Of a stretch of 64,000 nt of DNA, positions 1 to 64,000 are shown piece by piece. The notes beneath the pieces are model-generated. The model was not told the DNA's origin, did no database searches, and saw only the letters and a list, made by a program, of their open reading frames with translations. The DNA lies in the IMG/VR virus record IMGVR_UViG_3300018422_000003, positions 1-64,000 of that record, one strand, 5' to 3'. A program made the position numbers and the translations under genes. The stretch is from a virus. The number at the start of each line of letters is the position of its first letter. Within the stretch, counting starts at the first letter, position 1.

Positions 1-492
1 GATCGGATCGACGGTCGCCGGCGGTACGGCATCTCCATCGGTTTGCTCGGCGGGCGGCAGTACCTCAACTTCAGGCTCGCGCGCCGCATCCTCGATCAGC
101 TCCTGCAGGCGCTCATCGTCAAAGCTGGTGCCTTCGAGCGTGCCGCGATCGATGCGAATTTCTTTGAGCAGCTCCAGCAGGCCGTGATCGTCATAGCTCG
201 CCTTGTCGCGCGTGCCGTTATCGGCCAGCATGATGTCGAGCGCTTTGGCGTCGTCAACATCGACCCATGTGACCGGGATCGTTACGGCTCCGGCATGCAG
301 CGCCGCCTGCAATCGGTAATTGCCGACCAGCACATGCTTGGTCGATTGCTGCACAATCAGCGATCCGTAAAAGCCGTTTTCTTCGATGGACGAAATAATG
401 GCGCCGGTGTCGCCCTGATTTACGTTGCGCGGATGCGGGCGCAGCGACGCGACGGGGCACTCCGCCTCATAGGCGTGATTGATTACTTGCAT
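1..492 (-). CDS. ParB-like nuclease-domain protein (3' end beyond window)
   Basis: The minus strand is open from an ATG at 492 to the window edge, giving 164 residues without a stop. Residues about 10-95 resemble the ParB/Srx N-terminal fold: a LRPHPRNVN segment, then VGNYRLQAALHAG, which corresponds to the ParB box (usually GHRRLxAA), and a stretch ending in LADNGTRD. In phages such domains occur in DNA-binding or nuclease proteins and in fusions to DNA methyltransferases; the missing C-terminus prevents a choice. The tail seen here is acidic and proline-rich. There is no clear Shine-Dalgarno sequence. A palindrome lies over the likely -35 (see 568-583). The domain call is fairly sure, the role is not. 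Confidence 0.75.
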   Translation of the reverse strand, partial: MQVINHAYEAECPVASLRPHPRNVNQGDTGAIISSIEENGFYGSLIVQQSTKHVLVGNYRLQAALHAGAVTIPVTWVDVDDAKALDIMLADNGTRDKASYDDHGLLELLKEIRIDRGTLEGTSFDDERLQELIEDAAREPEVEVLPPAEQTDGDAVPPATVDPI

Positions 493-867
493 GGATTGTT
501 TTGGGTTGGGGATTTGAAACGGTCGAAAACGGCAGTACAACAAGCGCCGTATATAGGTAGACTTCTTGTTCTGAAATCAGAACGAAAAAATTAAACGGGG
601 CGAAAAGAACTCAGGATAGAATCGTCGCTGACTATATGGCGGGCCGCCTCCCGCTTAGATCACGGCAGCGGCCATTTTCATTCACGCGCGCCATAGACCG
701 GGTTGGGAAGGCCGGGCGGAATCGGGACAAAAGGGAAACCCGAACCGTCCGGTTGTACCCGGCTATCACACGAGCTAAAAAACGGCCCGCGTCCCCTTTC
801 AGGAGTGACAGGCGGCCCATACAAACAAGCATCTAAAGATACCACTTGGATGCGTGCCAGCAATTAA
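493..867. other. Non-coding gap between the ParB-like and sigma-like genes
   Basis: No convincing coding frame is seen here; the open frames are short and compositionally poor. The stretch holds the putative promoter and palindrome of the ParB-like gene (550-583) and, on the plus strand at 698-715, one copy of the hairpin with a TTGGGAAG loop found in leaders elsewhere (CCGG stem), followed at 728-736 by ACAAAAGGG. No plus-strand gene follows it, so this copy may be a relic. Confidence 0.5.
550..583 (-). promoter_or_regulatory. Putative promoter with palindromic operator for the ParB-like gene
   Basis: A perfect inverted repeat GTTCTG-AAAT-CAGAAC occupies 568-583. On the minus strand a TATATA -10 candidate lies at 555-550, and 17 bp upstream the -35 position falls in the centre of the palindrome. 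This is the classic layout for repression by a dimeric regulator. The -35 hexamer itself is poor (GATTTC), so the site may need an activator or another sigma factor. Confidence 0.45.
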
Positions 868-1617
868 TTACAGTAATTCGTTAATCTGTTTTGTACCGCA
901 CAAACGGAATCCTTCTTTGAGCAGCTCCAGCGCCGCCTTATGAAGCTGCGCGACGCGCGGCGCAAGCACGCCAATTTGCGCTCCGATTTGCGCCAGCGTC
1001 AGCTCTTCGACATAGCGCAAACGTAAAATCAAAGCGTCGCGCGGCGCCAGATTGACGGCGCGCGCGGCCTGCTCGATCTGCCGCGCCAGTTGCTGGCGTT
1101 GCACGCCTTCTTCCTGCGTCGGTTCTGAGCCACGGCGGCCCCGGATGTACTCGTCGACGGCGACATACGGCTCCGTCATCAGCTCGCTATACAAAATAAC
1201 TTTGACGGCCGCCTCGGCCGGTTCGTGCTCCGCGCCGCATCCGCCGCACAGCAGAGATTCCGATCCGCCAGGCGTCTTGGTTTGGCAGGCGAGACAGACC
1301 AGCGTATTTTCGCCTTCGATGCGGTACGTCGACCGCTTGGGCCGATTCAGCCCGCGCTGCGAGCGCAGCCGTAAATAATCGAGCATCGCGCCCGATACCC
1401 GGAACTTGGCGAACGAATAAAACTGGACCGGCTTTTCCGAATCGTAACGATAGCGCTCGGCGACCTCAATCAGCTTTCGAAAGGCGCATTGAATCATGTC
1501 CTCGCGCACGTCATCATTGCGGCGGCGGAGGCGGACGGCGGTCGATTCGATGTCCCGTTTGAAGCGCGAACAAAGGGCTGCCTTGTCGGCGGCGGGGTTA
1601 CGGTCGTCGTACGGCAA
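868..1617 (-). CDS. Phage sigma-70-like factor (FliA-like) with zinc ribbon
   Basis: I place the start at TTG 1617, because the longer frame upstream only overlaps the HNH gene; this gives 249 residues. Residues about 35-83 look like sigma region 2 (REDMIQCAFRKL, then QFYSFAKFRVSGAMLDYLR, close to the FliA-type GAMLDxLR). Residues about 175-235 look like region 4, with RDALILRLRYVEELTLAQIG forming a helix-turn-helix. In place of region 3 there is a four-cysteine zinc ribbon (C108, C111, C124, C127). It would direct host RNA polymerase to chosen promoters. The frame overlaps the upstream HNH stop by 20 bp, so the two are probably translationally coupled. Confidence 0.72.
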   Translation of the reverse strand: MPYDDRNPAADKAALCSRFKRDIESTAVRLRRRNDDVREDMIQCAFRKLIEVAERYRYDSEKPVQFYSFAKFRVSGAMLDYLRLRSQRGLNRPKRSTYRIEGENTLVCLACQTKTPGGSESLLCGGCGAEHEPAEAAVKVILYSELMTEPYVAVDEYIRGRRGSEPTQEEGVQRQQLARQIEQAARAVNLAPRDALILRLRYVEELTLAQIGAQIGVLAPRVAQLHKAALELLKEGFRLCGTKQINELL

Positions 1618-1948
1618 TGTAGTTGTTCCAGGTGTGATTGAGCCGGTCGACGAGCGCCGGGAAGTCGAGCGCGGCCGACATGGCCCGCATGCCGAGGTGA
1701 TAGTGGCCCTTGTCGTGGCAGAGGTGACAGAGCGGGATCGCGGCGAAGTCGCTCGCAATGCGTGACGCGGCGCGCGGGCCGCTGTGGTGAGCCTCATTCA
1801 GAATTTCAGTGGTGGGTTGACGGCCGCAGCCAGCGCAAGGCAGCGTGCGGATCCAGATCAGATAGTCGGGGGAAACTTGCTCGGGCGGTCGGGTTTCTTT
1901 TCTACGCTTGCGCTTAAAAGCGGTCCGCCTTAGAGGCGAACGCCGCAA
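1598..1948 (-). CDS. HNH/Ref-like zinc nuclease-type protein
   Basis: 116 residues with a basic N-terminus (RRSPLRRTAFKRKRRK), a CAGC pair (C38, C41), an EAHHSG segment (H54, H55), and a CHLCHDKGHYH cluster (C74, C77 and histidines). This order of CxxC, HH and CxxCH is typical of phage HNH-fold proteins related to P1 Ref, which use a metal-bound histidine to cut DNA. It overlaps the 3' end of the upstream gene by 19 bp and the sigma-like gene downstream by 20 bp, so the three form an operon. The fold is well supported; catalytic activity is inferred. Confidence 0.7.
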   Translation of the reverse strand: MRRSPLRRTAFKRKRRKETRPPEQVSPDYLIWIRTLPCAGCGRQPTTEILNEAHHSGPRAASRIASDFAAIPLCHLCHDKGHYHLGMRAMSAALDFPALVDRLNHTWNNYIAVRRP

Positions 1949-2244
1949 TGCTGAAACACGTACCAGCTCTGGGCAACGTGCTCGCGGTAGACTCCAGGCC
2001 CGGTGGCGGCCTTGGGTTTGGTCAGGATCGTGGTTGAGCGCTCAGATTTTCCGGACGCTTCGGTCCGGCTGCACGTGAGCTGTACGCCATGCACGCACTT
2101 TCGCGTGCCATACGTTTTCGCGGCTCCGTCACGCACCAGTTGCGTGAGCCCGGCCGCAGTCGTCCAGCGGTAATGCCGGCCGCTCTGATCGAGCACGCGG
2201 TAACGATTCTTCTTGTCCGTTGTTTCTTTATGGTGTGTATGCAC
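1930..2244 (-). CDS. Hypothetical small protein, first gene of the sigma operon
   Basis: 104 residues starting MHTHHKETTDKK; no family recognised. The sequence is basic, with the segment YRVLDQSGRHYRWTTAAGLTQLV near residues 19-41, which may be a compact DNA- or RNA-binding fold, and three scattered cysteines. It is retained because it overlaps the HNH start in a way typical of this genome and because its codon use looks normal. It is probably transcribed from the divergent region 2245-2653. Confidence 0.55.
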   Translation of the reverse strand: MHTHHKETTDKKNRYRVLDQSGRHYRWTTAAGLTQLVRDGAAKTYGTRKCVHGVQLTCSRTEASGKSERSTTILTKPKAATGPGVYREHVAQSWYVFQHCGVRL

Positions 2245-2552
2245 GGCGAATATTCTCAGCTCGAAGCAAAAAAAAACCGCCGCACGCCGTTTCCTGTTGT
2301 TTTTAGGCGCGTCAATTCGCGCGCCGGGCCAGGAAAGGCGTGGGCGGTAACTAGGGCCGGGAGATGTTCGTCCCGTGGCGCGTCAGGAGAGGACCTATGA
2401 AAACTCGGTAAGCCGCGCCCTAGAGCGGATCACCGATTGCTATAAATTCGGTTACTCATCATCGCGCAATGTCTCGACCGTGTCCATACCCGCCTTTGCG
2501 CTAACTGAAACTAAACGGTTTTTCTTACTCGCCACGGTGCGCCAATCGTGTC

Positions 2553-2581
2553 TATACAGTATTACGTAAATATGTCATACT
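2553..2581 (+). promoter_or_regulatory. Promoter of the recombination operon with palindromic operator
   Basis: A TATACA -35 (2553-2558), a 17-bp spacer and a CATACT -10 (2576-2581). The spacer carries a diverged copy of the palindrome seen at three other promoters: ACAG-N-ATTACGTAAAT-N-TGTCA, centred on ACGT. It is the least conserved of the four operator copies, but spacing and -10 are the same. The predicted start is near 2588, leaving a leader of about 66 nt. Confidence 0.6.
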
Positions 2582-2594
2582 AACCTTGCTTGGC

Positions 2595-2621
2595 GGTCCG
2601 TTGTTTGGGAAGGCGCGGGCC
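2595..2621 (+). promoter_or_regulatory. Leader hairpin with TTGGGAAG loop
   Basis: The left arm 2595-2604 pairs with 2613-2621 (GGTCCG with CGGGCC, then TGT with GCG including G-U pairs) and leaves an 8-nt loop TTGGGAAG at 2605-2612. The same loop in exactly the same setting recurs at 16869-16876 and 59232-59239 with different stems. It lies between the promoter and the AAAGGGG ribosome-binding site of the 2654 gene. Confidence 0.6.
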
Positions 2622-2653
2622 GCCGGGCGACACGAACAAAGGGGAAATTTGAA

Positions 2654-2878
2654 ATGCTGAAAAGTAGGAACGCACCCATCGAGCGCACGCTACGGCGCGT
2701 CGATATATGGCTGCTGATTGCATGGATTTGGCTGGTCGGGCAGGGGCTGGTGTCCGCGTACGGCATCAGCCAGCACTATCAGGGATCGGCTGAGGAAGAG
2801 GTGTATTTATACGATCCGATGCCAGCGCCGCCCGCGCTAGAGGAAGACGTCGTATATGCCAGGGAGCGGGCGAAATGA
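2654..2878 (+). CDS. Small single-pass membrane protein
   Basis: 74 residues. A basic N-terminus (about 18 residues) is followed by a hydrophobic segment IWLLIAWIWLVGQGLVSAYG (about 18-37) and an acidic, proline-rich tail (EEEVYLYDPMPAPPALEED). The basic flank predicts N-in topology with the tail outside. The gene is preceded by AAAGGGG and overlaps the ATPase gene by 4 bp. No function is known; two other small membrane proteins here (18463 and 19066-19233) share the layout of a membrane segment followed by EE, tyrosines and prolines. Confidence 0.6.
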   Translation: MLKSRNAPIERTLRRVDIWLLIAWIWLVGQGLVSAYGISQHYQGSAEEEVYLYDPMPAPPALEEDVVYARERAK

Positions 2879-4290
2879 AAGCTCTTAGTGTTCAGATCGA
2901 GAACGTACTCGGCATCGAATATGTCGAATGGCCGTTAGGGGAAGAGGTGACCGAGATCCTCGGCGATAACGGAACCGGGAAGAGCAGCGCCTGCGACGCG
3001 ATCATAGCTCTGCTCGGCGGGGACACACGGAACATGCTTCGCTCCGGGGCCGATAAGGGCCGCGTGTGGATGCGGCTCGATGACAATACGACCATCGAGC
3101 GGACGTGGGGAAAGAACGGCGGAACAACTCTTACCCGCCGCGACCAAGCCGGGAAGCTGCTCAGCGGGGCGGGGGAGTTCATTCGCCAGATCGCCTCGCT
3201 GCGGGCGGTCCGCCCGGCTGAGTTTTTGCTCTCGACCGACCGGGAGCGGATCGATACCTTGCTGCGGGCGGTGCCGATCGCGCTGCCGCGGGACTTCACC
3301 AAGTGGATCACCGACGAGCTGAATCTTCCGCCGGACGTTCTCCGGCAGCACGCCGTGCTCGCGATCGACAAGGTGCTTGAGATTGCCGAGGAGCGCAGGC
3401 TGAAGGCCGGGCAGGACAAGCGCTCGAAAGAGCACTCGCGCAATGAGCTGGCCGAAACCCTGCACGGTCTATCCGAGCAGGAGACGCCCGTTCACTGGCA
3501 GCAGCGCGTGCGTGAGCTGACGGCGCGGCAGGATACCGAGCGGGGCCGGATCGCGGCGCTGCGCGGTCAAATCCATAGCGAGGCCTCGGAGGCGATTACC
3601 AAGGCCAAGCAAATCTTCGCCGAGCAGGAGCGGGACATCATGGCCGAGGCGCGGCGCAAAGTGGAAGAAGTCCGCAAGGAGATGAACCGGGTCCTGACCG
3701 CTGCCGATCAGGCCTCGCGCGAATCGCTGGCCGAAGCCGAGGCCGAGCATACCGCCGCGATGGCGGACATCACGCCCGGGCTGGCCGAGGCGCGGGAGAA
3801 GGTGCTCACGGCTGAGCGGACGCAGGGTCAATTCTCGCTGCTGAAGAAATACGGAGCCGAGGCGGTAGGAGCCGAGCAGTACTGGCAGCACATGAACGAT
3901 CTGGTCGACAAGGTTCGCGCGACCAAGGCGCGGATGATTCAGCGGCTCCCGATCTCAGGACTTGAAATCGACGGCGGTCGGCTGCTGCGGCACGGTGTTC
4001 CGTTTGATCGGCTCAACACGGCGCAGCAGATTGAGATCGTGCTCGATGTCGCCGAGCTGGTCAGCGGGAAGCTGCCGCTGATCGTCGCCGATGGGATGGA
4101 GCGCCTGACGAAACAGAACCGCAAGGCGCTGATCGAGGCCGCCGCCCGGAAGGGCCTGCAGTTTATTTTCGCGACGGCGGTCGAGGGAATGCCGCTGACG
4201 GCCCGCGCTCTGACGCCCGGCGAAGAGTACATTATGCCGGATCAGTTAGCGTTGCTGGCGGGGCCGGATATGGGGGCGACGCGCGCATGA
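2875..4290 (+). CDS. SMC/RecF/Rad50-like recombination ATPase
   Basis: 471 residues. Residues 1-45 form the SMC/RecF start, with the Walker A motif GDNGTGKSS at 30-38. A charged, coiled-coil middle (about 165-330) is short compared with Rad50 or SbcC. Walker B is in LPLIVADGMERL near residue 400, preceded by LNTAQQIEIVLDVAEL, which takes the place of the ABC signature. Such compact ATPases sit next to recT and a RecB/Cas4-like nuclease in many phages and are thought to work with them in DNA end processing. The neighbours here are exactly these, with 4-bp overlaps on both sides. Confidence 0.8.
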   Translation: MKALSVQIENVLGIEYVEWPLGEEVTEILGDNGTGKSSACDAIIALLGGDTRNMLRSGADKGRVWMRLDDNTTIERTWGKNGGTTLTRRDQAGKLLSGAGEFIRQIASLRAVRPAEFLLSTDRERIDTLLRAVPIALPRDFTKWITDELNLPPDVLRQHAVLAIDKVLEIAEERRLKAGQDKRSKEHSRNELAETLHGLSEQETPVHWQQRVRELTARQDTERGRIAALRGQIHSEASEAITKAKQIFAEQERDIMAEARRKVEEVRKEMNRVLTAADQASRESLAEAEAEHTAAMADITPGLAEAREKVLTAERTQGQFSLLKKYGAEAVGAEQYWQHMNDLVDKVRATKARMIQRLPISGLEIDGGRLLRHGVPFDRLNTAQQIEIVLDVAELVSGKLPLIVADGMERLTKQNRKALIEAAARKGLQFIFATAVEGMPLTARALTPGEEYIMPDQLALLAGPDMGATRA

Positions 4291-4628
4291 GCGCCGCCTC
4301 CTGTTGTTGCGTCGTGACGGATTCTCGTAAACTTGTCATGATGCCCGCCACCAAAAAACAGACGGAAACGCTCAGCGCGGTAGACACTACCTGCCCGCAT
4401 TGCGAGCGGGAGATCCCGCGCAAGCGGTGGATACGGACCGGATCTCGCCTGATGTTTCGCTCGCGGAAAACCTCGCGGGCGAGACCGCGCAGCTTGCGGC
4501 CGTGTCCGCATTGCGGCACGGTGTACGGAATCACGGAAATGCGCTCGCATATTCCGAGATGCGCCAAGCGGCCGGGGGAATTGACTCCGGCCATCAAGGA
4601 CGCAGAACGAGCCGCGCGCGGACAGTAA
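4287..4628 (+). CDS. Small zinc-ribbon protein of the recombination operon
   Basis: 113 residues by the ATG that overlaps the ATPase stop (ATGA); an internal ATG at 4338 is possible. It contains CPHC (about 36-39), CPHC (about 73-76) and a HIPRC segment, a pattern that can hold one or two zinc ions, and it is rich in arginine. It is probably a nucleic-acid-binding accessory protein, inferred from its place between the ATPase and recT. No specific family is recognised. Confidence 0.6.
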   Translation: MSAASCCCVVTDSRKLVMMPATKKQTETLSAVDTTCPHCEREIPRKRWIRTGSRLMFRSRKTSRARPRSLRPCPHCGTVYGITEMRSHIPRCAKRPGELTPAIKDAERAARGQ

Positions 4629-4641
4629 CGGGAAAGTACTG
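4623..4641 (+). promoter_or_regulatory. Leader hairpin before recT (ACGGGAAAG loop)
   Basis: CAGTA pairs with TACTG around a 9-nt loop ACGGGAAAG. Loop and location, about 45 nt before a start that has AAAAGGGGACTAA in front, resemble the TTGGGAAG hairpins of other leaders. This copy is looser, and it may be a variant or chance. Confidence 0.35.
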
Positions 4642-4685
4642 GCCGGGCGCAATTATCAACCGATCCGAAAACAAAAGGGGACTAA

Positions 4686-5984
4686 ATGGCAAATGCAACA
4701 CAAGGCGGCGGGCGAAGTGTGCCGCCGCGAACCGGGCCGCCGAATCGGCCCTCGCTCAACCCGCCCACGGCGCCGCAAACCAAGGAGCCGCTGACGTTTC
4801 AAAAGCTGCTCGGGCAATACCAGAAACAAATTGCCGTGGCGCTACCACGGCAGATGAGCGCCGACCGCATGATGCGCGTCGCTCTGACCGCGTACAACCA
4901 GACGCCGATGCTGCGCGAGTGCGATCCGCTGACGATCATCGCGGCGGGGATTCAGTCCGCGCAGCTCGGCCTGGAGCCGGGAATCAATATCCTCGGCCAC
5001 GCGTACCTCGTGCCGTTCCGCAATTACTCGCGGGCGAAGAAAGAAGCCGGGAATCCGCTCATCCGGGGCGGCCGCGACAACGGCTACATCATGGAGGCGC
5101 AGCTCATCGTCGGATACAAGGGCTACCTGGAGTTGGGCTGGCGCTCGGGGCGCTGCAAGAAATTCGGCGCCAATCTCGTGCACGCGTACGATACCTTCTC
5201 GCTGCACTATGATCCGGAGCCGATCATGCGCCACGAGCCGCTGTTTGTGAAATCGCAAGGCGATCTGCTGATTCCGGTTACGGCTGAGCAGCGCGGTCCT
5301 ATCGTCGGCGTGTACGGATACGTGCAGCAGGTCGGCGGCGATCCGAATGTTGATTTCCTCACCATCGATTCGCTGGAGGAGATTCGCGACAACTTCTCGA
5401 AGTCAGGCGGAGCCGATGCCAATAATCCGGACGGAAAGGGAATCTGGCTCGACCATTTTCCGGTGATGGCGCGCAAGACCGGGATTCGCGCGGTCAGCAA
5501 GTGGGCGCCGCTGAGCCCGGATGTACAGAAGGCGGTCGGCCTGGATGAAGCCGCCGAGAACGGACTCAGCCAGTCGCTTGCTGAAGCGCTCGACCTCGTG
5601 CCCACGGGCAGCGAGCGCGGCTATGTATACCTGCCCGACAGTGAGCCGACCGCTACCACTGGCGCGCCCAACGGGAAGGCTGCGGCGCCAGCGCCCGAGG
5701 CCTCCACCAGCGCGCCCACGCAGCCCGCACAGCCCAAGCAACCGCCTAAGCCGCCGCCTCCTCCTCCTCCTGCGGAAGAGCCCGAGGAGGATGAGAACGC
5801 GCGCGGCCTGACCGAAGACGATTTCGACGGCCATGACTGGTCGGTGCTGCAGGCCAACTTGCGCGCCGCCGGAAAGAATCGGCCCGCTATCCTGCAATGG
5901 CTCGGCACGCAAACCGACGCGAAGAAAGCGATGGACCGGGCCGACGCCATGCGGTTTGAAGCGGAGCAGGGTGATGGTAACTAA
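4686..5984 (+). CDS. recT: RecT single-strand annealing protein
   Basis: 432 residues. Residues about 40-285 match the RecT family: FQKLLGQYQKQIAVALPRQM, the LTIIAAGIQSAQLGLEPG segment, and VGYKGYLELGWRSG. RecT anneals complementary single strands during phage recombination and replication. The protein is much longer than typical RecT (about 270 residues): a proline-rich linker (about 350-375, a run of PPP then EEPEEDE) leads to a separate C-terminal tail of about 50 residues that may bind a partner. The start has a strong AAAAGGGGACTAA leader. The 3' end overlaps the nuclease gene by 11 bp. Confidence 0.92.
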   Translation: MANATQGGGRSVPPRTGPPNRPSLNPPTAPQTKEPLTFQKLLGQYQKQIAVALPRQMSADRMMRVALTAYNQTPMLRECDPLTIIAAGIQSAQLGLEPGINILGHAYLVPFRNYSRAKKEAGNPLIRGGRDNGYIMEAQLIVGYKGYLELGWRSGRCKKFGANLVHAYDTFSLHYDPEPIMRHEPLFVKSQGDLLIPVTAEQRGPIVGVYGYVQQVGGDPNVDFLTIDSLEEIRDNFSKSGGADANNPDGKGIWLDHFPVMARKTGIRAVSKWAPLSPDVQKAVGLDEAAENGLSQSLAEALDLVPTGSERGYVYLPDSEPTATTGAPNGKAAAPAPEASTSAPTQPAQPKQPPKPPPPPPPAEEPEEDENARGLTEDDFDGHDWSVLQANLRAAGKNRPAILQWLGTQTDAKKAMDRADAMRFEAEQGDGN

Positions 5985-7221
5985 ATCGATCATTAAGGCG
6001 ATGAAATGCCCGAAATACTACGTCGGGTATTACCTCACGCCCGGCGCCGTGGTGAAGCTGATCGAGTCGCCGATGGCGCGCGCCGGAACCGAATTCCATC
6101 GCTACCGCCAGGAGTACATCGACCACTTGGTGGAGGCGGGCGAGATTCAGGATCACGCCTTCATCGGCCACTGGCTGGACACCAATGCCGTAATGCCGGA
6201 AACGCGCGAGCTGATTCTCGGCGACCGCCATTACTCCATCGATCCGAAGTACGTCGTCGGCTGCGAGCTTTTTCTCTCCGCCGACGAGAACTTCCGCCCG
6301 CTCGAAATGCTGCAGGGGCGTCCGCCCGGTCAGCTCAGCGCCGATCCGCGCTGCCTCTGCTCGGGGACGATTGATTTGCTCCAAATGAAGGGCAGGGAAG
6401 CGACGATTACCGACTGGAAATCCGGGTGGGCGACGGCGGGCGTGGCGGATCACGAGCCGTATATTTACGCCGCGCTCGTAATGGCGCATTTTAAGCAGGT
6501 CGACACGGTTAATTATCGGTGGGAGTTTCCGCGCGTCAATGCGGAAAAGGACGGCGGCCGTTACACGCGCGAGGACTTACCCTGGATTCAATCGTTTATC
6601 CGGGGCGAGAACACGCGCGAGGCCGGGCTGCGCGCCAAGCATGCGGCCGGGGACCAGATGCGCGTCGATCCGTACGCGGGGCTGTGCGTGTTCTGTCAGC
6701 TTCAGTGTCCGCTGCGGCAGACCGCAACGAATGAGCGGCTGATCCTGCCGCCGATTCAAAATCGTGTGGATGCCGAGCAGGTTGCCAAGCTGCTCTATGC
6801 GTCGAGCATGATTGCCGCGATGGCGCGGCAGGCGCTGCGGCCGTACCTCGAACAATGGGGGCCGAAGCTCAAGCTCGCCGAGGATTATGAGCTGGAGCTG
6901 CGGACCACGGCGCGGGCCGAATATCCGCTGCCCGATACGCTCGCGCTGCTCGGGATCGTGATCGATGAGGACGCTCTGCCCAAGGCGCAGAAAGGGATCA
7001 AGCGCGGGCAGGCCATCACGCCGCGATGGGACGTGCCGATTCAATCGCTGCTGATCAGCGCCAGTAAATTACATAATTTGTCGGACACGAAAATGCGCGC
7101 CGGAATGCGGGACGAATTAGGAGCGATCGCGCGCCGGAAAGTGGTAAGCAAAGTCCATGTGCGCAAGCTCAACGAGGAAGACCGCTTGCTGATTGAAGAA
7201 GGCGCGGAGGGGATGGATTAA
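5974..7221 (+). CDS. Cas4/RecB-like PD-(D/E)XK exonuclease with Fe-S cysteines
   Basis: 415 residues from ATG 5974, which overlaps recT; the longer frame upstream only shadows recT. The core motifs are GTEFH, then GTIDLL and ITDWKSG (aspartates near 134 and 147, lysine near 149), and the tyrosine motif EPYIYAALV. A cysteine near residue 12 (AMKCPKYY) and three at 238, 241 and 245 (LCVFCQLQC) give the four-cysteine arrangement of Cas4 and AddB nucleases that binds an iron-sulphur cluster. It probably resects DNA ends to load RecT. The operon ends here at the hairpin 7282-7310. Confidence 0.82.
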   Translation: MVTKSIIKAMKCPKYYVGYYLTPGAVVKLIESPMARAGTEFHRYRQEYIDHLVEAGEIQDHAFIGHWLDTNAVMPETRELILGDRHYSIDPKYVVGCELFLSADENFRPLEMLQGRPPGQLSADPRCLCSGTIDLLQMKGREATITDWKSGWATAGVADHEPYIYAALVMAHFKQVDTVNYRWEFPRVNAEKDGGRYTREDLPWIQSFIRGENTREAGLRAKHAAGDQMRVDPYAGLCVFCQLQCPLRQTATNERLILPPIQNRVDAEQVAKLLYASSMIAAMARQALRPYLEQWGPKLKLAEDYELELRTTARAEYPLPDTLALLGIVIDEDALPKAQKGIKRGQAITPRWDVPIQSLLISASKLHNLSDTKMRAGMRDELGAIARRKVVSKVHVRKLNEEDRLLIEEGAEGMD

Positions 7222-7281
7222 AAAAAGTGTAAGATGAGGCGGGTAATAACCATGCGGTTCTTTACCGTCATAAAAACGAAA

Positions 7282-7318
7282 CCGCCGAAGTGCATCGAAC
7301 ACTTCGGCGGCAGAGCTT
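7282..7318. terminator. Strong hairpin after the recombination operon
   Basis: A perfect 11-bp stem (CCGCCGAAGTG with CACTTCGGCGG, 7282-7292 and 7300-7310) with a 7-nt loop lies 60 bp after the nuclease stop. A short T-rich run follows only after several bases (CAGAGCTTCTTTT), so termination is likely but not textbook. Confidence 0.55.
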
Positions 7319-7369
7319 CTTTTCACGATGTACGGATGTCTCCGGGCGGCTTCCCGCTCCCGAGCGACT

Positions 7370-7393
7370 TTTGTAGTATGCCATATTTCCGGT
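7370..7393 (+). promoter_or_regulatory. Weak promoter candidate before the initiator gene
   Basis: TTGTAG, then 17 bp, then GACTAT, which keeps the A2 and T6 of the -10 used elsewhere in this genome. It lies between the terminator hairpin and the initiator frame, where a promoter is expected. The match is modest. Confidence 0.3.
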
Positions 7394-7450
7394 GACTATG
7401 AGAATCCGCACCTAGCAGTTTTTTTTTGAAATTCTGCTCGGGGACATTCG

Positions 7451-8641
7451 TTGAACTGGTCGGCCGCGATCTGCGCAGGTGTAGCGGCAGCGGTTAGGGA
7501 CGATCCTCCTGGGGAGGGAGATCACCCGAGCCCGCTGCTAGGGGAATCGTGGCCCACCAAAAATGGGGAGACTCCACGATATGTTTTCCGGCGAAAGGTG
7601 CGCGCCCTCGCGCGTACAGAATCGCATGTTGGCGGGGCCGCAATGTTAGCGGCCCGCCGTTCCGGCGGCGAAGATGCAAGACTCTGCATCACGCGGGATG
7701 TGGCGGTTTTATGCCGCCATGATCTCCACGCCGCTTTCCTGCTGACCGCCGTCCGGCAACTCACCGAAAAAGGGAAGCTCACCGACGTCCAGATCACGAT
7801 CGCTGATCTGGATGAGGCCATGTTCCATACCGTGGGGGAACGGACCATTCGCACCAAGCTGCACTTGCTGGCGCGTTGGGGCTTCCTGTCGGTGACCGCG
7901 CGAAACGGTCATCCGTCACGGCTGACATTCCACGCCGAGGCCGTAGAGGCCGCTTTGTGCGCCGACACGCAAACCCCGGCAAATGTGCCGCGCTCAACCC
8001 CGGCAAATGTGCCGGGGTCCGGTCAAAGCCCGGCAGATTTACTAGGGTCCTGCCAGTACCCCGGCAAAAGTGCCGCGGTTGATTTGCCGTGGTCGGTTTT
8101 GCCGAATCAGCAACTTAGCCCAACCCCGGCAAATGTGCCGCGCCTGTCGTCGAAAGAACTTTTCAGAGACGACAAATCGTCGACAGACGACGAACGGAAA
8201 ACCTTCCCTAAGATGGCGACGAACGGAAACGGAAACGCCCGCCCGGCAGCGCCCGCTCCTGTACCCGCAGCAGGTTTTTCGGCTGAGCTGATTGCAGCGG
8301 CGCGCTACGAAATCATGCTCGCCATGAGCAAGTGCGGCGAGGACCGCCTGACGCGGACCTACGTGATTGATGACGTGGACGCGGCCATTGCCCTTGCCGT
8401 GCTGCGTGCGGGGCCGTGGGAGGCGTCGCAGGCGCTGATTAAGGAGTTAGCCGCGCGCGGCACGCTGAAGGTCAGCACGCCCGCTTATTTCGCGGACGTC
8501 ACGTGGCAGCGGTTCCGGCGGGACAAGACAGGCTGGAGGCGCAAGCAGCCCGGTCAGGCCTTCGCCTCACGCAGCAATGATGAGTCCGTTGATTTCAGCG
8601 CCGCCTTGGGCGCGCTGACTTCGGCCAGGAGGATGAGGTAA
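7451..8641 (+). CDS. Replication initiator-like protein with winged-helix domain
   Basis: The open frame begins at TTG 7451 behind a GGGGAC motif; ATG 7643 is the alternative and would give 332 residues. From TTG it is 396. Residues about 78-168 look like a winged helix (LTEKGKLTDVQITIADLDEA, then RTIRTKLHLLARWGFLSV). A low-complexity linker with four copies of a TPANVPR-type phrase (about 175-235) is encoded by DNA iterons. The C-terminal part (about 275-396) is helical and basic. This is the layout of lambda O: DNA-binding domain, origin inside the gene, then a helicase-loading part. The function is inferred from that layout and the position after the recombination genes. Confidence 0.65.
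   Translation: MNWSAAICAGVAAAVRDDPPGEGDHPSPLLGESWPTKNGETPRYVFRRKVRALARTESHVGGAAMLAARRSGGEDARLCITRDVAVLCRHDLHAAFLLTAVRQLTEKGKLTDVQITIADLDEAMFHTVGERTIRTKLHLLARWGFLSVTARNGHPSRLTFHAEAVEAALCADTQTPANVPRSTPANVPGSGQSPADLLGSCQYPGKSAAVDLPWSVLPNQQLSPTPANVPRLSSKELFRDDKSSTDDERKTFPKMATNGNGNARPAAPAPVPAAGFSAELIAAARYEIMLAMSKCGEDRLTRTYVIDDVDAAIALAVLRAGPWEASQALIKELAARGTLKVSTPAYFADVTWQRFRRDKTGWRRKQPGQAFASRSNDESVDFSAALGALTSARRMR
7546..7580 (+). promoter_or_regulatory. Possible RNA hairpin in the initiator 5' region
   Basis: ATCGTGG pairs with CCACGAT across about 21 nt, with further CCC/GGG pairing inside. If translation starts at ATG 7643 this would be a structured leader; if it starts at TTG 7451 it lies in coding sequence. 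I cannot decide from sequence alone. Confidence 0.3.
7974..8141. repeat. Iterons, putative replication origin inside the initiator gene
   Basis: Four nearly identical 18-bp units of type CCCCGGCAAATGTGCCGC start at 7974, 7998, 8059 and 8124, with a degenerate fifth at about 8028. Each contains the inverted repeat GGCA-N4-TGCC, so each can bind a dimer. The first two are 24 bp apart. They encode the TPANVPR-like repeats, but the nucleotide conservation exceeds what the protein needs. A GTCGTC/GACGAC-rich stretch follows to about 8205. Iterons within the initiator gene are how lambdoid origins are built. Confidence 0.65.
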
Positions 8642-9021
8642 TGGCGCACGATTGCATAAGGGAGTCCTGGTTGGAGGAAGCGTGGCTCAGTTACAGGTGC
8701 ATTTGTTTCCCGTCATCGTTACCGACTCCCGACGCGGAAGCGGAGACAACTTGCAGGCTGGCGTTTATGGGAGGCGCGTCAACGGTTATCGAGGAGATGC
8801 GTGACATTTTGGCCCGTACAGCGGCAGACGCTGAAGGGGTCATGAAAGGTCTCGACGCCTCAAAGCACTATTTCAGCCGTCAAACATTCCGGTCCGGTGA
8901 AGAGGTGATTGAACCATGGCGCTTCCGCTTTCCAACGATCCGCCGCCGCCGTTTGATCCGGAGGCCGGGCGGCCGAAGAAGCGACCGATCCTGTGCTCGC
9001 GCTGCTCTGATACCGGGCTGA
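8641..9021 (+). CDS. Hypothetical protein
   Basis: 126 residues. The start overlaps the initiator stop by one base (TAATG). Residues about 1-65 resemble a type of small phage protein with an acidic helical start and a CRLAFMGGA segment. The last 35 residues are arginine-rich and overlap the next gene for 106 bp in another frame, which looks like read-through of an original stop or a lost frame. The N-terminal part is credible; function unknown. Confidence 0.5.
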   Translation: MAHDCIRESWLEEAWLSYRCICFPSSLPTPDAEAETTCRLAFMGGASTVIEEMRDILARTAADAEGVMKGLDASKHYFSRQTFRSGEEVIEPWRFRFPTIRRRRLIRRPGGRRSDRSCARAALIPG

Positions 9022-9173
9022 TCGAGCGCGCGACCGTCCGCCGGGCCCGGTGGGCGTGGGAGGCCGCGTTCACGATGACGGCCTGCTCCTGCGGAATGGG
9101 GAGGGATATCACGCCAGCTTTAGAATGCGCGCGCCAGGAGTATCAGGCGATGTGGGACGACCAGCGATGGTAA
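8916..9173 (+). CDS. Small zinc-binding protein of the replication region
   Basis: 85 residues with CSRCSDTGLIE near 27-37 and ACSCGMGRD near 56-64: two cysteine pairs, enough for one zinc ion, separated by a tryptophan-rich helix. The DTG after CxxC recalls zinc ribbons of helicase-loader-type proteins, but the rest does not allow assignment. It overlaps the next gene by 7 bp, which supports translational coupling. Confidence 0.6.
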   Translation: MALPLSNDPPPPFDPEAGRPKKRPILCSRCSDTGLIERATVRRARWAWEAAFTMTACSCGMGRDITPALECARQEYQAMWDDQRW

Positions 9174-9367
9174 ACGACGCGCATACGCTCGGAAAAAGCA
9201 TTCTGAGCCGTCTCGATCGATACCCGACCGCCGACGTGCGGGCCGAGGAAATTACCGCCGCCGGCATCCCCGCCGACGAGCTGGGCGAATGGGCGCGGGA
9301 GATCGACCTCGAAGTGCAGCTTCCGCTGTTCCCCGGAGCGCCGTATCGATTTCGGCGAGGGTTTTAG
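9167..9367 (+). CDS. Hypothetical small acidic protein
   Basis: 66 residues from ATG 9167, which overlaps the stop of the upstream zinc protein. The sequence SILSRLDRYPTADVRAEEITAAG reads as two helices and may form a small HTH-like bundle; LPLFPGAPYRF follows. No family recognised. The GAAGGAGG directly behind its stop is the ribosome-binding site of the next frame. Confidence 0.5.
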   Translation: MVNDAHTLGKSILSRLDRYPTADVRAEEITAAGIPADELGEWAREIDLEVQLPLFPGAPYRFRRGF

Positions 9368-9380
9368 AAGGAGGTGTGGG

Positions 9381-9660
9381 TTGACGGACGAGCCAGCAAC
9401 TGTAGCAGACGCACTTATTCGCGATTTCTACGAGCCTCGACGGAATCGCGAAAGCTTTACACGCCCTTGGAAATGCCGATGCAGCGACACCGATGGGGGC
9501 TATCGAATCGCTAGGCAAAGAAGTTAAAGACGGATTCGAGGCAATGTCAACAAGCATCGGATGCGGGTTAACGGAAATAGCAGAGGCGGTTCGATCGGAC
9601 GAACAGGAGCCAGAATCATTAGGGACCGTCGCCGCGTTTGAAAACAACTCTACATTTTGA
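9381..9660 (+). pseudogene. Small gene in two frames (+1 frameshift between the parts)
   Basis: After AGGAGG a TTG at 9381 starts a frame reading MTDEPATVADALIRDF that soon becomes unconvincing and stops near 9530. The next frame (+1), open from 9406 to the TGA at 9660, reads protein-like: STSLDGIAKALHALG, then ATPMGAIESLGKEVKDGF and MSTSIGCGLTEIAEAV. This resembles a type of small helical phage protein with the GNADAATPMGAIE phrase. Either a frameshift (biological or a sequencing error) joins the two, or a shorter protein of 55 residues starts at ATG 9493. Confidence 0.5.
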
Positions 9661-9925
9661 CGGTGGCCGGACGCGCCGCCCGAACCCGGGCGAGAAGAAT
9701 CCCCGCGTCGGATCGTGAGACCTCACCGCCGTGCAAAAAATCGAGCACGAATTCGGCGGCCTCCAGCAGCAGGATCTGGCGGCCAGAAACGTCCTCGGGC
9801 GAATTCGTATACATTGCGCCGTCCGCCCAAATCGAAGCGACGAACTGCAGCGCCCGGTCCCGGTCCGGAGCTGAGCCGCACAAGCGCATCAGCTCGTCCG
9901 CGAATTGGTCAAGATGGCGCATCAT
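9650..9925 (-). CDS. Hypothetical small protein
   Basis: 91 residues from the double ATG at 9925; the longer upstream frame only overlaps the preceding gene. Helical, with HLDQFADELMRLCGSAPDRD and a leucine-rich middle (LLLEAAEFVLDFLHGG). No family recognised. It starts 5 bp behind the stop of the next gene up, so the two form an operon, and it converges on the plus-strand gene by 11 bp. Confidence 0.5.
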   Translation of the reverse strand: MMRHLDQFADELMRLCGSAPDRDRALQFVASIWADGAMYTNSPEDVSGRQILLLEAAEFVLDFLHGGEVSRSDAGILLARVRAARPATVKM

Positions 9926-9930
9926 TTTTT

Positions 9931-10443
9931 TTAGTGCATTTCGACGACGTCGGAATAATACTGCTCGCCCATAACCGCCAGCTCGACCAGGCCGACATAA
10001 ATATCGTCGAGATTCCCGATGCCGAACCACGCTTCGTCCATGCCCGCGCCGCGCAGCGCATTGCGCAAAGCCCGGCCGCCGGAGGAGTGAAACGACATCC
10101 CCGGATACCCGATGTCGCGATTACCGCCGCGCGGTTTGCTCCACCAGTGCAGCGGATCTTCGGCGATCATGTTCTGCATATCGAGGACGGCCTCGCCCAG
10201 CTCGATCGACAAAAACTCGACCGCCTGCTTGCGCTTGTCAGGCAGCAGGCCCGCGACCGATTTTCCATGTTCCTCGCGCGCGGCGGCCGCCAGTTTCAAA
10301 TCGAACGGAATGATCTCGGCAGGCGTATCCGGCGGGTTTCGGTCGGCCTCATCTTCCGGCGGCTGACGGGACGCGAGCGGCTGCGGATCGCGCACGGTCG
10401 GCGCATTTCCGGGCTGTGGGTCGATCGTGTCTTTGTTGCTCAT
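9931..10443 (-). CDS. Hypothetical phage protein
   Basis: 170 residues from ATG 10443, preceded by GGAGG and AGAGGG. An unstructured proline-rich start (about 40 residues) is followed by a conserved-looking helical domain: LLPDKRKQAVEFLSIELGEA, then DPLHWWSKPRGGN and GYPGMSFHSSGGRALRNALR. No known function comes to mind. It belongs to a two-gene minus-strand operon set between plus-strand operons. Confidence 0.55.
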   Translation of the reverse strand: MSNKDTIDPQPGNAPTVRDPQPLASRQPPEDEADRNPPDTPAEIIPFDLKLAAAAREEHGKSVAGLLPDKRKQAVEFLSIELGEAVLDMQNMIAEDPLHWWSKPRGGNRDIGYPGMSFHSSGGRALRNALRGAGMDEAWFGIGNLDDIYVGLVELAVMGEQYYSDVVEMH

Positions 10444-10520
10444 CCCTCTATGATCCTCCAAAAACAAAAAAACACTCACATGTTTGAGGGAATGCGGGTT
10501 AGCATCGGGTGAGTCCGTGA

Positions 10521-10537
10521 CGCTTTTGGGAATTGCG
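10521..10537 (+). promoter_or_regulatory. Weak leader hairpin with TTGGGAAT loop
   Basis: CGC and GCG flank TTTTGGGAATT, about 24 nt before AAAAAAGGAGACTCC. Loop and downstream layout match the hairpin family at 2595, 16864 and 59226, but the stem has only 3 bp, so this is a doubtful member. Confidence 0.3.
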
Positions 10538-10580
10538 CCGCGGCGCTCTTAATCCGAAAAAAGGAGACTCCATTTCAAAC

Positions 10581-10748
10581 ATGGCAGTAGCAAAAAAACC
10601 GCCCGCGAAAAGCAAACCAGCCGGGAAGGGAACGGCGAACCGCGCGTCGGCTGCGATTTCTAAAACAAGCAAGAAGAAGGCTCCGGCCTCTGCGGTAGCC
10701 GCCGGTACAGCCCCGCGCAAATCCTCGCGCCGGAAGGAGTCCACTTGA
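10581..10748 (+). CDS. Short lysine/alanine-rich basic protein
   Basis: 55 residues, almost entirely K, A, S, P and R, like the tails of histone H1-type proteins. It is probably a disordered DNA- or RNA-binding protein, but composition is the only evidence. It is preceded by AAAAAAGGAGACTCC and overlaps the next gene by 4 bp (TTGA). Confidence 0.45.
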   Translation: MAVAKKPPAKSKPAGKGTANRASAAISKTSKKKAPASAVAAGTAPRKSSRRKEST

Positions 10749-11203
10749 CCAAACTAGAACGGGATCGCGCCAGGCGCAAACGGCAAAGAGAAGCCAAAGC
10801 GGCCGCCGCCCTCATTGCCGCAGGCGGTACGCATGTGAGCGGCGACGGAGAGCCGGTCGTGGCGGGCACCGCGAACCGCGCGGCCGATACGGTTATCGCA
10901 ACAACGAAGAAGCGGACCAGCGGCGGGCAAAAGAAACCGCGCGGCCGACCCTCCGGTACGGGGACGCGGCCCGGCGCCGTGATGACATCCGAGCCGGTCC
11001 ATGAGCCGCTGCACGCTGGGTACAACCAAGCGCAAAGCTTCGGGATCGGGCTGCCCGAATTCCTCTTCCGCGCCACGCCGTGGGACGGGCAGGAGCTGCT
11101 CGAAACGTACGAGAACAGGATCCTCAGCAACGTGCAGGAGGCGATCGGCGGGTATATCCGCTATGCCGCTTCGATGCGCCGCGCGCAGGCCAACTATCAC
11201 TAA
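10745..11203 (+). CDS. Basic protein with AT-hook-like motif
   Basis: 152 residues starting with TTG inside the TTGA overlap; GGAAGGAG lies 5 bp upstream. The N-terminal half is basic (LERDRARRKRQREAKAAAA) and includes KKPRGRPSGTG, an AT-hook-like motif that binds the minor groove. The C-terminal half (SFGIGLPEFLFRATPWDGQE, then a long helix) looks folded. It is likely a DNA-associated protein; no family recognised. A strong terminator follows directly. Confidence 0.55.
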   Translation: MTKLERDRARRKRQREAKAAAALIAAGGTHVSGDGEPVVAGTANRAADTVIATTKKRTSGGQKKPRGRPSGTGTRPGAVMTSEPVHEPLHAGYNQAQSFGIGLPEFLFRATPWDGQELLETYENRILSNVQEAIGGYIRYAASMRRAQANYH

Positions 11204-11227
11204 TCCTTTTACCGGGATTAAAAAACA

Positions 11228-11267
11228 AAGGGCCGCCTCGGGGGAAACCGGGCGGCCCTTTTTGTTT
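11228..11267 (+). terminator. Rho-independent terminator
   Basis: AAAGGGCCGCC (11228-11237 and flanking A) pairs with GGCGGCCCTTT (11251-11261), followed by TTTTTGTTTT. The loop itself contains a small CGGGG/CCG element. It closes the 10581-11203 operon. Confidence 0.85.
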
Positions 11268-11284
11268 TGGGGGGAAATGGACAC

Positions 11285-11668
11285 GGTACGGGCGCCCTGA
11301 TCGCGAGCCGTTACGGGTGTCCAATATTCTCGGCGAAAGTGAGCAATATCAATGACTTAGGATCATCGTTTTCGATAACGGGTGTTATGTCAACTCGCGC
11401 GGGAATTCTTCCCGTAAGCCGCTGAGCGGATTCTATTACCCGGTTTTATTCCCGCCCTGCCCGGCGGAAGCATCGGCGCGCGATCAGGACACGAGGCAGG
11501 CGCCGGTTTCCCATCGGTCCGCTACAGACTCGAGAAACAGGGAGCGCAGCGCCCACCCGCGAAGGCCTAATCCGAAGGCCCAGAGTCGGGGGACTCCAGC
11601 GAAAGAATAACAGGTTTTCCCGCTTTGCGCGAATGAAAACCTTATGAATTCAAAAGGGTTTACGCGCC
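11285..11668. other. Non-coding stretch with small inverted repeats
   Basis: No plausible gene is seen; the minus-strand frame at 11484-11675 lacks protein-like content. Possible structures are an ATATTCTC/GAG-AATAT stem near 11322-11352, a palindrome CGGGAA-TTC-TTCCCG at 11400-11414, and GAGTC/GACTC near 11583. It may be the control region of the VRR-NUC gene or hold a non-coding RNA. I do not recognise an RNA family. Confidence 0.4.
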
Positions 11669-12109
11669 GTGCCACTGCGAATTACTGACCAGCAATTCGC
11701 CCTCTTCGAAGCCGCCCGGGCCGCGCCTCCAAAAGCCAAACGGCCGCGCCCTTTCCGCCTCACCGCCGGCCAGGCGCAGCTCAGCGAGAACGATGTTGAG
11801 GCGCAGATCGTCGGCTTCCTGAAAATCCACGGTTGGCGCGTAGACCGCCAGCACGTCGGCCGCGCCAAATGGCCTGCGGGCGGCTGGCTGCAGCTACATC
11901 CGGAAGGAACCGCCGATTGGTTTGCTCACCGTCCGCGCACGAGCCCATCGTGTCTTTACGTCGAGGTCAAGGCGCCCGGACAGCGCGCCAGCCGTGAGCA
12001 GGAGTTGTACCTGGAGATGGCCCGCCTCGGCGGATATTTGGCGGGCTGCTTTGATTCGTTTCCCGCCTTTCACGCCTTCTATCAAAGGCATTTTCCCGGC
12101 GAAGCTTAG
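11669..12109 (+). CDS. VRR-NUC domain endonuclease
   Basis: 146 residues from GTG 11669 (AAAAGGG upstream). Residues about 38-140 form a VRR-NUC fold: EGTADWFAHRP supplies the catalytic aspartate, YVEVKAPGQRAS the ExK pair, and REQELYLEMARLGGYLAG the conserved helix. Members act as structure-specific nucleases, for example at branched recombination intermediates. In phages these stand-alone domains are common and probably resolve or process replication structures. A short peptide frame at 11644-11688 overlaps the start and could attenuate translation. Confidence 0.82.
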   Translation: MPLRITDQQFALFEAARAAPPKAKRPRPFRLTAGQAQLSENDVEAQIVGFLKIHGWRVDRQHVGRAKWPAGGWLQLHPEGTADWFAHRPRTSPSCLYVEVKAPGQRASREQELYLEMARLGGYLAGCFDSFPAFHAFYQRHFPGEA

Positions 12110-12150
12110 CCGATAATAGAAACTGCTTTTCAAAAAAACCTGGAGGCCGG

Positions 12151-12450
12151 ATGCCCACCTATTGGCGCGGTCAGGAGTGCCCCGCCCGCCGTCTGCTCGT
12201 GCGCGTCAAGGGGAGCCTGGAGGCCGTTCCCGCGGTCGAAGTGATTGCCGGCGGCCGCTGTTTCTATCTCGATGATCGCGACGGGTCCGCGTGGCTGATC
12301 CTGACGTACGGCCTCGGCGCGGCTTGTTTTGAGGTACGGGAGCTGCTCGGGATCGAGGAGGCGCTTACCCCCAGCGATTCGCGGACCGCCGCAGCTGCTC
12401 CCGCTGATCCTTCTTACGCCGCTGCTGCCGCACTCCCGTCAACACGCTGA
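12151..12450 (+). CDS. Hypothetical small protein
   Basis: 99 residues with CTGGAGG upstream. The first 75 residues look like a small beta-rich fold (LLVRVKGSLEAVPAVEVIAG, then CFYLDDRDGSAWLILTYG, a HEPN- or SH3-like alternation not assignable further). The last 25 residues are alanine/proline-rich and overlap a minus-strand small gene, so the true domain probably ends near residue 76. Confidence 0.5.
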   Translation: MPTYWRGQECPARRLLVRVKGSLEAVPAVEVIAGGRCFYLDDRDGSAWLILTYGLGAACFEVRELLGIEEALTPSDSRTAAAAPADPSYAAAAALPSTR

Positions 12451-12493
12451 ATGAGAGCGCGATCGCGCAGGCGGTCAGGATAACAAACTCCAT
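12365..12493 (-). CDS. Very small membrane protein
   Basis: 42 residues: MEFVILTACAIALSFSVLTG is a membrane segment, followed by a strongly basic tail (RQQRRKKDQREQLRR). The start has AAAAAGGGAG 9 bp upstream and lies 7 bp behind the stop of the preceding minus-strand gene, which fits the operon. It overlaps the tail of the plus-strand gene 12151-12450. The basic tail predicts N-out, C-in. Function unknown. Confidence 0.5.
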   Translation of the reverse strand: MEFVILTACAIALSFSVLTGVRQQRRKKDQREQLRRSANRWG

Positions 12494-12499
12494 TCGTTT

Positions 12500-12718
12500 T
12501 CATCTCCCTTTTTTGGCTACGACGGTCGACCGCTTCCCGGCGGCCTCCGTGGTTATTGTCAACTTCTCCCGCGAGGCCGAGCAAACCGGGCAGCACGCTT
12601 GGCAATACGCCAGCAGGCCGACGATGTGGCGTACCCGCGCCAAACGGTCACAACGGCAGATCGTAAGCTGCGTCTGCCCGATGCGGAAGCAAAGCGGCTT
12701 CACGGCAGGCTTGCCCAT
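12500..12718 (-). CDS. Small cysteine-rich protein coupled to the HNH gene
   Basis: 72 residues; the ATG overlaps the HNH stop (TGATG). Cysteines at CFR, TICRC and YCQACCPVC suggest one zinc site. The C-terminus is basic (GKRSTVVAKKGR). No family recognised. The coupling to the HNH gene suggests both act together, but this is inference. Confidence 0.5.
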   Translation of the reverse strand: MGKPAVKPLCFRIGQTQLTICRCDRLARVRHIVGLLAYCQACCPVCSASREKLTITTEAAGKRSTVVAKKGR

Positions 12719-13077
12719 CAGAAGGACACCTCCTGCTGAGCCAGCAGCGGCCGCGCGCTATCCTTCCGGATCGAGCGGGTCCGCTTGTGAAACCCCGCAT
12801 CATAGGCGAGGTGACAGCCACGGCAGAGCGCCTTCAAATTATCGAGACGGTCGTCGCCGGGCGTGTGATTCAGATGCGCAATCCCGAGCTGAACAACTGG
12901 CGTATGCCAGTCGTCGTCCTCATCCGGCGGGCCGGGCCGGTAGCGCCAATACAAAGCGCCGGCGGGAGCGCCGCAATGCTCACAGCAGTTCCCTGCCCGC
13001 GTCAGGACGGCCGGGCGCGTCACCGTCCGCCATTCCTGGGTCTCATACATCCAGCGAACATGCTTAGGAATCGGCAT
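12718..13077 (-). CDS. HNH endonuclease
   Basis: 119 residues with the canonical HNH zinc-finger nuclease layout: CEHC (C32, C35), then the histidine pair in AHLNH (H68, H71), an asparagine in RLDNLKALC (N80), and CRGCH (C85, C88, H89). HNH proteins nick or cleave DNA with one metal ion; phage copies can be homing enzymes or help packaging. This one lies in a regulatory/accessory operon and not beside the terminase, so a packaging role is less likely. It overlaps its upstream neighbour by 14 bp. Confidence 0.8.
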   Translation of the reverse strand: MPIPKHVRWMYETQEWRTVTRPAVLTRAGNCCEHCGAPAGALYWRYRPGPPDEDDDWHTPVVQLGIAHLNHTPGDDRLDNLKALCRGCHLAYDAGFHKRTRSIRKDSARPLLAQQEVSF

Positions 13078-13546
13078 CTTTCGGAGCCTCGATCATTTTG
13101 AAATTAGTTTCCCGAAAGTGATCCCACGCGGTCCGGCCGCCGCCGGAATCGACGTAAGGCAGAAACACCTGCCCGTATTCCGCCATGCCGTGCTCGATCA
13201 TTGCCATTTGCACTTTTACCCACGTCAGGAGCTGCCGCCAGGCCACGCGCCTTGCCGTATCGCGCAGCTTCCGGGTATCGATGCCGCCCAGTCTTCCCCG
13301 CCCGGATACGCGGCGCTTGTACAGAGCGTTATAGACCGGATCCACCTTCGCCGGAAGGATAAACCATACCGGGCGGTCGTACAACATCATGCGCCAGCGG
13401 ACGCCAGCCGGAACGCCGCCCTCATACGTTGTCGCAATTTCGAGCGCTCCCGCCTGGACCAGCACGGACGCAATTTCAGCCATGGAACGCTCGGCCGGAA
13501 CTTCCGTGGTTTCGAGATACATCGTCGTGGGCCGTGACGGTTTCAT
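13064..13546 (-). CDS. Conserved phage protein of unknown function
   Basis: 160 residues. The phrase YLETTEVPAERSMAEI and the following VRWRMMLYDRPVWFILPAKV recall a conserved protein of other phages, but I know no function. The C-terminal half contains RRVAWRQLLTWVKVQMAMIE and an acidic end. It overlaps both neighbours (4 bp with the HTH gene, 14 bp with the HNH gene). Confidence 0.6.
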   Translation of the reverse strand: MKPSRPTTMYLETTEVPAERSMAEIASVLVQAGALEIATTYEGGVPAGVRWRMMLYDRPVWFILPAKVDPVYNALYKRRVSGRGRLGGIDTRKLRDTARRVAWRQLLTWVKVQMAMIEHGMAEYGQVFLPYVDSGGGRTAWDHFRETNFKMIEAPKDADS

Positions 13547-14181
13547 TGCGCCGCCTTGGGTCCGAGCGCCGCCTCAAGGTCAGCTCGCGGAATCCGCGGA
13601 TCGCGGGAGTTCCCGAAGTTTCGGATCGTACCGCTTTTGATCAGCCTGCGCAAACCCTTGGCATCGAGCCCGCTGCGCTCGATCGATTCGCCGAGCGTGA
13701 GCGTGAGCCGCTCGGCGGGAGGAGGCAGCGCCTTCTGTTGTTGCTGATGCATGCCGGAGGCGATGTGCTCCAACGCTCGCGCAAAGACCTCGGCGATTTG
13801 CTGCTGCCCGGCCGCGACGGCCTGCAGCGCCTGCGCCAGATCCGGACCGCCGCCTCCGCCCATCCGGTCCGCGACAGCGGCGCCGATCGCCTGACCGATC
13901 GCCAGCGGGCTGCCGAGCCGCTTGTCGCGCTCGTTGACCTCAGCCGCCCCTTCGGCCCGTTCGAGCGTTTTCGAGCCGCCCTCCATTTCCTCTTTCATCT
14001 TCAGGATGAACCGGGGATCGTAAACAGGAATTGGTTTCCGCCGGGGGACGGATCGGTACTCAACGCGGAGCTTGCCCTCCGCGACCCAGCGGTTAATCGT
14101 CTTTCCCGAGCGGCTGAGCATTTGCGCGGCCTCGGGTTTGGTCGGCCATTCAGACACGTCGACCACATTACGTTTTGTCAT
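13543..14181 (-). CDS. Double helix-turn-helix regulator (excisionase-like domains)
   Basis: 212 residues. Residues about 11-57 match a MerR/excisionase-type winged helix (TKPEAAQMLSRSGKTINRW, then VAEGKLRVEY and KPIPVYD). A second similar domain sits at the C-terminus (about 170-205: SGLDAKGLRRLIKSGTIRNF, then RIPRADLEAAL). Between them lie an acidic helix and glutamine-rich coils. Two DNA-binding domains would let one protein bridge or bind a long site. It is transcribed divergently from the 14255 operator promoter and is the best candidate for its regulator, by position only. Confidence 0.65.
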   Translation of the reverse strand: MTKRNVVDVSEWPTKPEAAQMLSRSGKTINRWVAEGKLRVEYRSVPRRKPIPVYDPRFILKMKEEMEGGSKTLERAEGAAEVNERDKRLGSPLAIGQAIGAAVADRMGGGGGPDLAQALQAVAAGQQQIAEVFARALEHIASGMHQQQQKALPPPAERLTLTLGESIERSGLDAKGLRRLIKSGTIRNFGNSRDPRIPRADLEAALGPKAAQ

Positions 14182-14207
14182 TTAGGTTGTAGCGGACCTC
14201 GCTTGCC

Positions 14208-14236
14208 ATTATGCACGCGTGCGCCGACCGCGTCCA
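14208..14236 (-). promoter_or_regulatory. Promoter candidate for the double-HTH operon
   Basis: On the minus strand TGGACG (14236-14231), 17 bp and CATAAT (14213-14208) give a -35/-10 pair with the same spacing and the same C-A-N-A-N-T type -10 as the plus-strand promoters. It lies about 27 bp from the start of the regulator gene. Confidence 0.4.
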
Positions 14237-14254
14237 GATAATGTCTCTTTGTCC

Positions 14255-14283
14255 TTGACAGATTTACGTAATTCTGTCAAAGT
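14255..14283 (+). promoter_or_regulatory. Leaderless promoter with palindromic operator
   Basis: TTGACA (14255-14260), 17 bp and CAAAGT (14278-14283). The palindrome TTGACAGA...TCTGTCAA, centred on TACGTA, fills 14255-14280. Transcription should begin near 14290, and the ATG is at 14294, so no ribosome-binding site fits. The same palindrome is at 17407-17430 and 56177-56200. Confidence 0.75.
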
Positions 14284-14293
14284 ACTCGTATAG

Positions 14294-14476
14294 ATGGCAC
14301 GGTATACAAAACAGCAAATCGAAACCGCCGGAATGAACGGCGAGCTAATCAGCCGCGGCGAGGAAATCACCGACGCGCCCGCCGCCGAAACATGGTGCGC
14401 GACCTGCCAGCAATGGCATGACAACAGCGGTCACACCGCCCGGTTTCGCCGCGCCGCCGTCAAGGAGGTTGCATAA
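14294..14476 (+). CDS. Small zinc-binding hypothetical, probably leaderless
   Basis: 60 residues with CATCQQWH and a following SGHT: two cysteines and two histidines, a plausible zinc site, and a basic end. No Shine-Dalgarno is present, and the promoter places the transcript start only a few bases before the ATG. It is the first gene of the 14294-16835 operon; the next ATG follows its stop directly. Confidence 0.6.
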   Translation: MARYTKQQIETAGMNGELISRGEEITDAPAAETWCATCQQWHDNSGHTARFRRAAVKEVA

Positions 14477-14701
14477 ATGTCCGTGCTCGTCACAGCCACC
14501 GCCCGCGTCATTACCGCCATTTCCCGCGCCACCGTCGCATGCGCCAATCATGGCGAGATCGTATCCGTACAGCCCGCTGAAGGCCGCATCGTCGAGAAAG
14601 GCTGCTACCTCGCCGTGATGATTTACGCGGTCACCTTCGAGGATGGATCGGCGCGGAAATACTGGATGCGCGGCGGTGTGCCGACCGAGGTGAAAAAGTG
14701 A
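14477..14701 (+). CDS. Hypothetical small protein
   Basis: 74 residues, preceded by CAAGGAGG. It reads as a small beta-barrel-like fold: ATVACANHGEIVSVQPAEG, then CYLAVMIYAVTFEDGSARKY and VPTEV. No family recognised. It shares a GTGA overlap with the next gene. Confidence 0.55.
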   Translation: MSVLVTATARVITAISRATVACANHGEIVSVQPAEGRIVEKGCYLAVMIYAVTFEDGSARKYWMRGGVPTEVKK

Positions 14702-14985
14702 TCGACATGGAAAACAACGAGTACAAATGCACGCCACGGTGTGGGGGGACGAAAGACAATCCCTGCATGATCGCCGTAAACCGGAGCCGCGCCCGCGAGA
14801 AAGACCTGAAGGCTTTTGAGGCTTTCATTCCCGTCCGCGACGCCTATCGCGCGGGCAAGATCACCGAAGACGCATTTCTCGTGGCGCGGGCAAAGTACAA
14901 GGCTGCGGCCGACGAGTACGAGGAAGCCTTATTAAAGGCTGAGCGGATCCGAAACAACAAAGGGGGACTTAATGAAACTGACTGA
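14698..14985 (+). CDS. Hypothetical helical protein with cysteine motif
   Basis: 95 residues from GTG 14698 in a GTGA overlap (ATG 14707 is possible). CTPRCGGTKDNPC near the start could hold a metal. The rest is a long amphipathic helix (AREKDLKAFEAFIPVRDAYR, then ARAKYKAAADEYEEALLKAE). The phrase YRAGKITEDAFLVARAKY recalls coiled-coil phage proteins. Function unknown. Confidence 0.55.
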   Translation: MIDMENNEYKCTPRCGGTKDNPCMIAVNRSRAREKDLKAFEAFIPVRDAYRAGKITEDAFLVARAKYKAAADEYEEALLKAERIRNNKGGLNETD

Positions 14986-15427
14986 GATAAATCGAACCGA
15001 AAGCGCGGCCATCCGCGAGGATGCTCTGCGCGCCCTTGCGGCGGTCGCCGAAAAATACGGCGTGCGCGTCAGCGCGACGGGAGGCAGCTATTCGAGCAAA
15101 AGCGCCGTACTCAAGTTTGAGTTTGCGCTCATCGACGAGGGCGGCACGGTGCTGACGCGCGAGGCACAGGACTTTGCGGACGGCGCGCACTTCTACGGCC
15201 TCCATGCTTCAGACCTCGGCCTTGTGTTCGCGATGGCTGGCCATCAGTACCGCATTACCGGGCTGAATGCCCGCCGCTTCAAAATGCCGATCTGCGCCGA
15301 GCGAGTCAGTGACGGCCGCCGGGTGAAGATCTCGGCGGAAACGGCCGCCGCCGCTTTGCTCAAGCTCCGCCCCGGGCCGGAAGTGCCAAAGCCCGTATCC
15401 GTGACCGTGATCGGAGGCCGCTCGTGA
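14972..15427 (+). CDS. Hypothetical phage protein
   Basis: 151 residues, start behind CAAAGGGGGACTTA. An alpha/beta domain is suggested by ALRALAAVAEKYGVRVSATG, then AVLKFEFALIDEGG, DLGLVFAMAGHQYRITGLNA and GRRVKISAETAAAAL. The GHQYRITGLN phrase hints at a shared family of small phage proteins without known role. It overlaps the gene upstream by 14 bp and the next by 4 bp. Confidence 0.6.
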   Translation: MKLTEINRTESAAIREDALRALAAVAEKYGVRVSATGGSYSSKSAVLKFEFALIDEGGTVLTREAQDFADGAHFYGLHASDLGLVFAMAGHQYRITGLNARRFKMPICAERVSDGRRVKISAETAAAALLKLRPGPEVPKPVSVTVIGGRS

Positions 15428-15804
15428 GCGAGAAATTCATTTTGATTGTCGACACGGCGCCACGCACGCGCAAGCAAACGTTGTACCTCGGCAAACGTGA
15501 CGACGGCTATCCATACCCGAGGTATGAGACGCAAGCAAAGGTTTCCTACGAGAAGGATGCCGTTGAGCGGGTGACCTATCTAAACGCGCGGGACACGGAG
15601 GACCCGCCGTCCGACGAGGCAGAGAAGAAGTTTTACTACACAAGTGTCGTGGATCGAACGACGTTGCGCGGGATCACTTTCGGCGCGCATGAGCGGCGCT
15701 TTGACGCGGACGTCGAGCAGGAGTACCTCGCCTCGGTGCTCTTGTTTGTGCAGGCTGACGAACGTTATTTCGCAACGGTTGAATCCAAGGAGCGCAAGTC
15801 ATGA
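15424..15804 (+). CDS. Hypothetical protein
   Basis: 126 residues from GTG in a GTGA overlap. Beta-rich, charged, no cysteines: KFILIVDTAPRTRKQTLYLG, then VERVTYLNARDTED and FFG-type turns. No family recognised. Part of the tightly overlapped 14294-16835 operon. Confidence 0.55.
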   Translation: MSEKFILIVDTAPRTRKQTLYLGKRDDGYPYPRYETQAKVSYEKDAVERVTYLNARDTEDPPSDEAEKKFYYTSVVDRTTLRGITFGAHERRFDADVEQEYLASVLLFVQADERYFATVESKERKS

Positions 15805-16016
15805 CCGCCAAGAGGCAGCACGTCGTTATGCTGTTCCGCTTCGGCGGCATCCGTCAGGCCTACAAGTTTCGCGACACGGTCATGAGCGCGGGCGTACCAG
15901 CCGAGGCCGGGTATCAGACCGCCGCCGGGGGCTGGTACGTCAAAACCGATTCGCGCTGCCTGCAGCATGCCACGGATCTTCACAAGCTGATTTACAACAA
16001 GGAGGCCGCCAATTGA
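15801..16016 (+). CDS. Hypothetical small protein
   Basis: 71 residues, ATGA overlap with the gene upstream and TTGA overlap with the gene downstream. The fold looks like a short alpha/beta unit (HVVMLFRFGGIRQAYKFRD, AGGWYVKTDSRCLQHATDLH). It recalls small nucleic-acid-binding folds with an RY-rich first strand, but nothing definite. Confidence 0.5.
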   Translation: MTAKRQHVVMLFRFGGIRQAYKFRDTVMSAGVPAEAGYQTAAGGWYVKTDSRCLQHATDLHKLIYNKEAAN

Positions 16017-16387
16017 AACAGTGCGAGTACGGAATTCTCGGCGAGCTGCTCGACAAGGGCGTGCAGCGCTTCAACATGCAATCGGGGGCCGAGCCGGTCC
16101 CTTACCCGACCTTCGAGCTGCGTGACCAGCAGGGGCTGAGCTGCAGCGAATGCGACCTTCGCTGGTCCGGCAAAGAGCCGCCGCCGCTGATCGGCGCGCG
16201 CGTCGCTGTTCCGATGAACAGCCTCGGCGCGGGAGTTGTCCTTACCTATTTTTTCGAGTACGGCTGGCTCGGCGTAACGGTCCTGCTCGATGAGGCGACG
16301 CGGCCTGACTGGCACAGGAAGCAGCGCGGATCGGACCGCCGCGCCCATGTATTCGGGAATGAGATCCGCCGGGAGGAGGCCGCCTGA
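16013..16387 (+). CDS. Hypothetical protein with cysteine pair
   Basis: 124 residues from TTG 16013 (GGAGG upstream, TTGA overlap); the much longer upstream open frame only shadows two genes. SCSECDLRW gives a CxxC pair and a first cysteine lies at position 4. Residues 55-100 are beta-rich (PLIGARVAVPMNSLGAGVVL, then YGWLGVTVLLD), suggesting a small barrel. Function unknown. Confidence 0.5.
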   Translation: MKQCEYGILGELLDKGVQRFNMQSGAEPVPYPTFELRDQQGLSCSECDLRWSGKEPPPLIGARVAVPMNSLGAGVVLTYFFEYGWLGVTVLLDEATRPDWHRKQRGSDRRAHVFGNEIRREEAA

Positions 16388-16391
16388 TCGT

Positions 16392-16835
16392 ATGTGGCTT
16401 TTTACACGCCTCGGCTTCTTCTCGATTGGGATCGCGAACCGGAGCAACGGCAGCCCCGATCCTACGCGCGTGATGATTCGCGCTCGTGACAAAGCGCATC
16501 TGATCGCGCTCAGGGATCGATTCCCTGCCCTGCGAGGCCGCATCCTGACGCGCCCGCTCCAGGACTACCGCTACCGCCTGATTGCCGATAAGAGGCAATG
16601 GGCGCTTTGCGTGGCGGCGCTGGCCCGCGAGCAGACGTGGTCCAACTTCAAAAACGAGGCCAAGCGTTTTCGTCCGCAGGATGCCGCGTATCTCGACGCG
16701 CTCCATGAGATCTGGCGCGTGATGTACCGCCTGCAGAATCCGCCGCCGCCGCCGCCGCCTCAGCTTGACTTTGCCGGGCTTGGCGAAGAAGACATAGACG
16801 ACGGGGAATGGTGGCAGCCCGGAATAGATCAGTAG
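16392..16835 (+). CDS. Conserved phage/plasmid protein (MWLFTRLGFFSI type)
   Basis: 147 residues. The start MWLFTRLGFFSIGIANR, followed by VMIRARDKAHLIALRDRFPA, is the signature of a widespread protein of phages, plasmids and integrated elements; it has no established role. After the core there is a proline run (PPPPPPP near residue 118) and an acidic end. I do not see a membrane helix despite the hydrophobic start. It is the last gene before the leader at 16864. Confidence 0.7.
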   Translation: MWLFTRLGFFSIGIANRSNGSPDPTRVMIRARDKAHLIALRDRFPALRGRILTRPLQDYRYRLIADKRQWALCVAALAREQTWSNFKNEAKRFRPQDAAYLDALHEIWRVMYRLQNPPPPPPPQLDFAGLGEEDIDDGEWWQPGIDQ

Positions 16836-16863
16836 TACCGCTGTAACTACGCACGTTGACCGA

Positions 16864-16881
16864 GACGGTTGGGAAGCCGTC
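16864..16881 (+). promoter_or_regulatory. Leader hairpin with TTGGGAAG loop
   Basis: GACGG and CCGTC pair around an exact 8-nt loop TTGGGAAG (16869-16876). After about 10 nt comes AAAAAGGGGGATTCC and the start of the 16911 gene. Compare 2595-2621 and 59226-59245: the loop is identical and the stems are different but paired. Confidence 0.65.
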
Positions 16882-16910
16882 CGGCCGATTAAAAAGGGGG
16901 ATTCCAAAAA

Positions 16911-17399
16911 ATGCTACGCGATAAGTGGGCGTCGCCTGACGGCGCTCGCACGTGGTACGTCGGAGTGTGGACAGACGGAGCGCGCGCCCGGCTGCTGCGA
17001 TCGGAGAAGAAAGAAGCCGAGCCGTGGCATGCGCCCGATGCGCGGGCCGCTGACATCCGGGCCTTCCTCGGTGAGCACGCGGCCCGGCTGAAACCGGAGC
17101 TGCTGACCGCGCTCCGCCGGGCGCTGGTGACGACGACATTTCTCGAGTCCATATCGACCACGATGATTAAGGCCGTGGCCTGGGGGAGGATGACGATCGT
17201 CGGGCCGGGCGGCCGAGGTACGCGCCACATCGAGCGCCGGTCCGCTTCCTGGTTCGTCGACGGCGCTGCCGGGTATCGCACGCTTGAGGATGCCGTCGTA
17301 TCCGCCGTCTGGTCGCTCGATCCGGGGCGGATTGCGGTGTATCTCACGGCTGAGCGCACGAACGGCCTTTGGGTCGATTGGGAGGGAAAAGGCGAGTAA
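16911..17399 (+). CDS. Hypothetical protein
   Basis: 162 residues behind AAAAAGGGGGATTCC. Two halves: TWYVGVWTDGARARLLRS with a helical stretch (HAARLKPELLTALRRALVTT), then a beta-rich part with RHIERRSASWFVDGAAG and GRIAVYLTAERTNGLW. No family recognised. A promoter with the shared operator follows, so the gene is probably alone in its unit, under the hairpin leader. Confidence 0.55.
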   Translation: MLRDKWASPDGARTWYVGVWTDGARARLLRSEKKEAEPWHAPDARAADIRAFLGEHAARLKPELLTALRRALVTTTFLESISTTMIKAVAWGRMTIVGPGGRGTRHIERRSASWFVDGAAGYRTLEDAVVSAVWSLDPGRIAVYLTAERTNGLWVDWEGKGE

Positions 17400-17405
17400 A
17401 ACGTC

Positions 17406-17434
17406 TTGACAGATTCACGTTAATCTGTCACACT
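17406..17434 (+). promoter_or_regulatory. Leaderless promoter with palindromic operator
   Basis: TTGACA (17406-17411), 17 bp and CACACT (17429-17434). The palindrome TGACAGATT-N6-AATCTGTCA lies at 17407-17430. A start about 7 bp after the -10 coincides with the ATG at 17442, and there is no ribosome-binding site. Confidence 0.75.
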
Positions 17435-17441
17435 TCAGTCC

Positions 17442-17774
17442 ATGAGTATGACACTGCGAATCGATGACAAGGGCGGGCTGATCGCCGTCGAAGAAGGAAA
17501 GGTAGAGACGGTATTCGGCCCGGCCGCCTCATCGAGGCTGACCGCCTTCTGGAGCGTCCGCGTGCAGCCGGGCTTTGTAGCCGCGCCCGAGCCGAAGAAG
17601 CCAGCCAAGCGGTACTCGATCTTCATCGGCGGAAAGCACGCCTTCGATTCGCACAACGCCATCGGCGAGCGCGTGAAGATCCTGCTCATGCGGTCAGGCG
17701 GAAAGATCGCCATCGAAGTGCTCGACCACGAAACAGGCGTACGCGCCAAGGTCACATTCAAAGGGAAGGTATAG
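17442..17774 (+). CDS. Hypothetical protein, probably leaderless
   Basis: 110 residues. The start ATG lies where transcription from the 17406 promoter should begin. Beta-rich: MTLRIDDKGGLIAVEEGKVE, then RYSIFIGGKHAFDSHNAIGE and AIEVLDHETGVRAKVTF. The pattern of a strand, KHAFDS and a repeat of strands resembles small DNA-interacting barrels, but there is no family match. Three bases separate it from the next gene. Confidence 0.55.
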   Translation: MSMTLRIDDKGGLIAVEEGKVETVFGPAASSRLTAFWSVRVQPGFVAAPEPKKPAKRYSIFIGGKHAFDSHNAIGERVKILLMRSGGKIAIEVLDHETGVRAKVTFKGKV

Positions 17775-17777
17775 GGA

Positions 17778-18458
17778 ATGAAAAAGGGATTTCTGAAAAA
17801 CACAGCGGCGAAGCCTGCCGCCAAGAAGAAGGCGCTGAGCGCTGCCAAGACGAAGGAGGCCGCCATCGTTGGGAAGACGAAGGCGGTCCCTGCCGCCGCC
17901 GGGAAGAAGAAGACGAGCGAGCTGCTGCGCGAAAAGCGCGAGAAGGCGCATCCCGGTAAGAACTTCCGCAAGGCCGACGTGAAGAAAGCCGGGAAGAAGA
18001 AAACGGCCGCAGCGATCATTGACGAAAAGCTGGCGGTGATTGAGGCGCGCGGCACGGTCGCGCCAGAGGACTTGTCCGGTGTGGATATGACTCCCGACGA
18101 CGAGGTATTCAGCGTGCCGTTTGCCGAGGACATGGGCGTCTCCGATTACACCGCCGCCGATCCGAAAGTTGTCGCAGCGCCTGCGGGCGTAACCAAAAGC
18201 GCAGGCGGTCAGCAGCGCCTCGACGGATTCAGCTTCGCTCAGATCTGCCGCTGGATGGGCCGTGAGAACTTCACCGAGAAGCAGGCGATCGCGGCGCTTG
18301 AAGGCGCCGGACTGGCGGTCGTCAGCAAACCGGGCGTGCGCGGCTCGCTTGGCGCCGGGCGGCTGACATCCCCCCGCTATGACGCCTCGGCCATCCCGGC
18401 GCTACCTGACGCCTTGGCGGCCCGCCTGCGGGCATACCTGCCAAGTAAGGGGATCTGA
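17778..18458 (+). CDS. Lysine-rich protein with C-terminal helical domain
   Basis: 226 residues. The first 90 are lysine/alanine-rich and histone-tail-like (AAKPAAKKKALSAAKTKEAA). A short acidic linker follows, and residues about 150-226 form a small helical domain (FSFAQICRWMGRENFTEKQA, then IAALEGAGLAV) that reads like a winged-helix or SAP-like DNA-binding unit. It may compact or mark DNA; this is inference from composition and helices. Confidence 0.55.
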   Translation: MKKGFLKNTAAKPAAKKKALSAAKTKEAAIVGKTKAVPAAAGKKKTSELLREKREKAHPGKNFRKADVKKAGKKKTAAAIIDEKLAVIEARGTVAPEDLSGVDMTPDDEVFSVPFAEDMGVSDYTAADPKVVAAPAGVTKSAGGQQRLDGFSFAQICRWMGRENFTEKQAIAALEGAGLAVVSKPGVRGSLGAGRLTSPRYDASAIPALPDALAARLRAYLPSKGI

Positions 18459-18462
18459 TTAA

Positions 18463-18675
18463 ATGCTGATTGTTATTATTGCCGCCGCCGCCGCTCTGCT
18501 GCTGTTTATTTTCGGAGGCTTCGTGCTCGGAACGATGCGGGCGATTGATGAAGAGGAGGGCCGTTATCCGTATCCGAAGCGCATGCGTTTCTATCCTGCT
18601 GCGCCGCGCCGCCCGGGCGCGGATCTCAGCAGCAGCGGCTTCAGGATTTGGCGCTGGCTTTGGCTTTGGCGCTGA
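18463..18675 (+). CDS. Small membrane protein
   Basis: 70 residues. An N-terminal membrane segment (LIVIIAAAAALLLFIFGGFV, residues 2-21) leads to MRAIDEEEGRYPYPKRMRFY and a proline-rich, basic end. It resembles the minus-strand small membrane protein at 19066-19233 in layout (membrane segment, then AI, EE, YPxP, Y, AA), suggesting common origin. Function unknown. A bidirectional terminator lies just downstream. Confidence 0.5.
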   Translation: MLIVIIAAAAALLLFIFGGFVLGTMRAIDEEEGRYPYPKRMRFYPAAPRRPGADLSSSGFRIWRWLWLWR

Positions 18676-18694
18676 GCGATCCCGAGCGAAATAC

Positions 18695-18738
18695 AAAAAG
18701 GGCGGTGAGGCCGTGAGGCTTTCCCGCCCTTTTTTTTA
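18695..18738. terminator. Bidirectional rho-independent terminator
   Basis: AAAAAGGGCGG (18695-18705) pairs with CCGCCCTTTTT (18724-18734) and is followed by a T run; read on the minus strand it again ends in a T run. It separates the plus-strand operon from the end of the minus-strand late operon. Confidence 0.85.
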
Positions 18739-18742
18739 TTGT

Positions 18743-19066
18743 TTATCCGCCCGCGAAAATATCGACCGTGACGTTCACGACGTACTCAATATCGCTATCG
18801 CTCACGTTGTCCTGACTCACTGGCGTCGTCGATGTGTAGGCCGCCTGGATCGTACCGTTGCCCGCCACCGCCCAGGAGAAGGACGGGCTGTACGATTGCG
18901 GCTGCTGAATCGCTTGGCCCGCCCACTTGGTCCGGTTGCGATGATTGGCCGTCTCGCTAGACTCCGCGCCGATGACATACTGAGCCGTCTTGGCGATCGC
19001 CGCCTCAACGCGTTTGATGAGCGTCGGATCGTTCCGTAATTCGTATTGTTCGAGTAAAGTTGCCAT
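18743..19066 (-). CDS. Last late gene, hypothetical structural protein
   Basis: 107 residues from ATG 19066 (TAATG overlap); the longer frame is a shadow of its neighbour. An N-terminal helix (LLEQYELRNDPTLIKRVEAA) with AKTAQYVIGAESSETANHRN, then WAGQAIQQP and a beta-rich C-terminus with NVTVDIFAGG. The layout suggests a phage structural or tail-associated protein, but no family is sure. Confidence 0.5.
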   Translation of the reverse strand: MATLLEQYELRNDPTLIKRVEAAIAKTAQYVIGAESSETANHRNRTKWAGQAIQQPQSYSPSFSWAVAGNGTIQAAYTSTTPVSQDNVSDSDIEYVVNVTVDIFAGG

Positions 19067-19233
19067 TACTTCAAAACTATAAGGTGTTCCGGCGCGTCGG
19101 CGGCGGCCACGTACAGATTCGGCTCCGGCCGCGGATACGAATTCTCTTCGGCCGCAATCGCCAGAGCAGCGCGCCGCGCAACCCAAAACATTATTAAAAA
19201 TAAAGGTATTAGAGCCGCCGCAATTGAAATCAT
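19066..19233 (-). CDS. Small membrane protein in the late operon
   Basis: 55 residues from ATG 19233, which overlaps the stop of the tail-fibre gene. MISIAAALIPLFLIMFWVAR is a membrane segment, followed by AIAAEENSYPRPEPNLYVAA. It could be a holin or spanin-like partner of the endolysin, or a paralogue of the 18463 protein; neither is proven. It is translated between the fibre gene and the terminal late gene. Confidence 0.5.
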   Translation of the reverse strand: MISIAAALIPLFLIMFWVARRAALAIAAEENSYPRPEPNLYVAAADAPEHLIVLK

Positions 19234-20459
19234 TACGCCGCTCCCATCACGGTCACTGTGCCGGATGCGCCTTTCCATTTCAGCGCGCCCGCCTCAACGT
19301 ACAGATAGCCGCCGCCTGGGTTGGGCGTTGGCGGCACGGAAGAGGCGTTAAAGAACTCATGTGCGCCCGTCGCATGGAAAATAATCCTACCGATGCTGTT
19401 TGTCAGCAGCGCAAGAGAGTGGTTGCTGTACGTCCCTATAAGTGATCCGCCAGACGAAGCGCCGAGTTGGAAGAGAACTCCATTGGTAGTGTCGTCGCAG
19501 CGAATGACGCTTTGAGATCCGCCCGCTAAGTGTAGCTTTTGCGCTGGATTGAAAAAGGACCCGCTGCCCGCGATGGCCACGCCTGAAGGCGTTATGTTTA
19601 CAACGTGCGCGCCGCCCGGATTGAAATGGAAACCGGAATACAACGGCTGATACCCGGTGAACTTCAGGATGCCATCCACCGAGTCCCGGTAGATGTCATA
19701 GACCTCGTTCGCGCCCGCAGCGTCGATGCGGATACCGGACGCCGGACCTCCCACGCCGCCCCGGATGTGCAGCTTGGTTTGAGGATAGACGCCGACTCCG
19801 ACACAGCCGTCGTGGCGCATGTGCATCGCCAGCGAGAGCGATCCCGTTGACGTGGTCCGATCATAGAGGCCCACATAAAACGACAACTCGCCGCGAGCGC
19901 TTCCGCCGTCCAATCCCTGCCGGATCACCGCGCGTGTTGAGCCGCCGCCAGAGAATGCAATCTCCGCCTCTTCGGTGAACGTCGCACCCGAGTTGTTCAA
20001 GAAAATCGACGGCCCGACGCCGCCCGTATTCGCTTGATAGATCTGAAGCGAGCCTGTCGGAGCCACTCCGCCGGGCATAGCGCCCAACGTCAGCACGCTG
20101 GACGTGGCGTCGAGCGTCATCAGGTTGGTTTCATTTGGACCGGAGGCTAAGCCGTTATCCGACCGCCGCCAATAAAAACCATGAATCCCGGCTTTGACAT
20201 AACTCGCAAGGTGCGTCGATTCGTTCTCAATATATTTAAGCGAGGCCCCGGTGAAGCGCAAATTGCTGCCCACGCTCAAAATCCCGCTGGCGGCTATCGT
20301 CGTCACGCCCGCGAGCGCGCCGACGTTGGTGAATCCGACCAGATTCGCATTGACCGCGTCGCCGCCGATCGGATAGGTGTGGTGCTGATTCGTCACCGCC
20401 GCATAATGCGTCTCGCTTAATGTGTCGCCGTCCGCTAATGGTGCAATCCAATTTGCCAT
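19233..20459 (-). CDS. Tail fibre-like protein
   Basis: 408 residues. The N-terminus MANWIAPLADGDTLSETHYA is typical of proteins anchored to the tail. The middle is rich in glycine, serine and asparagine with beta-turns and repeats of the AGSGSFFNPAQKLHLAGG type (two variants, about 230-240 and 310-320, both with QTKLHI or QKLHLAGG). Short hydrophobic-glycine beta strands predominate. There is no obvious catalytic motif or intramolecular chaperone. It probably contacts the host surface. Confidence 0.7.
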   Translation of the reverse strand: MANWIAPLADGDTLSETHYAAVTNQHHTYPIGGDAVNANLVGFTNVGALAGVTTIAASGILSVGSNLRFTGASLKYIENESTHLASYVKAGIHGFYWRRSDNGLASGPNETNLMTLDATSSVLTLGAMPGGVAPTGSLQIYQANTGGVGPSIFLNNSGATFTEEAEIAFSGGGSTRAVIRQGLDGGSARGELSFYVGLYDRTTSTGSLSLAMHMRHDGCVGVGVYPQTKLHIRGGVGGPASGIRIDAAGANEVYDIYRDSVDGILKFTGYQPLYSGFHFNPGGAHVVNITPSGVAIAGSGSFFNPAQKLHLAGGSQSVIRCDDTTNGVLFQLGASSGGSLIGTYSNHSLALLTNSIGRIIFHATGAHEFFNASSVPPTPNPGGGYLYVEAGALKWKGASGTVTVMGAA

Positions 20460-20494
20460 AAGAAAAATCCTAAATCGCTCGCTTTCCCTGCATT

Positions 20495-20511
20495 GTCGAG
20501 TTATGCTCGAC
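20495..20511. promoter_or_regulatory. Palindrome before the plus-strand exported-protein gene
   Basis: GTCGAG-TTATG-CTCGAC, a perfect 6-bp inverted repeat with a 5-bp centre, lies 8 bp before the ATG at 20519. A TATGCT -10 candidate (20502-20507) overlaps it; the -35 is poor. It could be an operator or a hairpin. Confidence 0.4.
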
Positions 20512-20518
20512 GAGCCTT

Positions 20519-20896
20519 ATGAAACAATTCCTTTTAACCGCTCTAATTTCCGCCGCCATCGCGGCCGCCGAAGTCCCGCTGAATCAGGAAGTCGTCCGCG
20601 GCGATTACAAAATCAAGGCCGTGTCCGTCGATCAGCTCCCGCTGTCCAACCCGGAATATACTGGCGGGCCGGGCCTGTTCGTTTACGTCGGAACAACCCG
20701 ATGGCTGCCGGATATCGAAACATTCGACGTCACCGTATCCGTCCGCCTGCGCGATGGCCGCTCCGTGACGCGCACGCAATCCGTGCCCCGCCGCGCTCTT
20801 TTGTGGCAGACCTTCTACTTCAAAGTAGGCGCCGTCGAGACTGTCTCGGCCGTGTCCATTCAGGCCACCGCTTTCCCCACCACGACGGATTTCTAG
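20519..20896 (+). CDS. Exported protein encoded against the late operon (cargo gene)
   Basis: 125 residues with a Sec signal peptide: MKQFLLTALISAAIAAAEV, with likely cleavage after an alanine near residue 17. The mature part is beta-rich (DVTVSVRLRDGRSVTRTQSV and YFKVGAVETVSAVSIQATAF), like a small immunoglobulin-like or FimD-type domain. It is on the plus strand between two tail-fibre genes, which are on the minus strand, and has its own short control region; this is the pattern of a lysogenic conversion gene. Function unknown. Confidence 0.6.
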   Translation: MKQFLLTALISAAIAAAEVPLNQEVVRGDYKIKAVSVDQLPLSNPEYTGGPGLFVYVGTTRWLPDIETFDVTVSVRLRDGRSVTRTQSVPRRALLWQTFYFKVGAVETVSAVSIQATAFPTTTDF

Positions 20897-20907
20897 CCGC
20901 CCGCTCA

Positions 20908-23718
20908 TCATCCGATCAGCCGATGGTGCGAGTACAGATCGTTAATGAGCGCGTACACTCGCTCGGCTAACTGCGCCAGCGTGACCGTGCCGGTATTAAA
21001 GCTGGTTCGCGTTGGCGTGCCCGAGGGAAGGCTCCAGCCGGTCGCCATGCTGGTCAGTATTTGCGGCACGGCGAAGCCAGTCCCGATCGAGATCCCGCTC
21101 GACGAAATAATGCACCGCTGGCCCGACGTGCTCGACGTCGCATAGGAAGCCAGCCCGTTCTCCGTCATTTGCGAATACTGCCCGGTGCCGACGCCCGCCT
21201 GCACTTTCATCCGGTCCGTGCCGTTGATCGTAATGTTGTAGCCGGAGCCGGTTAGTACCATCGCAACGCCGATGAGCGTGCCGCCCGAGGTCACTTGCGT
21301 GGCCAGGATTGAGCCGCTGAAAATCGCATTGCCGAGCGAATCGCAGTAGATTTGAGCGTTCGCCGGGCTGGTACCGCCGATATAAAATTCCTTGCACCAG
21401 CCGCCGACGATGGCTCCGTTTGCGCCCATCCATCCGACCAGCACATTTGCTGAGCCGTTCCACTTGTAGCAATACACGCCCGTCGCGCCGCTGTTGTTAT
21501 ACGTCCCGACGTTGAACGTTCCGCTCGTCATCGAGGTCGCGCCCACGTTGCCGGAGAAGTAAGCGTTTCCCGATCCGTCGACATACACCTTGGCGTTGGC
21601 CGGGCTGGTGCCTCCGACGTAGAATTCCTTCATCCAGCCGCCGATAATTACGCCGTTGGTGCCGACCCATCCGACGAGCGATCCGCCGTTATAGACGCCC
21701 ATGTAAGAGGGCGATCCGGCGGTCGCGTTGCCCACCCGGAGAATGCCGGTGTTGATGATATTCGCCGAGATGTTATCGACTTCAAGGCCCGACGCGGTCT
21801 GCGTGAATTGGCCGCCGTACTTCAGCTTGAAGATGCCGCTGGGCGTCGTGAATAGCTGCGGATCGTAGGAGCCTGACACGAGGGAGCCGAGCCGCACGGC
21901 GACCTGCTGAAACACGCCGCCCGAGTTGCCGAAGACGGCCGCGTCGTACGAGCCCGCGAGCGCTTTGCCCATCGGCACACCATTGAGCGTGATCCCGCCT
22001 GGGCCGATGCCGATCTCCGTTGAGTCGTTGACCCTCAGCGAGAACTTCCCGGCTGAGTTGTAGTACACGTTGCCGTCGATCTTACCCGGATTGAATCGCG
22101 TCGGGTTGAGCCCGCCTGCTGTTTGATATGTGACGGGCAGCGGACCGACGCTTGGGATCGGCGAGGCCAGCGTGCCGTTGCCGTTCACGCGGTTCGTGAA
22201 GTCACGGCCCGGAAACCAGACAGTGAATGTCGTCGGGTTATGGATCGACCAGGAGTCGGTGTATTGCCATACGCCCGGGTCCGGATTGCGGCCCGGCTGA
22301 CCGAGCGGAATCTGCCGCCCGCTGCCATCGACCGCGACGGGTGTGCAGCCCGAGAAGCGCGGATCATCGGGCGGTGTGTAGCGGAAGCGGAAGCCGTAAT
22401 TCTCGATGCCGTCTCCGTCCGGATCGCCGGTCGGGTATACGATCTCGCATTCAACCGACGTCGGGTTGTCGCAGTAGTCTACTCCGCTCGCGCCCTTCCA
22501 ATCGGGGATGGCCGCGACCGCCGTGGGCGATGTGCCGGGGACCTGCGGATCCGGCCACTTCACTTCGCCGTCGATGCCGACGCTGACCGCGACGCAATCC
22601 CAATCGACCGCTCCCTCGGGATAAAACTCCTGCGCGATGTAGGCCTTCGAGCCGGGATCTTCCGCCGTGCTGCGGCCGGGGCTGTTGACATGCACCCACG
22701 TCGTGTCCGGCTTCACACGGAGCTGGATGTGACTAAAGTTAGTTGCATCCGCCGGCAGATCAAAGTACGGCGCCAGGATGAGAACCGGTTCGCCGGTCTG
22801 CGGATGATAACCGAAGCCAGCGATCACGCTGAAGTTTTGGACGTCGTTGAGCGCCGGGTATTCCGGTGTGGTGTATGGCTTCTCGGGCGTGACGTTGAGC
22901 GCATACGTGTTTGTATCGCCCGCCTGATTCTGCGAATGGACGCGCACCGAGCCGCTCGCCTGCTCCCGCGGTACGGGCCGGTAATCGGTAACAAAGAGCT
23001 GCGCGCCCTTGCCCACCCGGTGGCGAGTCCCCTTCCCGTCCGTGTCGATGATTTCGACCTCGACCGAGTTGAAGTCCTTGTAGCGATCCGGGGCGTCCGC
23101 CTCAACCGGATCGGTCCAGGCCGCCTGCAGTTTGTACTGCCACTGCGCGCTGACCCAATCCGGACCGAGCACCGTTACCACCAGATCGCGAACGCGCGGC
23201 GCGTATTCTTCGCCAATGCCGAACCGCTCCAGCGGCTCAACAGTGACCAGCGCCGAGGGCGTCGGGGTTTCAGGCGACGGGCCGACCAGCACGGTCACTG
23301 GCGCGAACGGTACGTCATAGCTGCCGCTATAGGGCGCAAGGTAACACCGCCATTGCTGCGACGCGCCAGGCAGAGGCTGATCGGGAAAGGTGACGATCAC
23401 GAAACCGCTGTCGTCGAGATTCTGGTCCGAGTAATCGAACTTGCCCATGTCGACGGCTTTCTTGTTTACGCTGCTTTCGCCGACCACCAGCTCGCCGATC
23501 CGCTGCCCGTAGGAGGGCGCGTGGTGCGCCGGAGCTTCGAGATAGCCGTGGGCGCCTTTGAAGCCGTTGGGCGTGACAGGAGGCTTGTATTTCACGCGCA
23601 CGCGGGCCTTCCCGCCGACTTGCTCAGCCGTGGCGCTGAGATCGGTCGGGTTGCCGGGGATCAGCTCCGGAGCGCCGGTCATCACGCGCGGGCCGGACTG
23701 TACGGTACGCTTTGCCAT
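20908..23718 (-). CDS. Large tail fibre/tip protein
   Basis: 936 residues. The N-terminal third has fibronectin-like or immunoglobulin-like strands (ARVRVKYKPP and QWRCYLAPYSGSYDVPFAPV). The central region is proline-rich. The C-terminal third contains two copies of a unit ending in GGWMKEFYVGGTSPANAKVY or GGWCKEFYIGGTSPANAQIY (about 740-800), suggesting a beta-structured fibre stalk. It begins 1 bp before the end of the hub gene, so the two are translated together. Host-receptor contact is likely. Confidence 0.7.
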   Translation of the reverse strand: MAKRTVQSGPRVMTGAPELIPGNPTDLSATAEQVGGKARVRVKYKPPVTPNGFKGAHGYLEAPAHHAPSYGQRIGELVVGESSVNKKAVDMGKFDYSDQNLDDSGFVIVTFPDQPLPGASQQWRCYLAPYSGSYDVPFAPVTVLVGPSPETPTPSALVTVEPLERFGIGEEYAPRVRDLVVTVLGPDWVSAQWQYKLQAAWTDPVEADAPDRYKDFNSVEVEIIDTDGKGTRHRVGKGAQLFVTDYRPVPREQASGSVRVHSQNQAGDTNTYALNVTPEKPYTTPEYPALNDVQNFSVIAGFGYHPQTGEPVLILAPYFDLPADATNFSHIQLRVKPDTTWVHVNSPGRSTAEDPGSKAYIAQEFYPEGAVDWDCVAVSVGIDGEVKWPDPQVPGTSPTAVAAIPDWKGASGVDYCDNPTSVECEIVYPTGDPDGDGIENYGFRFRYTPPDDPRFSGCTPVAVDGSGRQIPLGQPGRNPDPGVWQYTDSWSIHNPTTFTVWFPGRDFTNRVNGNGTLASPIPSVGPLPVTYQTAGGLNPTRFNPGKIDGNVYYNSAGKFSLRVNDSTEIGIGPGGITLNGVPMGKALAGSYDAAVFGNSGGVFQQVAVRLGSLVSGSYDPQLFTTPSGIFKLKYGGQFTQTASGLEVDNISANIINTGILRVGNATAGSPSYMGVYNGGSLVGWVGTNGVIIGGWMKEFYVGGTSPANAKVYVDGSGNAYFSGNVGATSMTSGTFNVGTYNNSGATGVYCYKWNGSANVLVGWMGANGAIVGGWCKEFYIGGTSPANAQIYCDSLGNAIFSGSILATQVTSGGTLIGVAMVLTGSGYNITINGTDRMKVQAGVGTGQYSQMTENGLASYATSSTSGQRCIISSSGISIGTGFAVPQILTSMATGWSLPSGTPTRTSFNTGTVTLAQLAERVYALINDLYSHHRLIG

Positions 23719-26700
23719 TTATTCGAGGACCACCTTGAGCTGCACGCCTTCCGCCGCATTGTTCTCGACGTCGATCGTCAATACGGTGCCAGCCGCGACG
23801 GGCGAGAGCGCCGGGCCTTCGATGATGTTGCTTCTGCCGTTGTTGGCCGGGATCGTTAACTCCAGCCATGCAAAGCCGTCGCGTTTGACCGTCACGAGAA
23901 CAGCTCCGTCCGTGCTGGCCTGCGTTGGGCCCGGATACACGGTCGCTCCGGCAAGCGCGGTTTCAGTGACCGTATCGGTGGCCGTGGCCGTGCCGTTGCT
24001 CACGGTCGCGACAAGGCGCAATGGTGAGTCGATGCCGTCCGGTGTGGCGTAAATTTCGACATCGGTCACGCGGGAATCGGCCGACATGGGAAGGTCCGCC
24101 AGGTCAATTTCGGCTGCGCTGCCGGTGGCGCCGGTGGCTGAGCTGAGCGCGCCGAGGTCCGAGCGCAGGCTGCTTCCGGTGAAGGCGCAAGCGTAGCGGC
24201 GGCCGCTCAGAATTTCAAGGGCCGACTCGAGACCGTCGACCGTTGAGGTCAGCCCGCTTGTGCCGCCGATCTCACACGCGATCGTGCCGCCCGCTCCGAC
24301 TTGATCGGAAACAATAACGGCCGCGCCGGAAGTGGTCGCGCGATAGAAAGCCGCGAATTCCGGGTCCGCGTTGAGCCAATCGGCAAACTTGGTGGCGAGC
24401 TGCGCGAGCGTTGTCGCGCCGGTCACGGCATGCTCGTTCGCCATGAAGGTGGGAACGCGCATGTGGTTTGTACCTTCGAGCGTGATGGCGATCTGGAGGC
24501 CCGCTGAAACGGTCCCCGCAAAGGTCACCCGTCCGCCTTCGCCGTAAGAGCCGGGAGTAGCCCGCGTTAGCGCGCGTGGCGGCGCCAGCGGCCCGCTATC
24601 GCCGTCCAGGATCTCCGCATAGGCGTAATCAAACGGCTGCGCCTCAGAGGCCCGGATCGGCAGGCAGGTTTCCGTGGTCGGTCCCGCCGGCAAAGCCGGA
24701 TGCTGAAACACGAACGCCATCGTGCCGCCGGTTTGCATGCGGTGCGGATAGTCAGCCGTGAATAGCTTCGTGATCGGCTCCGAGCGAAGGCCGCGCGTAT
24801 TTTCAAGCGATCCGCGGACGCAGGCAATTCCGCCATACGCGAGGTCGATCGTGTGCCGGAAGGCGGCCCGGTGCGGCGAGCGGAAGAAGCGCGGCGCGAA
24901 GGCAATATTAGAGGTGAGCCGCCGCAGCAGATAAATGCGCGGATCGGCGTACACGGTCTGCCCGGTCCCGATCCCGGTAATCGGCCGGATGGTACGGCAG
25001 AGGCCCGTCGACGGATCGTACTGCGCGATGGTCGCCTGCTCGGTGGTCGGAGCGACGAGCTGCTGGCCCGGCTCCATGGTGAGGCCCGCGCCGATGGTCA
25101 GCTCCGCTTCCCATGTGGACACGGCCGAGACAGTCGTTACCGCGCGAAGATGCGCCACCGCCGTGGTCCCGAGCTGAGCCCGCGCCACAGTGGCCACCGA
25201 GGCCGCCACAGATTCGCACAGCATGATTTCGGCATCGACCTGGATGTAATCCCCGGCTGCCGGAGGAACGCCGTAAAAATTGATCGTGGTCGCGACGTCG
25301 GTGACATCCGAGGTGATCGAGGTAAAGTGCCCCTCGCGCTCATCGGCGTAAAAGACATCGAACGAGCCGAGGTGAACCGAATCGCCATAAGAGCCGACGC
25401 TGAAATTGCGCAGCGTCAAATGGCCGTCCTTATCCGTATCGGTATCGAAGTGCCAGTCGGCCGGAGCAAACTGATTTTCTTCGGGCGCCGCTTCGGCGGC
25501 TACATCCTCCGGCTTTGGTCCGACCGTGAGGTCGTACATATCGTCGTGGGTTGTTGTGCCCTCGATCGTGACCGAATAGTCCTCGTGGAGCTGGATACGT
25601 TCCACGCGAAACTCTACATATCCGTCCTGCGCCGATTGCCCGCTATTGGCCGCCGGATACGTGGGCAGCTCATCGTGCGTCACCGAGCAAACCATGCCGG
25701 GCGCGGCGGTGAGCGCAAGGATGGTCGAGCCGAGGCTGACGCGCCGGTGATAGCGATAGTGCGCCGGACTGATGCCGCCCAGCTCTTCGCGTGTGCGTGT
25801 GGTCGTCAGCCGGGCCGCGCGGCTTTTGGTCGATACGCCCGGGAGGCTGATCGTCTTCTTGAGAAAGTGAACGCGCGATCCCCCGCCCCGGTGCTTGGCG
25901 TGCTCGATATCGTAATAGGTGACGGAATTCCCGACGTACTCGTATTCTTCATCCGCGAACGTGCCGGTGAGGTGATTGAACTCCGGACCGAACGGCTCGG
26001 CATCGAGCGATTCCCACAGCATGTTTCCGGTCGTGAACGTCTGCGCGACCGAACTGTTAATTCTGAGGATCGGGCAGAACTTACCGAACTGAAACCAGTA
26101 ATCGCCGAGGCAGTTGTTTGCGATTTCCTGCAGCCATTCTTTTAACGGCCGCTCTTCGGCAATCACGCCGACAAATTCAAACTGCTTTTCATCGCCCTCG
26201 CCGATCAGCTTCGCGGCGACGATATCGCAAATGTCGGCCGCCGCGATACAGGCGGCGACGTCGAAGTACAGCTCCTGGGTGGCGGCCGCCGCAAGGTAGA
26301 GGCCCTTGGCGCGGAGGATGGCGTTTACCTGGATCCAGATCGGATTGGTGAGGCCCGGAACTTCCGTCCGTGATCCCGCGCCGCTCCACACCCAGCCCGA
26401 CAAACCTTTGCGGATGGTGCTCTCCATCGCGTGCTCGCTGAGCCGCGATAACTGCAGGCCTTTGGTGTCCGAGCGCCGGATCTCGCAGAAAGCAACGCCC
26501 GCCGCCCTCGGCGCTCCGTAGCTTTGCGGCCCGGCTCCGTCCCCGAGCGAGAACTTGTCGGAGTTGTTATCCGGGTCGTTGTTCTGGACAGGGTCGTGCC
26601 CATGCGACAACCGTAAGCCGAAGCGCGAGCGCGGATTGAAGCCGTGCGGTATCCAGCCGTGATGCGGCTGCCCGTCGAGCAGGTGCGGAGGTTTAGCCGC

Positions 26701-27975
26701 TCCGTCCGGTGTGCCCGATTGCGGCTGCGCGAATTCGCCGAGAGGCCCGGCTCCGATGATGCCGATCGCCTGATAGAAGTCGCCTTCATCGCGGCCGGAC
26801 GCGAGCAGCGCCGGAACTTTGAAGCCCTTGCTCGTGTCCTCGTCGGATACGTTGCAATAGATCTGCGGCAGCGGCGCGTCGTAAATCGAATCGGCAATCT
26901 GCGACGACGTCGTCAGCAGCGCCCGGCCCGCGCCTTTGCTGTTATCTTTCGTGCGGACGGTTTGCGGGGTGGCGACGATGCCGCCGAAATAGTCCCGCAT
27001 GCCCCGCGCCTCGCAGGCAAGATCGCTCTTGTCGCAGCTCGTGTGGCCGCCGGTTCCCTCGGCCGCATACGGGCAGGAAATGCCGTCATCGAACGGCTTA
27101 TAGCAATCGCGCGCGACGCGCCGCTCCGGATAGGGCAGCGTCAGCTCAAACAACCCATCGCTTGCTTCAAGGTGAAATACCGGGTCGCCCGGCCTGCAGC
27201 GATAGCCGGTGACTTCGCCCTTCCAAAAATCGAGCTTGGTGGTGGTCCCGACATGGAACAGCGATAGCTCGACCGAGGCGTACTGGAGGTCTGTCTCATT
27301 TGATACCGCGCTGATGACGCGGTCCGCGTTGCCCAGCTCGATACGGGCTTTGTCGCTGGCGCCGCCGAGCGCCTGCGCAACAGAGGGCAGCTTCAGCAGC
27401 CGCGCCTGATACTCCTGCCCGCCCACGGTGACGTTCCGGTCGCTGATGTAGATCGCCGGATAGCCGTCCTCGACGGACTGGATCTTGAGTAGCGGAATGA
27501 TCGTCTGCGTTGCTCCGAGCAGAGCCGAAGCGAATGCGCCGGCGGGGAATCGGGTCACGGTTGCCGCGAGGCTGTATGTTGGGGCGGTCGTGGGAACTTC
27601 GACCAGCTCAACGCCCGCCGTGACGAGGCTCGCAATGAGCCCGTTAAACGTCAGCTCCTGGTTCGAAAACCGGGCCGTGATGTTCGCCGTCGTGCCGTCC
27701 GGCTGCGGCGCCGCGAAGGTAAACTGACCGTATGCGCCTTGGCGGGAGTTGAAGAAATCGGACAGCAGCTTGCGCTTGGCGTTGGTCAGAACGCTATGGG
27801 TCAGGCGGTAGCGCTTCAGGCCGTCCCCGAGATAGAACCGCTGCTCGGTTTTGTTGCCGAACCGATGAGCCGCAATCGCCGGTGAGATCTCGACCGAATA
27901 CGGATAGTCTGCCGTGAGCGGATACGTCCCGACCGTACTGACAGTGGGAACTAATACATTGCCGAGTGTGGCCAT
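23719..27975 (-). CDS. Fused tail hub: distal tail, gpL-like Fe-S and gpJ-like parts
   Basis: 1418 residues. Residues about 40-125 resemble the distal-tail type (YRLTHSVLTNAKRKLLSDFF, then RQGAYGQFTF). Residues about 160-320 resemble lambda gpL: four cysteines at 291, 301, 314 and 321 (RDCYKPF, ISCPYAA, TSCDKSDLAC) fit the gpL iron-sulphur site. The remainder (about 330-1418) is like tail-tip hub proteins, with IYISDRNVTVGGQEY-type strands earlier and many receptor-side beta domains. In lambda these are separate genes; here one chain serves. The next gene follows without a gap. Confidence 0.72.
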   Translation of the reverse strand: MATLGNVLVPTVSTVGTYPLTADYPYSVEISPAIAAHRFGNKTEQRFYLGDGLKRYRLTHSVLTNAKRKLLSDFFNSRQGAYGQFTFAAPQPDGTTANITARFSNQELTFNGLIASLVTAGVELVEVPTTAPTYSLAATVTRFPAGAFASALLGATQTIIPLLKIQSVEDGYPAIYISDRNVTVGGQEYQARLLKLPSVAQALGGASDKARIELGNADRVISAVSNETDLQYASVELSLFHVGTTTKLDFWKGEVTGYRCRPGDPVFHLEASDGLFELTLPYPERRVARDCYKPFDDGISCPYAAEGTGGHTSCDKSDLACEARGMRDYFGGIVATPQTVRTKDNSKGAGRALLTTSSQIADSIYDAPLPQIYCNVSDEDTSKGFKVPALLASGRDEGDFYQAIGIIGAGPLGEFAQPQSGTPDGAAKPPHLLDGQPHHGWIPHGFNPRSRFGLRLSHGHDPVQNNDPDNNSDKFSLGDGAGPQSYGAPRAAGVAFCEIRRSDTKGLQLSRLSEHAMESTIRKGLSGWVWSGAGSRTEVPGLTNPIWIQVNAILRAKGLYLAAAATQELYFDVAACIAAADICDIVAAKLIGEGDEKQFEFVGVIAEERPLKEWLQEIANNCLGDYWFQFGKFCPILRINSSVAQTFTTGNMLWESLDAEPFGPEFNHLTGTFADEEYEYVGNSVTYYDIEHAKHRGGGSRVHFLKKTISLPGVSTKSRAARLTTTRTREELGGISPAHYRYHRRVSLGSTILALTAAPGMVCSVTHDELPTYPAANSGQSAQDGYVEFRVERIQLHEDYSVTIEGTTTHDDMYDLTVGPKPEDVAAEAAPEENQFAPADWHFDTDTDKDGHLTLRNFSVGSYGDSVHLGSFDVFYADEREGHFTSITSDVTDVATTINFYGVPPAAGDYIQVDAEIMLCESVAASVATVARAQLGTTAVAHLRAVTTVSAVSTWEAELTIGAGLTMEPGQQLVAPTTEQATIAQYDPSTGLCRTIRPITGIGTGQTVYADPRIYLLRRLTSNIAFAPRFFRSPHRAAFRHTIDLAYGGIACVRGSLENTRGLRSEPITKLFTADYPHRMQTGGTMAFVFQHPALPAGPTTETCLPIRASEAQPFDYAYAEILDGDSGPLAPPRALTRATPGSYGEGGRVTFAGTVSAGLQIAITLEGTNHMRVPTFMANEHAVTGATTLAQLATKFADWLNADPEFAAFYRATTSGAAVIVSDQVGAGGTIACEIGGTSGLTSTVDGLESALEILSGRRYACAFTGSSLRSDLGALSSATGATGSAAEIDLADLPMSADSRVTDVEIYATPDGIDSPLRLVATVSNGTATATDTVTETALAGATVYPGPTQASTDGAVLVTVKRDGFAWLELTIPANNGRSNIIEGPALSPVAAGTVLTIDVENNAAEGVQLKVVLE

Positions 27976-28377
27976 TTAAGCTACTTCCTCGATCTGGAAG
28001 CTCACTTGCGCCCGGCCGCCCGCCAGCGTGAAGCCGAGCGGTCCGCGAAAGGCTACGATGAAGCGTCCGTTCGAACTTGCGCCGGTCCCGTCATAGTTGC
28101 CGTAGGTTGTTGATTCCGATGGATCGTAAAAATAGAACGGCTCCAGGCCGCCCTTGCGGGCCGCGTAGAAGCTCAGCAGTGTCGCGAGCGCAGCGGCCGT
28201 GAGCGCTCTGGTCTGAGACCAAGCGCGCCGCGGCGAGGAGGCTTTTACCTCGCGCTGGCTTTCGCCGTTGGCGTATTCATTGACGTTCGCCTCGTATCGG
28301 CGGCGCTGCTCAAAGGCTAAACACAGGCCTTCCGGGAGGACCGTCGACGGGCTGGCTGCAGATAGATTTCCAGGCAT
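27976..28377 (-). CDS. Minor tail protein (gpM/DUF2460-like)
   Basis: 133 residues. The phrase LLSFYAARKGGLEPFYFYDP, then SNGRFIVAFRGP and FQIEEVA, matches the family of tail proteins that sit between tape measure and hub; the N-terminus has LAFEQRRRYEANVNEYANGE. It ends in a strand that packs on the distal-tail protein. Its position directly before the hub fits. The ribosome-binding site is poor. Confidence 0.7.
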   Translation of the reverse strand: MPGNLSAASPSTVLPEGLCLAFEQRRRYEANVNEYANGESQREVKASSPRRAWSQTRALTAAALATLLSFYAARKGGLEPFYFYDPSESTTYGNYDGTGASSNGRFIVAFRGPLGFTLAGGRAQVSFQIEEVA

Positions 28378-28585
28378 GAAAAGGACACGGCCAGGACTGT
28401 CCCGGCTATGGCCTTTTTCGTGCCAAGGTTATACTTTCGTTAGGTCAGCGGTATTCCGGGGAGGGTGTGAAGAGCCAATGCCCCGGCGCTTTGCCCCTGC
28501 GCGTGAAGCGATTCGGTCGATCAGGTCTAAAGAGGGGCCGAGACTTTCCCGAGCTTACGGCCCTTCTTTCCTGCCGCTCTTTTAG

Positions 28586-28638
28586 AACGGTCAAAAAACG
28601 GTCAAGAAACGGTCAAGAAACGGTCAAGAAACGGTCAA
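28586..28638. repeat. Five tandem 11-bp repeats (AACGGTCAAGA)
   Basis: AACGGTCAA recurs at 28586, 28597, 28608, 28619 and 28630 with an 11-bp period, with A/G variation after it. On the minus strand each reads TTGACCGTT. They occupy part of the 268-bp gap between the tape measure and the next tail gene, directly behind the tape measure stop. An 11-bp period puts each copy on nearly the same face of the helix, as in protein-binding arrays. Confidence 0.8.
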
Positions 28639-28645
28639 GAGTGAC

Positions 28646-31600
28646 TTACCGGGTCAGCGTCGACGGAGAAAGCTGCGCGGCGGTCGTCTCCCGCCGCCCA
28701 TAGTTGGAGCGTGTCGCGATGCTGAGCGAATCGGACACCACCTCCGGGTTGTTTTTCACCGCTTGCACCGCATGGCCGCTCAGCACATCGACCGTCGCAT
28801 CGTAGTTGAGCGTAAGCGATACGCTGCCGTTCGAAGCTCCCGCGCCAGGCGCCACCACGAAAGATCCGAGCGAGGGCAGGGAAGACTGAAGGCCGATGGC
28901 TTTCCCGTTTTCGTAGCTTGCGCCCTGATACAGCCCGCCGGCGGTTTGGACAAGCGTTGCTCCGCGAGCGCCGGACCGCAGGCCGCCGTTCTGCCCGGTC
29001 GCTTCGCCGTACAGTTGGATGAGGTCCCGAACTTGCGGCGATCGCACAGCCATGTCGAGATTCCCGCCGAAGGACTCCTTGGCAATCGCGGCGATCTGCT
29101 TAGACCGCTCCGCGTCGATATCGATCCCGTAAACCTCTTTGACTTTTCGCTTCGCCTTTTCGGTGGCGCTCTTGAACAGGAGCCGTATCGATCCGGCTAC
29201 CGCGCCGATTGCGCCGCCGATCAAAGCTCCCATCGGTCCGCCGAACTTGGCGCCGATCAGCGCTCCGCCTGCGGTCGTTTCGGCGAGCCCGAGCAGGCCG
29301 CCCCGCCGCAGGCCGTCCATTGCCAGCAGGCCTCCGCCCGCGAGCATCGCTCCGCCGGCAACTCCGCCAACACCCGTTGCATTCGCGCCAGCGGTACCGG
29401 GAACAGAGCCGAGCTTATTGCCCAGCACATCGGTACCGCCGCGTCCCAGACCGCCAAGCTTCGTGAGGAACCCCTTCACACCCGCTGCTTGGCCGCTGAG
29501 TAGTCCGCCAAAACTTGAGCCGCCGCCTGCGCCGCCGCCTCCGGCAAACGGAGCCGTGCCGCCCGGGCCCAGCATCCCCGCCGGGTTGCCGCCGCCGAAG
29601 CTGCCCGCCATGCCGAGGCCTCCGAACACTTGGCCCATGATGCCGCCGCCTGCCGACGATCCGCCGCCGGAAGCTCCGCCCATCGAGCCGCCGCTTTGCC
29701 CGGTGACCAGGCGCGCGAACATCGTCGCGAACTGTGAGGCGAGCACGGATTTGAGCGCGCTCAGCAGTACGGTTTTCATCAGCGTGCCGAGATTCAATGT
29801 GCCGGTTACGAGCTGATCGAACACGCCTTCAAAGCTGCGTTTGAAATCGTCGAACATCGACTTGTAATGCGCGCGGACCGCCGTCAGCTCACGCACACGC
29901 GCGCTCTGCTGAATGGCCGCCTTGTCGGTTTCAAGATCGACGCTGATCTGCCGGGCCTTCTCGACGGAGAGCTGCTGCATCGCATCGAGGTTAGCGTCCG
30001 CCTGATGCTGCGAGATGGCGCCTGCCGCGACTTTGGCCTGAAGGACGGTGCGCTCCATTTCCACGCGCCGCCGGGTTTCCTCGTCAATCCGCGCGATCTC
30101 AGCCAGCGCCCGCTTGGTTGCGTACTCTTCTTCGATAGCGGCTCGCCGTTGACTCACGTCTATCTGCTGCGCCACGGTCGTCTGCTGCATTTCCTCAAGC
30201 GCCGCCAGGCGCGCTTGTTTCTCGGTATCGATCGCCTGGATGGAGTAAGCCGACGCGTCATCGAGACGCTGCCGCTCCATGAGCGCCGTCTGCTCCTGAA
30301 TCTCGGCCGCCTCGCCGAGCGCATCCGACGTGCGTGTCTTTCGCGCCTTCTCGGAATCCTTCTGGATCGCGCCCAGCCCTGCGTACGCTTTCTTAGCCAG
30401 ATCCTTATTGAAATCCTCGGTCTCGGTGCGCTGCGCGGACTCTAGATCGTTGAAAGCCTTCGGGCTGCCATCGACGCCCACCTTTCGAGCATCCTCGGCG
30501 CGTAACTGGCGGTACTTCTCATCGATCTTGTTCAGACCTTCCAGCTCGGACAGCATGGCGGCCTCACGCACGCGCCGGGCGCCTTCCTCTACCTGCTGGA
30601 TTTCCTCGGCCGCCTTTTTGCGCGCTGCCAATGCGTCGCTCTGCGCCTTCTTGCCATCAGTCACAGCCTCCCGCATGGCCTCGCTCTGCGCCTTCAACGC
30701 CCGCTCGGCGGCCAGCGATTGCTCGAACACTTGCTTAGCCTTCTTGAATGCGTCCGGGCCGTTCCCAAGCGTCGCCTGCAGGCGGCCAAAGTCTTCTTCG
30801 CGTTTGATCTTCGCGGCCGCAATACGCTCTTCGAGGATCTCTTGGCCCGTTAGGTTTTTGTTGTATTCGACCAGATCTTGATTCGCGCGCCGGATCGCCT
30901 TGTCTTTGTCCGACTCATCAATCGGGCCGACAAAGGATTCCCGCGCCGACTTCTTCTTACCGAACACGTCATCCGGCCCGCCCAGCCTGCTTCTGGCTCC
31001 TGCCAGCGCGCCGCCGGCAGCGTTCTCAGTGATACTGCCGATTGTTTCAATGGTGATCACGAACGGCGCGGACACCATGTTGCGCAGCGCGACCAAATGT
31101 ATCTTGAGCCGGTCAAAATAGCTGTCCACTTTGACGCCGGATTGGACAAGGCCTTCACTCATAACCGCGCCGGAATCGCGAACCATCTTCAGCGCCTCAG
31201 AGAGCCCCATCAGCGTGGGGATTAAATCTTTAGCGCCCCTGCCCATTACCTTGAACGCCGCCTCGGATCGGATGGGCCCGGCCGGAAGCTCCGACAGCCT
31301 CTTTCCAAACCTTTCAAGGAACGGCAACACGCCGATAAAGCGTTCGAGGTCATCCACCGCCGACACGCCCATATCATGCAGCGCCTGCTTGGCCTTTTTG
31401 CCCTCGGCTGAGTTTTCGCTCAAGGCTTGGGTTAACGGGCGCATCGCCGCTTCGAGCGCGCCGAAGCTGCTGCCCATCGAGTCGGCGGCGAGGCTGAACT
31501 CCTGCACCTCCGTGGTGCTGAGCCCGGTGCTCGCAGCAAGGTTGCTGATCTTCTCGGCCGCGTCACCGAAGCTGCTGACGAGCTTGAAAACGCCGACCGC

Positions 31601-32005
31601 CGCGCCAGCCGCCATCAGCCCAACTCCGACCATTGCCACACCGAGCGGTCCCATGCGAAGCAGCAGCGTTTCCGCCGCCTCGCCCGCGACCTGCATCGGA
31701 TTCTGGATCAGGTTTTTCATGTTGCGCGCGAACGTGTCCGCGCCGATGTTGTTTACAGCGTTCGACCAGCTCACGCCGATCCGCTTCCCCAAATCGGTAA
31801 TCGATGAGCTGATACCGCTTACCGTTGTCCGCGCGCGAGTCGCCGCCCGCGTCATCGACTGCGTCATCCGGTCGAAGCTGCCGGAAGCCTGCCCGGTCGA
31901 GCGAGCGGTCGCCGTGCCGAGGCCGAGAACAGTTTTGTTCAGCGAGTCGACGGCTGCTTCGCCGCGCTTGGAATCGACATCGATAACGACGGTCATGCGG
32001 TCCAT
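28646..32005 (-). CDS. Tape measure protein
   Basis: 1119 residues. Long helical domain with MTVVIDVDSKRGEAAVDSLN at the start, hydrophobic glycine-rich segments near 115-140 (GPLGVAMVGVGLMAAGAAVG) and again near 880-920, long coiled coils, and a glycine-rich zone (about 750-880). Tape measure proteins set tail length and are ejected to form a channel. At roughly 0.15 nm per residue the tail would be about 165 nm long, which suits a siphovirus. It is placed behind the chaperone genes as usual. Confidence 0.9.
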   Translation of the reverse strand: MDRMTVVIDVDSKRGEAAVDSLNKTVLGLGTATARSTGQASGSFDRMTQSMTRAATRARTTVSGISSSITDLGKRIGVSWSNAVNNIGADTFARNMKNLIQNPMQVAGEAAETLLLRMGPLGVAMVGVGLMAAGAAVGVFKLVSSFGDAAEKISNLAASTGLSTTEVQEFSLAADSMGSSFGALEAAMRPLTQALSENSAEGKKAKQALHDMGVSAVDDLERFIGVLPFLERFGKRLSELPAGPIRSEAAFKVMGRGAKDLIPTLMGLSEALKMVRDSGAVMSEGLVQSGVKVDSYFDRLKIHLVALRNMVSAPFVITIETIGSITENAAGGALAGARSRLGGPDDVFGKKKSARESFVGPIDESDKDKAIRRANQDLVEYNKNLTGQEILEERIAAAKIKREEDFGRLQATLGNGPDAFKKAKQVFEQSLAAERALKAQSEAMREAVTDGKKAQSDALAARKKAAEEIQQVEEGARRVREAAMLSELEGLNKIDEKYRQLRAEDARKVGVDGSPKAFNDLESAQRTETEDFNKDLAKKAYAGLGAIQKDSEKARKTRTSDALGEAAEIQEQTALMERQRLDDASAYSIQAIDTEKQARLAALEEMQQTTVAQQIDVSQRRAAIEEEYATKRALAEIARIDEETRRRVEMERTVLQAKVAAGAISQHQADANLDAMQQLSVEKARQISVDLETDKAAIQQSARVRELTAVRAHYKSMFDDFKRSFEGVFDQLVTGTLNLGTLMKTVLLSALKSVLASQFATMFARLVTGQSGGSMGGASGGGSSAGGGIMGQVFGGLGMAGSFGGGNPAGMLGPGGTAPFAGGGGAGGGSSFGGLLSGQAAGVKGFLTKLGGLGRGGTDVLGNKLGSVPGTAGANATGVGGVAGGAMLAGGGLLAMDGLRRGGLLGLAETTAGGALIGAKFGGPMGALIGGAIGAVAGSIRLLFKSATEKAKRKVKEVYGIDIDAERSKQIAAIAKESFGGNLDMAVRSPQVRDLIQLYGEATGQNGGLRSGARGATLVQTAGGLYQGASYENGKAIGLQSSLPSLGSFVVAPGAGASNGSVSLTLNYDATVDVLSGHAVQAVKNNPEVVSDSLSIATRSNYGRRETTAAQLSPSTLTR

Positions 32006-32008
32006 CGA

Positions 32009-32446
32009 TTACTCCTTGGCCGCTGTGTGGTTTTCTGTATCTGCGACGGCTGCGACGGCTGGTGGTTGGTTGCGGATCGCTCTCAGCTCCGCGCGTAACT
32101 CATCGACAACCGCGCGCAGCATGTCGCTGCCTTCGCGGGCGCTGAGGACACCCCGGATCTCTGCAAGCTGACGCCCGGAGTCCGCCGCCGAAGCAACGGC
32201 GGCCTGATTGGCCGCAACGGCGACGGTGTTGGCCGCCGCCGCCACTTCGCCTGCGCTCGCGGCCAGCCGGGTCGTGCGGACGAGCTTATCGTTTACATGG
32301 TTGGCCACGTCGATCTGCTTGTTATTGACGGCGGTATTTTCGTCGATCTTGGCGTTGATGCGCCGGTATTTCACAAAGCTGACGACGCTGTTTACGATCA
32401 GCGCGGCCAGCGCGATCAGTTCTGTAATGTTCTCGGTGCTTATCAT
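32009..32446 (-). CDS. Membrane-anchored coiled-coil protein near the tail genes
   Basis: 145 residues. ITELIALAALIVNSVVSFVK (7-26) is hydrophobic and could be a membrane anchor; afterwards comes a helical, alanine-rich segment (AGEVAAAANTVAVAANQAAV) and a leucine heptad in MLRAVVDELRAELRAIRN. It starts 4 bp before the end of the frameshifted chaperone. A holin-like role is possible but unproven. Confidence 0.5.
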   Translation of the reverse strand: MISTENITELIALAALIVNSVVSFVKYRRINAKIDENTAVNNKQIDVANHVNDKLVRTTRLAASAGEVAAAANTVAVAANQAAVASAADSGRQLAEIRGVLSAREGSDMLRAVVDELRAELRAIRNQPPAVAAVADTENHTAAKE

Positions 32447-33494
32447 GCCTGTCCTCTTCGTCGCTCCGCTTCTTCGCGATCGCGAATTTCCTTTTCCCGC
32501 CGGGCCTGCTCAAATTCGAGGTGCTTAAAGACCGAGAATTCGTCCGCCGGCAATTCGTCCCACGGTACGGACATGCGCCGTCCGCAGGCAAATGAAACGT
32601 CCTGCGCCGCGCGGATCAACTGTCCCGCGGTTGAGTGCATCGCCGCCTCTAAAATCACGGCCGGGCAGATATCGCACCGCTCTTCCGCCCCGCATCCGGC
32701 GGGAAGCTGCTCGCATAATCCCGGGTCGCACAGCTCTTCATTCCGGTGCAGCCAATAGAGCAGGAAGCGTGGGCCGGGCTTCTCTGGAAACCCGGCTGGC
32801 CACTCCTCCTGCTCTACCGTTTTGGGTCGTCTTCCCCTTCAATTTCATCGAGTACCGCGAGTACTTCGCTGACGACCGCCATCTTGTGCGGCGCCGGAAC
32901 ACGGCCCTCGTAGCCTTGCGTTGTGGCGCTCAGCTCGTCGTAAAAACGGCAGAACTCATCGACGTTTACCTTCATCTGCATCCGGCCGCGCCGGAGGTCG
33001 ACAAAGCTAAACGATCCTTTGCGGTGCTTGCGGAGTTGCTTGAGCGTTGGCACGCGCAGCTCGTGCGCCGTGATCACGCCGCCCAGCACCGACAAGGACA
33101 CGGTGATGCTGTCCCCACTGTGAGCCGGATCTGCGTCGACCTCGGCCTTCGTCAGACGGTGAATCAGCTCGGCCGCTTCGTCCTCGTCAAAGGGGTCGCG
33201 CGTTCCAGCCGGGCCTTTGGCGTCGAGGTATTCGCCGTCCTCATCGACCAGGAGCCGCCGGAGCAGCGCCGCGTCCGCCGCCTCAACGCCTTCGGTTTCG
33301 GTTTGGGTCTGCCCCGGTCCGAGCCGGTGCTGTACCGTTTTGATTGCCCGCTGGCGGCCCGCCCACTCGACATCGGTGGGCAGGCGCAGGGTTGCGCTCT
33401 TGCGAACGCCGCCGCGCGCCGGTAAGCGAATCTCAAAAGCCGCCTCGGATTGAAAGGCGGCCGTGTCAGAAGAACTTATTATTTGGGGTTCCAT
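32443..33494 (-). CDS. Tail assembly chaperone GT (frameshift product)
   Basis: If ribosomes slip -1 at CCCAAAA, the 225 residues of the upstream gene join a 125-residue C-terminal extension ending at 32443, giving about 350 residues. The extension has no good start of its own near the junction, because the frame is open through the slip site, and it contains four cysteines (LCDPGLCEQLPAGC, then RCDIC) and a helical charged end. This is the lambda G/GT scheme, where the ratio of short to long form matters for tail assembly. The extension could also be made separately from GTG or ATT starts near 32658. Confidence 0.65.
32814..33494 (-). CDS. Tail assembly chaperone G-like protein
   Basis: 226 residues, ending in DDPKR. 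Early residues AAFEIRLPARGG and KSATLRLPTDVEWAGRQ, then acidic helices. Its place between major tail protein and tape measure, with a slippery sequence over its last codons, identifies it as the short chaperone form that binds the tape measure. The family is recognised by position and slip site more than by sequence. Confidence 0.65.
   Translation of the reverse strand: MEPQIISSSDTAAFQSEAAFEIRLPARGGVRKSATLRLPTDVEWAGRQRAIKTVQHRLGPGQTQTETEGVEAADAALLRRLLVDEDGEYLDAKGPAGTRDPFDEDEAAELIHRLTKAEVDADPAHSGDSITVSLSVLGGVITAHELRVPTLKQLRKHRKGSFSFVDLRRGRMQMKVNVDEFCRFYDELSATTQGYEGRVPAPHKMAVVSEVLAVLDEIEGEDDPKR
32820..32826 (-). promoter_or_regulatory. Programmed -1 frameshift site CCCAAAA
   Basis: In the reading frame of the G-like gene the bases are GAC-CCA-AAA-CGG-TAG, so C-CCA-AAA fits the X-XXY-YYZ heptamer. 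Slipping back one base gives CCC-AAA and continues ACG-GTA-GAG without stop. It lies two codons before the stop of G, as in other phages. Confidence 0.75.
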
Positions 33495-33527
33495 CGCGTG
33501 TGGATTCGCGCGATGGAACCGAAAGGT

Positions 33528-34589
33528 TTAAGCCTCTCCCGCGAGCGTCTCGATCTCGTTGGTGACCAGCACCTCGATCGGGCCGTCCGTGGCGTCGTAG
33601 AGTACGGTGCAATCGACCGCTACGGTCTGGACGTTATCGGCGTTTTCCTGACGCACCGAAGCGAAGCGGATGCGCGGGAAGTTGATTTCGAGCTTGTGAT
33701 AGGTCGAGCCCGCAATGAGCGGTCCGACCACAGTCAGCGCCGCCGTGCCTTCGGTCTGCGCCTTTAGCTTGGTCAGCTCAGCCGAATCGGCTTTGATGCG
33801 CGCCACAAAGCGAAGCGTTACCGCCCGCTTGCCGTGTTCCATGCGGCCTCGGATCGATCCCGATCCGCCGTCGCCGGTGGTCTGGAATCCGGAGCCCGGA
33901 TAGTGTCCCGAATCGGTACGGACGTTGTTCTTGATGCTGATCTCAACGGACTCGATGGTTTTGGTCCCGACGTAATCCACGCCGTTTACCGTCAGAGTCA
34001 TACCCGCCGAAGGCAGCCGGTGCTCGGCCGTGATGGCGGGCATCGTGATTCCGGAGGGTGTCGTGAACTTGCCGGTGCCGATGATATTAGCGACGATCTT
34101 CGACGCGGCGCGCGTCGGTCCGCTGGTGAGGCTGATCGTTACATCCTCAACTACGCAGCCGATCAGCGAGCGGTCGACCGGGGAGCCGCCCGAGCGGTTG
34201 ATCTGCTCGACCACGGTGAACGGGACCATATCGATCTCGTCCGTGATCGGGTCGCTGAAGCCCATCGTGTGAACGAAGGAGCCCGAACCCGCTCCGGCGG
34301 CGGACTCGGATTTGCCGAGCGCGTACGCCAGCAGAATTCCGGCCGCTTCCGAGGTCAGATATTTATCGAGCTGACCGCTTACGTCCCAGGAGGTAACAAA
34401 GCTATCCTCCGCGAACTCGTGGCCTTTGCCCAGCTCGTCGGTGTCATCTTCGGTGGAGAGCGCCGGGTCGGCGAGGGACGCGTTCAACTTCTTGAAGCTG
34501 ATCAAATCGCCCGCCGCGGATGCCGTCAGAAGCGCTGCCTGCGCAACTCTGCCGATCGCTACCCGCTGCTCGAATGTTTGCATTGCCAT
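33528..34589 (-). CDS. Major tail protein
   Basis: 353 residues from ATG 34589 with GGAAGG upstream; an earlier in-frame start is less likely. The sequence has the typical tail-tube beta pattern: VTSWDVSGQLDKYLTSEAAG, IVANIIGTGKFTTPSGITMP, and IESVEISIKNNVRTDSG. Many such proteins assemble as hexameric rings. It stands between the connector genes and the tail chaperones, where siphoviruses keep it. A C-terminal extension (about 300-353) has a further strand and AVDCTVLYDA. Confidence 0.8.
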   Translation of the reverse strand: MAMQTFEQRVAIGRVAQAALLTASAAGDLISFKKLNASLADPALSTEDDTDELGKGHEFAEDSFVTSWDVSGQLDKYLTSEAAGILLAYALGKSESAAGAGSGSFVHTMGFSDPITDEIDMVPFTVVEQINRSGGSPVDRSLIGCVVEDVTISLTSGPTRAASKIVANIIGTGKFTTPSGITMPAITAEHRLPSAGMTLTVNGVDYVGTKTIESVEISIKNNVRTDSGHYPGSGFQTTGDGGSGSIRGRMEHGKRAVTLRFVARIKADSAELTKLKAQTEGTAALTVVGPLIAGSTYHKLEINFPRIRFASVRQENADNVQTVAVDCTVLYDATDGPIEVLVTNEIETLAGEA

Positions 34590-34609
34590 GAGAAAAAAAC
34601 CTTCCTTTT

Positions 34610-35071
34610 TTACGCGCCTGCTTCTATCAGCGGCGGCAGCGTCATTTGCCACATTTCGGTCCCCTCGGCATCGAGCAGGCGGCCGAACGTCGGAACGCCC
34701 GCCATAACGAGGTCGGGATGAATATCAGCAGTGAGAAATGGCAGCCCACCGCTGAGGTTTTCGGGTACGCCGTCGAGGATGGCCGCAACGGCGAGGTGAT
34801 ACTGCTGCGGAATATCGAGGCGCAGCAGAATCGAAACTTGATGTCCGAGCCGGGTGACGTGGCCGAGCTGAGCCGACGCGATGCCGTCCCAGACGACCAT
34901 CACGGCCGGGGTTGGCATGATGTTGATCGACTCGGATAAATCGCGGGCCTGCTCATCGGCGGCTTGCGCATAGATGCCGGTCTCGGCATCCCCGCCCACC
35001 AGCTCGACCAGCTCGGGGATCGAGCGCAGCGCCTCGACCACGGCGCCGATTACCTCGGCGACGGGTGTCAT
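34610..35071 (-). CDS. Tail terminator-like protein
   Basis: 153 residues from ATG 35071 (ATGA overlap). Compact alpha/beta fold suggested by MTPVAEVIGAVVEALRSIPE, then VMVVWDGIASAQLG and HQVSILLRLDIPQQY; this pattern of helix then GYxxxxLxxDI is common in tail completion/terminator proteins. Position between connector and major tail protein agrees. Confident as a neck/tail protein, less so on the exact subunit. Confidence 0.6.
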   Translation of the reverse strand: MTPVAEVIGAVVEALRSIPELVELVGGDAETGIYAQAADEQARDLSESINIMPTPAVMVVWDGIASAQLGHVTRLGHQVSILLRLDIPQQYHLAVAAILDGVPENLSGGLPFLTADIHPDLVMAGVPTFGRLLDAEGTEMWQMTLPPLIEAGA

Positions 35072-35475
35072 GAGCGGCGCATCCAAATGTGCGCCCGCCG
35101 GGTTGGCACAGCCGCCTCGCCCGGGTCGGTCCATTCGAGCGCCAGTCCGTCCAGCTCATCGTCGGCGCGCGTATCGTAATAAGCCGCCTTGTCAGCGGCG
35201 ATGTTGTCGTTCCGCTGCGCCATGTCGCGGAAGATCAAAGCCAACTCGAGAAATATTGCGCAGCGCCGGAGCTGAGCCGGGCGCGTGAGCCCATCCGGAT
35301 CTGTGCCGCGCCGCTCCAGCCGGGCGCCGATTTCATCCTTGGCGACCGCCCGCTTTCCGTCGTATGCCGATTGACCGCTGCCGCCGGCGACCTTCTTGGC
35401 GGCCTCGGGCATGCGGGATTCATACGTGGTCAAATCGCTATCGGTACAAAGTGTGGCGTCAGTCCAGGCGCTCAT
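35068..35475 (-). CDS. Head-tail connector-like protein
   Basis: 135 residues. Helical: DSDLTTYESRMPEAAKKVAG, then DGLTRPAQLRRCAIFLELAL and DMAQRNDNIAADKAAYYDTR. This all-alpha arrangement with a helix bundle resembles small head-completion proteins such as gp6-like connectors. Neighbour overlaps of 4 bp on both sides show translational coupling. Confidence 0.5.
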   Translation of the reverse strand: MSAWTDATLCTDSDLTTYESRMPEAAKKVAGGSGQSAYDGKRAVAKDEIGARLERRGTDPDGLTRPAQLRRCAIFLELALIFRDMAQRNDNIAADKAAYYDTRADDELDGLALEWTDPGEAAVPTRRAHIWMRRS

Positions 35476-35834
35476 TTTCGTGTTGCCCCGTTGCCGCGCA
35501 TTACGCGGCCGTGTTGCGGTTTGTCCGCCGTGGCTGGGGCGACGGTACCTGCCGCGGAATCAGGCGCGTTTCTCACGCCCGTATTCAGGCCGTCGCCGCC
35601 AGCATCCGGGCGGTCCTCCGATCCGGGAGGGCGGTCCTCCGAGCCGGGGCTGTCATCCTGCGGGAGAGAGTCCGTAGGAGCCGCCGCCGGGGCGGGGGAT
35701 TCGAGTACGACAACTTCCGCCGGAGCGTCCGCGTGCAGCCAGCCGAGCCGCTGGCGCTGCAGCGCTTCCCACGCGGGAACGAGCTGCGCGGAAAGATCGC
35801 GGGGCGGATGCATCCAGATGAAGTCGTTGTTCAT
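35472..35834 (-). CDS. Structural hypothetical with proline-rich tail
   Basis: 120 residues. The first 45 residues look folded (NNDFIWMHPPRDLSAQLVPA, LQRQRLGWLHAD), then a disordered tail with the duplicated phrase SPGSEDRPPGSEDRPDAGG. It lies just after the capsid gene, at the start of the connector block. No family recognised. Confidence 0.45.
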   Translation of the reverse strand: MNNDFIWMHPPRDLSAQLVPAWEALQRQRLGWLHADAPAEVVVLESPAPAAAPTDSLPQDDSPGSEDRPPGSEDRPDAGGDGLNTGVRNAPDSAAGTVAPATADKPQHGRVMRGNGATRK

Positions 35835-35863
35835 TTTGTTGTGAAGGGTCCGTAACGTGAACA

Positions 35864-35902
35864 GCCCGGCCGCCCCTCCGGTTAAAGAAGGGCGGGCCGG
35901 GC
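35864..35902. terminator. GC-rich hairpin between capsid and connector genes
   Basis: GCCCGGCCGCCC (35864-35875) pairs with GGGCGGGCCGGGC (35890-35902) around a 14-nt loop. No T run follows in the minus direction, so it may be an attenuator or RNA-stabilising element that lets capsid RNA accumulate. Confidence 0.45.
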
Positions 35903-36025
35903 GTTCAGCGTCGCGGCGGGTGCGCGAATGGGCGGGTTGTTGGGACGCTAAAGAACGTCGCCTTTATGCGGCGAGGGCATTGCCCAAACCCCTATCCCCC
36001 GGCTGATCCGCCGCGCAGACCGGAG

Positions 36026-37168
36026 TTATCCGAGGACGCGGATTGCTTTTCTGGGGTCGAGAGTCTTGACTCCAAATAAAGAATCAATTCTCACATAGGT
36101 TCTTAGGTCTTTCGCCTCGTACCAGACGCTTGCGCGAATGGTGATGTTGCCGATGCTTGCCGTGTACACGCTGGCGCCGGGCGCATTCGGTACCTTCAGC
36201 GGACGGGTGACGAGCGCGAAGGCGTTCTTGGCAAACGCGATGTTGACGTCGTGGCTGGCGATGATCGTCACGGACTGGGTGCTGACCACAGCCGCGCGAA
36301 GCGCCGGGAAGATGGGCAGCGTTGCGGCCGAGGCGGAGTGAGCGGTGTCGGCGGTGACGTTGTAGCTGCACACGCCGAGGACGGCGCCGTGATCGAGGGT
36401 GATGATATCGCCCTTTTTCGCGTTCGCTGTCATGCCGGTAACCGCCAGCGTTCCGGCGACGATCGAGCCCGCGTTGAGCACCGACGCGGCTTGGTTGCTG
36501 GAGCAGGTTACCGTTCCGGCAATGCCCGTTACGTGGCGCGCCAGGCGGTTGCTGTTTGTGTAGCTCATCCCGAACTTGCGTGTGAGCTGACCTTCGGTCT
36601 GCTGCGCCGGCGAGCCGGACACGTAGTCCTGATAGAACACTTGGTTGTATTTGTTGTGGGCCTTCGGTCCGAGCACGACGGAGCGATCCGTCTCGGCAAC
36701 ATTCAGGGTGTTGAATTTCTCCTGGATGTCCGTGCCGAGGGCGCTGATCGTGGCCGGGGTCGTTCCGGCGATGCCGGTGATATTGCCAACGTCGGAGTAC
36801 AGGCCGACGATTGCATCTTCATACGCGCCGCCGAGAGCTTCCGCTGCCGGTTTCGCGAAATCCGACTGCAAGTCGCGGATCGTCATCGACGCTTCTTTGT
36901 CGCCGATCTCATAGACGACCTGCTTCCACTGGTCGAGGCGGACCTCGACGTTGTCGGCAGTCGGCTTTACGCTGACGAAGCTGTCGGGGTCAACGTTTGT
37001 CGCCACCATGGTGTGCGGCATGCGCGTGTTGACGACATCGCCAACGGACTGAACCTGCGCATCGAAATCACGATGCACCAGGCCTGCGAACTTCAAAGTC
37101 GGAAAGAGCTGCATGAGCGTTTCTTGCGCCCATAGCTCGGGTTTGTATACGTCTAAAAGTGCTGCCAC
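36026..37168 (-). CDS. Major capsid protein (P22 coat-like)
   Basis: 380 residues. The start VYKPELWAQETLMQLFPTLK, then LVHRDFDAQVQSVGDVVNTR and QWKQVVYEIGDKEASM, is typical of the P22-coat-type (HK97 fold) proteins; a beta-rich insertion lies in the middle (GTLAVTGMTANAKKGDIITL, positions about 235-255), as in P22 gp5. The end IRASVWYEAKDLRTYVRIDS is the conserved C-terminal strand. It follows the scaffold gene in transcription order, as expected. Confidence 0.88.
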   Translation of the reverse strand: MAALLDVYKPELWAQETLMQLFPTLKFAGLVHRDFDAQVQSVGDVVNTRMPHTMVATNVDPDSFVSVKPTADNVEVRLDQWKQVVYEIGDKEASMTIRDLQSDFAKPAAEALGGAYEDAIVGLYSDVGNITGIAGTTPATISALGTDIQEKFNTLNVAETDRSVVLGPKAHNKYNQVFYQDYVSGSPAQQTEGQLTRKFGMSYTNSNRLARHVTGIAGTVTCSSNQAASVLNAGSIVAGTLAVTGMTANAKKGDIITLDHGAVLGVCSYNVTADTAHSASAATLPIFPALRAAVVSTQSVTIIASHDVNIAFAKNAFALVTRPLKVPNAPGASVYTASIGNITIRASVWYEAKDLRTYVRIDSLFGVKTLDPRKAIRVLG

Positions 37169-37250
37169 GTTTGAGCCTCAGAAGGAATAAAAATCTGGTG
37201 GCCGAAAACGCGAGCCAAAGTGCGCGCGCCGAGATGTACGCTGCCCTGTG

Positions 37251-38039
37251 TTACTGGCCCGGTTTCGGACCGCGAACGTACTCCCCGCTCGTGAACTTGG
37301 CGTGATTGGCGGACACGAAATTCATGTCCTGCCACTGCTCGTAGGGGATTTCTCTCCCTACTGCGCCTGCGCCGCCGCCCGATCCTGCGCCGCCGCGAGG
37401 CGTGCCTGAGCCGGGAGCCGCCGTAGCTTTAAAAAGCTCCGGATTTGCCTTGAGGAAGTCGGTCTTTACGTAAGCCTCCAGCGGGATTTCCGCCTCGGCT
37501 CCGTACTGATCCTTGCTCTTCACGACAAACGCGCCGGCATCGTTTTTCACAACCCGGTCCGCGAGATGGATGTAGTCTCGATCCGCGTTGAGGGCTTGCT
37601 CTTTGCTCAGCGCCGCGACGACGGCGGATTTGCGCTCGGCTTTCGAGTTGTTCTCGATTGCCGTCAGCTTCTCCGCGCGCTCATCGGTGAGCTGCTTTTC
37701 GAGGGCCTTCAATCGCTTCATTGCGGGATGGTCGTCGCCGAGCTGATCGTCCTTCTTCCCGCCTTTGGTATCTGGCGGGGCGGCCGAACGCGCCCGGAAC
37801 TTCCCTTCGTCGTCCTTTTCGAGCAGGCCTACTTCGACCAGCTCATCAAGGGTCAACGCTTTGCGCTGCGAGATCTGCGTGACGGTATCGTTCAACCGTC
37901 GGATCTGCGCTGCGGTCCCGTTAAAAACATCTGCGCTAACAAACTTCGACGGATCGAAGGTTGAAGTATCAGGCTTGCCATCGCTGGCCGGGATGCCCGT
38001 TCCCGTGCCCGTGTTACCGGGTTGGTTTGTGTCGCTCAT
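37251..38039 (-). CDS. Capsid scaffold protein
   Basis: 262 residues from ATG 38039; a longer frame from the hairpin region is less likely. A disordered start (NQPGNTGTGTGIPASDGKPD) leads to long helices (AAQIRRLNDTVTQISQRKAL, MKRLKALEKQLTDERAEKLT) and a glycine-rich tail with RGGAGSGGGAGAVG. Such proteins guide coat assembly and leave or are cleaved. No Shine-Dalgarno is obvious; the hairpin at 38064-38104 lies upstream. Confidence 0.7.
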   Translation of the reverse strand: MSDTNQPGNTGTGTGIPASDGKPDTSTFDPSKFVSADVFNGTAAQIRRLNDTVTQISQRKALTLDELVEVGLLEKDDEGKFRARSAAPPDTKGGKKDDQLGDDHPAMKRLKALEKQLTDERAEKLTAIENNSKAERKSAVVAALSKEQALNADRDYIHLADRVVKNDAGAFVVKSKDQYGAEAEIPLEAYVKTDFLKANPELFKATAAPGSGTPRGGAGSGGGAGAVGREIPYEQWQDMNFVSANHAKFTSGEYVRGPKPGQ

Positions 38040-38063
38040 GCGGAAAAGGTTTTGCACGAAGCT

Positions 38064-38104
38064 GCCCGGCCGGTGGGTCCAAGGAAAACCCACCCGCGCC
38101 GGGC
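38064..38104. promoter_or_regulatory. Strong hairpin before the scaffold gene
   Basis: GCCCGGC (38064-38070) pairs with GCCGGGC (38098-38104), and GTGGGT (38073-38078) with ACCCAC (38088-38093), leaving a short loop. It falls between the exported-protein gene and the scaffold start, and could process or stabilise late RNA or terminate it partly. Confidence 0.5.
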
Positions 38105-38146
38105 GCCCGTTACTGATTGCTCTTTCGCGCGTGGCGAGAGAAAGTT

Positions 38147-41100
38147 TTATCGGAGGGCCGGAAGGTACAGCGCCGCGCGGTTGGCCGGGCAGGCGACCGT
38201 CACGAAATACGCCGTGTCCTCGATCAGATCCGCGATCGATACCGAGCGGTTGCGGCTGCCGCCGCCGTCCGATATGCGTGTCCCGCTGCCCGGATCGGAC
38301 GACGTCGAATACCAGACTTGGCAGGCCGCCGCGCCAGGCATGTCGTAACGAATGGTCGCCGCCGTTGGGGCCTGCGCCGAAATGCGGTGATTGAAAGCCA
38401 CGGCAAAGGCGGTATCGAGCGCGAGGAAATCGACGCCCGCATTCCGCTTGTCGGTAGCCGCCGCGAGAGCCGGAGCGCCGGGAGCGAGCCGGAAGTTGGC
38501 CGGGTCAACGGCAGAGCCGAGGCAGACCGATCCGCACTGCATCAGCGCCGCCGCGATCCGGGCGTTGGCCGTTGTGCCGCCGCTCAGACAGGTAAACGAC
38601 CCTGCCGGAAAGCCCGTCATCGCCGTATTGCAGTCCGATTGAGTCCAGGTATAGGTGCTGCTGGTGGACGCGTAATGCGCGTCGCTGTCGGTGTTTTTGA
38701 CAGTCGGGATTACCACGTTTCCCGCCGTGGTCGCGTTCTTGTTTGCGCCGGCGAACTTGACGTATTGCCCGGTGAGCGAAGGCGTTGAGCCAAAGGCCTG
38801 CCAAGCGTTCTGGCCCACGATGCCGCCGCCGTTGTCGGTCGAGGCGGTGAAGAAATTATTGGTTACGCTCAGGCCTTCCCCGGTGCCATAGATGAAGCTC
38901 AGCCATTCGCCTTGCTTGCCCCGGAAATCAATCGTCGTATTGTGATCGATCACGACATCCTCGGTTGTGAGGTTGAGCGCAACGGTATAGCCGCACAGCC
39001 CGCCGCCGACGTCAGCGGTCGGACTCGCGTCCCAGACCCGGTTGTCGAGCGCGTACAGCAGGTTGTTTCTGAAGACAATCCGTTTGGTGGGGCCCGCGCC
39101 AACACCGTCCGCATACGTGTCCTGCCCGTTGACATGAAAGACGCTGGCGCCGTTGCGGAAGATGTTATTCCGCACCATCACGTCAACGCCTTGGTTGCCG
39201 GTGTTGGTGGACGTTCCGCGCGGGCTGACCGCGATGAAAGGTCCACACGGTGTCCAGTCCGCCCAATTGCCGTCGTATAGGTTGCCTTCGATCACGGCGC
39301 GCTGAATCTGCTTGAACTCGGTTGCGTGCCGCTTGGGATAGTAGCGGCCGTTCGATGTGCTCGATCCGGTCCGGTAGGCCGGGTCGGAGTAAAAGGTGTT
39401 GCCGCGTATGGTGATGTCGGTAACGGGCGTTGCGCTGCTGCCCTCCTGCGCGAAGATGCTAATTCCGACAAGGTTTTCAAAGCGGTTGTTCTGGAACTTG
39501 ACGTAAGAGGAATTCGTGAAATCGATGCCCGTCGTCGTGTGATGGTAATAGTTGTGGAGGGAGCCTTGAATAATGCCGTTGCGTACCGCGAGCCATGCAT
39601 TGAAGTCCTTCACGAGACTATCGACGATGGCGCTATTGGTATTAGTTCCGGTGATTACCATTCCCGTAAGGAACCGCGTCGGCCATCCGCTGGAGCGGAC
39701 CACGGAGCGGTCGAGAATCATGCGGCTGGTGTTGGCCGCAAAGGTCAGCAGGGGCGGTTCCATGCCGGGATCGAAGGTGACCGCGCCGCCGCTGACGTAT
39801 GCGCCATTTCCGGCCGCGTCGTCGAGCTGCAGCGTATTCGGTCCGAGGACGGTGAAGGTATGCGCGCCGTTGGCCGCCGTGTTCCCGAGCACGCCATCGA
39901 TTGAGATCGCCTCGCGGAATCGGGCCTCCCCGCAATCGGACGCGCACGTCTGAGCGTAGTTGAGCCCGGTCTGCATCCAGCGATTCGTGAGCAGCAGTCC
40001 CGAGGTACTGGTGGCGAGGATGCCGTCGAGGCCGGTGATCGGCGTATTCCGAAACTCCATCTGTGAGCGCCGCGATCCGTCCGCGATCGCACCCCAACTG
40101 CCGGCGAAGGTGAAGGTCGCCTCCACCCGCGGTGAGGTCACGGTCGCGGTAAACGATGTGATCTCCATCCACGGTTCAACGGGCAGGCCGTGCGGAGTCT
40201 CGGTCGTGATGACGATGGGCGTTGCGTTGGTCGCGCTGGTGATCCGGTGCGCGAGCGCCTGTGTCGCTTTGCCGCCGCCCGCATAGCAGGAGCTTGTGGC
40301 GCAGGCGATTGAGGAATTCTGATAGCTGAACTCCGTCGTATTGTGTACAGCGATGGGCGCGGTCAGATTCGGCCCTCGGCCGGGGAATCCGGTCACGCCG
40401 CTTACGGTCACCATTTGGTGCGTAATGAAGCCGTGCGGCGCGCTGGTGGTCATGCGTCCCGCGTCGGTTACCGCCGTGATCGTGAACTGGCGCGGCGTGT
40501 GATTGGCGACCGATTCCGACGTGAAATCGATCCCGACGAAGCGCCAGCCTGCGGTCGTATTCGTGTTGATAAAAACGCTGTGCGCGTTGCCGTCATTGAA
40601 GTTGTGCGGCCGGATGAGCTGCGCCATATTCGGCAGATCGGCCTCGGTCACGCGCGTGCCTTCGGGCGGCAGCAGAGCATGCGCGCTGGTTCTCACCACG
40701 CAAGTGCCCGCCCCGCTCTTGGCCGGGAGCGTAACCCGCTGCGCGCAGGACAGCCCGGCTGTAATGGTGACGGTATGATTCAGCGCCGTATCGGCCGCGC
40801 CGCAGGCCGTGAGCTGCGTCTGTAGCTGGCCGCATGAGGTAACAGCGAAGTCCGATCCGTTGATGGTGGGATAAGCCGTGTTGACTTCCGCCGGCGCGGT
40901 CGGCGGTACCGGGTGCACTTCCGGCTGAGCCTCCAAGGTGACGGTGGCAACGTCATCCGAGCACGTATACCCGGTTCCTGGCGCGTCGCACTCCCAGGTG
41001 GATGCATTCGAGACTGGCTTGAAGTAAACGGTCGAGCCAGGAACGGCGCTGAAGGCGCACCAGCGCCGCAACTGGCTATAGGCGACGGATGTGATTGTCG

Positions 41101-41275
41101 CGGTCGAACTTCCCAGCGCCGATGTGGCGCCATAGGCGCAGTAGGAGGCTCCGCCGGTGGCGGTGATCTCCCACTTGGCATATACCGTTCCGTGCGAGAC
41201 AGAGACTACAAGATTTGAGATCGTCTGAGCGAACGATACCGTCGCCAGCAGCAGCGTGAGAAGTAAGAGTTTCAT
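38147..41275 (-). CDS. Large exported parallel-beta-helix-like protein
   Basis: 1042 residues from ATG 41275, with a Sec signal peptide (MKLLLLTLLLATVSFAQT). A cysteine-rich beta part (about 20-380) precedes a right-handed beta-helix-like middle (about 500-830) with repeated short strands such as DITIRGNTFYSDP, VMVRNNIFRNGASVFHV and VVIDHNTTIDFRG. The C-terminus has a fibronectin-like phrase (ATIRYDMPGAAACQVWYSTS). Such helices often bind or cut surface polysaccharide. It lies in the virion gene module but is predicted to be exported through the membrane. Confidence 0.72.
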   Translation of the reverse strand: MKLLLLTLLLATVSFAQTISNLVVSVSHGTVYAKWEITATGGASYCAYGATSALGSSTATITSVAYSQLRRWCAFSAVPGSTVYFKPVSNASTWECDAPGTGYTCSDDVATVTLEAQPEVHPVPPTAPAEVNTAYPTINGSDFAVTSCGQLQTQLTACGAADTALNHTVTITAGLSCAQRVTLPAKSGAGTCVVRTSAHALLPPEGTRVTEADLPNMAQLIRPHNFNDGNAHSVFINTNTTAGWRFVGIDFTSESVANHTPRQFTITAVTDAGRMTTSAPHGFITHQMVTVSGVTGFPGRGPNLTAPIAVHNTTEFSYQNSSIACATSSCYAGGGKATQALAHRITSATNATPIVITTETPHGLPVEPWMEITSFTATVTSPRVEATFTFAGSWGAIADGSRRSQMEFRNTPITGLDGILATSTSGLLLTNRWMQTGLNYAQTCASDCGEARFREAISIDGVLGNTAANGAHTFTVLGPNTLQLDDAAGNGAYVSGGAVTFDPGMEPPLLTFAANTSRMILDRSVVRSSGWPTRFLTGMVITGTNTNSAIVDSLVKDFNAWLAVRNGIIQGSLHNYYHHTTTGIDFTNSSYVKFQNNRFENLVGISIFAQEGSSATPVTDITIRGNTFYSDPAYRTGSSTSNGRYYPKRHATEFKQIQRAVIEGNLYDGNWADWTPCGPFIAVSPRGTSTNTGNQGVDVMVRNNIFRNGASVFHVNGQDTYADGVGAGPTKRIVFRNNLLYALDNRVWDASPTADVGGGLCGYTVALNLTTEDVVIDHNTTIDFRGKQGEWLSFIYGTGEGLSVTNNFFTASTDNGGGIVGQNAWQAFGSTPSLTGQYVKFAGANKNATTAGNVVIPTVKNTDSDAHYASTSSTYTWTQSDCNTAMTGFPAGSFTCLSGGTTANARIAAALMQCGSVCLGSAVDPANFRLAPGAPALAAATDKRNAGVDFLALDTAFAVAFNHRISAQAPTAATIRYDMPGAAACQVWYSTSSDPGSGTRISDGGGSRNRSVSIADLIEDTAYFVTVACPANRAALYLPALR

Positions 41276-41282
41276 GGATTGG

Positions 41283-42572
41283 TTAGCGATACGAGATGCC
41301 CGTAGCCTCAAAAGCAAAGCGCAGCAGCTTCATCGTGTGGCTGCCCGCATCGCAGGAATAGGTCTGCCATAAGAAGTACATGGAGCCGGTTGGGAGCGAG
41401 GACAACGGGACAGGCGTCGACCACGATCCGCCGTTGACGCGGTAGCGCGCGTTGATTGTGCCCGCGACCGACGATTCAAATTCGACCGTCATGATGTTGC
41501 TTAGAGCAAAGGCCGTCGCGGTTGCCGTCAGCACGGGAGTACCGGCCGTGCGGACTTCCCACTGCCATGCGGTGTCGGAGGCGGTCTCGGTGCAGGCGTT
41601 GTTGCTGATCGCTCGCAGGCCGATAAAGTTAGCGGGCGTTGTGGTGAGCACGTCCGAAAATCCGACGCGAAAGCCGTACTGCACCGTGAAGAATTCGTCG
41701 GTGCCAAAGATGAACTGAGCCCGCCAGCCTGCATGCGTGCTGAGATCTTTGATGGATACCCGCGAGGCTGAGAGCGATAGCGAAGCGCGTCCGTTGATGC
41801 CCGAGGCGGCGAGCGATACGCCTGTGCCTTCGGCCCATGCGCCGGTCGGTGTGGTGCCGTCCGATCCGCCGGCAGTCCCGCTGACCGAGGTCTTCCATCC
41901 GAGTTGACCGAAGCCGTTCACGCCGGCCGTATTCGAGCCGCCCGGGAATTCGTCAACCAGCCGAAGAATACTCGCGTCGAACGGATCAAATTCGGCCGGT
42001 GGCGTCGGTCCTTGCGCTTCCCAGCCTGCCGCCGTGCAGATATAGAGTTTTTGTCCCGCTGAGCCGCTGCGGTATACATACACGTCGTCGTACTCGCTCG
42101 ATTCATTGCAAGCGCCTGCGGCCGGGGCCGAAGTGCCGGATGGCGGCTTGAATGCGCCTGTGTAATCGTTGCGCGCGGACCATGCGTTCGGCTGGGCGAG
42201 CCAGCCTACATATCCGTCAACGAGAGAAATTTTCGGAAGGGTGGATCCGGTTGCATAGACGACTGAGATCGCGCCGTTGTCGCCGCCGATAAATTTAACC
42301 TGCTTCCAGGCGCCGTCGATGCAGCGGTATTCGTCGGTGCCGTCGAGGATGTCCTCGGTACGGACCGCTTCTCCGGTCGCGCAGGAGCCGGGGAGCGCTG
42401 AGCTGAGCACGACCTTCCACGGAATCGAGGCGGTAGAGTTGGCGGCGCTGAAGACGGTCGTGATGTTTGAGACGTCCGTGCCCTCGCCGCCGCCGGTGGA
42501 CGGGGGAGGGAAGGACTGAGCCGCCGCGCTGAGCGCGAGCAGAAAGAGAGAGAGGGTCTGTTTAGAATTCAT
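41283..42572 (-). CDS. Exported protein with C-terminal jelly-roll-like domain
   Basis: 429 residues. Signal peptide SLFLLALSAAAQS is followed by PPPSTGGGEG. Residues about 210-429 look like a ConA-like jelly-roll: RAQFIFGTDEFFTVQYGFRV, then TAWQWEVRTAGTPVLTATAT and VEFESSVAGTINARYRVNGG. The centre has further beta-strands with SGTSAPAAGACN. It begins 11 bp before the end of the next upstream gene and 8 bp before the beta-helix gene. A receptor- or polysaccharide-binding role at the host surface is inferred. Confidence 0.65.
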   Translation of the reverse strand: MNSKQTLSLFLLALSAAAQSFPPPSTGGGEGTDVSNITTVFSAANSTASIPWKVVLSSALPGSCATGEAVRTEDILDGTDEYRCIDGAWKQVKFIGGDNGAISVVYATGSTLPKISLVDGYVGWLAQPNAWSARNDYTGAFKPPSGTSAPAAGACNESSEYDDVYVYRSGSAGQKLYICTAAGWEAQGPTPPAEFDPFDASILRLVDEFPGGSNTAGVNGFGQLGWKTSVSGTAGGSDGTTPTGAWAEGTGVSLAASGINGRASLSLSASRVSIKDLSTHAGWRAQFIFGTDEFFTVQYGFRVGFSDVLTTTPANFIGLRAISNNACTETASDTAWQWEVRTAGTPVLTATATAFALSNIMTVEFESSVAGTINARYRVNGGSWSTPVPLSSLPTGSMYFLWQTYSCDAGSHTMKLLRFAFEATGISYR

Positions 42573-42993
42573 CGGTCCAGCCCTTCACGCGCGCCACCAG
42601 CGTGCCGCTCGATGAGCTGACATAGAGGCCGTCTTTGAATTCCCCGCCGCCGTCCGCCATCGGGACAACGTAGAAGCTGTTCGCCGCGATCGTTACGTCC
42701 TTGGCCAGCCCGTAGGAAGCGCCGTCGCCGTCCTGGATCGTGAACGTGGCGGCCGAAGCGGTCAGGTTGGAAATGATAAACGTCTTGACGTGGATCGTCT
42801 TCACGGCGAGGGCCGTGAGCGATACAGGCATCAGAACTTTAGCCTGGATGTTGCGCCCGCTGAAGGGAGCTTGATTGGGCGGCGCGTTGCGGATGTCAGC
42901 CTGCGCGCTCGCCGGAAGAATCGTGAGGGTCAGCAGCGCCACAAGCGTTGCGGCCCGGGAAAGGGTCTGCACGCCGGGTATTTCGCGCGTCAC
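42562..42993 (-). CDS. Small exported protein, first of three
   Basis: 143 residues. A signal peptide with a basic start and LVALLTLTILPASAQA (cut near residue 32) precedes a beta-sandwich-like domain: QAKVLMPVSLTALAVKTIHV, TFIISNLTASAATFTIQDGD and NSFYVVPMADGGGEFKDGLY. It could be a decoration or adhesion module. It stands 11 bp behind the head-tail protein gene at 43005 and overlaps the next exported-protein gene. Confidence 0.62.
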   Translation of the reverse strand: MTREIPGVQTLSRAATLVALLTLTILPASAQADIRNAPPNQAPFSGRNIQAKVLMPVSLTALAVKTIHVKTFIISNLTASAATFTIQDGDGASYGLAKDVTIAANSFYVVPMADGGGEFKDGLYVSSSSGTLVARVKGWTDEF

Positions 42994-43004
42994 CGAGGGA
43001 CGGT

Positions 43005-43658
43005 TTAGCTTGCCAGATCTTTGACCAGACTCGAGACGATCTCTTTGACCTTGGCGAGCACGACGGCGCGGTTGGCCGGGCTGAGCCCGTACCAGGGGTC
43101 GATCCGCTGATTCCCCTTTGCTTTCTTGTGCTCTTCCTCGCGCCGGAAGCCGATATGGACGCTCGACGGGTTTTGGCTGACGATCCCGATACTGTTGAGC
43201 ATCCGGCCGCTTTCCTCAAGATCCCGGTAGCCGGGCTTGCCCTTGGCGCGCTTATACTCCGAGCGATTGTTATAACGTACGCTCTTCTTGGAGTTGGTGA
43301 TCTTCGCCTTCACCGCGTCAGGCTTGGCGACCGCGCCCGCCGCCTTTTGCTCCTTGCCCTTGTGATGAAAGGTGGCCAGTCCCGCGCGCTTGATTTTGAG
43401 GATGTCTGAGGCGGTCAGGACCTCGCGGCCTCGCAGGTTTGTCTTGGTGCGGCCCTTTCCGGTCAGCGGTATATAGACCGGGCTGGCCGAGTACGGCTTG
43501 GCGGATTGATCGAGCAGGTTTCGCCCGGCTCGCGCGCGGGCGGTGATCTCATGCACCGCCACGCCCGCGAGATAGGTGATGTTGGAAGGCGCAAGAACCG
43601 GGGCCTTGAACCGGAGCAGCTTATCGGCATACATGAAAACGGAGGTGCCGTAAGCCAT
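43005..43658 (-). CDS. Head morphogenesis-type protein (gp10-like)
   Basis: 217 residues. ASNITYLAGVAVHEITARAR and GLATFHHKGKEQKAAGAV, then SVRYNNRSEYKRAKGKPGYR and GFRREEEHKKAKGNQRIDPW; the end YGLSPANRAVVLAKVKEIVS. The pattern of a helical core with the RIDPWYGLSPAN phrase is that of a phage head-tail or virion-morphogenesis protein. It is encoded between portal/MuF genes and the exported trio. Confidence 0.55.
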   Translation of the reverse strand: MAYGTSVFMYADKLLRFKAPVLAPSNITYLAGVAVHEITARARAGRNLLDQSAKPYSASPVYIPLTGKGRTKTNLRGREVLTASDILKIKRAGLATFHHKGKEQKAAGAVAKPDAVKAKITNSKKSVRYNNRSEYKRAKGKPGYRDLEESGRMLNSIGIVSQNPSSVHIGFRREEEHKKAKGNQRIDPWYGLSPANRAVVLAKVKEIVSSLVKDLAS

Positions 43659-43676
43659 CTGGTGCAGGCTCCTTTT

Positions 43677-43946
43677 TTACTGCCGCGGCTGCGCCGCTAC
43701 GAGAGCCGAGCCGTCCTCGGTCAGCGTATAGCCGCCGGGGATCTGGTCGAGCTTCCGTTCGCGGACAACGTGATTCAAAAAGAACGACAGGAAGGCCTGC
43801 CCCTGACTGATCTGCTCGATTACGGGCTTGATCGTCCTGATTTGCTCCTCGGTCAGCTCATGCCGGGAGGAGGCAGCGGCGGTCGTATTCTCGGGCGCGA
43901 AAGCTGGTGGCTTCGCGGGTTTGGATCGATTGATAGGGTGTTGCAA
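43677..43946 (-). CDS. Small helical hypothetical
   Basis: 89 residues. A disordered start, then ELTEEQIRTIKPVIEQISQG, FLSFFLNHVVRERKLDQI and PGGYTLTEDGSAL; this is a credible helical fold of unknown role. Its 5' part overlaps the cysteine-rich gene upstream by 89 bp in another frame. Confidence 0.5.
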   Translation of the reverse strand: MQHPINRSKPAKPPAFAPENTTAAASSRHELTEEQIRTIKPVIEQISQGQAFLSFFLNHVVRERKLDQIPGGYTLTEDGSALVAAQPRQ

Positions 43947-44187
43947 TGTTTGGGGTTTCCTCGCGGGGTACTTCGTGCAAGGAGGCCGGGTGTTTTATCC
44001 GGGGAGAAAGGTACGCCTGCAGGTTGCGGAGGAAGACGGCCTCATTGGCCGCATGCCTCCATTCGGTCTTGCCGCGCCGCTCCCGCTTCTTCCGGTTGTG
44101 ACACTGCCTGCAATACGGATCTTTACCCACGGCCGGGCGGCCTTTGCAGCTTGCGCACTCGTTGGTTAGTTTTCTGGGCCGTCCCAC
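43858..44187 (-). CDS. Small zinc-finger protein with AT-hook-like start
   Basis: 109 residues from GTG 44187. VGRPRK at the start resembles an AT hook; ECASCKGRP and YCRQCHNRKKRER form a four-cysteine zinc knuckle. The C-terminal third is compositionally plain and overlaps the next gene. DNA binding is plausible. The start choice is open because no good Shine-Dalgarno is seen. Confidence 0.5.
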   Translation of the reverse strand: MGRPRKLTNECASCKGRPAVGKDPYCRQCHNRKKRERRGKTEWRHAANEAVFLRNLQAYLSPRIKHPASLHEVPREETPNIATPYQSIQTREATSFRAREYDRRCLLPA

Positions 44188-44219
44188 GCCGCAACGTCGC
44201 GCAAGGGAGACCCGGTGTT

Positions 44220-44672
44220 TTATGACTCGTTCGCCATTTCGCGGAAGTACTCGATAAACAGCTTGTCGGCTTCGCTCCACTGTTTGGACGCCCGTACCGC
44301 CGCGCCGTCTTTCCAGGCCGCCAGCTCTTCATTCGTAGCGAGGAACTCGACCGTGAGCCGGTGGCCGTCATCGGTATACAGCCGCAAGTCGTCGTCGCGC
44401 TTTTCCCAAGTGCGGATGAGCTTCAAGTGGACATGCTGCTGGCCGGTCGATTCCGGCCAGCCCAGCTCCCGCCAGGCGACCCAAAAATCGAGGCCGTCCG
44501 TGCCCGCGTGAGGCAGCACGCGGACGACGCGCCACGCGTCCACAACCCACAGATCCATGCCTTTGTCGTCGGGCGCGTCGCCGCTGCTGGGCATGTTCAC
44601 GAATGCCCGCGAACCCTCGCGGTTGAACTTCTCAAACAGCTCGGCCGTAATGGCTTCAACAGTGGCTTCCAC
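44220..44672 (-). CDS. Hypothetical phage protein
   Basis: 150 residues, starting MEATVEAITAELFEKFNREG. Predicted alpha/beta: GMDLWVVDAWRVVRVLPHAG, QHVHLKLIRTWEKRDDDLRL and ADKLFIEYFREMANES at the end. No family recognised. It precedes the 43858 gene with a 32-bp gap. Confidence 0.5.
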   Translation of the reverse strand: MEATVEAITAELFEKFNREGSRAFVNMPSSGDAPDDKGMDLWVVDAWRVVRVLPHAGTDGLDFWVAWRELGWPESTGQQHVHLKLIRTWEKRDDDLRLYTDDGHRLTVEFLATNEELAAWKDGAAVRASKQWSEADKLFIEYFREMANES

Positions 44673-44727
44673 CTATCCAGTAAAGCAGGCGGTGGCGCGA
44701 AAGTGTTCCTCGCTTGCCCAAAGCTTT

Positions 44728-47700
44728 TTAGTACCTTGAGCCGGCCTGTATGACTTTTTCAATCGGACGGCCATCGGGGAACTTCGTGATTCCGTGCTTG
44801 CGGAATACGGCGAGGACCTCTTGGCGCTCATGCTCGTCCAGCGTTTTGACGTGATCGATTTCGTGCAGCAGAGACAGCGTGTTTTTCAAAATGGTCTCAT
44901 TACCGGAATGCAGCGAGTACTTCTTAAATTCAGAGATCGTAGAACCGCGCTCTGTCGACACGGTGTCGCCGGTCACGCGGCCGTACTTATCGCCGTCGTA
45001 GCTGATCGCGTCCATGCGGCGCAGGTTGCGTACTTTGAAATAAATCTGCGACTTCGTGTTAGCGGCTTTTTGAATACGAGTGAAGACGTAGCTGCCGCCG
45101 CCGCTTTTAATATCGGCGGTCGCTGAGCCTGCGCCCTTGCGTGTGATTCCGGTGCGGAGCTTTTCGGTGGTCGATACCATCGAGGCATTGTTGGGCAGAG
45201 CCACGTCGAAAAATTCGTTTAGCTTGGCGGACGCATTGCCGAACTTGATGTCATGAACGAGACGGTACTCGCCCAGTTGTTCGTTGAGCTGTTGCTCCGT
45301 TAGATCAAAACGGTACTGATGACGGTTGCCTGCCTGCTCGCCGTGTTTATCCCATCGCTGCTCGTACTGACCCTCGGGCTTATATTCGGGCAGCTTGGTC
45401 ACATCCGGAACGCCGAGGCGGCGCGACCAATACGCGCGCATTTCAACCACGCGCGCCGCGTCGGACGTGTTCTCCGTCTTGTGTTTAGCCACCAGCTCCT
45501 TCCATTCGGCGGACGTGTGCGCATTGGCGACGTACGTCGCCTTTTGTAAATACAGCAGCTCCTCGTCCGTCTTCGTCGCCGCCTTCGTGTTCAGCCCGGT
45601 CTCCGATAGCCTTTTGAGCGCGTGCTCGACCTGCTTGGGATCGACCGCGCCGGGGACCATTACCTCCAGCGTTCCGTGGAACGTGAATGACTTCGTGTTT
45701 GTGTCCCCCTTGCCCTCGCTGTACGGAATGTAGCGAACGCGAACGCCATCCTTCCAGGTGACGTTATACTGCTGCAGCCCGGCGCCCGCGCCTGTATACA
45801 CCGAGCTGAGCGACACCTGCTCCTCAGCGACGATTATGCTGCCGTTTTTGATTTCCTTGGAATCAACCCGAGCCCCGGTTTGCTTGACGGTGAACTGCTT
45901 TTCTCCCGTTTGTATGGCGCCTTTATTCGCGGCTTGATCCTCCAGCTTCTTCAGCCGGGCGCGCTCTTTCGTGACCGCGCTCGTCCAGTCTGTGAATTCC
46001 TTTTTGAGCTGTTTCACCTGCTCGATCGACATCTGCCCGCCCCATCCAAAGGCCCACGCCTTGGAATCATCGGGCGTGCTCAGCGACACGTTACCGACTC
46101 CGTTCACAAGATTGCTGAAGATCTGCTTGGACACGGGCGCGTGCGGGATTGGGACCAGCTCCACGTCGGACTTCGATGATGCCTTGTTGCTGTCGTCGTC
46201 ATCGTCATCATTTTTAGCCACACCCGGATCGAGGCCGAGGCCGCGCAGGAAATCGTCCTGCGCTTCAAGCCGCAGCTTCATCCGCAGCATTGTGCGGTCG
46301 CCCGCTTTGGTTTTTTCCTGCCACACGAGAACGTTCTGATCCTCGATCTGATCCTTATCGATAGCCAGCGTTTTGCCTTGCCAGCCGTTAGCTTTGGCCG
46401 TCGCGACATGCGCCAGGTTGCGCTCGCCAAGGTGAGCCAGATCGCCTGTCTCCGCCTCTTCCTCGGGCGCCGGATCATCCAGCACAACGCCCTTTTTCTT
46501 GGCGCGCTGTGCCCGCGTGTAAGCGTTGCGGGCGAGCCGCTTGGCCTCCGCCTCATCCTCGACGTTCAATACCGTAGCGGCCGCCGTTTGCGCGGCGGCG
46601 GCAGCTACATCGGCCGCCTTCTGAGCTGACGAGGCGGCCTCGGTAACATCCGATTTCTCGTCCTCGTCGATTTCCTTCTGCAGCGATTTCAGCTCCGATA
46701 AAGGCAGCCCATCGAGGAGGCCCTGCTCGTATTCGGACAAACCGTTGTAGCCGAGCGCCTCATGCTTTTTAACGATTTCTTTCTGCTCGTGTTTTTCCTG
46801 CTCGGTCGGCGCGAGATGCGGCTGCTTCTTCTGAGCGCTCGTCGGGGTGAGCGCGACCGTATCCGCGTCGTTAAGGAATGTGCTTTTGAAATCCGCGCCC
46901 GGGGTAACGAGGTGCGTCAGCGTGCCGTCCGCTTTGCTCCAGACGTAACCGCCCTTGACGCTGTCCCATGTCGCGGTCCAATTCGTATTCTTGTTTTGAT
47001 ACTTCGCCGCGAGGCCGGGCGGAGGTTCATCGGCGGCCTTTTTCGTCGCCGCCTTCGGAGGCTTCGGCGCCGCCGGCATGATTGGCGTCTGCGCGACCAT
47101 GGCTTTGTTCTGCGAGGCCTTGGTCGTGCCGACGACCGACTTCTTCATCTGATCGGGAGACGTGACGGTATCGGTCGCCAGCGTGCCGTCAGGCTTGACC
47201 CAGACGTAACCGCCTTTGCCGCCGTCCCACTTTGCCGACCATTCGCTGTACTGGTTCTTGTAGACGGCCGCCATTCCGGGCGGTACCGGAGCCGCGTTGG
47301 CTTCGGCGGCGGCCTTTGCCTCGGCCGCCAGCTTTTCGGCGGCAGCGAGCTTGGCTTCGTATTCCGCTTTTTCGGCTGCCGCCTTTACTTTGGCCGCAGC
47401 TTCCTCGTTAGCTTTTTGGAGCGCCAGCGCATCCGCCGCTTTCTGATTGGCGGCGGCAATCGCATCCGCATGTGCCTTTTTCGCCGCCGCCATCTTGGCC
47501 GGATCGAAGCTGAAATGCGGGTCGCTGGTCAGCTTGCGATAGTACGTTTCGAAATCCGAGCGCAGGCTGTTCTTGCGCGCGATCGCCGCCGCCTTGAATT
47601 TGGCTGCGGCAGCCGGGCCGCCCGGATGATTCGCCGCGTAGCCTTCGACCGCCTTCAGGTAATCCGCGTCGCTGATCTTTTCAGCGGCCTCGATCGCGGG

Positions 47701-49242
47701 CAGGGAATCGGCCGGATTGAATTGGACCTTGCCCGCCTTGATGGCCTTGCCAAGCGTGTTGTAGAGCGGCTCCTGCTCACCGAAGCTTTTATTCGGGTGA
47801 TAGTCGACGCTGAGCTGATCGTTGCCGATGTGCTTGTACGCCTGCGCTTTGTCGATCCCGTAGATTGCGCCCGATTTGGTCCGCAGGAACTGGCCGGGGT
47901 GGCCGTCATGATTGCTGATCAGCCAATCGAGAACGTGCTCGCGCTGGATCTGCTGAATCTCAAACGCCGACAACGATTCCATCGGTACGGGCTTGTTCTG
48001 CCCACCGTTCGTGAAGTCGATTTTCTTTGCAAGATCCGGAACGAATTTCTGAGCGGATCCGAACTTCCCGCCGAGCGTCATCGTGTGAACTTCGACGGCG
48101 GTTTGAGGGTTGACCAGGCGCGCTACATTAGCCGCCGCCTCCTCCGCGTACGGAATGATTTTCTTTGACGCATCGACGGGTTTGAACAGCCAGTCGTTGC
48201 CCGCCGGATCGGTCCAGATCTCCTTGGCGTGAGCGCCGCCGAGGCCGGGGTTAGCGGACTTGAGCGCCCATGGTTTCGGCGCAGGCGGCTTGGGCGCTTC
48301 CGGAGGCGCGGGTGGTACGTAAGTGCCGGGTCGCTTCTCAAAGCCCAACGCTTCGCGCGTGGCGGCCATAGCGACCGCCTGCGGCATCTTCCCGCTGGCG
48401 CCGGTATCGGCAGCCTTCGGCGCGGGCATGTCCGCTGGCCACGGCATCCAGACGTGACGGCAATTCCAGCCGCCGCCGTAGCGCAGCGCCGGGAGCAATG
48501 GCGTTTTTGAAAGCTGCTTCAGCTCCGCATCCATCGCGTGAATATCTTTGAGCGTGTACAGCTTGTCGATTTTCGCGAGGCAGAACGGGCGGTTCTTAAT
48601 GTCCTTCGGCCCGCGATAGGTGAAGTTTTTGATTCCGGCGGTTTGCCAGATCTTCATCGACACGGTCCGGTCGTAAACAACCAGCGCCGTGTCCGCGTAC
48701 GTAGCCGCGTAGTTCTTCAGCTTGAGGTCGAGCGTTGCCGCAATCTTGTCGATGAGCGGCGCCCGCGCGGTACCGAGCAGCGCGTTCTGGATGACTGCCT
48801 GCCCGACCGATTTCACGGCCTCTGTGCCGAGGCCGGACAGGTAATCGTAATCGATATTCTTGAGCTGCTTTAGGGCGTTGCGATCGAGCGGCGCGAGCCG
48901 TTCGTCGGGAAGCTTCAGCGCCTTCACGGTGGCGATCGCATTCTCGACCGATTGATCGAAGCTGCCGGTCAGCTCTTTTACCAGCTCGGGATAGCCTTCG
49001 CTGTTGAGCTGCTTTTGTAGCTCAGCCTGGAGCTGCAGCAGCGATTGCGCCTGCGCCGCGACCTTCGGTGTCAGCTCGCCGGCGGAAAGGATTTCGATGA
49101 CGCGCGAGCGCATGGCAGCGACCGTCTTCTTCAACCCGGCTTCGAACACGGCGAGCGCCTTGGCCTGCGAGGTAATCGAGGCGTTGGAGATTTCGGTAAC
49201 CGCGCCAAGCTGGCGCTCCGGTTGATTGTTATAGCGCGGCAT
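44728..49242 (-). CDS. Giant MuF-type head protein with kinase-like and ART-like parts
   Basis: 1504 residues. Residues about 20-270 are the SPP1-gp7/MuF head-morphogenesis domain (TAGIKNFTYRGPKDIKNRPF, then GGGWNCRHVWMPW). Residues about 325-545 resemble PI3/4-kinase or HipA-like folds: WLFKP (lysine 354), EEAAANVARLV, GSAQKFVPD, a catalytic-type NHDGHPGQFLR (aspartate 446) and YGIDKAQA (aspartate 464). Coiled coils follow (590-650), then two copies of a WxAxWD-GGYVW unit (655-690 and 740-775). The last 200 residues contain YRLVHD (arginine 1327), VSTTEK and GNETILK (glutamate 1449), reminiscent of the R-S-E triad of ADP-ribosyltransferases. Polymorphic toxin-type MuF proteins are known; activity here is inferred. 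Confidence 0.75.
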   Translation of the reverse strand: MPRYNNQPERQLGAVTEISNASITSQAKALAVFEAGLKKTVAAMRSRVIEILSAGELTPKVAAQAQSLLQLQAELQKQLNSEGYPELVKELTGSFDQSVENAIATVKALKLPDERLAPLDRNALKQLKNIDYDYLSGLGTEAVKSVGQAVIQNALLGTARAPLIDKIAATLDLKLKNYAATYADTALVVYDRTVSMKIWQTAGIKNFTYRGPKDIKNRPFCLAKIDKLYTLKDIHAMDAELKQLSKTPLLPALRYGGGWNCRHVWMPWPADMPAPKAADTGASGKMPQAVAMAATREALGFEKRPGTYVPPAPPEAPKPPAPKPWALKSANPGLGGAHAKEIWTDPAGNDWLFKPVDASKKIIPYAEEAAANVARLVNPQTAVEVHTMTLGGKFGSAQKFVPDLAKKIDFTNGGQNKPVPMESLSAFEIQQIQREHVLDWLISNHDGHPGQFLRTKSGAIYGIDKAQAYKHIGNDQLSVDYHPNKSFGEQEPLYNTLGKAIKAGKVQFNPADSLPAIEAAEKISDADYLKAVEGYAANHPGGPAAAAKFKAAAIARKNSLRSDFETYYRKLTSDPHFSFDPAKMAAAKKAHADAIAAANQKAADALALQKANEEAAAKVKAAAEKAEYEAKLAAAEKLAAEAKAAAEANAAPVPPGMAAVYKNQYSEWSAKWDGGKGGYVWVKPDGTLATDTVTSPDQMKKSVVGTTKASQNKAMVAQTPIMPAAPKPPKAATKKAADEPPPGLAAKYQNKNTNWTATWDSVKGGYVWSKADGTLTHLVTPGADFKSTFLNDADTVALTPTSAQKKQPHLAPTEQEKHEQKEIVKKHEALGYNGLSEYEQGLLDGLPLSELKSLQKEIDEDEKSDVTEAASSAQKAADVAAAAAQTAAATVLNVEDEAEAKRLARNAYTRAQRAKKKGVVLDDPAPEEEAETGDLAHLGERNLAHVATAKANGWQGKTLAIDKDQIEDQNVLVWQEKTKAGDRTMLRMKLRLEAQDDFLRGLGLDPGVAKNDDDDDDSNKASSKSDVELVPIPHAPVSKQIFSNLVNGVGNVSLSTPDDSKAWAFGWGGQMSIEQVKQLKKEFTDWTSAVTKERARLKKLEDQAANKGAIQTGEKQFTVKQTGARVDSKEIKNGSIIVAEEQVSLSSVYTGAGAGLQQYNVTWKDGVRVRYIPYSEGKGDTNTKSFTFHGTLEVMVPGAVDPKQVEHALKRLSETGLNTKAATKTDEELLYLQKATYVANAHTSAEWKELVAKHKTENTSDAARVVEMRAYWSRRLGVPDVTKLPEYKPEGQYEQRWDKHGEQAGNRHQYRFDLTEQQLNEQLGEYRLVHDIKFGNASAKLNEFFDVALPNNASMVSTTEKLRTGITRKGAGSATADIKSGGGSYVFTRIQKAANTKSQIYFKVRNLRRMDAISYDGDKYGRVTGDTVSTERGSTISEFKKYSLHSGNETILKNTLSLLHEIDHVKTLDEHERQEVLAVFRKHGITKFPDGRPIEKVIQAGSRY

Positions 49243-49244
49243 TC

Positions 49245-49634
49245 TTAGGAGGCCCGCTTTGCGCGGACGAGCGCTACGCAGGCTTCACTGATTGCCTCGA
49301 TCGCCTGCTCCTGCGCCGTATCCTCGGCTGAGTCAGGGTCGACGCCCAGCGGCGCGAGGTGCAAATGACAAAGCTCGTGTACGATATCCAGCTCCATGTC
49401 CTGAGCGCCTTTGAAGCCGGAGCGCCGGTAATCCCACGGCCGCATCAGCCGGATCGTCGCGGTCTTGCGCAGCAGATTCCAATCGATCTTGGCCTGGACT
49501 TTCGCCGGCATGTCCCGCTTGCTGGAGATGACGACCTCGACGCGCCAATCCCGCAGGCGCAGCACGCCCTGATACCAGGAGCACATCGCAGCCGCCTCGG
49601 CGGCATCATAGATAACCTCGCCCGCTGCAGCCAT
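49245..49634 (-). CDS. Zinc metalloprotease-like protein beside the portal
   Basis: 129 residues. DIVHELCHLHLAP has the HExxH motif (H86, E87, H90), the mark of zinc metalloproteases; WRVEVVISSKRDM and ATIRLMRPWDY give the preceding strands. Small phage proteins of this kind sit between portal and MuF genes in other phages. It could process the head protein or an injected protein, but only the motif is evidence. The two neighbours are 2 and 6 bp away. Confidence 0.65.
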   Translation of the reverse strand: MAAAGEVIYDAAEAAAMCSWYQGVLRLRDWRVEVVISSKRDMPAKVQAKIDWNLLRKTATIRLMRPWDYRRSGFKGAQDMELDIVHELCHLHLAPLGVDPDSAEDTAQEQAIEAISEACVALVRAKRAS

Positions 49635-49640
49635 GGCGGT

Positions 49641-51161
49641 TTACTCTTCTTCTTCGGCGCCGGGGCCGCCGGGCGCTGGCATTTCAAGCGCCGGATCTTT
49701 CATCGCCGCAATGTCGGCGGTGATTATGGCTTTGCGATCTTCAGGCAGCGAGGTGAGCAGCTTGAATACGGCGCGCTCCATCAGCTCCTGCCGCGCGCTC
49801 AGCGGCGCTCCCGCGGATTGCAGCAGGATCATTGCGTCGATGAGGTCCTTGGCGGTCGATAGATCGTACTTACGCGCGTACTGGACGTTGCCCTTCCATT
49901 CCGAGCCGAGGTATAGCCCGGCGAAATAGAGGATCTGCTTTACTGCGTCCTCCTCCCATCCGGCCATGCCTGCCAGGATCTTCTCGGCTTCGCTGAAGTC
50001 CCATTCCTTCGATACGCCGGACTGCGTGTCGTTCGCGCCGCCGCTGGTTTGGAGCGCCTTGCCCTGGATGCCCATGTGGCGCAGCGCCAGCGAGAACATC
50101 GTTCCGAAGGCTTTCCAGCCGGATTCAAACGGGCCGCTGTCGGGGGATACGTAGAAAAACTCTTCCTGCTCCTCGGGGTTGAGGTGCATGATGGTTGCCG
50201 CGCCGACGCCCGCATCGCCCGGTGACTTGAGGCTTTTGAATACGGGGACCGGAAACATTGAGCTTTCGAGGTTCTCGTCGAAGCTCGAAACCCAATTGGT
50301 CAGCAGCTGCGCAAACTTGGCCGCGTCGCGCAAAAGCGAGTCGCCGCGGAAAGCGCCGAGGCGTACGTGATACATCGGCACGACCGGAATTGCGCCGACG
50401 CTGTTGCGCCCGGTGCTTACGCCGATCCAGTGGCCTTCGACCTTCTCAAACACGATCCATTTCTCGAGAGACCAGTACCGGAGCTGCTCGGTGCAGGCGC
50501 TCGAATTCTCATCGAGCACACTGCCCTGGGACGGGGCCTCGCGCCGGAACAGAATCTCGATGGGCCTGCCGCGCTCGTCGAGCCGCCAGTTGAGCATGTC
50601 CTCACGCGGAATATGCACGAGGTACGGCCGCAGGTTTTGTTCGTGCTGATCGCGCCGGGTGATGACGGGCCGCTGCGGATCCGCCTGCGGCATGTCGATC
50701 AGGACGAAGTCGCAGCCGGTGACGGTTTTCGATGTTCGAACGGAGCTGAGGAATTGCGCGAGCGATTGGCCCTGCAGATCCGCGTCATCGAGGAACGCCG
50801 CGAAGGCGTCTCCGTTGGGCGTGATCATTGCGTTCTCGGGCTTGCCGACCGTCGCTGCGTAAAAGTCCACAATCGGGCCGACCAGATTCACATACACAGC
50901 CCGCGCCAGCCGGTGGCAGTACTTGTCGTGGCGCTCCATCGGGTACTGCCAGAGGTAGTTCTGCGTCCCGGTGTACACGCCCGAAAGGCCGGGATCGGTC
51001 TTCGGTGAGAGCATCGCCGACGATCCGGCTGCCGCCGCCGGGAGAGGATTCCGGGTGCTCGGATAGAGCGGCCCGCCGTCGTAGTGATCCCGATAAAATT
51101 TCCAGAGCGCGTTTCCGCTCGTATATACGGGGTGCCTCTGCTCTAACGCTTTGTTATCCAT
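49641..51161 (-). CDS. Portal protein
   Basis: 506 residues. Start WKFYRDHYDGGPLYPST, then the portal clip and stem segments (YCHRLARAVYVNLVGPIVDF, PYLVHIPREDMLNWRLDERG, GAIPVVPMYHVRLGAF). The C-terminus is helical with an acidic end (PGGPGAEEEE). This is the SPP1 gp6/DUF4055 type of portal, twelve copies of which form the ring for DNA passage. Its place before the protease and MuF genes and after the lysis block is unusual only in the second point. Confidence 0.86.
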   Translation of the reverse strand: MDNKALEQRHPVYTSGNALWKFYRDHYDGGPLYPSTRNPLPAAAAGSSAMLSPKTDPGLSGVYTGTQNYLWQYPMERHDKYCHRLARAVYVNLVGPIVDFYAATVGKPENAMITPNGDAFAAFLDDADLQGQSLAQFLSSVRTSKTVTGCDFVLIDMPQADPQRPVITRRDQHEQNLRPYLVHIPREDMLNWRLDERGRPIEILFRREAPSQGSVLDENSSACTEQLRYWSLEKWIVFEKVEGHWIGVSTGRNSVGAIPVVPMYHVRLGAFRGDSLLRDAAKFAQLLTNWVSSFDENLESSMFPVPVFKSLKSPGDAGVGAATIMHLNPEEQEEFFYVSPDSGPFESGWKAFGTMFSLALRHMGIQGKALQTSGGANDTQSGVSKEWDFSEAEKILAGMAGWEEDAVKQILYFAGLYLGSEWKGNVQYARKYDLSTAKDLIDAMILLQSAGAPLSARQELMERAVFKLLTSLPEDRKAIITADIAAMKDPALEMPAPGGPGAEEEE

Positions 51162-51269
51162 TGTTTCGGCCGGGAGGGGGTGGCCGGGCGCGCGGCTAGG
51201 GACCGTGCTCGGGGCCGCCCTCTCCTTCTGCCGGGGAAGTCGCGCGTGGCGAGTGTTAGGTTTAGAGGC

Positions 51270-51527
51270 ATGGCGTGGGCGCCGGAGATGACAACCACAC
51301 GAGCCGATAGGCGGGCGAGCCTGACCGCCGACGAAGCCGTTAAGATGTGGGCCATTGCCGGAGGCGAAGAGCAGAAGTTTCGGGATATATTCGAGCTGCT
51401 CGTTACGATTCAGCTCGCGCGCATGCCTCTACAGACAGCGACGCCTCGCTCACCTCTTAATCCCTACGGCTCGGAGGGCAATCCGGTGGATGTCAGCGAC
51501 CGGCTGCGCGGGAATGAGAAACCTTAA
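51270..51527 (+). CDS. Small cargo protein ending in the NPYG-EGNP peptide
   Basis: 85 residues from ATG 51270 (ATG 51288 is possible). Helical start (ADEAVKMWAIAGGEEQKFRD, FELLVTIQLARMPL), then a final 20 residues NPYGSEGNPV-DVSDRLRGNE. The same phrase with two changes begins the unrelated protein at 61454. It is on the plus strand between portal and endolysin genes, which run the other way, and its stop overlaps the endolysin stop by 4 bp. Function unknown. Confidence 0.6.
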   Translation: MAWAPEMTTTRADRRASLTADEAVKMWAIAGGEEQKFRDIFELLVTIQLARMPLQTATPRSPLNPYGSEGNPVDVSDRLRGNEKP

Positions 51528-52048
51528 CCCTCGGTAATGAACTTCAGCGCCTCGGCTGCGGGCGATCCGCGGAACAGAGCCGCCTCCGCCGAGCGGCGTT
51601 TGGAGAGGCCCGCAAAGACGGCTGTCTCGCCAGTATCCGGGTGCTTCCCCTTGTTCCAAAACTTAAATTGAGCCGCCGCGCCCTCGTAATCGGCGTGGTT
51701 GAGCTTGCGCAGCAGCGTACACTCGATCGTGTTCCACCGTGACTTTCGGATATTGTGAACAAATGAGACAAGAGCGTCGAATTCGTTCTGCGTCAAAGGT
51801 ACCGTCACCTTCCGGCGGACATAAGCAGCCGCCTCCGCGACGTCCACGCGTAGCAGCCCCTCGGCCTGCGCGGGTGTGATCCGCTGGCCGGGTGAGACCA
51901 TCGCTTTGGTCGTGCCGAAGCCGATCGTCAAAATCCCGGCCGGGCAACGGTACGCTTCGAGCCGGGGCTGACCGCCCTCGGCCTCCGCGTGGCGGATGAT
52001 TACCAGCGCATCCTCGGTCGGCCTCAAATCAGTAACAGGGTTTCTCAT
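51524..52048 (-). CDS. Endolysin, GH24 lysozyme (T4/P22 type)
   Basis: 174 residues. AEAEGGQPRLEAYRCPAGIL, then TIGFGTT, is the GH24 signature (catalytic glutamate near 24, cysteine 35 in the place of the usual aspartate, threonine 41). NEFDALVSFVHNI completes the lysozyme core. It cuts the glycan strands of the host wall at lysis. No signal peptide or membrane helix is present, so a holin is needed; candidates are the small membrane proteins. It overlaps its upstream neighbour by one base. Confidence 0.87.
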   Translation of the reverse strand: MRNPVTDLRPTEDALVIIRHAEAEGGQPRLEAYRCPAGILTIGFGTTKAMVSPGQRITPAQAEGLLRVDVAEAAAYVRRKVTVPLTQNEFDALVSFVHNIRKSRWNTIECTLLRKLNHADYEGAAAQFKFWNKGKHPDTGETAVFAGLSKRRSAEAALFRGSPAAEALKFITEG

Positions 52049-52335
52049 CAGCCCATCGGCTCCAAAATCTCAAGAACGAACGTCCGCTTGCCTGACTTTC
52101 GTCCGGCGCTCGTGACGACGCTATTGCCGATCAAATACTTCTCGCCCGGCTCAGCGGCCGCCGTCCCGATCCATACCGTCGCGGTCGTAGAGGTCTTGGT
52201 GCTCACGGACGGTTCTGTGAGCGGCGAGGGAACGGTCCATGTGCTGGTGGCGATCGATTCGCCCTCTTGTAGCCAGCCGCTCCAATCGCGCGTGTAATCA
52301 AGCTCCGCCAAAGTTGTCGATTGAAAAATTTTCAT
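52048..52335 (-). CDS. Small beta-rich phage protein
   Basis: 95 residues, MKIFQSTTLAELDYTRDWSG then WLQEGESIATSTWTV, strands up to VVTSAGRKSGKRTFVLEILE. The LDYxxDWSxWL phrase occurs in conserved proteins coded near phage tail and fibre genes, with immunoglobulin-like folding. Probably virion-associated; role unknown. Overlaps fibre and endolysin genes. Confidence 0.55.
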   Translation of the reverse strand: MKIFQSTTLAELDYTRDWSGWLQEGESIATSTWTVPSPLTEPSVSTKTSTTATVWIGTAAAEPGEKYLIGNSVVTSAGRKSGKRTFVLEILEPMG

Positions 52336-53771
52336 CGTGGTATCGTCCTGTTCTCGTCCGCGTTGATGACCGTACGGAAGTCTCGGGGTGTCCCCGCCTC
52401 GCGCAGCTCCGCCGCCGTTTGGATCGTGCGGGCCGCCGCCGGGGTGTACGCCGTCGCCTCAATCTGAAGCCCGGTGGCCGCCGACGATCCGGCCGGGGCC
52501 GTGCTGGAGCCAACGCCAGAGAAGATCCGCCCGCCGATACCAGCCGAGGAAGCAAGGCCCGTCGATGCGCCCGCGCCGCCGAAAAGCTGCCAGCCGGTCC
52601 CCTCGGTAGAGGCCCTTGCGGTGATGCTGAGCGCGCCGGAGAAGACTTGGCCGCCAGATCCCGCTGACGTCGCCGTCGCCGTGCTGGTGGCTGATCCGCC
52701 GCCGATAACGATCTGCTGCCCGCTGCCCGTACTTTGCGCCGCCGGGATGGCTGAGCCGCCCGAGCCTGCAAATACCAGCGCTCCCGAGCTGCTGGCCTCC
52801 GCCGTAGCGATCGAGGAAGCCGCGCCGGTTGCGCCTTGAATGCCTGATCCGCCGGTCAGCGCAGCCGCCGTACTTTGTCCGGATCCAGAGAATACCAGCG
52901 CTCCCGATCCGGCGGCCTGCGCCGTCCCGGTTGCCGCGCCTGCGCCCGCAAACACCAGAGCGCCGTTTGCTGCCGCCGTGGGCGCGCTGGTGGCGCTGTC
53001 CCCGGCTGAGCTGAAGCTCAGTGAGCCGGTCGCGGCCGCCGCGCCAGGCGTAACGCTGTTTGCGCCCGTCCCGGCAAACGCCAGCGATCCGGAGCCGATG
53101 ACTGAGGCCGCTCCCGCCGCCGCGCCTGCTCCTGCAAATTCGAGAGAACCGGTTCCGGCCGCCGCCGCTGTCCCGGTCGACGCGCCTGATCCCGAGACGG
53201 CGCTGCTGATCGTTCCGCCGCTGAAGTCATCGAGCCGCCCGGTTTGGGCGAGCTGGACGAGGCCGAGGTATCCGGCCGCTGTGACGGAGGAATCGGTCGC
53301 GCTGAGAACTTGCGTCCAGGAGCCTGCTGCGGCCTTGTAATAGCCCTTGATCTGATTGCCGATTGCCTCGATGCCGACCGAATCGCCGGCGGAAACTTCC
53401 TGGTTGACCGCGCTGGCAATTAGAGTTTGCGATCCGGCGACGGTCTTGTAAAGGCTGAGCTGATCCGTGCCGCCTGACTTTTGGACGTGCAGGAAGTAGT
53501 TGCTGACCGAGCCGGTGCCGGGGCTGGTGATCCGGAGCGCGACCTCGAAATGGTCGGCTGAAACGGGAACGGTGACGTACGCCTCCGCATCGGGGCCGTA
53601 GGTTGCCGCGTTGTAATACGCGGAGCACCAGGACGCGTTTGATCCTGTGACTGCGTTTCCGTTTATGTTCAGGCCGCTATCGCCCGCGAACAGACCGCCG
53701 GTCCAGACACCCGAGAGTGTTCCGTTCCCGCGGTTAAAGTTGTCGAGAAGCGCGGTCGTCGGGAATGCCAT
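52332..53771 (-). CDS. Repetitive fibre protein with ConA-like head
   Basis: 479 residues. Residues 1-185 look like a jelly-roll with DNFNRGNGTLSGVWTG, FEVALRITSPGTG and GLVQLAQTGRLDDFSG. Residues about 195-430 consist of many glycine/alanine/serine repeats about 18 residues long with the pattern G-LVFAGAG-ATGTA (for example GALVFAGAGAATGTA), which should form an extended stalk. The last 35 residues (TIQTAAELREAGTPRDFRTV) are different and may bind a partner. A carbohydrate-binding virion fibre is inferred. Confidence 0.7.
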   Translation of the reverse strand: MAFPTTALLDNFNRGNGTLSGVWTGGLFAGDSGLNINGNAVTGSNASWCSAYYNAATYGPDAEAYVTVPVSADHFEVALRITSPGTGSVSNYFLHVQKSGGTDQLSLYKTVAGSQTLIASAVNQEVSAGDSVGIEAIGNQIKGYYKAAAGSWTQVLSATDSSVTAAGYLGLVQLAQTGRLDDFSGGTISSAVSGSGASTGTAAAAGTGSLEFAGAGAAAGAASVIGSGSLAFAGTGANSVTPGAAAATGSLSFSSAGDSATSAPTAAANGALVFAGAGAATGTAQAAGSGALVFSGSGQSTAAALTGGSGIQGATGAASSIATAEASSSGALVFAGSGGSAIPAAQSTGSGQQIVIGGGSATSTATATSAGSGGQVFSGALSITARASTEGTGWQLFGGAGASTGLASSAGIGGRIFSGVGSSTAPAGSSAATGLQIEATAYTPAAARTIQTAAELREAGTPRDFRTVINADENRTIPR

Positions 53772-53781
53772 CAGGCGCTAC

Positions 53782-54186
53782 TTAACCGCGCGATTCTGTG
53801 TGTGTAAAGGCTGTGATATTCAGCGTTGCGCCGCTCGAAAGAGCGACGGAATCGAGCACCAGATTCGAGGTAGCCGTTCCGACCGTTCCATCCTCGACCA
53901 CGGTCGTTCCGTTCGATGCCACGCAGCGATACCATGCGGCCGTTCCCGACGCGAGGATAACTTCGCTGCTAATCGCGTTCGCAGTAGCTACGCCATTGGC
54001 AGGAGCGCCAAAAGCGGTCGCCGAGAAGTCATGCTCGCTCAGCAGCGTCCCGCCGCCAACGCCCGCGTCGGTATCGGCCGGTTGCGTGCCGGAATAGATT
54101 CGGAGCTTGCCGGTGTTGAGCAAGGCGGTATGAGCGGCGCAGCGCGCGTCGGCGGAGCCTTCGGAGAACTTTGGGTTGAGTGCCAT
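53782..54186 (-). CDS. Structural phage protein
   Basis: 134 residues. The phrase GKLRIYSGTQPADTDAG, then LLSEHDFSATAFGAPANGVA and SGTAAWYRCVASNGTTVVED, is a common phage structural type with a beta-sandwich, often found next to fibre genes. It ends in TLNITAFTHTESRG. Its exact virion location is unknown. It lies 10 bp behind the fibre gene and converges on no neighbour. Confidence 0.6.
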   Translation of the reverse strand: MALNPKFSEGSADARCAAHTALLNTGKLRIYSGTQPADTDAGVGGGTLLSEHDFSATAFGAPANGVATANAISSEVILASGTAAWYRCVASNGTTVVEDGTVGTATSNLVLDSVALSSGATLNITAFTHTESRG

Positions 54187-54260
54187 TACGGAAAGGCATT
54201 CGCGCGGAATCCAGGGATCGTTTAGCCCGGATTATCGGCGCATGGTTGGGACACGAGACA

Positions 54261-54668
54261 ATGGCGGCAATGACCGAAGCGCAATTTCTGCGGCTGATCG
54301 AGCTGCAGAACGCCACGATCGAGGCGCAAGGCAGGACGATTGTCGTTCTGCAGGACCTCCTCGTGAGAGATACGGGACGAACGGTCGGCGCGCTGAGCGC
54401 GCTGCGGTCAGAAGTCAGAAAAACCAGGGAGGCTCTTATGGCAAAACTTGACGATCTCGAACGCGAGGTGGAGCAGAACGAGGACGTACAGCGGTCCGCC
54501 GTTACGCTGCTGCATCATCTATCGCAGCAGATCAAAGATGCGGGCACGGACCCGGCGAAGCTGGCCGCTCTCACAGCGCGCCTCGATACCAATAGCGCGG
54601 CTCTGGCGGCCGCCATCGTAGCCAATACGCCCGCCGGTCCGGACGCGGGTGAGCCGCAGCCCGCGTGA
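54261..54668 (+). CDS. Coiled-coil protein on the plus strand in the late region
   Basis: 135 residues from ATG 54261 (ATG 54270 possible; GGGAC 9 bp upstream). Almost wholly helical: FLRLIELQNATIEAQGRTIV, ALRSEVRKTREALMAKLDDL and DPAKLAALTARLDTNSAALA. Such proteins with a NxALAxAIxANTPA end occur around phage fibre and lysis genes; the role is unknown. It ends before the terminator at 54768. Confidence 0.6.
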   Translation: MAAMTEAQFLRLIELQNATIEAQGRTIVVLQDLLVRDTGRTVGALSALRSEVRKTREALMAKLDDLEREVEQNEDVQRSAVTLLHHLSQQIKDAGTDPAKLAALTARLDTNSAALAAAIVANTPAGPDAGEPQPA

Positions 54669-54767
54669 GATAAGATAGGGACTCGTCGCATCCCTTTTCA
54701 CGGAGGCGGCGTGGATTGAAACGAATAGAATGTTTAGCCGATCAGTTTGACTGTTTCGGATCGGAAG

Positions 54768-54804
54768 ACGGCCCGCTTCTCACGAGGCGGGCCGTTTTGT
54801 TTTT
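54768..54804. terminator. Rho-independent terminator near the terminase end
   Basis: ACGGCCCGC (54768-54776) pairs with GCGGGCCGT (54787-54795), followed by TTTGTTTTT. On the plus strand it ends the 54261-54668 unit; its right flank overlaps the stop of the terminase gene by a few bases. Confidence 0.8.
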
Positions 54805-56134
54805 ATCTGTAGGAATTCTCGCGCTGGAAGCCCTGTACGCGATACTCTTTCCAAATCAAATAACCAAGCGCGTCACTAGGGTGCGACAAGGTCATGTTGT
54901 CGTGGGTCGTGTCCTTGTCGATCGTATGGCCGGGATCTTTCTTATCCCAAATACAGCGCCGGAAATCGATTCGCAGGCGCTTACATTTTTTGTCGATCCA
55001 CATGCGCTGCAGGCCTGCCGCCGATTGCATCATGGCGTTAACGCTGGTGACGCGATCGCGTACGAGCGGGTTGGCCGCGAGGATATTCCAGTACAGCTTA
55101 TAGGCGGGCTTGGCCCTAAAATAATCCTTGATCAGCGCATAGTCCGCGCGGCCTGACGTGGAGCCGTGCTCGCCGGCAGCGTCGCCATACATTTGGATGT
55201 CGAGCGGCCGCCCGTTTACTTTCCTCCACTGATCGAGATAGCCGCCCGGCTCTTCGAGCGTCGCCGTGAACCGCTGGCAGGCGTCGATGGTGGTTGCCCC
55301 GCGGATGATCTGTTCATCCAGCACGAACACGTTGCCGCCGTAATGCTGCGTGAGCACCCAGCACATGGGATCGATGTTGAAATCCATGCATAGGCTGAGC
55401 GGTACCGCCGGATTAAATTTCAGGTCCTGCTCGTGGCGCTTCTCATCCCACGAATAATAGACCGCGCCGGAATGCATGTCGAGGTATTCGCCGAGCACCT
55501 CCTGACGGAAGAACCGCTCGTCGTAGGAAGCCTTCAGCCGGTCGTAAAAATCGGGGTTCTTCGAAAGCACCGCGATGTTTTCGCCAGGCGCGGCCAGGAT
55601 GGCGTCGTAGCCGGGTTTCTTCTCGGGACCGATGAACCGCTCGTAAACGAAATCGAAGCCGTTGGGGGTCCATACTCCGAAGCCGCACAGCTCGGTGGCC
55701 AGCGGATCGCGGAGGCGGCCCTCCAATCGCAGCCACGCGGCCTCGTCCGTGAAGCTCAGCTCATCGACGCCAAACCACGCGAGGTTCGTACCGCGCAGGC
55801 GCTCGTAGTCCTTCAGCGATCGCATGAGGATTCTGGAGCCGAGCCGTTTCAGCGTTATCGCCATTTCCTGCTTGTGGAAGGTATACGGTATGCGCCGGTC
55901 CTCCAGCTCATCGAGCAGCGTGCGGAGCGTGACGTCGCGAAGCATCGGGAAGGTAGGAGCGCCGAGCAGGCCGGTCCGGCCGCGATTGATCGCCGCCATG
56001 CGGAGGGCCTTGCCGACCAAGGCGTACGTTTTGCCTGATCCGATGGGGCCGGAGAAGCCGACAAATCGCGACCGGGAATCGTAGAAACGGCGCTGCGACG
56101 GGAGAACGTGGGAGGTGAAAACGACACGCTGCAT
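54803..56134 (-). CDS. terL: Terminase large subunit
   Basis: 443 residues. Walker A is in FSGPIGSGKT (residues about 27-36), Walker B in NLAWFGVDELSF (about 118-128), and the nuclease part has the aspartate phrase LCMDFNIDPMCW and, near the end, SHPSDALGYLIWKE. The enzyme packs DNA into the prohead using ATP and cuts the concatemer. No clear small subunit gene is seen; the HTH protein at 58068 is a possible but weak candidate. Confidence 0.92.
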   Translation of the reverse strand: MQRVVFTSHVLPSQRRFYDSRSRFVGFSGPIGSGKTYALVGKALRMAAINRGRTGLLGAPTFPMLRDVTLRTLLDELEDRRIPYTFHKQEMAITLKRLGSRILMRSLKDYERLRGTNLAWFGVDELSFTDEAAWLRLEGRLRDPLATELCGFGVWTPNGFDFVYERFIGPEKKPGYDAILAAPGENIAVLSKNPDFYDRLKASYDERFFRQEVLGEYLDMHSGAVYYSWDEKRHEQDLKFNPAVPLSLCMDFNIDPMCWVLTQHYGGNVFVLDEQIIRGATTIDACQRFTATLEEPGGYLDQWRKVNGRPLDIQMYGDAAGEHGSTSGRADYALIKDYFRAKPAYKLYWNILAANPLVRDRVTSVNAMMQSAAGLQRMWIDKKCKRLRIDFRRCIWDKKDPGHTIDKDTTHDNMTLSHPSDALGYLIWKEYRVQGFQRENSYR

Positions 56135-56175
56135 ATTCAGTGGCCGTTCGCGCGAGGGGGACTGATCTTTTAGTC

Positions 56176-56204
56176 TTGACAGATTTACGTTAATCTGTCA
56201 GTAT
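56176..56204 (+). promoter_or_regulatory. Promoter of the right early operon with palindromic operator
   Basis: TTGACA (56176-56181), 17 bp and CAGTAT (56199-56204), with the palindrome TGACAGATT-N6-AATCTGTCA at 56177-56200. This is the best copy of the operator. A transcript starting near 56211 would begin at an in-frame GTG, so both leaderless GTG 56211 and ATG 56238 are possible starts. Confidence 0.78.
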
Positions 56205-56237
56205 GTCGTTGTGAGCGAAACAAGGGGGACTGAAAAG

Positions 56238-56384
56238 ATGATCGAAATACACGGACGCAAGGGGATGAAGAGCACGCCCTTCCGTAAAACGTTTGCATCG
56301 CAGGCCGCGTTTGACCGCTGGCTTGAGAAGAACGGCGAGAACGTCAGCATCGACGGAATCCGCGAAACAGAAGGCGGTTACTAA
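56238..56384 (+). CDS. Small basic hypothetical, first gene of the right operon
   Basis: 48 residues from ATG 56238 behind CAAGGGGGACTGAAAAG; a leaderless GTG start at 56211 would add nine residues. MIEIHGRKGMKSTPFRKTFA, then QAAFDRWLEKNGENVSIDG looks like a small folded unit with a helix. No family recognised. It shares a TAATG overlap with the next gene. Confidence 0.6.
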   Translation: MIEIHGRKGMKSTPFRKTFASQAAFDRWLEKNGENVSIDGIRETEGGY

Positions 56385-56599
56385 TGATGAGCTGGCAAAT
56401 ACTGACGGAAACGATTCAGGCGGCAGGCGAAGAAGCCCGCGCGGCCTCGCTCGACGCGCACGGCCATCTGGTACCGATCCAGGAAGCGTACGATTTCCTC
56501 CTCAGCGTTTGGTACGACACCGAGGACGCACGATATGACGTAATGCCAACGACGTGGATTCCTAGAGGGTTTGCGCTGGCATACAAGGGGAAAAAGTAA
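56384..56599 (+). CDS. Hypothetical small protein
   Basis: 71 residues with a helical start (WQILTETIQAAGEEARAASL) and then IQEAYDFLLSVWYDTEDARY, with a proline-containing end. The adjacent gene begins at the base after its stop. No family recognised. Confidence 0.5.
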   Translation: MMSWQILTETIQAAGEEARAASLDAHGHLVPIQEAYDFLLSVWYDTEDARYDVMPTTWIPRGFALAYKGKK

Positions 56600-56914
56600 A
56601 TGAGCGAATACGCGCAGTACTACGAAAGCTTTTCTACCGGGCGCTGGGCGACGGAAGATGCCGCTACCTGCCGCTGCAACGGTGGCGGCTGGGCGCTGAG
56701 CGAAGTTGATACGTGGCACAAGTGCCCGGCGCATTACACGCCCGGCCAATCTCATCCGGACGACGACGGTGAGTGGCTGCCGATGCCGTACGATTCGCCT
56801 TGCAAGGGCTGCGGCTGTGAGATTCACGGCGAGCCGAATTATGGCGGCCTCTGCGGGACTTGCTTCAACGAGAACATCGCCGCTGACGACGATCTGACCG
56901 ACGTACCTTTTTGA
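56600..56914 (+). CDS. Cysteine-rich zinc protein
   Basis: 104 residues. Two cysteine clusters: CRCNGGGWALSEV, then HKCPAHY, and CKGCGCEIHG followed by LCGTCF; eight or more cysteines and histidines in pairs suggest two zinc sites. It recalls rubredoxin-like or ribbon-type small proteins of phages. The acidic end (ADDDLTDVPF) may help solubility. Role unknown; counter-defence or transcription effects are possible. Confidence 0.6.
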   Translation: MSEYAQYYESFSTGRWATEDAATCRCNGGGWALSEVDTWHKCPAHYTPGQSHPDDDGEWLPMPYDSPCKGCGCEIHGEPNYGGLCGTCFNENIAADDDLTDVPF

Positions 56915-56935
56915 TTTGACAGGGGGGACTTACAA

Positions 56936-57787
56936 ATGACAACAACACCAACAATTGAATGCCGCATACCGGACGGCGCATGGGCGAAGACGGTAACAGA
57001 GGTTGAGCCGCGCGCCAAGACGGGTTATGACTGGACCGGGGATTTCCTCCGGGCCGGTCAGCTCATCGACCTGGAGCCGGGCGAGGTGCTCACGGTGGCG
57101 CGCAATACCGGGAGCCGCAAACATCCCTCGATCGAGGTGACGATCTATATCCTGATGCCCAACGCGGAATGGGCGTCCGTCGTCAGCTACGACGGAAAAG
57201 AATGGGCCTCGTCTCTGCGCAAGGAGGCGCGTGAGCTGCTCGACCTTGAGCCGGAGCGCCGGATCAAGAAAGTAGCCGCCGCGCAAGTGACGATCTGGGA
57301 AACAAAGCTGGCGGCGCGGATCGAGAAGCGCGCCGTGATCGCCAAGGCTCTCGAAACCGCAGAGGCCGACGCGACCGCAATGTACAACAATCCTCCGAGC
57401 GGTTACAACTACTTTCATTTTCCGCTCGCCGCCTCCACGTCGCAGGGAACAATGCATAAGCGAAATACCGCCGAGGAGTTTGCGGCCGCCGCCAAGGCCA
57501 AGGTTGAGGGTCAGCTATCCGTGTCTGACGAGCGGATCGCTGAGGCGCGGGCGCGGATCGCTGAGTACGAGAAACTCGCGAAGGGGAAAAAGGGCGACGT
57601 GACCGTGGCGATGATCGGCGAGCTTGGCGATGAGCTGAAGCAGGCGCTGGCGGAATTGCTGACGGTGTGCGGTACGCAGGAGAAGATCGTCGAGGTACTC
57701 ACCGACGGTGGCGTCCGGCGGGCGGTCCGCCGCGCGCTGAAGGCCGAGGCTGAGCCTGCGGCAGCGGTAGCAGCGGAGGTGAAGTAA
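56936..57787 (+). CDS. Hypothetical protein with helical domain
   Basis: 283 residues behind CAGGGGGGACTTACAA. N-terminal half: beta-rich (AGQLIDLEPGEVLTVARNTG, IEVTIYILMPNAEWASVVSY), then long charged helices (RIKKVAAAQVTIWETKLAAR, TAEEFAAAAKAKVEGQLSVS) up to the end. The shape suggests a DNA-binding or scaffold-type protein of unknown family. It ends 4 bp before the next gene. Confidence 0.55.
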   Translation: MTTTPTIECRIPDGAWAKTVTEVEPRAKTGYDWTGDFLRAGQLIDLEPGEVLTVARNTGSRKHPSIEVTIYILMPNAEWASVVSYDGKEWASSLRKEARELLDLEPERRIKKVAAAQVTIWETKLAARIEKRAVIAKALETAEADATAMYNNPPSGYNYFHFPLAASTSQGTMHKRNTAEEFAAAAKAKVEGQLSVSDERIAEARARIAEYEKLAKGKKGDVTVAMIGELGDELKQALAELLTVCGTQEKIVEVLTDGGVRRAVRRALKAEAEPAAAVAAEVK

Positions 57788-57791
57788 AGCG

Positions 57792-58067
57792 ATGAGCAAC
57801 GTCCAGCTATATCTGGCCATCGGAGTCCCGATGCTTTTCAATGCTTTGCTCTGCGCCATTCTGATCGCCTATATCAATGCCAAATTTGACGGCGTGAATG
57901 CCAAATTTGACGGCGTGAAGGGACAATTCGATGGAGTCAAAACACAATTCGACGGAATCAATAAGCGCTTTGACGACATGCGGGATCTCTGGCGTGCCGA
58001 GCTGCGGCGCGTCGAGGAGGTTCTCGACGCCCGCCTGAAGCATTTGGAACACAAGGAGCGCAGCTAA
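57792..58067 (+). CDS. Membrane-anchored heptad-repeat protein
   Basis: 91 residues. LYLAIGVPMLFNALLCAILI (about 6-25) is a membrane segment; then a heptad repeat with phenylalanine-aspartate-glycine (NAKFDGV, NAKFDGV, KGQFDGV, KTQFDGI), then a long charged helix (LWRAELRRVEEVLDARLKHL). The first two repeats are identical at DNA level (21 bp, AATGCCAAATTTGACGGCGTG), so they duplicated recently. It forms a coiled coil tethered to the membrane. Function unknown. Confidence 0.65.
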   Translation: MSNVQLYLAIGVPMLFNALLCAILIAYINAKFDGVNAKFDGVKGQFDGVKTQFDGINKRFDDMRDLWRAELRRVEEVLDARLKHLEHKERS

Positions 58068-58427
58068 ATGCCGTACTCAGAGGAAACAAAGGCCGACGTG
58101 ATTGCCGCCCTGACCGCAGCGCCGTGGAGCGTTGCGGCGGTCGCGCAGGCGTACGGTATCGCTCACACCACGGTGACGAAATGGGCGCGGGCGGCGAGGC
58201 TGCAATTGCCATCCTCACACGCCCGCATACTGGCCGCGTCCGAGCGCGGTCAGCGTGCGCAACATGGGGATTGGCGGGCCCGGCGGCTCAAGGCGATCGC
58301 GCTACGCAAGCAGGGGAAATCGCTCACCGAGATCCGGTCGCTGGTCGGATACCGCTCCGTCGCGAGTGTCTATTACGCCTTGCAGGCGAACGTTACGCTA
58401 CTCAGGGAAAAAGGAGTGGCGGTATGA
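58068..58427 (+). CDS. HTH DNA-binding protein
   Basis: 119 residues. MPYSEETKADVIAALTAAPW then SVAAVAQAYGIAHTTVTKWA forms a transposase-type HTH (helix, turn, recognition helix). A second possible HTH is at LTEIRSLVGYRSVASVYYAL. It may be a regulator or a small terminase-like protein; TerL lies on the opposite strand about 2 kb away, and the family is not decisive. ATGA overlap with the next gene. Confidence 0.6.
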   Translation: MPYSEETKADVIAALTAAPWSVAAVAQAYGIAHTTVTKWARAARLQLPSSHARILAASERGQRAQHGDWRARRLKAIALRKQGKSLTEIRSLVGYRSVASVYYALQANVTLLREKGVAV

Positions 58428-58663
58428 ATCCCGGCGACATACAACTGCTCATGGAGTGCCTCGAAAGATTCACGCGCGCCATCGAGGGGCATGGGAAATC
58501 GATCGCGGACGGGCTTACCGTCCTCGCGCGCGCCGTGGAGGAGTTGTCGCCGAGCGCGCAGTCCGAAAAGTTCGATAAAGAAGTCAAGCGCATTATGCGG
58601 GAGAACAGGATGATACGCGAAGAATTGGATCGGATCGAAGCAAATAGAAAGGGTGGCGCGTAA
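58424..58663 (+). CDS. Helical hypothetical
   Basis: 79 residues from ATG 58424 in an ATGA overlap. MECLERFTRAIEGHGKSIAD and EVKRIMRENRMIREELDRIE indicate a long helix, perhaps a coiled coil dimer. Coupled to the HTH gene, so possibly its partner; this is inference. No family recognised. Confidence 0.5.
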   Translation: MNPGDIQLLMECLERFTRAIEGHGKSIADGLTVLARAVEELSPSAQSEKFDKEVKRIMRENRMIREELDRIEANRKGGA

Positions 58664-58933
58664 ATGCCAAATGAAACACGCTTTGCCGTGGTCAGGATCG
58701 ATAACGGCTGGAGCAATCCGTACACGTCGGTCGAGGTGAACGCGTACACGGCGACCAAGGCGGCGGAATGGATTCAGCGGGAAATGGGAGGCCGGGATCG
58801 TGGCGGCTGGCGCAGCGGACGGCTGACGCGAGAGGTTTGCCCGTTCGCGGTGCTCGATCGCGAAACCGGAAAGAAGTGGACCGCGCACGATATCCTGCTG
58901 CGCGATCTCGATGATGTTGAGGTGCCCGTCTGA
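58664..58933 (+). CDS. Hypothetical small protein
   Basis: 89 residues. RFAVVRIDNGWSNPYTSVEV then TKAAEWIQREMGGRDRGGWR and CPFAVLDRETGKKWTAHDIL: an alpha/beta fold with a Gly/Arg loop. The end overlaps the CTG start proposed for the next gene (CTGA). No family recognised. Confidence 0.5.
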   Translation: MPNETRFAVVRIDNGWSNPYTSVEVNAYTATKAAEWIQREMGGRDRGGWRSGRLTREVCPFAVLDRETGKKWTAHDILLRDLDDVEVPV

Positions 58934-59175
58934 CGGCCTACATTGCAGTCACCAAAGACCGCGACGGAGGGTTCAAAGTACAGCTCCGCGACAAGCTCGC
59001 GGGCACACGGCCGCTGATGCAATCGGCGAAAGAACCGAATCCAGGAGCGGCTCGTCGTACGGCCGAGCGGCTCTTCGGCGTGCTCGAATGGCGCAGCCGC
59101 GACGAAGCCGGGCTTGGCGGTCAGCCGTACGTGGAATGCGTCGCCGTGATCGATACGGCGCAAGGAGTTTGGTAG
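58930..59175 (+). CDS. Hypothetical protein with a probable CTG start
   Basis: 81 residues if it starts at CTG 58930: TAYIAVTKDRDGGFKVQLRD, then GAARRTAERLFGVLEWRSRD and PYVECVAVIDTAQGVW. The frame is protein-like, opens after a stop and has no ATG, GTG or TTG before residue 33. The CTGA overlap with the upstream stop copies the ATGA, GTGA and TTGA overlaps of the other genes, and GAGGTG sits 9 bp upstream. The call rests on this analogy. Confidence 0.55.
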   Translation: MTAYIAVTKDRDGGFKVQLRDKLAGTRPLMQSAKEPNPGAARRTAERLFGVLEWRSRDEAGLGGQPYVECVAVIDTAQGVW

Positions 59176-59188
59176 CGCGGCCCACGCG

Positions 59189-59217
59189 TTGACAGCATTT
59201 CATCATTGCGTCAGACT
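59189..59217 (+). promoter_or_regulatory. Promoter of the right-end unit
   Basis: TTGACA (59189-59194), 17 bp and CAGACT (59212-59217). Spacing and -10 type are those of the operator promoters, but the spacer lacks the palindrome except for weak symmetry. The TTGGGAAG hairpin follows 8 bp later and the AAAGGGGG motif before ATG 59284. Confidence 0.65.
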
Positions 59218-59225
59218 TGGCTTGC

Positions 59226-59245
59226 GGCCGCTTGGGAAGGCGGCC
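59226..59245 (+). promoter_or_regulatory. Leader hairpin with TTGGGAAG loop
   Basis: GGCCGC (59226-59231) pairs with GCGGCC (59240-59245) around an exact 8-nt loop TTGGGAAG. This gives a 6-bp all-GC stem, the tightest member of the family. About 20 nt later comes ACAAAGGGGG before the 59284 start. Confidence 0.7.
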
Positions 59246-59283
59246 TGAAAACGTAAAAAAACAAAGGGGGCGCGCCCATCCAC

Positions 59284-59625
59284 ATGAGCGTTGCGAATCC
59301 GGCGGTTACTCCGCCACTGCGTCAGCCGCCGCCTGACAATCACATTACGCGGTCTCACATTGCCAACGTCAACGAGTTGCTCGCGGGCCTTGGCATGGGC
59401 GCGCGACCGGACCGTACGCAGGCCGCGTACCTGATGGCATACGCCTCGATCCTGACCCGGTTTGCAGGCCCGCGCGGGCTGCTTGAATACGCGCGGGATC
59501 TATGCTCGGAAAATCAGCCGGTCAGCCGGGAAGCTCTCAATCGCATCCGCGTAGCCGCGACGCATTACGGCCTGCACCACAATATAGGCGAGGCGATCCA
59601 GGCGGCCGAGGCTGCTGAGCTGTGA
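59284..59625 (+). CDS. Hypothetical protein
   Basis: 113 residues, proline-rich start (PPLRQPPPDNHITRSHIANV) then helical (LLEYARDLCSENQPVSREAL, NRIRVAATHYGLHHNIGEAI). No family recognised. GTGA overlap with the next gene; it heads the operon under the hairpin leader. Confidence 0.55.
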   Translation: MSVANPAVTPPLRQPPPDNHITRSHIANVNELLAGLGMGARPDRTQAAYLMAYASILTRFAGPRGLLEYARDLCSENQPVSREALNRIRVAATHYGLHHNIGEAIQAAEAAEL

Positions 59626-60110
59626 GCCGTCCTGCCTGCGAAGGGGCGGGGAAGCCGGGCCTATGCCAGAACGGCTATACCGGACGCTGCCCGGTTTGCG
59701 GCGACACGTTCCGGCTCAACAAACGCGGCGAGGTGTATCCGCATAAAGCGAAACTTGCGCAACTTGCGCAAGTCAGCAAGTCCGTGGCGAGCCTGATCCT
59801 GGTCGCCGGCAATCCATACGAAACGGCGACGGAGATCGTCTTCGGGCCGGGCCTCGTGCTGAGGGCGGTCCGTTACGACATGTCCGATCCGAGCCTGCCG
59901 TTTGAAAGCTATCACCACATGTGGGGCGGCGTGAGCACAGAGGCCGCTGTACAGCTCAACGTTGGCTATGGTGGCGACGCTGGCGGCTGGCGGCCTGACA
60001 TCCGCGCGCCGATCCCGGAGCCCGCCTATTGGCTTACTATGCTCCTGGTGCTGGCCGTGATCTTGGTTACCGCGCTGCGGCGATCGCGTCCGAAGTGGGG
60101 GCGTGACTGA
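59622..60110 (+). CDS. Zinc-binding protein with PEP-CTERM-like tail
   Basis: 162 residues from GTG in a GTGA overlap. An early CQNGYTGRCPVCGDTFRL segment can bind zinc. The last 30 residues read PIPEPAYWLTMLLVLAVILV then TALRRSRPK: a Pro-Glu-Pro phrase, one membrane segment, and arginines at the end, which is the pattern of PEP-CTERM sorting signals. There is no N-terminal signal peptide, so the export signal may be coincidental. Dual features make it unusual. Confidence 0.5.
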   Translation: MSRPACEGAGKPGLCQNGYTGRCPVCGDTFRLNKRGEVYPHKAKLAQLAQVSKSVASLILVAGNPYETATEIVFGPGLVLRAVRYDMSDPSLPFESYHHMWGGVSTEAAVQLNVGYGGDAGGWRPDIRAPIPEPAYWLTMLLVLAVILVTALRRSRPKWGRD

Positions 60111-60149
60111 AGTTTGATGTAATTTGCGTTTGTATACAAAGGGGGACTT

Positions 60150-60554
60150 ATGAAAAGGGAAGAGAATCGGCGGCCGCGCTCGCTACAAGCGCTCCGCGCA
60201 GAAGTGGACCGATGGAATTCGGCGTACCGCGTGGGGACGCGAGTCACGCTGACCAAGGATGACGGAACCGAGGTCGATGCGGTCACACGCTCCGAGGCCT
60301 CGGTGCTCAGCGGGCATACGGCCGTAATATGGCTGCGCCAGGTCGTCGGATGTTGGGCGCTCGATCGAGTCCGTGCGGCGCGGGGTGTGGTTGCCTTCGA
60401 ACGCACAATTGAATTGGTGACAGCGGAAGACGGCGGCGGCTGGCACGTCGCGCTGAGCTGCGGACATGAGGCCTTCTTGGCCACTGAGCCGCAAAGCGAC
60501 GCGCAGGTATGCGCTCAGTGCGTGAACGTATTTGTCGAGGCCGCTCGTGCCTAA
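60150..60554 (+). CDS. Hypothetical zinc-pair protein
   Basis: 134 residues behind CAAAGGGGGACTT. N-terminal basic helix (ENRRPRSLQALRAEVDRWNS), then a beta part with RVTLTKDDGTEVDAVTRSEA, and late residues SCGHEAFLATEPQSD and VCAQC that can coordinate zinc. No family recognised. The next gene starts inside its end. Confidence 0.5.
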   Translation: MKREENRRPRSLQALRAEVDRWNSAYRVGTRVTLTKDDGTEVDAVTRSEASVLSGHTAVIWLRQVVGCWALDRVRAARGVVAFERTIELVTAEDGGGWHVALSCGHEAFLATEPQSDAQVCAQCVNVFVEAARA

Positions 60555-61146
60555 TACGGAAATCGTGAGGCCGGGGACGATGGACTTGCGCAAGCTGGCC
60601 GACGCCGCCGCGAAGGAGATCCGGCGCGAGTCCCGTAAGACTCGGTCGCCGACCGCCTATTTTCTGGCGGTCCATTCGGCTGAGTACGGGGCGCGATTCC
60701 GGCTGCCAAAGGATGCCGCGTGGATGATGAATAGCGGCGACGGAAAAGTCCTGTTGTTCTCCGGGTTTCGCGAGATGAGGGATGTTGCGGTTTGGGTGTT
60801 CGGATCGGAAGTGTGGCTTGCCAAGCGCACGCCCGAAGGCGCGAAGCACTCGCCAAAAGAGCACGACGCTCACATGGACAGCGGCTTCAAAACGCTGCAG
60901 AAAATGGGATGGGCGACCGTGACAGAGGCGCTTGTGATCGTTGCGCAAAACGTTGAGGAGGTCGTACAGGTAACGCAACCGTTCATTCGCAAACCGGGCA
61001 GCGGAGACATTCAGCTATGCGGGCCGCCGGAAGTGCAGGCTATGGCGCAGGCGGATTTCGGCGGGCGCATAAAGATGTTTGGCGACGTCACCGAGGCCGA
61101 CGTACAAGGCGCATATCCGAAGGACGAGGGCGATCATGTCCAATGA
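60547..61146 (+). CDS. Hypothetical protein
   Basis: 199 residues from GTG 60547 (GTGCCTAA overlap; a TTG at 60532 is also open). A helical N-terminus (LRKLADAAAKEIRRESRKTR) and an alpha/beta centre (GARFRLPKDAAWMMNSGDGK, VAVWVFGSEVWLAKRTPEGA), ending in acidic residues. No family recognised. It overlaps the next gene by 11 bp. Confidence 0.5.
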   Translation: MPNTEIVRPGTMDLRKLADAAAKEIRRESRKTRSPTAYFLAVHSAEYGARFRLPKDAAWMMNSGDGKVLLFSGFREMRDVAVWVFGSEVWLAKRTPEGAKHSPKEHDAHMDSGFKTLQKMGWATVTEALVIVAQNVEEVVQVTQPFIRKPGSGDIQLCGPPEVQAMAQADFGGRIKMFGDVTEADVQGAYPKDEGDHVQ

Positions 61147-61381
61147 ACACGACGCCCGCATTCTTCTCGATCCCTACACTGTAGCGGCGGCGGTCTTTTC
61201 GATGACGGAGGAAAGCGCCCTTGCAATGGACAATGCCTGCGGCGATGATCCGTTCCGCGTGAGCGCGTACCTTATCGACCGCTTTGGGTTGGATGGCTTG
61301 TGTCAGCTCGCCGAGAAACACCGCGCGGAAGCCGTGGAAAGTATCGACCGCGCCATTCGCGATCTAAAGGTGGCCAGATGA
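61136..61381 (+). CDS. Hypothetical small helical protein
   Basis: 81 residues from ATG 61136. DARILLDPYTVAAAVFSMTE, then LIDRFGLDGLCQLAEKHRAE and IDRAIRDLKVAR: a compact helical fold. A very short frame (61378-61464, 28 residues) overlaps its stop and ends at the terminator; I do not call it. No family recognised. Confidence 0.5.
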   Translation: MSNEHDARILLDPYTVAAAVFSMTEESALAMDNACGDDPFRVSAYLIDRFGLDGLCQLAEKHRAEAVESIDRAIRDLKVAR

Positions 61382-61406
61382 ACATTGTCTTCTTGTGTGA
61401 AGAGCT

Positions 61407-61440
61407 GGGCGGGGCCGGGAGCGGCTCCGCCCGTTTTGTT
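61407..61440 (+). terminator. Rho-independent terminator or attenuator
   Basis: GGGCGG (61407-61412) pairs with CCGCCC (61427-61432), followed by GTTTTGTTT. It lies only 14 bp before the ATG of the NPYG-type gene, so it may attenuate and expose that gene's ribosome-binding site. Confidence 0.6.
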
Positions 61441-61453
61441 TCTGGAGGCAAAC

Positions 61454-61768
61454 ATGGCAGTTAATAGCAACCCTTACGGTACAGAGGGGAATCCGGTCAA
61501 TGTCAGTGACCGTTTGCGCGGCAACGAGCCGAGGCTTAAAGCCAGTTGGGAAGTGCGCGCCGGAATCATACCGGGGCAGCCCCTGCCTGTGTGGACGAAG
61601 CGGTTTTTCTACACCAGCGCCCAACGCGAAGAAGACGAGACGAAGTTGAACGAGCCGCACCATCACGCTCACTTCTCCCGAATCAGAGCAGAGGCGATGG
61701 ACTATTACCTCCAGGCGAGCATGCCGAATCTCGTTAATTGGGCCGAGATCACCTTTATCTGGTACTGA
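61454..61768 (+). CDS. Protein starting with the NPYG-EGNP peptide
   Basis: 104 residues from ATG 61454 with GGAGG 9 bp upstream. Residues 6-25 read NPYGTEGNPV-NVSDRLRGNE, nearly identical to the end of the 51270 protein, while DNA differs at many synonymous positions, so the peptide is under protein-level selection. The rest is alpha/beta (RAGIIPGQPLPVWTKRFFYT, HHAHFSRIRAEAMDYYLQAS). No family recognised; the phrase may be a recognition or interaction peptide. Confidence 0.6.
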   Translation: MAVNSNPYGTEGNPVNVSDRLRGNEPRLKASWEVRAGIIPGQPLPVWTKRFFYTSAQREEDETKLNEPHHHAHFSRIRAEAMDYYLQASMPNLVNWAEITFIWY

Positions 61769-61772
61769 TGCG

Positions 61773-62018
61773 ATGACGGTCGAACCAATTGAGCCGGGCG
61801 CGCTTATCGAGAAGGTGAACTCCGATCCGGGCGACCTCAATCCTGACGGCGCGCGCGGCACCGTGGTGGAGCGCCTTGGTCCATTGCCGGCGGGGACGAT
61901 TTTACCGGACGGTACTGACGCCTCCGGTCACTACGGTTATTTCGTGAAATGGGCGTGCCTGCCGGACCTTGCTGTATTTGTGTCAGGCCCGCGCATTCGC
62001 ATCGTGAGGCCCATGTGA
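61773..62018 (+). CDS. Hypothetical small beta-barrel-like protein
   Basis: 81 residues. MTVEPIEPGALIEKVNSDPG then GARGTVVERLGPLPAGTILP and YFVKWACLPDLAVFVSGPRI: strand-rich, SH3- or KOW-like. No family recognised. GTGA overlap with the Lar-like gene. Confidence 0.5.
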   Translation: MTVEPIEPGALIEKVNSDPGDLNPDGARGTVVERLGPLPAGTILPDGTDASGHYGYFVKWACLPDLAVFVSGPRIRIVRPM

Positions 62019-62248
62019 AGAAGCGAGTCGTTATGATCCGGCGCCCCGCTGCCGTCGTCTTGAGCCCGTGCCCTTTTTGCGGCGCTGACGCAAATCCGCC
62101 TGAGAACATCGGGTCGTCAGGCCGCGGGGCAAGGTGGTCGATTATGTGCAGTCAGGTCTGCGTGGCCATGATCCGCAAGACGCGGGCCTGGGTGATTCAG
62201 GACTGGAACCGCCGCGCCGGGGACGATTTCGTGAGGCCACCAGCATGA
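62015..62248 (+). CDS. Lar-like restriction alleviation protein
   Basis: 77 residues from GTG 62015 (GTGA overlap). SPCPFCGADANPPENIG, then MCSQVCVAMI and VIQDWNRRAG match the Lar family zinc ribbon: CPFCG, a second CxxxC pair, and the WNRR signature at the end. In Rac and other prophages Lar modulates type I restriction; this copy may therefore protect phage DNA. The second pair has one extra residue (CSQVC), so metal binding may differ. Confidence 0.65.
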   Translation: MKKRVVMIRRPAAVVLSPCPFCGADANPPENIGSSGRGARWSIMCSQVCVAMIRKTRAWVIQDWNRRAGDDFVRPPA

Positions 62249-62577
62249 ACAACGAAGACGTCAGGCGCGCAATGATCGCGCATTTCGGCGCCGCGCGGGC
62301 CGCTGAGCTGTTCGCCGCGATGGAGGCCAACCCGCCGGGACATTGGATGCATGAAGCGTCAGGCGTGCTCCGTCCCGTCATCGAGGCCTATCTGTACGGC
62401 CGCGTCATGAACGACGCGGAAATCAGTATCATGCGGCGTTACTTATATCAGTGGATGACGCGCGGAACTTGGGACGCGCCCGCTGAGCTGACCGACTCAA
62501 TCAAGGACATTCGCACGCGCGAGGATTTGGACGGCTGGCTGCACAAGGCCCTCGATCTTGGGATCGATCCGTTATGA
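62245..62577 (+). CDS. Hypothetical helical protein
   Basis: 110 residues from ATG 62245 (CATGA overlap). AMIAHFGAARAAELFAAMEA, then GRVMNDAEISIMRRYLYQWM and LTDSIKDIRTREDLDGWLHK; helices with a conserved W. No family recognised. Overlaps its neighbour on the right by 4 bp. Confidence 0.5.
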   Translation: MNNEDVRRAMIAHFGAARAAELFAAMEANPPGHWMHEASGVLRPVIEAYLYGRVMNDAEISIMRRYLYQWMTRGTWDAPAELTDSIKDIRTREDLDGWLHKALDLGIDPL

Positions 62578-62771
62578 GCGCGGACACGTTCGCGCGTAAT
62601 TTGGTAAAGCGGTTTAGGGAGGAAACGGGCCTGCACTCGTGTTTCTTTGGCCATCGGGATGAAGACACAGGCCACTATGTCCGCTGTGAATCTTGCGTGC
62701 TGAAGGACGCGCAGGAGGACGCGTGGCTGATTGCGGCCGTCACGAAACTCCTCGTCGAGGGGAATCCATGA
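62574..62771 (+). CDS. Small cysteine-pair protein
   Basis: 65 residues. ARNLVKRFREETGLHSCFFG then HYVRCESCVLKDAQEDAWLI with three cysteines and two histidines; one zinc site is possible. Two 4-bp overlaps place it firmly in the operon. Role unknown. Confidence 0.5.
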   Translation: MSADTFARNLVKRFREETGLHSCFFGHRDEDTGHYVRCESCVLKDAQEDAWLIAAVTKLLVEGNP

Positions 62772-63295
62772 GCGCCTCGCCCGCGTTTGTTTGGAGCACT
62801 CTCGATTTACACGCCGCGCTGGAGGAGCGCCGCGCGATCCGGAAGGCCTGCCGGTTCTGTCAGCGCCGAAACGCCAAGGCGCTTTGCGATTGGCCGGTCG
62901 AGAGAGCGCGCCCGGTCAAAGTTGAGGAGCTGCAGAACGGCGATCATGTGCTCAGCGAGCTGGCGCGCAGGCGCTGCCGCGTGATCGCGCCGCAGGAGTT
63001 TGTCCGCACCGACCGCCCGACCGGCTATTGGATGTACTGGCTGGAATTTCCGGGCCGCGGGAAAATCTCGGATCTCGAGTTGAGCAAGGAAACGCGCACT
63101 TGCGTCGGCGAGAACCAGAGCAGCCGGGTTTTCCAGTACCTGAAGCCAAAAGGGTTTGTATTGCAAACGTTCCGGCCTGCTACCTGCGACGCGCCGTGCT
63201 GTTTCGCCTGCCGCCGGCATGTCGGCCCGGGCCGGGATTATTGCCGCGAGCACTGGTGCTCCTGGGAGACTGCCGGGCCGGGCCTGAGCTTATGA
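62768..63295 (+). CDS. Cysteine-rich zinc-finger protein
   Basis: 175 residues. ACRFCQRRNAKALC near 28-41 and TCDAPCCFACRRHVGP with YCREHWC near 150-168: two clusters of cysteine and histidine. The middle (NGDHVLSELARRRCRVIAPQ, LEFPGRGKISDLELSKETRT) is an alpha/beta linker. It overlaps neighbours by 4 bp on both sides. A DNA- or RNA-binding role is inferred. Confidence 0.5.
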   Translation: MSASPAFVWSTLDLHAALEERRAIRKACRFCQRRNAKALCDWPVERARPVKVEELQNGDHVLSELARRRCRVIAPQEFVRTDRPTGYWMYWLEFPGRGKISDLELSKETRTCVGENQSSRVFQYLKPKGFVLQTFRPATCDAPCCFACRRHVGPGRDYCREHWCSWETAGPGLSL

Positions 63296-63825
63296 AAGTG
63301 GACGACGAGTACCTCATGCTGGAGTGGCGCCGCATCCGCCGCAATCATGCGGTGACCCTGAGCCTTTGGTTCACGACTATTGTGCTCGCGTTCGTGGCGG
63401 CCGCCGTGTTAGGCGTGGTGTTTTGGGTCGATCCGGGCTGGGTGGTAGGTCTGTGCTGCTTGTTGGAATATCTATACTTTCTGCCATGCGCTCGTGAAGT
63501 TTCGACAGCGCAAACGGGAGTGGGGCCTATGAGCTACATTCCGGTCCTGCGCAACGGCCGCCTGTACGTGTGCGCCGAGATGTGCAGCACGTGTGTATTC
63601 CGCCCGGGTAACCTCATGCAGCTTCACAGGGGCCGCGTCGCCGGGATGGTGAGAGGCGCGGTCAAAAACGAGAGCTGCATTCCGTGCCACCATCATGCGT
63701 ACACGGAGACGCCAGCGGTATGCCGGGGCTTCTTTGATTTGCATCCGACGCAGCCGCTTCAGGTGCTGAGCCGCCTCGGGCTGGTGACGTACGTGGACGC
63801 GGAAACGGGGGAGGACATCGCGTGA
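63292..63825 (+). CDS. Membrane protein fused to a CxxC-FRPGN domain
   Basis: 177 residues from ATG 63292. Two membrane segments (about 23-45 WFTTIVLAFVAAAVLGVVFW, and VVGLCCLLEYLYFLPC) are followed by MSYIPVLRNGRLYVCAEMCS then TCVFRPGNLMQLHRGRVAGM, a domain usually found alone in phages and actinobacteria; cysteines and CHHHAYTET and CRGFFDLHP complete its zinc site. An in-frame ATG at 63529 with GGGAGTGGGG upstream could make the soluble domain alone, so two forms are possible. Confidence 0.55.
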   Translation: MKVDDEYLMLEWRRIRRNHAVTLSLWFTTIVLAFVAAAVLGVVFWVDPGWVVGLCCLLEYLYFLPCAREVSTAQTGVGPMSYIPVLRNGRLYVCAEMCSTCVFRPGNLMQLHRGRVAGMVRGAVKNESCIPCHHHAYTETPAVCRGFFDLHPTQPLQVLSRLGLVTYVDAETGEDIA

Positions 63826-64000
63826 TCAGCTCCGGGCTTTGCCTGTACTGCTCAGAGCCGATCGTCGAAGGTGAGCCGCTGGGCGACGTGAGCAACGGAA
63901 CAGTGCATCGAGAATGCCTGATCCGCATGACGGCCGGAAGCCTCGGCCATCAGCAGCAAAAGTGCTCGTGCTTCGGAGGGCAGGAGGAAGATCCGCCGGG
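63822..64000 (+). CDS. Small zinc protein, cut by the window edge
   Basis: 59 residues before the window end, from GTG in a GTGA overlap. LCLYCSEPIVEGEPLG and VHRECLIRMTAGSLGHQQQK then CSCFGG match a type of short phage/actinobacterial zinc-ribbon protein (CxxC, HREC, GSLGHQ, CxC). The 3' end is not in the window. Function unknown. Confidence 0.6.
   Translation, partial: MISSGLCLYCSEPIVEGEPLGDVSNGTVHRECLIRMTAGSLGHQQQKCSCFGGQEEDPP

Follow-up and report, generated by a model that had tools for sequence, protein, structure and literature searches.

Three consecutive signal-peptide genes in a variable slot of a siphophage head module: a possible cassette of exported fibre-like proteins

Three consecutive genes in the head module of an uncultured virus begin with what appear to be Sec signal peptides, which raises the question of whether their products are virion parts at all and, if not, what exported proteins would do. 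The window, i.e. the whole stretch of 64 000 nucleotides that was analysed, comprises bases 1-64000 of a 70,089-base record that is possibly incomplete. Its genome type is that of a siphophage, and the structural genes listed here, from TerL to the tape measure, are all located on the minus strand.

54803-56134, minus strand: TerL
49641-51161, minus strand: portal
44728-49242, minus strand: MuF-like protein, 1504 aa
43005-43658, minus strand: conserved head-module gene, upstream border of the slot, 37-55% identical in relatives
37251-38093, minus strand: head scaffolding protein (phrog_206, E 6e-6), downstream border of the slot
36026-37168, minus strand: major P22-like coat protein (phrog_283, E 4e-54; PF11651), used as a query for relatives
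33528-34652, minus strand: tail tube
28646-32005, minus strand: tape measure

The 43005-43658 gene has no solid family match, though it is conserved in relatives, and its earlier label of 'head-tail gene' is therefore based on position. Between this gene and the scaffold gene lies a slot of 4.9 kb, which is filled by three intact open reading frames, as the sequence-only reading had described.

42562..42993, minus strand: predicted exported protein 1, 143 aa; signal peptide and one small domain without Cys
41283..42572, minus strand: predicted exported protein 2, 429 aa with 6 Cys; signal peptide and a C-terminal part rich in Gly, Ser and Thr
38147..41275, minus strand: predicted exported protein 3, 1042 aa counted from the ATG, with 20 Cys; signal peptide and two E1_FCCH stretches

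Protein 1 starts at a GTG codon, with an alternative in-frame GTG at 42972, while the open reading frame of protein 3 spans 38147-41317 with its ATG start at 41275. The cassette is packed tightly on the same strand as the structural genes: the genes for proteins 1 and 2 overlap by 11 nt and only 7 bp separate the stop of protein 2 from the start of protein 3. The GC contents at the three codon positions (0.55-0.59, 0.49-0.57 and 0.74-0.80) resemble those of the remaining phage genes, and the cassette genes are therefore neither spurious nor visibly recent imports.

The earlier claim that all three proteins carry Sec signals was borne out as well. Each has a classical Sec/SPI N-terminus that consists of a positive n-region, a hydrophobic core and small residues at -3 and -1, followed by Gln at +1 (the slash marks the cleavage site).

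42904..42993, minus strand: predicted signal peptide of protein 1, ...TLTILPASA/QAD, rule-based
42519..42572, minus strand: predicted signal peptide of protein 2, MNSKQTLSLFLLALSAAA/QSF (end ...LSAAA/Q)
41228..41275, minus strand: predicted signal peptide of protein 3, MKLLLLTLLLATVSFA/QTI (end ...TVSFA/Q)

Read from the internal GTG, the N-terminus of protein 1 is M(GTG)QTLSRAATLVALLTLTILPASA/QAD; the first GTG of the open reading frame adds seven residues. None of the three proteins contains a stretch more hydrophobic than its signal, and their N-terminal hydrophobicity ranks among the highest within the structural module. Comparable N-terminal hydrophobicity is seen for the 32009 gene product, but there no cleavage site is recognised. 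The signals were called with a home-made Sec/SPI rule (score of at least 4.5) rather than with SignalP, and this rule is generic rather than host-specific. It flags none of 123 core-gene homologues, 3 of 69 shadow open reading frames (including one that is probably a real gene) and 2 of 119 annotated genes from three isolated phages, both shorter than 75 aa and neither a head-tail gene. Because these control rates are low, three signals in a row are not a matter of chance, and the predicted export of all three proteins is well supported. A lipobox was looked for in the three signals and is absent, since the +1 residue is Gln in all of them.

These N-termini bear on a more conventional explanation, namely that the three are ordinary virion proteins such as head fibres or tail spikes, in which a hydrophobic N-terminus merely resembles a signal peptide. 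The location beside the scaffold and coat protein genes would suit such proteins, protein 1 weakly matches phrog_16194 'tail protein' (E 0.015), and both FCCH and beta-helix domains, to which protein 3 shows matches (see below), are compatible with virion proteins. That three genes in succession show textbook n-, h- and c-regions and a cleavage site is nevertheless difficult to reconcile with it, as are the absence of any flagged core homologue and of the cassette itself from the same slot in relatives, and we consider this explanation improbable.

A fourth exported protein is probably encoded elsewhere in the window, as judged from its predicted N-terminus.

20519..20896, plus strand: fourth exported-protein candidate, 125 aa, strong signal MKQFLLTALISAAIAAA/EVP, between tail-region genes

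At this locus, the codon-position GC favours the plus strand over the antisense open reading frame 20543-20911.

Relatives of the phage were found via coat-protein and MuF alignments. Five of them share the gene order MuF, 43005, scaffold and coat protein: L002, L009, L010 (with L023), L011 (the L022 record) and L012 (the L024 record). The 43005 homologue and the scaffold gene are direct neighbours in L002 (164 bp apart), L009 (39 bp) and L012 (29 bp), with no gene in the slot. In L011 the slot measures about 0.9 kb and holds one small antisense open reading frame, and in L010/L023 it extends over 2.2 kb with two antisense open reading frames of 269 and 265 aa.

L010, 6859-7668 and 8024-9130, minus strand: antisense slot genes
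L023, 1222-2031 and 2387-3184, minus strand: antisense slot genes

The cassette is thus missing at the same position in all five phages, and the genes that flank the slot are conserved while its content varies. Since the content differs among relatives, we regard the site as a variable cargo slot and the three genes as accessory; their absence from this site in the five related phages also supports the view that they do not encode core virion parts. Proteins 2 and 3 have no homologue in 17 related records, with protein 1 compared with the relatives by local blastp and phmmer only. Searches of viral contigs and phages returned no usable homologue of any of the three proteins, plasmid searches with proteins 2 and 3 only were equally empty and a PDB search gave nothing usable. 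This absence of homologues again fits accessory genes. The small signal-less protein L010:4407-4799 was considered as a counterpart of protein 1 and rejected, as the two show no similarity. In Xanthomonas phage Elanor an antisense gene block sits immediately upstream of the coat-protein gene. A prophage search of genome contigs with the coat-protein and MuF alignments found none and hence gave no host. An acidobacterial host (Acidobacteriota) is a guess, prompted by signals that end in 'AQ' and by the general character of the beta-helix protein, and we do not count it as evidence.

For the mature proteins, the sequence-only reading had proposed beta-sandwich, jelly-roll and beta-helix-like domains. 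The beta-helix corresponds to a match below threshold, while the beta-sandwich and the jelly-roll remain guesses without a solid family match.

40259..40450, minus strand: E1_FCCH (PF16190) stretch 1, protein 3
39776..39907, minus strand: E1_FCCH (PF16190) stretch 2, protein 3
39386..39676, minus strand: Beta_helix (PF13229) stretch, protein 3, sub-threshold (E 0.0025, 17.9 versus 25.9 bits)

The two E1_FCCH matches reach 33.5 bits against a cut-off of 29.5. FCCH was considered as a marker of the phage family and rejected, none of 13 related records carrying it. A right-handed beta-helix region in protein 3 is possible. Protein 2 has no family match in phrog, Pfam or NCBIfam profile searches; it contains two similar-looking Cys-pair stretches, C64/C84 and C155/C179. 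AlphaFold modelling, which had been proposed as a check of the beta-helix, was run without homologues and gave pLDDT values of 33 for protein 3 and 36 for protein 2, neither of which is usable as a model.

The beta-helix is a usual fold of phage depolymerases, and the hint of such a fold in protein 3 would suit a secreted polysaccharide lyase or hydrolase that clears the exopolysaccharide of the host or its neighbours so that virions can spread. The match lies below the cut-off, however, and for the three proteins no catalytic family was found: there is no enzyme-family, NCBIfam or PDB sequence match, and no active site was identified. An enzyme would also leave the other two proteins unexplained, and its probability is accordingly low. 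Beta-helix tail spikes and depolymerases may be compared with protein 3. A beta-helix, which is possible in protein 3, would be the feature in common, but those proteins are anchored to the virion via their N-terminus and carry no signal peptide, whereas protein 3 begins with a signal peptide and has no enzyme-family match.

Proteins 3 and 2 contain 20 (1.9%) and 6 (1.4%) Cys residues, respectively, compared with between zero and two in the tape measure, the MuF protein, the scaffold and the coat protein. Such a high content fits oxidised, exported proteins, although it is not specific for export because Cys also makes up 1.3% of the tail-tip protein 23719.

That virion parts are not normally exported was a premise of the sequence-only reading, but distant relatives make it less straightforward: there, signals occur on proteins with signal-less homologues that are annotated, in isolated phages, as virion or tail-fibre proteins. 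Predicted exported fibre-like proteins are found in the structural modules of L014, L015, L016, L019 (two in a row) and L002. Their genes follow the tail tube in L014-L016 and the coat protein in L019, and precede the 43005 homologue in L002, where the protein (7657-7947, directly upstream of that homologue) is small, weakly tail-fibre-like and different from those of the cassette. As in the cassette, the signals are carried by beta-rich or fibre-like proteins of structural modules, but there is no sequence similarity to its three proteins; by their N-termini, these relatives display the theme of exported virion-type proteins independently of the window.

The individual cases are the following. 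L015:10070-10573 (plus strand) encodes a signal-bearing protein, the mature part of which shares 52% identity over 145 residues with L014:18358-18813 (plus strand). The latter lacks a signal, and a stop codon lies in frame a short way upstream of it; both genes are located directly after tail-tube genes. L014 also encodes a longer signal-bearing protein (18888-20369) adjoining the signal-less one, while L015 has the signal-bearing form only. The short C-terminal domain of L014:18888-20369 is 53-55% identical to proteins of the Flavobacterium phages elemoA and pippi8-1 that are annotated as tail fibre and structural protein and that lack signals. L016:15434-16735 combines a signal with a C-terminal tail-protein domain (phrog_17312, E 8e-8). 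In L019, two consecutive signal-bearing genes (14212-16539 and 16547-17350, plus strand) are flanked by head genes on one side and tail genes on the other. For the second there is a match to phrog_8198 (E 2e-20) as well as homology (30% over 198 residues) to cyanophage S-SCSM1 gp031, which is annotated as 'virion protein' and has no signal. Mass spectrometry was performed on S-SCSM1 virions (PMC9602691), and from the annotation label we infer that gp031 was among the proteins detected.

The side-by-side occurrence of signal-less and signal-bearing forms in L014 fits the idea of decoys. The presence in L015 of only the form with a signal agrees just as well with exported virion parts. The cassette might encode virion fibre or decoration proteins that are routed through the periplasm for folding and disulfide formation and dock onto virions at lysis. 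Its place in the head module and the 20 and 6 Cys residues of proteins 3 and 2 would be accounted for in this way, and domains of the signal-bearing proteins in L014, L015 and L019 recur in proteins that are annotated as tail-fibre, structural or virion proteins or that are signal-less sisters, one of them from an isolated phage with a virion proteome. The literature searched nevertheless gave no precedent for structural proteins of tailed phages that are assembled after export, and the slot is often empty in the phage family, so the cassette is not needed for assembly. We regard such a route as unlikely, though somewhat less so than ordinary virion proteins. A wider proposition, that some environmental tailed phages export virion-type fibre proteins via Sec, with disulfides formed in the periplasm and the proteins then attached to virions at lysis or left as soluble decoys, appears slightly less likely again; for tailed phages, the literature searched gave no description of such a route, by which assembly or decoy formation would take place outside the cytoplasm.

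The reading that we prefer, tentatively and at somewhat less than even probability, is an accessory cassette of late-expressed, exported fibre- or adhesin-like proteins whose targets would be the host envelope or the debris of lysis. The products probably act outside the host cytoplasm and are made late, rather than serving as ordinary capsid parts, because they bear export signals and because the slot is empty or unrelated in related phages. The cassette would be read together with the late structural genes, and the three proteins would be exported by Sec and cut by signal peptidase I into the periplasm. The mature proteins would be soluble and without a lipid anchor, with proteins 2 and 3 forming disulfides in the periplasm, and they may leave the cell via host secretion or at lysis. 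Their most likely role would be a fibre- or adhesin-like binding of host-surface glycans, which protein 3 possibly also cuts. On the infected cell, on neighbouring cells and on lysis debris, receptors would thereby be masked or trimmed, such that progeny are not lost and rivals are unable to adsorb. The signal-bearing proteins of other phages that have virion or tail-fibre homologues would equally fit virion parts.

No sigma-70-like promoter was recognised in the 37-45 kb region with a generic consensus that may not be that of the host, and no integrase or resolvase was found in the 70-kb record, which may be incomplete. Both results suit genes that are expressed late in the lytic cycle rather than in a lysogen. 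Accessory genes for exported proteins are typically found as morons, and lysogenic-conversion genes that alter the surface or fitness of the lysogen would be of this type, but these same two results, together with the packing of the cassette into the structural gene run, make such genes very improbable here.

Exported superinfection-exclusion proteins include T5 Llp and phi80/N15 Cor. Others are TP-J34 Ltp and Cutibacterium phage Aquarius gp41 (PMC11480721). Like the cassette proteins, all of these are phage-encoded, carry a signal peptide and act at the envelope against superinfection or progeny loss, an action that we infer for the cassette. They are, however, small and mostly lipid- or membrane-anchored products of single genes, whereas the cassette comprises three genes in a head module for predicted soluble proteins without a lipobox. 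Neither a lipobox Cys at +1 nor a retained membrane anchor is present, and instead of one small protein (below about 200 aa) there is a run of 143, 429 and 1042 aa. Exported genes also occur within tail modules, as for Lambda Lom, an outer-membrane protein made in lysogens, and similar proteins. Lom shares with the cassette the arrangement of a signal-bearing accessory gene among structural genes, but no such family match is seen for the cassette and its location is the head module. On the features tested, the cassette is not a member of the known families compared, but its mode of action may resemble that of an exported factor for exclusion or receptor masking.

Exported phage proteins have so far been known mainly as small anchored exclusion factors, while the cassette is a three-gene set for predicted soluble, exported proteins, two of them large, in a head-module cargo slot. 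Together with the pairs with and without signal in L014 and L015, it suggests that the export of fibre-like proteins may be more frequent among uncultured phages than is recognised. It also raises the testable question of whether such proteins serve as decoys or as exclusion factors, act as released enzymes, or are parts of the virion that are made outside the cytoplasm.

Two further observations concern neighbouring genes and relatives. Small signal-bearing proteins with possible transmembrane segments are encoded in structural or lysis regions at about 5327-5725 of L010 (plus strand) and at L026:12209-12613 (minus strand), and possibly form one family. In the MuF-like protein (44728-49242), a stretch (...NHDGHPGQFLR...GIDKAQA...) weakly matches TIGR03843 (SCO1664 family, E 0.013), which we take to be a PI3/4-kinase-like family. 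The same stretch is conserved in L002, L008 and L009, and the MuF-like protein possibly contains a virion-borne kinase-like domain.

What the first reader, a model, noticed from the sequence alone, without database searches (positions are those of the whole stretch)
44728..49242. Giant MuF head protein carrying a kinase-like domain and a possible ADP-ribosyltransferase end
Seen: a MuF domain at residues 20-270, then a separate block with WLFKP, EEAAANVARLV, GSAQKFVP, NHDGHPGQFLR and YGIDKAQA, in the order of PI3/4-kinase folds, coiled coils, two WxAxWD-GGYVW repeats, and a last 200 residues with arginine 1327, the STT phrase and glutamate 1449. Known: MuF proteins with C-terminal toxin domains exist as polymorphic toxins of temperate phages, and T4 injects ADP-ribosyltransferases with its DNA. 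Inferred: this virion protein may be a multi-domain effector injected into the host, here combining two enzymatic parts. I do not know of a described case with this exact combination.
Basis: partly seen in the sequence, partly recalled or inferred. Interest (0 to 1): 0.82.

Follow-up and report, generated by a model that had tools for sequence, protein, structure and literature searches.

The report
Phage head protein with two enzymes
An uncultivated phage builds one giant head protein that carries a predicted kinase and a predicted ADP-ribosyltransferase (of a type resembling the DNA-modifying toxin DarT), a pairing repeated in dozens of related phages and probably used to reprogram bacteria as the phage DNA enters.

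Summary
The 1504-codon gene is real and lies behind the portal gene. Residues 36-298 are a MuF head domain (profile E 3.7e-6 to relatives). Residues 325-575 fold as a kinase (AF2 pLDDT 96; best PDB matches CtkA, MavQ, HipA, PI4K), with Lys354, Asp446, His448 and Asp464 conserved in 97 members. Residues 1290-1504 are ADP-ribosyltransferase-like, but not R-S-E as proposed: R1327 is not conserved (2 of 75). The conserved H1330-R1363-Y1385-E1449 follows DarT's H13-R51-Y71-E160, and the four best PDB matches are all DarT; sequence profiles do not reach DarT. Kinase plus this ART end occurs in 59 non-redundant complete proteins; elsewhere the same kinase carries a classical ART (PF03496/PF01129). 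A ~158-aa orphan protein (window 44220-44672) directly follows the gene in 53 of 61 loci; 37 of 37 loci found with it alone have the ART end upstream: a candidate immunity or escort protein. MuF-ART fusions are known; I found no description of this kinase + DarT-like combination. Most likely a virion-carried bifunctional effector. Activity, injection and target are untested.

The parts
44728..49242 (-). giant head protein, 1504 aa: MuF + kinase + linker/repeats + MID/beta blocks + DarT-like ART
   Evidence: open frame; co-linear relative L006
48349..49137 (-). MuF head-morphogenesis domain, residues 36-298
   Evidence: hhalign to MuF domains of relatives E 3.7e-6, controls 0.12-0.27; relative L006 hits phrog_595 at 1.4e-6
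47518..48270 (-). kinase domain (HipA/CtkA/PI3-4K group), residues 325-575; K354, D446, H448, Q451, D464
   Evidence: AF2 pLDDT 96; Foldseek E 2.5e-5 to CtkA, 69 matches at E<=0.001, the 50 listed all protein, lipid or antibiotic kinases; conservation
47278..47515 (-). Ala/Lys/Glu-rich coiled-coil-like stretch, residues about 576-655
   Evidence: sequence shows directly
46936..47257 (-). two ~35-aa repeats PPG.AA.Y.N....W.A.WD..KGGYVW.K.DGTL around residues 668 and 755, 22 of 35 identical
   Evidence: sequence shows directly
45643..46455 (-). conserved linking blocks MID (930-1060) and beta (1110-1200) between kinase and ART
   Evidence: conserved with the ART end in relatives
44731..45375 (-). 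DarT-like ADP-ribosyltransferase domain, residues 1290-1504; H1330, R1363, Y1385, E1449
   Evidence: AF2 model, Foldseek to four DarT entries, conservation in 75 members
44220..44672 (-). D1, 150-aa orphan protein, candidate immunity/escort partner
   Evidence: next gene in 53 of 61 kinase+ART loci, 0 of 17 loci with kinase but other ends; 37 of 37 D1 loci found independently carry the ART end upstream
49245..49634 (-). 129-aa gene upstream, weak Peptidase_M78-like match
   Evidence: E 0.096, below cut-off
49641..51161 (-). portal protein
   Evidence: phrog_145 E 5e-51

Best explanation
A virion-carried bifunctional effector. The N-terminal MuF domain builds the chain into the head next to the portal (inferred from the family and from gene order). 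During infection the chain, or a processed part, enters the cell with the DNA (inferred). Inside, the HipA/CtkA-like kinase uses ATP and the C-terminal DarT-like transferase uses NAD+ to modify host molecules (folds and active-site residues shown; activity inferred). The ART target may be nucleic acid, as for DarT (weakly inferred). The kinase most likely acts on the same pathway as, or regulates, the attached ART, because the same kinase domain is repeatedly joined to an ART end of either of two kinds. The small protein D1, made from the next gene, most likely holds the ART end inactive or escorts it in the producing cell (inferred from linkage).
For: Gene order portal - 129 aa - giant gene - D1. 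MuF: hhalign E 3.7e-6, Pfam Phage_Mu_F in relatives. Kinase: pLDDT 96, Foldseek CtkA 2.5e-5, MavQ 7.8e-5, HipA 4.7e-4, 48 of 55 members weakly hit HipA_C and 9 PI3_PI4_kinase, catalytic residues 99-100%. ART end: four DarT entries are ranks 1-4, probability 0.97-0.90, next matches 0.18 or less; H1330 97%, R1363 96%, Y1385 93%, E1449 100%, with H1330 closing a strand and Y1385 and E1449 opening strands as in ARTs; DarT residues from PMC9967889. Pairing: 59 non-redundant complete kinase + DarT-like proteins; kinase + PF03496/PF01129 in L003, L004, L064, L068, L071, L072, L074, L083, L085. D1 linkage.
Against: DarT match is fold-level and modest (E 0.026, TM normalised by target 0.50); profile-profile alignment with DarT (P 0.01) is no better than a kinase-domain control (P 0.006); PF14487 finds nothing in this genome. 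No macrodomain or NADAR partner. The catalytic-loop Asn is Gln here and in 74 of 97 members. No experiment; MuF proteins such as SPP1 gp7 are structural without a toxin. The window MuF domain itself does not reach Pfam's PF04233.
Confidence: 0.6

Rival explanations
1. The C-terminal domain is an active ART-fold enzyme, but not DarT-like in function: it modifies a host protein, or simply hydrolyses NAD+.
For: Only fold-level resemblance to DarT; sequence profiles do not join them. Characterised phage head ARTs such as T4 Alt modify proteins (PMC5512222). The same kinase is joined to R-S-E ARTs elsewhere.
Against: Foldseek's only confident PDB matches are DarT, no protein-modifying ART is listed; the DarT-specific arginine position is conserved at 96%.
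Confidence: 0.3
2. The kinase fold is a regulator or modifier of the attached ART (pseudokinase, AMP-transferase or glutamylase use of the fold) rather than a second effector aimed at the host.
For: The kinase almost always occurs together with an ART end, of two kinds; Gln in place of the metal-binding Asn in 74 of 97 members. Kinase-fold proteins with other chemistries (SelO, SidJ) are known (own knowledge).
Against: Lys, both Asp and His are conserved at 99-100%, as expected of an active phosphotransferase; stand-alone kinase copies without an ART found exist (L065, L078, L082, L134).
Confidence: 0.35
3. Both domains are structural or decayed passengers of a head protein, and D1 is simply a head-assembly gene that keeps its place in one phage lineage.
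For: All sit in the head module; D1 and D2 are followed by further conserved genes; D1 is missing from the most divergent kinase + ART loci.
Against: Active-site residues are among the best conserved positions at about 30% overall identity; the kinase is joined to two different ART ends and is found in a protein with a virion RNA polymerase match (L064) and in Onyinye gp16, where no MuF was found.
Confidence: 0.12

Closest known systems
[quoted passage not shown] E. faecalis EFV toxin) and polyvalent proteins (PMC9503650, PMC5512222, PMC5576092)
   Same: MuF head domain with a C-terminal ART predicted to be carried in the head and injected
   Different: Here a HipA/CtkA-like kinase sits between MuF and ART, and the ART is DarT-like, a family that these surveys, as far as I read them, do not place in phage heads
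Minor capsid-ART fusion protein of Mycobacterium prophages McProf, prophiFSQJ01-1 and kin (BK061308-BK061312)
   Same: Head protein, the same kinase-like domain (34-38% identity, unannotated there), ART at the C-terminus
   Different: Classical PF03496 ART, VG15-type head domain, no D1 gene; the kinase domain is not named in the annotation
DarT (PF14487) of DarTG, Thermus sp. 2.9 DarT 7OMV-7OMY
   Same: Predicted fold; order H-R-Y-E of the catalytic residues
   Different: Sequence profiles do not match; DarT is a free toxin paired with macrodomain or NADAR, here part of a virion protein paired with the orphan D1
H. pylori CtkA, HipA, Legionella MavQ
   Same: Kinase fold with N.D.H catalytic loop
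   Different: Stand-alone secreted, toxin-antitoxin or lipid kinases; no head domain and no ART
Pseudanabaena phage Pan1 gp15 head morphogenesis protein
   Same: MuF plus the same C-terminal ART-like domain (31% identity)
   Different: No kinase domain, no D1 found

Membership tests
MuF minor head protein | MuF domain by sequence | tested here: met
   hhalign 36-298 to relatives' MuF E 3.7e-6 with controls at 0.12-0.27; direct Pfam PF04233 hit absent in the window copy
MuF minor head protein | encoded near portal in the head module | tested here: met
   portal phrog_145 two genes upstream, major head protein at 36026-37168
HipA/CtkA/PI3-4-kinase group | kinase fold | tested here: met
HipA/CtkA/PI3-4-kinase group | ATP-binding Lys, catalytic Asp, metal Asp | tested here: met
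   K354 99%, D446 100%, D464 100% of 97
HipA/CtkA/PI3-4-kinase group | metal-binding Asn in the catalytic loop | tested here: inconclusive
   Gln in 74, Asn in 23 of 97
HipA/CtkA/PI3-4-kinase group | phosphotransfer activity | not testable with these tools
   needs purified protein
DarT (PF14487) | sequence profile match | tested here: not met
   PF14487 search of the genome negative; hhalign not above control
DarT (PF14487) | DarT fold | tested here: inconclusive
   ranks 1-4 in PDB, probability up to 0.97 but E 0.026 and TM 0.50
DarT (PF14487) | catalytic H..R..Y..E in order | tested here: met
   H1330 97%, R1363 96%, Y1385 93%, E1449 100%; DarT residues. Pocket geometry could not be measured
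DarT (PF14487) | macrodomain or NADAR antitoxin alongside | tested here: not met
   Arg in 2 of 75 members
MuF polymorphic toxin | C-terminal toxin modules exchanged between relatives | tested here: met
   same kinase with DarT-like or PF03496/PF01129 ART ends; one exchange on the kinase tree
MuF polymorphic toxin | dedicated immunity gene downstream | tested here: inconclusive
   D1 linkage; function of D1 unknown

The most novel reading that the evidence does not exclude
Phages carry a nucleic-acid-modifying, DarT-type ADP-ribosyltransferase inside their heads, coupled in one chain to a HipA/CtkA-type kinase and kept in check in the producing cell by a new kind of immunity protein (D1) that is not a macrodomain or NADAR: the mirror image of DarTG anti-phage defence, used by the phage on the host.
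Probability: 0.2. Interest if true: 0.88.

Novelty: new variant of a known kind. Interest (0 to 1): 0.66.

Why it matters
It adds a widespread, apparently undescribed branch to phage head-borne effectors (194 candidate loci in one viral collection encode the C-terminal domain) in which a kinase and an ADP-ribosyltransferase are joined. Jamet et al. (PMC5576092) noted many MuF proteins of proteobacterial phages with C-terminal extensions of unknown domain; this family may explain some and gives them testable active sites. If the ART end modifies DNA, phages would be using on the host the chemistry that bacteria use against phages. The strict D1 linkage offers a ready toxin-immunity test.

Tried and rejected
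Pfam and PHROGs on the whole protein: nothing significant. Full-length protein as a search query in viral contigs: no relatives; domain alignments were needed. R1327-STT-E1449 reading: rejected by conservation. Profile-profile link to DarT: not above controls even with 75 ART and 12 DarT sequences. PDB sequence-profile searches of kinase and ART ends: no significant match. Macrodomain or NADAR partner in the genome: none; the weak ThsA_Macro match of 43005-43658 (E 0.078) was not believed, the protein reads as a lysine-rich minor head/tail protein. D1 in Pfam, PHROGs, PDB and phage records: nothing of weight. D1 wide alignment as a collection query was too diverse; a narrower one worked. Tyrosine integrase in the record: none, so the lifestyle of this phage is open. 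Literature for MuF + HipA-like kinase + ART: none found.

Full report
What is there. The frame 44728-49242 on the minus strand is open for 1504 codons in a 70,089-base uncultivated virus record. Upstream lie a 129-aa gene and the portal gene (phrog_145, E 5e-51); further downstream are the major head protein (phrog_283), minor tail and tape-measure proteins, so this is a tailed phage with a long-tail module.

MuF. The window copy does not reach Pfam's MuF model. Its nearest relative L006 (52% identical over the first 260 residues) hits phrog_595 at 1.4e-6, other family members hit Phage_Mu_F up to 7.9e-18, and a profile of window + L006 aligns with the MuF domains of the others at E 3.7e-6, against 0.12-0.27 for three control profiles.

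Kinase. Residues 325-575 match a set of Mycobacterium phage proteins, among them prophage head proteins annotated as minor capsid and ADP-ribosyltransferase fusions, more than 80 viral contigs and 45 bacterial genome loci, many in Desulfobacterota, including complete chromosomes. AlphaFold2 gives pLDDT 96. Foldseek's best matches are CtkA (E 2.5e-5), MavQ, HipA, PI4K and many other kinases, 69 at E <= 0.001. 48 of 55 members weakly hit HipA_C, 9 PI3_PI4_kinase, 8 Fam20C. In 97 non-redundant members K354 is 99%, D446, H448 and D464 are 100%, and position 451 is always Gln or Asn. I conclude a kinase fold with an intact active site; activity is not shown.

C-terminal domain. The AF2 model of 930-1504 has pLDDT 84, with the last 210 residues mostly above 85. 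Foldseek against the PDB returns the four Thermus DarT entries at ranks 1-4 (probability 0.97-0.90, TM normalised by target 0.48-0.50, E 0.026-0.08); everything else listed is at probability 0.18 or lower. In 75 members H1330 is 97%, R1363 96%, Y1385 93%, E1449 100%. In the model H1330 ends one strand, Y1385 and E1449 begin two others. DarT uses H13, R51, Y71 and E160 (PMC9967889): same order, with spacings 33-22-64 here against 38-20-89. R1327 is arginine in 2 of 75. Sequence profiles do not link the two families above control level, PDB profile searches find nothing, and PF14487 is silent. So: ART-like fold, likely; DarT-like mechanism, plausible; DNA as target, a guess.

The pairing. Of 110 non-redundant family proteins, 59 complete ones carry both domains, in many cases joined by two further conserved blocks. 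Complete proteins with the kinase but without this ART end mostly carry a classical ART instead: PF03496 in L003, L004, L068, L071, L072, L074, L083, and PF01129 in L064; the incomplete L085 has PF03496 too, weakly. On the kinase tree the two kinds of end need one exchange. The pair also sits on other carriers: L064 has a virion RNA polymerase match, and no MuF was found in Onyinye gp16. The reverse, the ART end without the kinase, is rare (Pan1, L090). This repeated coupling is the strongest argument that the two domains work together.

D1. The gene after the giant gene encodes a ~158-aa protein in 53 of 61 kinase + DarT-like loci with room, usually with a 4-base overlap (about 55 bases apart in the window), and in 0 of 17 loci with the kinase and other ends. 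Searching the viral collection with D1 alone gave 37 loci; all 37 have the ART end directly upstream, although that query was built from the closer members. It matches no known family. Immunity protein, escort or head-assembly protein are all possible; linkage to this ART end in particular favours the first two. Divergent kinase + ART loci (L058, L070, L077, L080) lack it.

Mechanism. Shown: architecture, predicted folds, conserved active sites, gene order. Inferred: incorporation into the head, entry with DNA, catalysis, host targets, role of D1. Fusions of MuF with ARTs and other enzymes are described as injected effectors (PMC5512222, PMC9503650, PMC5576092). The kinases described there are different ones (a C-lobe-less protein kinase; zeta-toxin-like). 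DarT-like ARTs are mentioned among viruses only for arthropod viruses (ORF28) in the passages read. I found no account of a MuF - HipA/CtkA-like kinase - DarT-like ART protein.

Limits. The library of papers lacks most subscription journals. Counts come from pattern-seeded searches and are biased to closer relatives.

Noticed in passing
window 44220-44672 (-): D1: orphan 150-aa gene strictly linked to the DarT-like end; candidate immunity or escort protein.
   Followed up: yes
L014:8897-9238 and about 130 other loci: D2: second conserved ~115-aa gene after D1, not found in the window or in L006; followed in many loci by a large protein that looks (by eye) like a D12-class adenine methyltransferase.
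   Followed up: partly
L064:1147-8484, L081:1-8481: The kinase domain lies, split by an insertion, in proteins of 2445 and at least 2826 aa; in L064 with a virion RNA polymerase match (phrog_2206) and a PF01129 ART end.
   Followed up: partly
L267 (Phrappuccino gp195): 2030-aa protein with the kinase domain at its start and, by eye, two or more R-S-E ART-like repeats (LWRG/LYRG, WSIDP, EQE) later on.
   Followed up: no
L084, L261: Two kinase-domain matches (in L084 in one protein, in L261 in two frames).
   Followed up: no
L065, L078, L082, L134: Stand-alone kinase domains of 293-431 aa in phage-like or bacterial contigs; no ART found in the protein.
   Followed up: partly
window 38147-41317 (-): 1056-aa protein with E1_FCCH-like repeats (E 4e-8) and a beta-helix match, probably a tail fibre or spike.
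   Followed up: no
window 46936-47257 (-): Two 35-aa W.A.WD..KGGYVW repeats (63% identical) in the giant protein; not matched by blastp in the relatives examined, function unknown.
   Followed up: no
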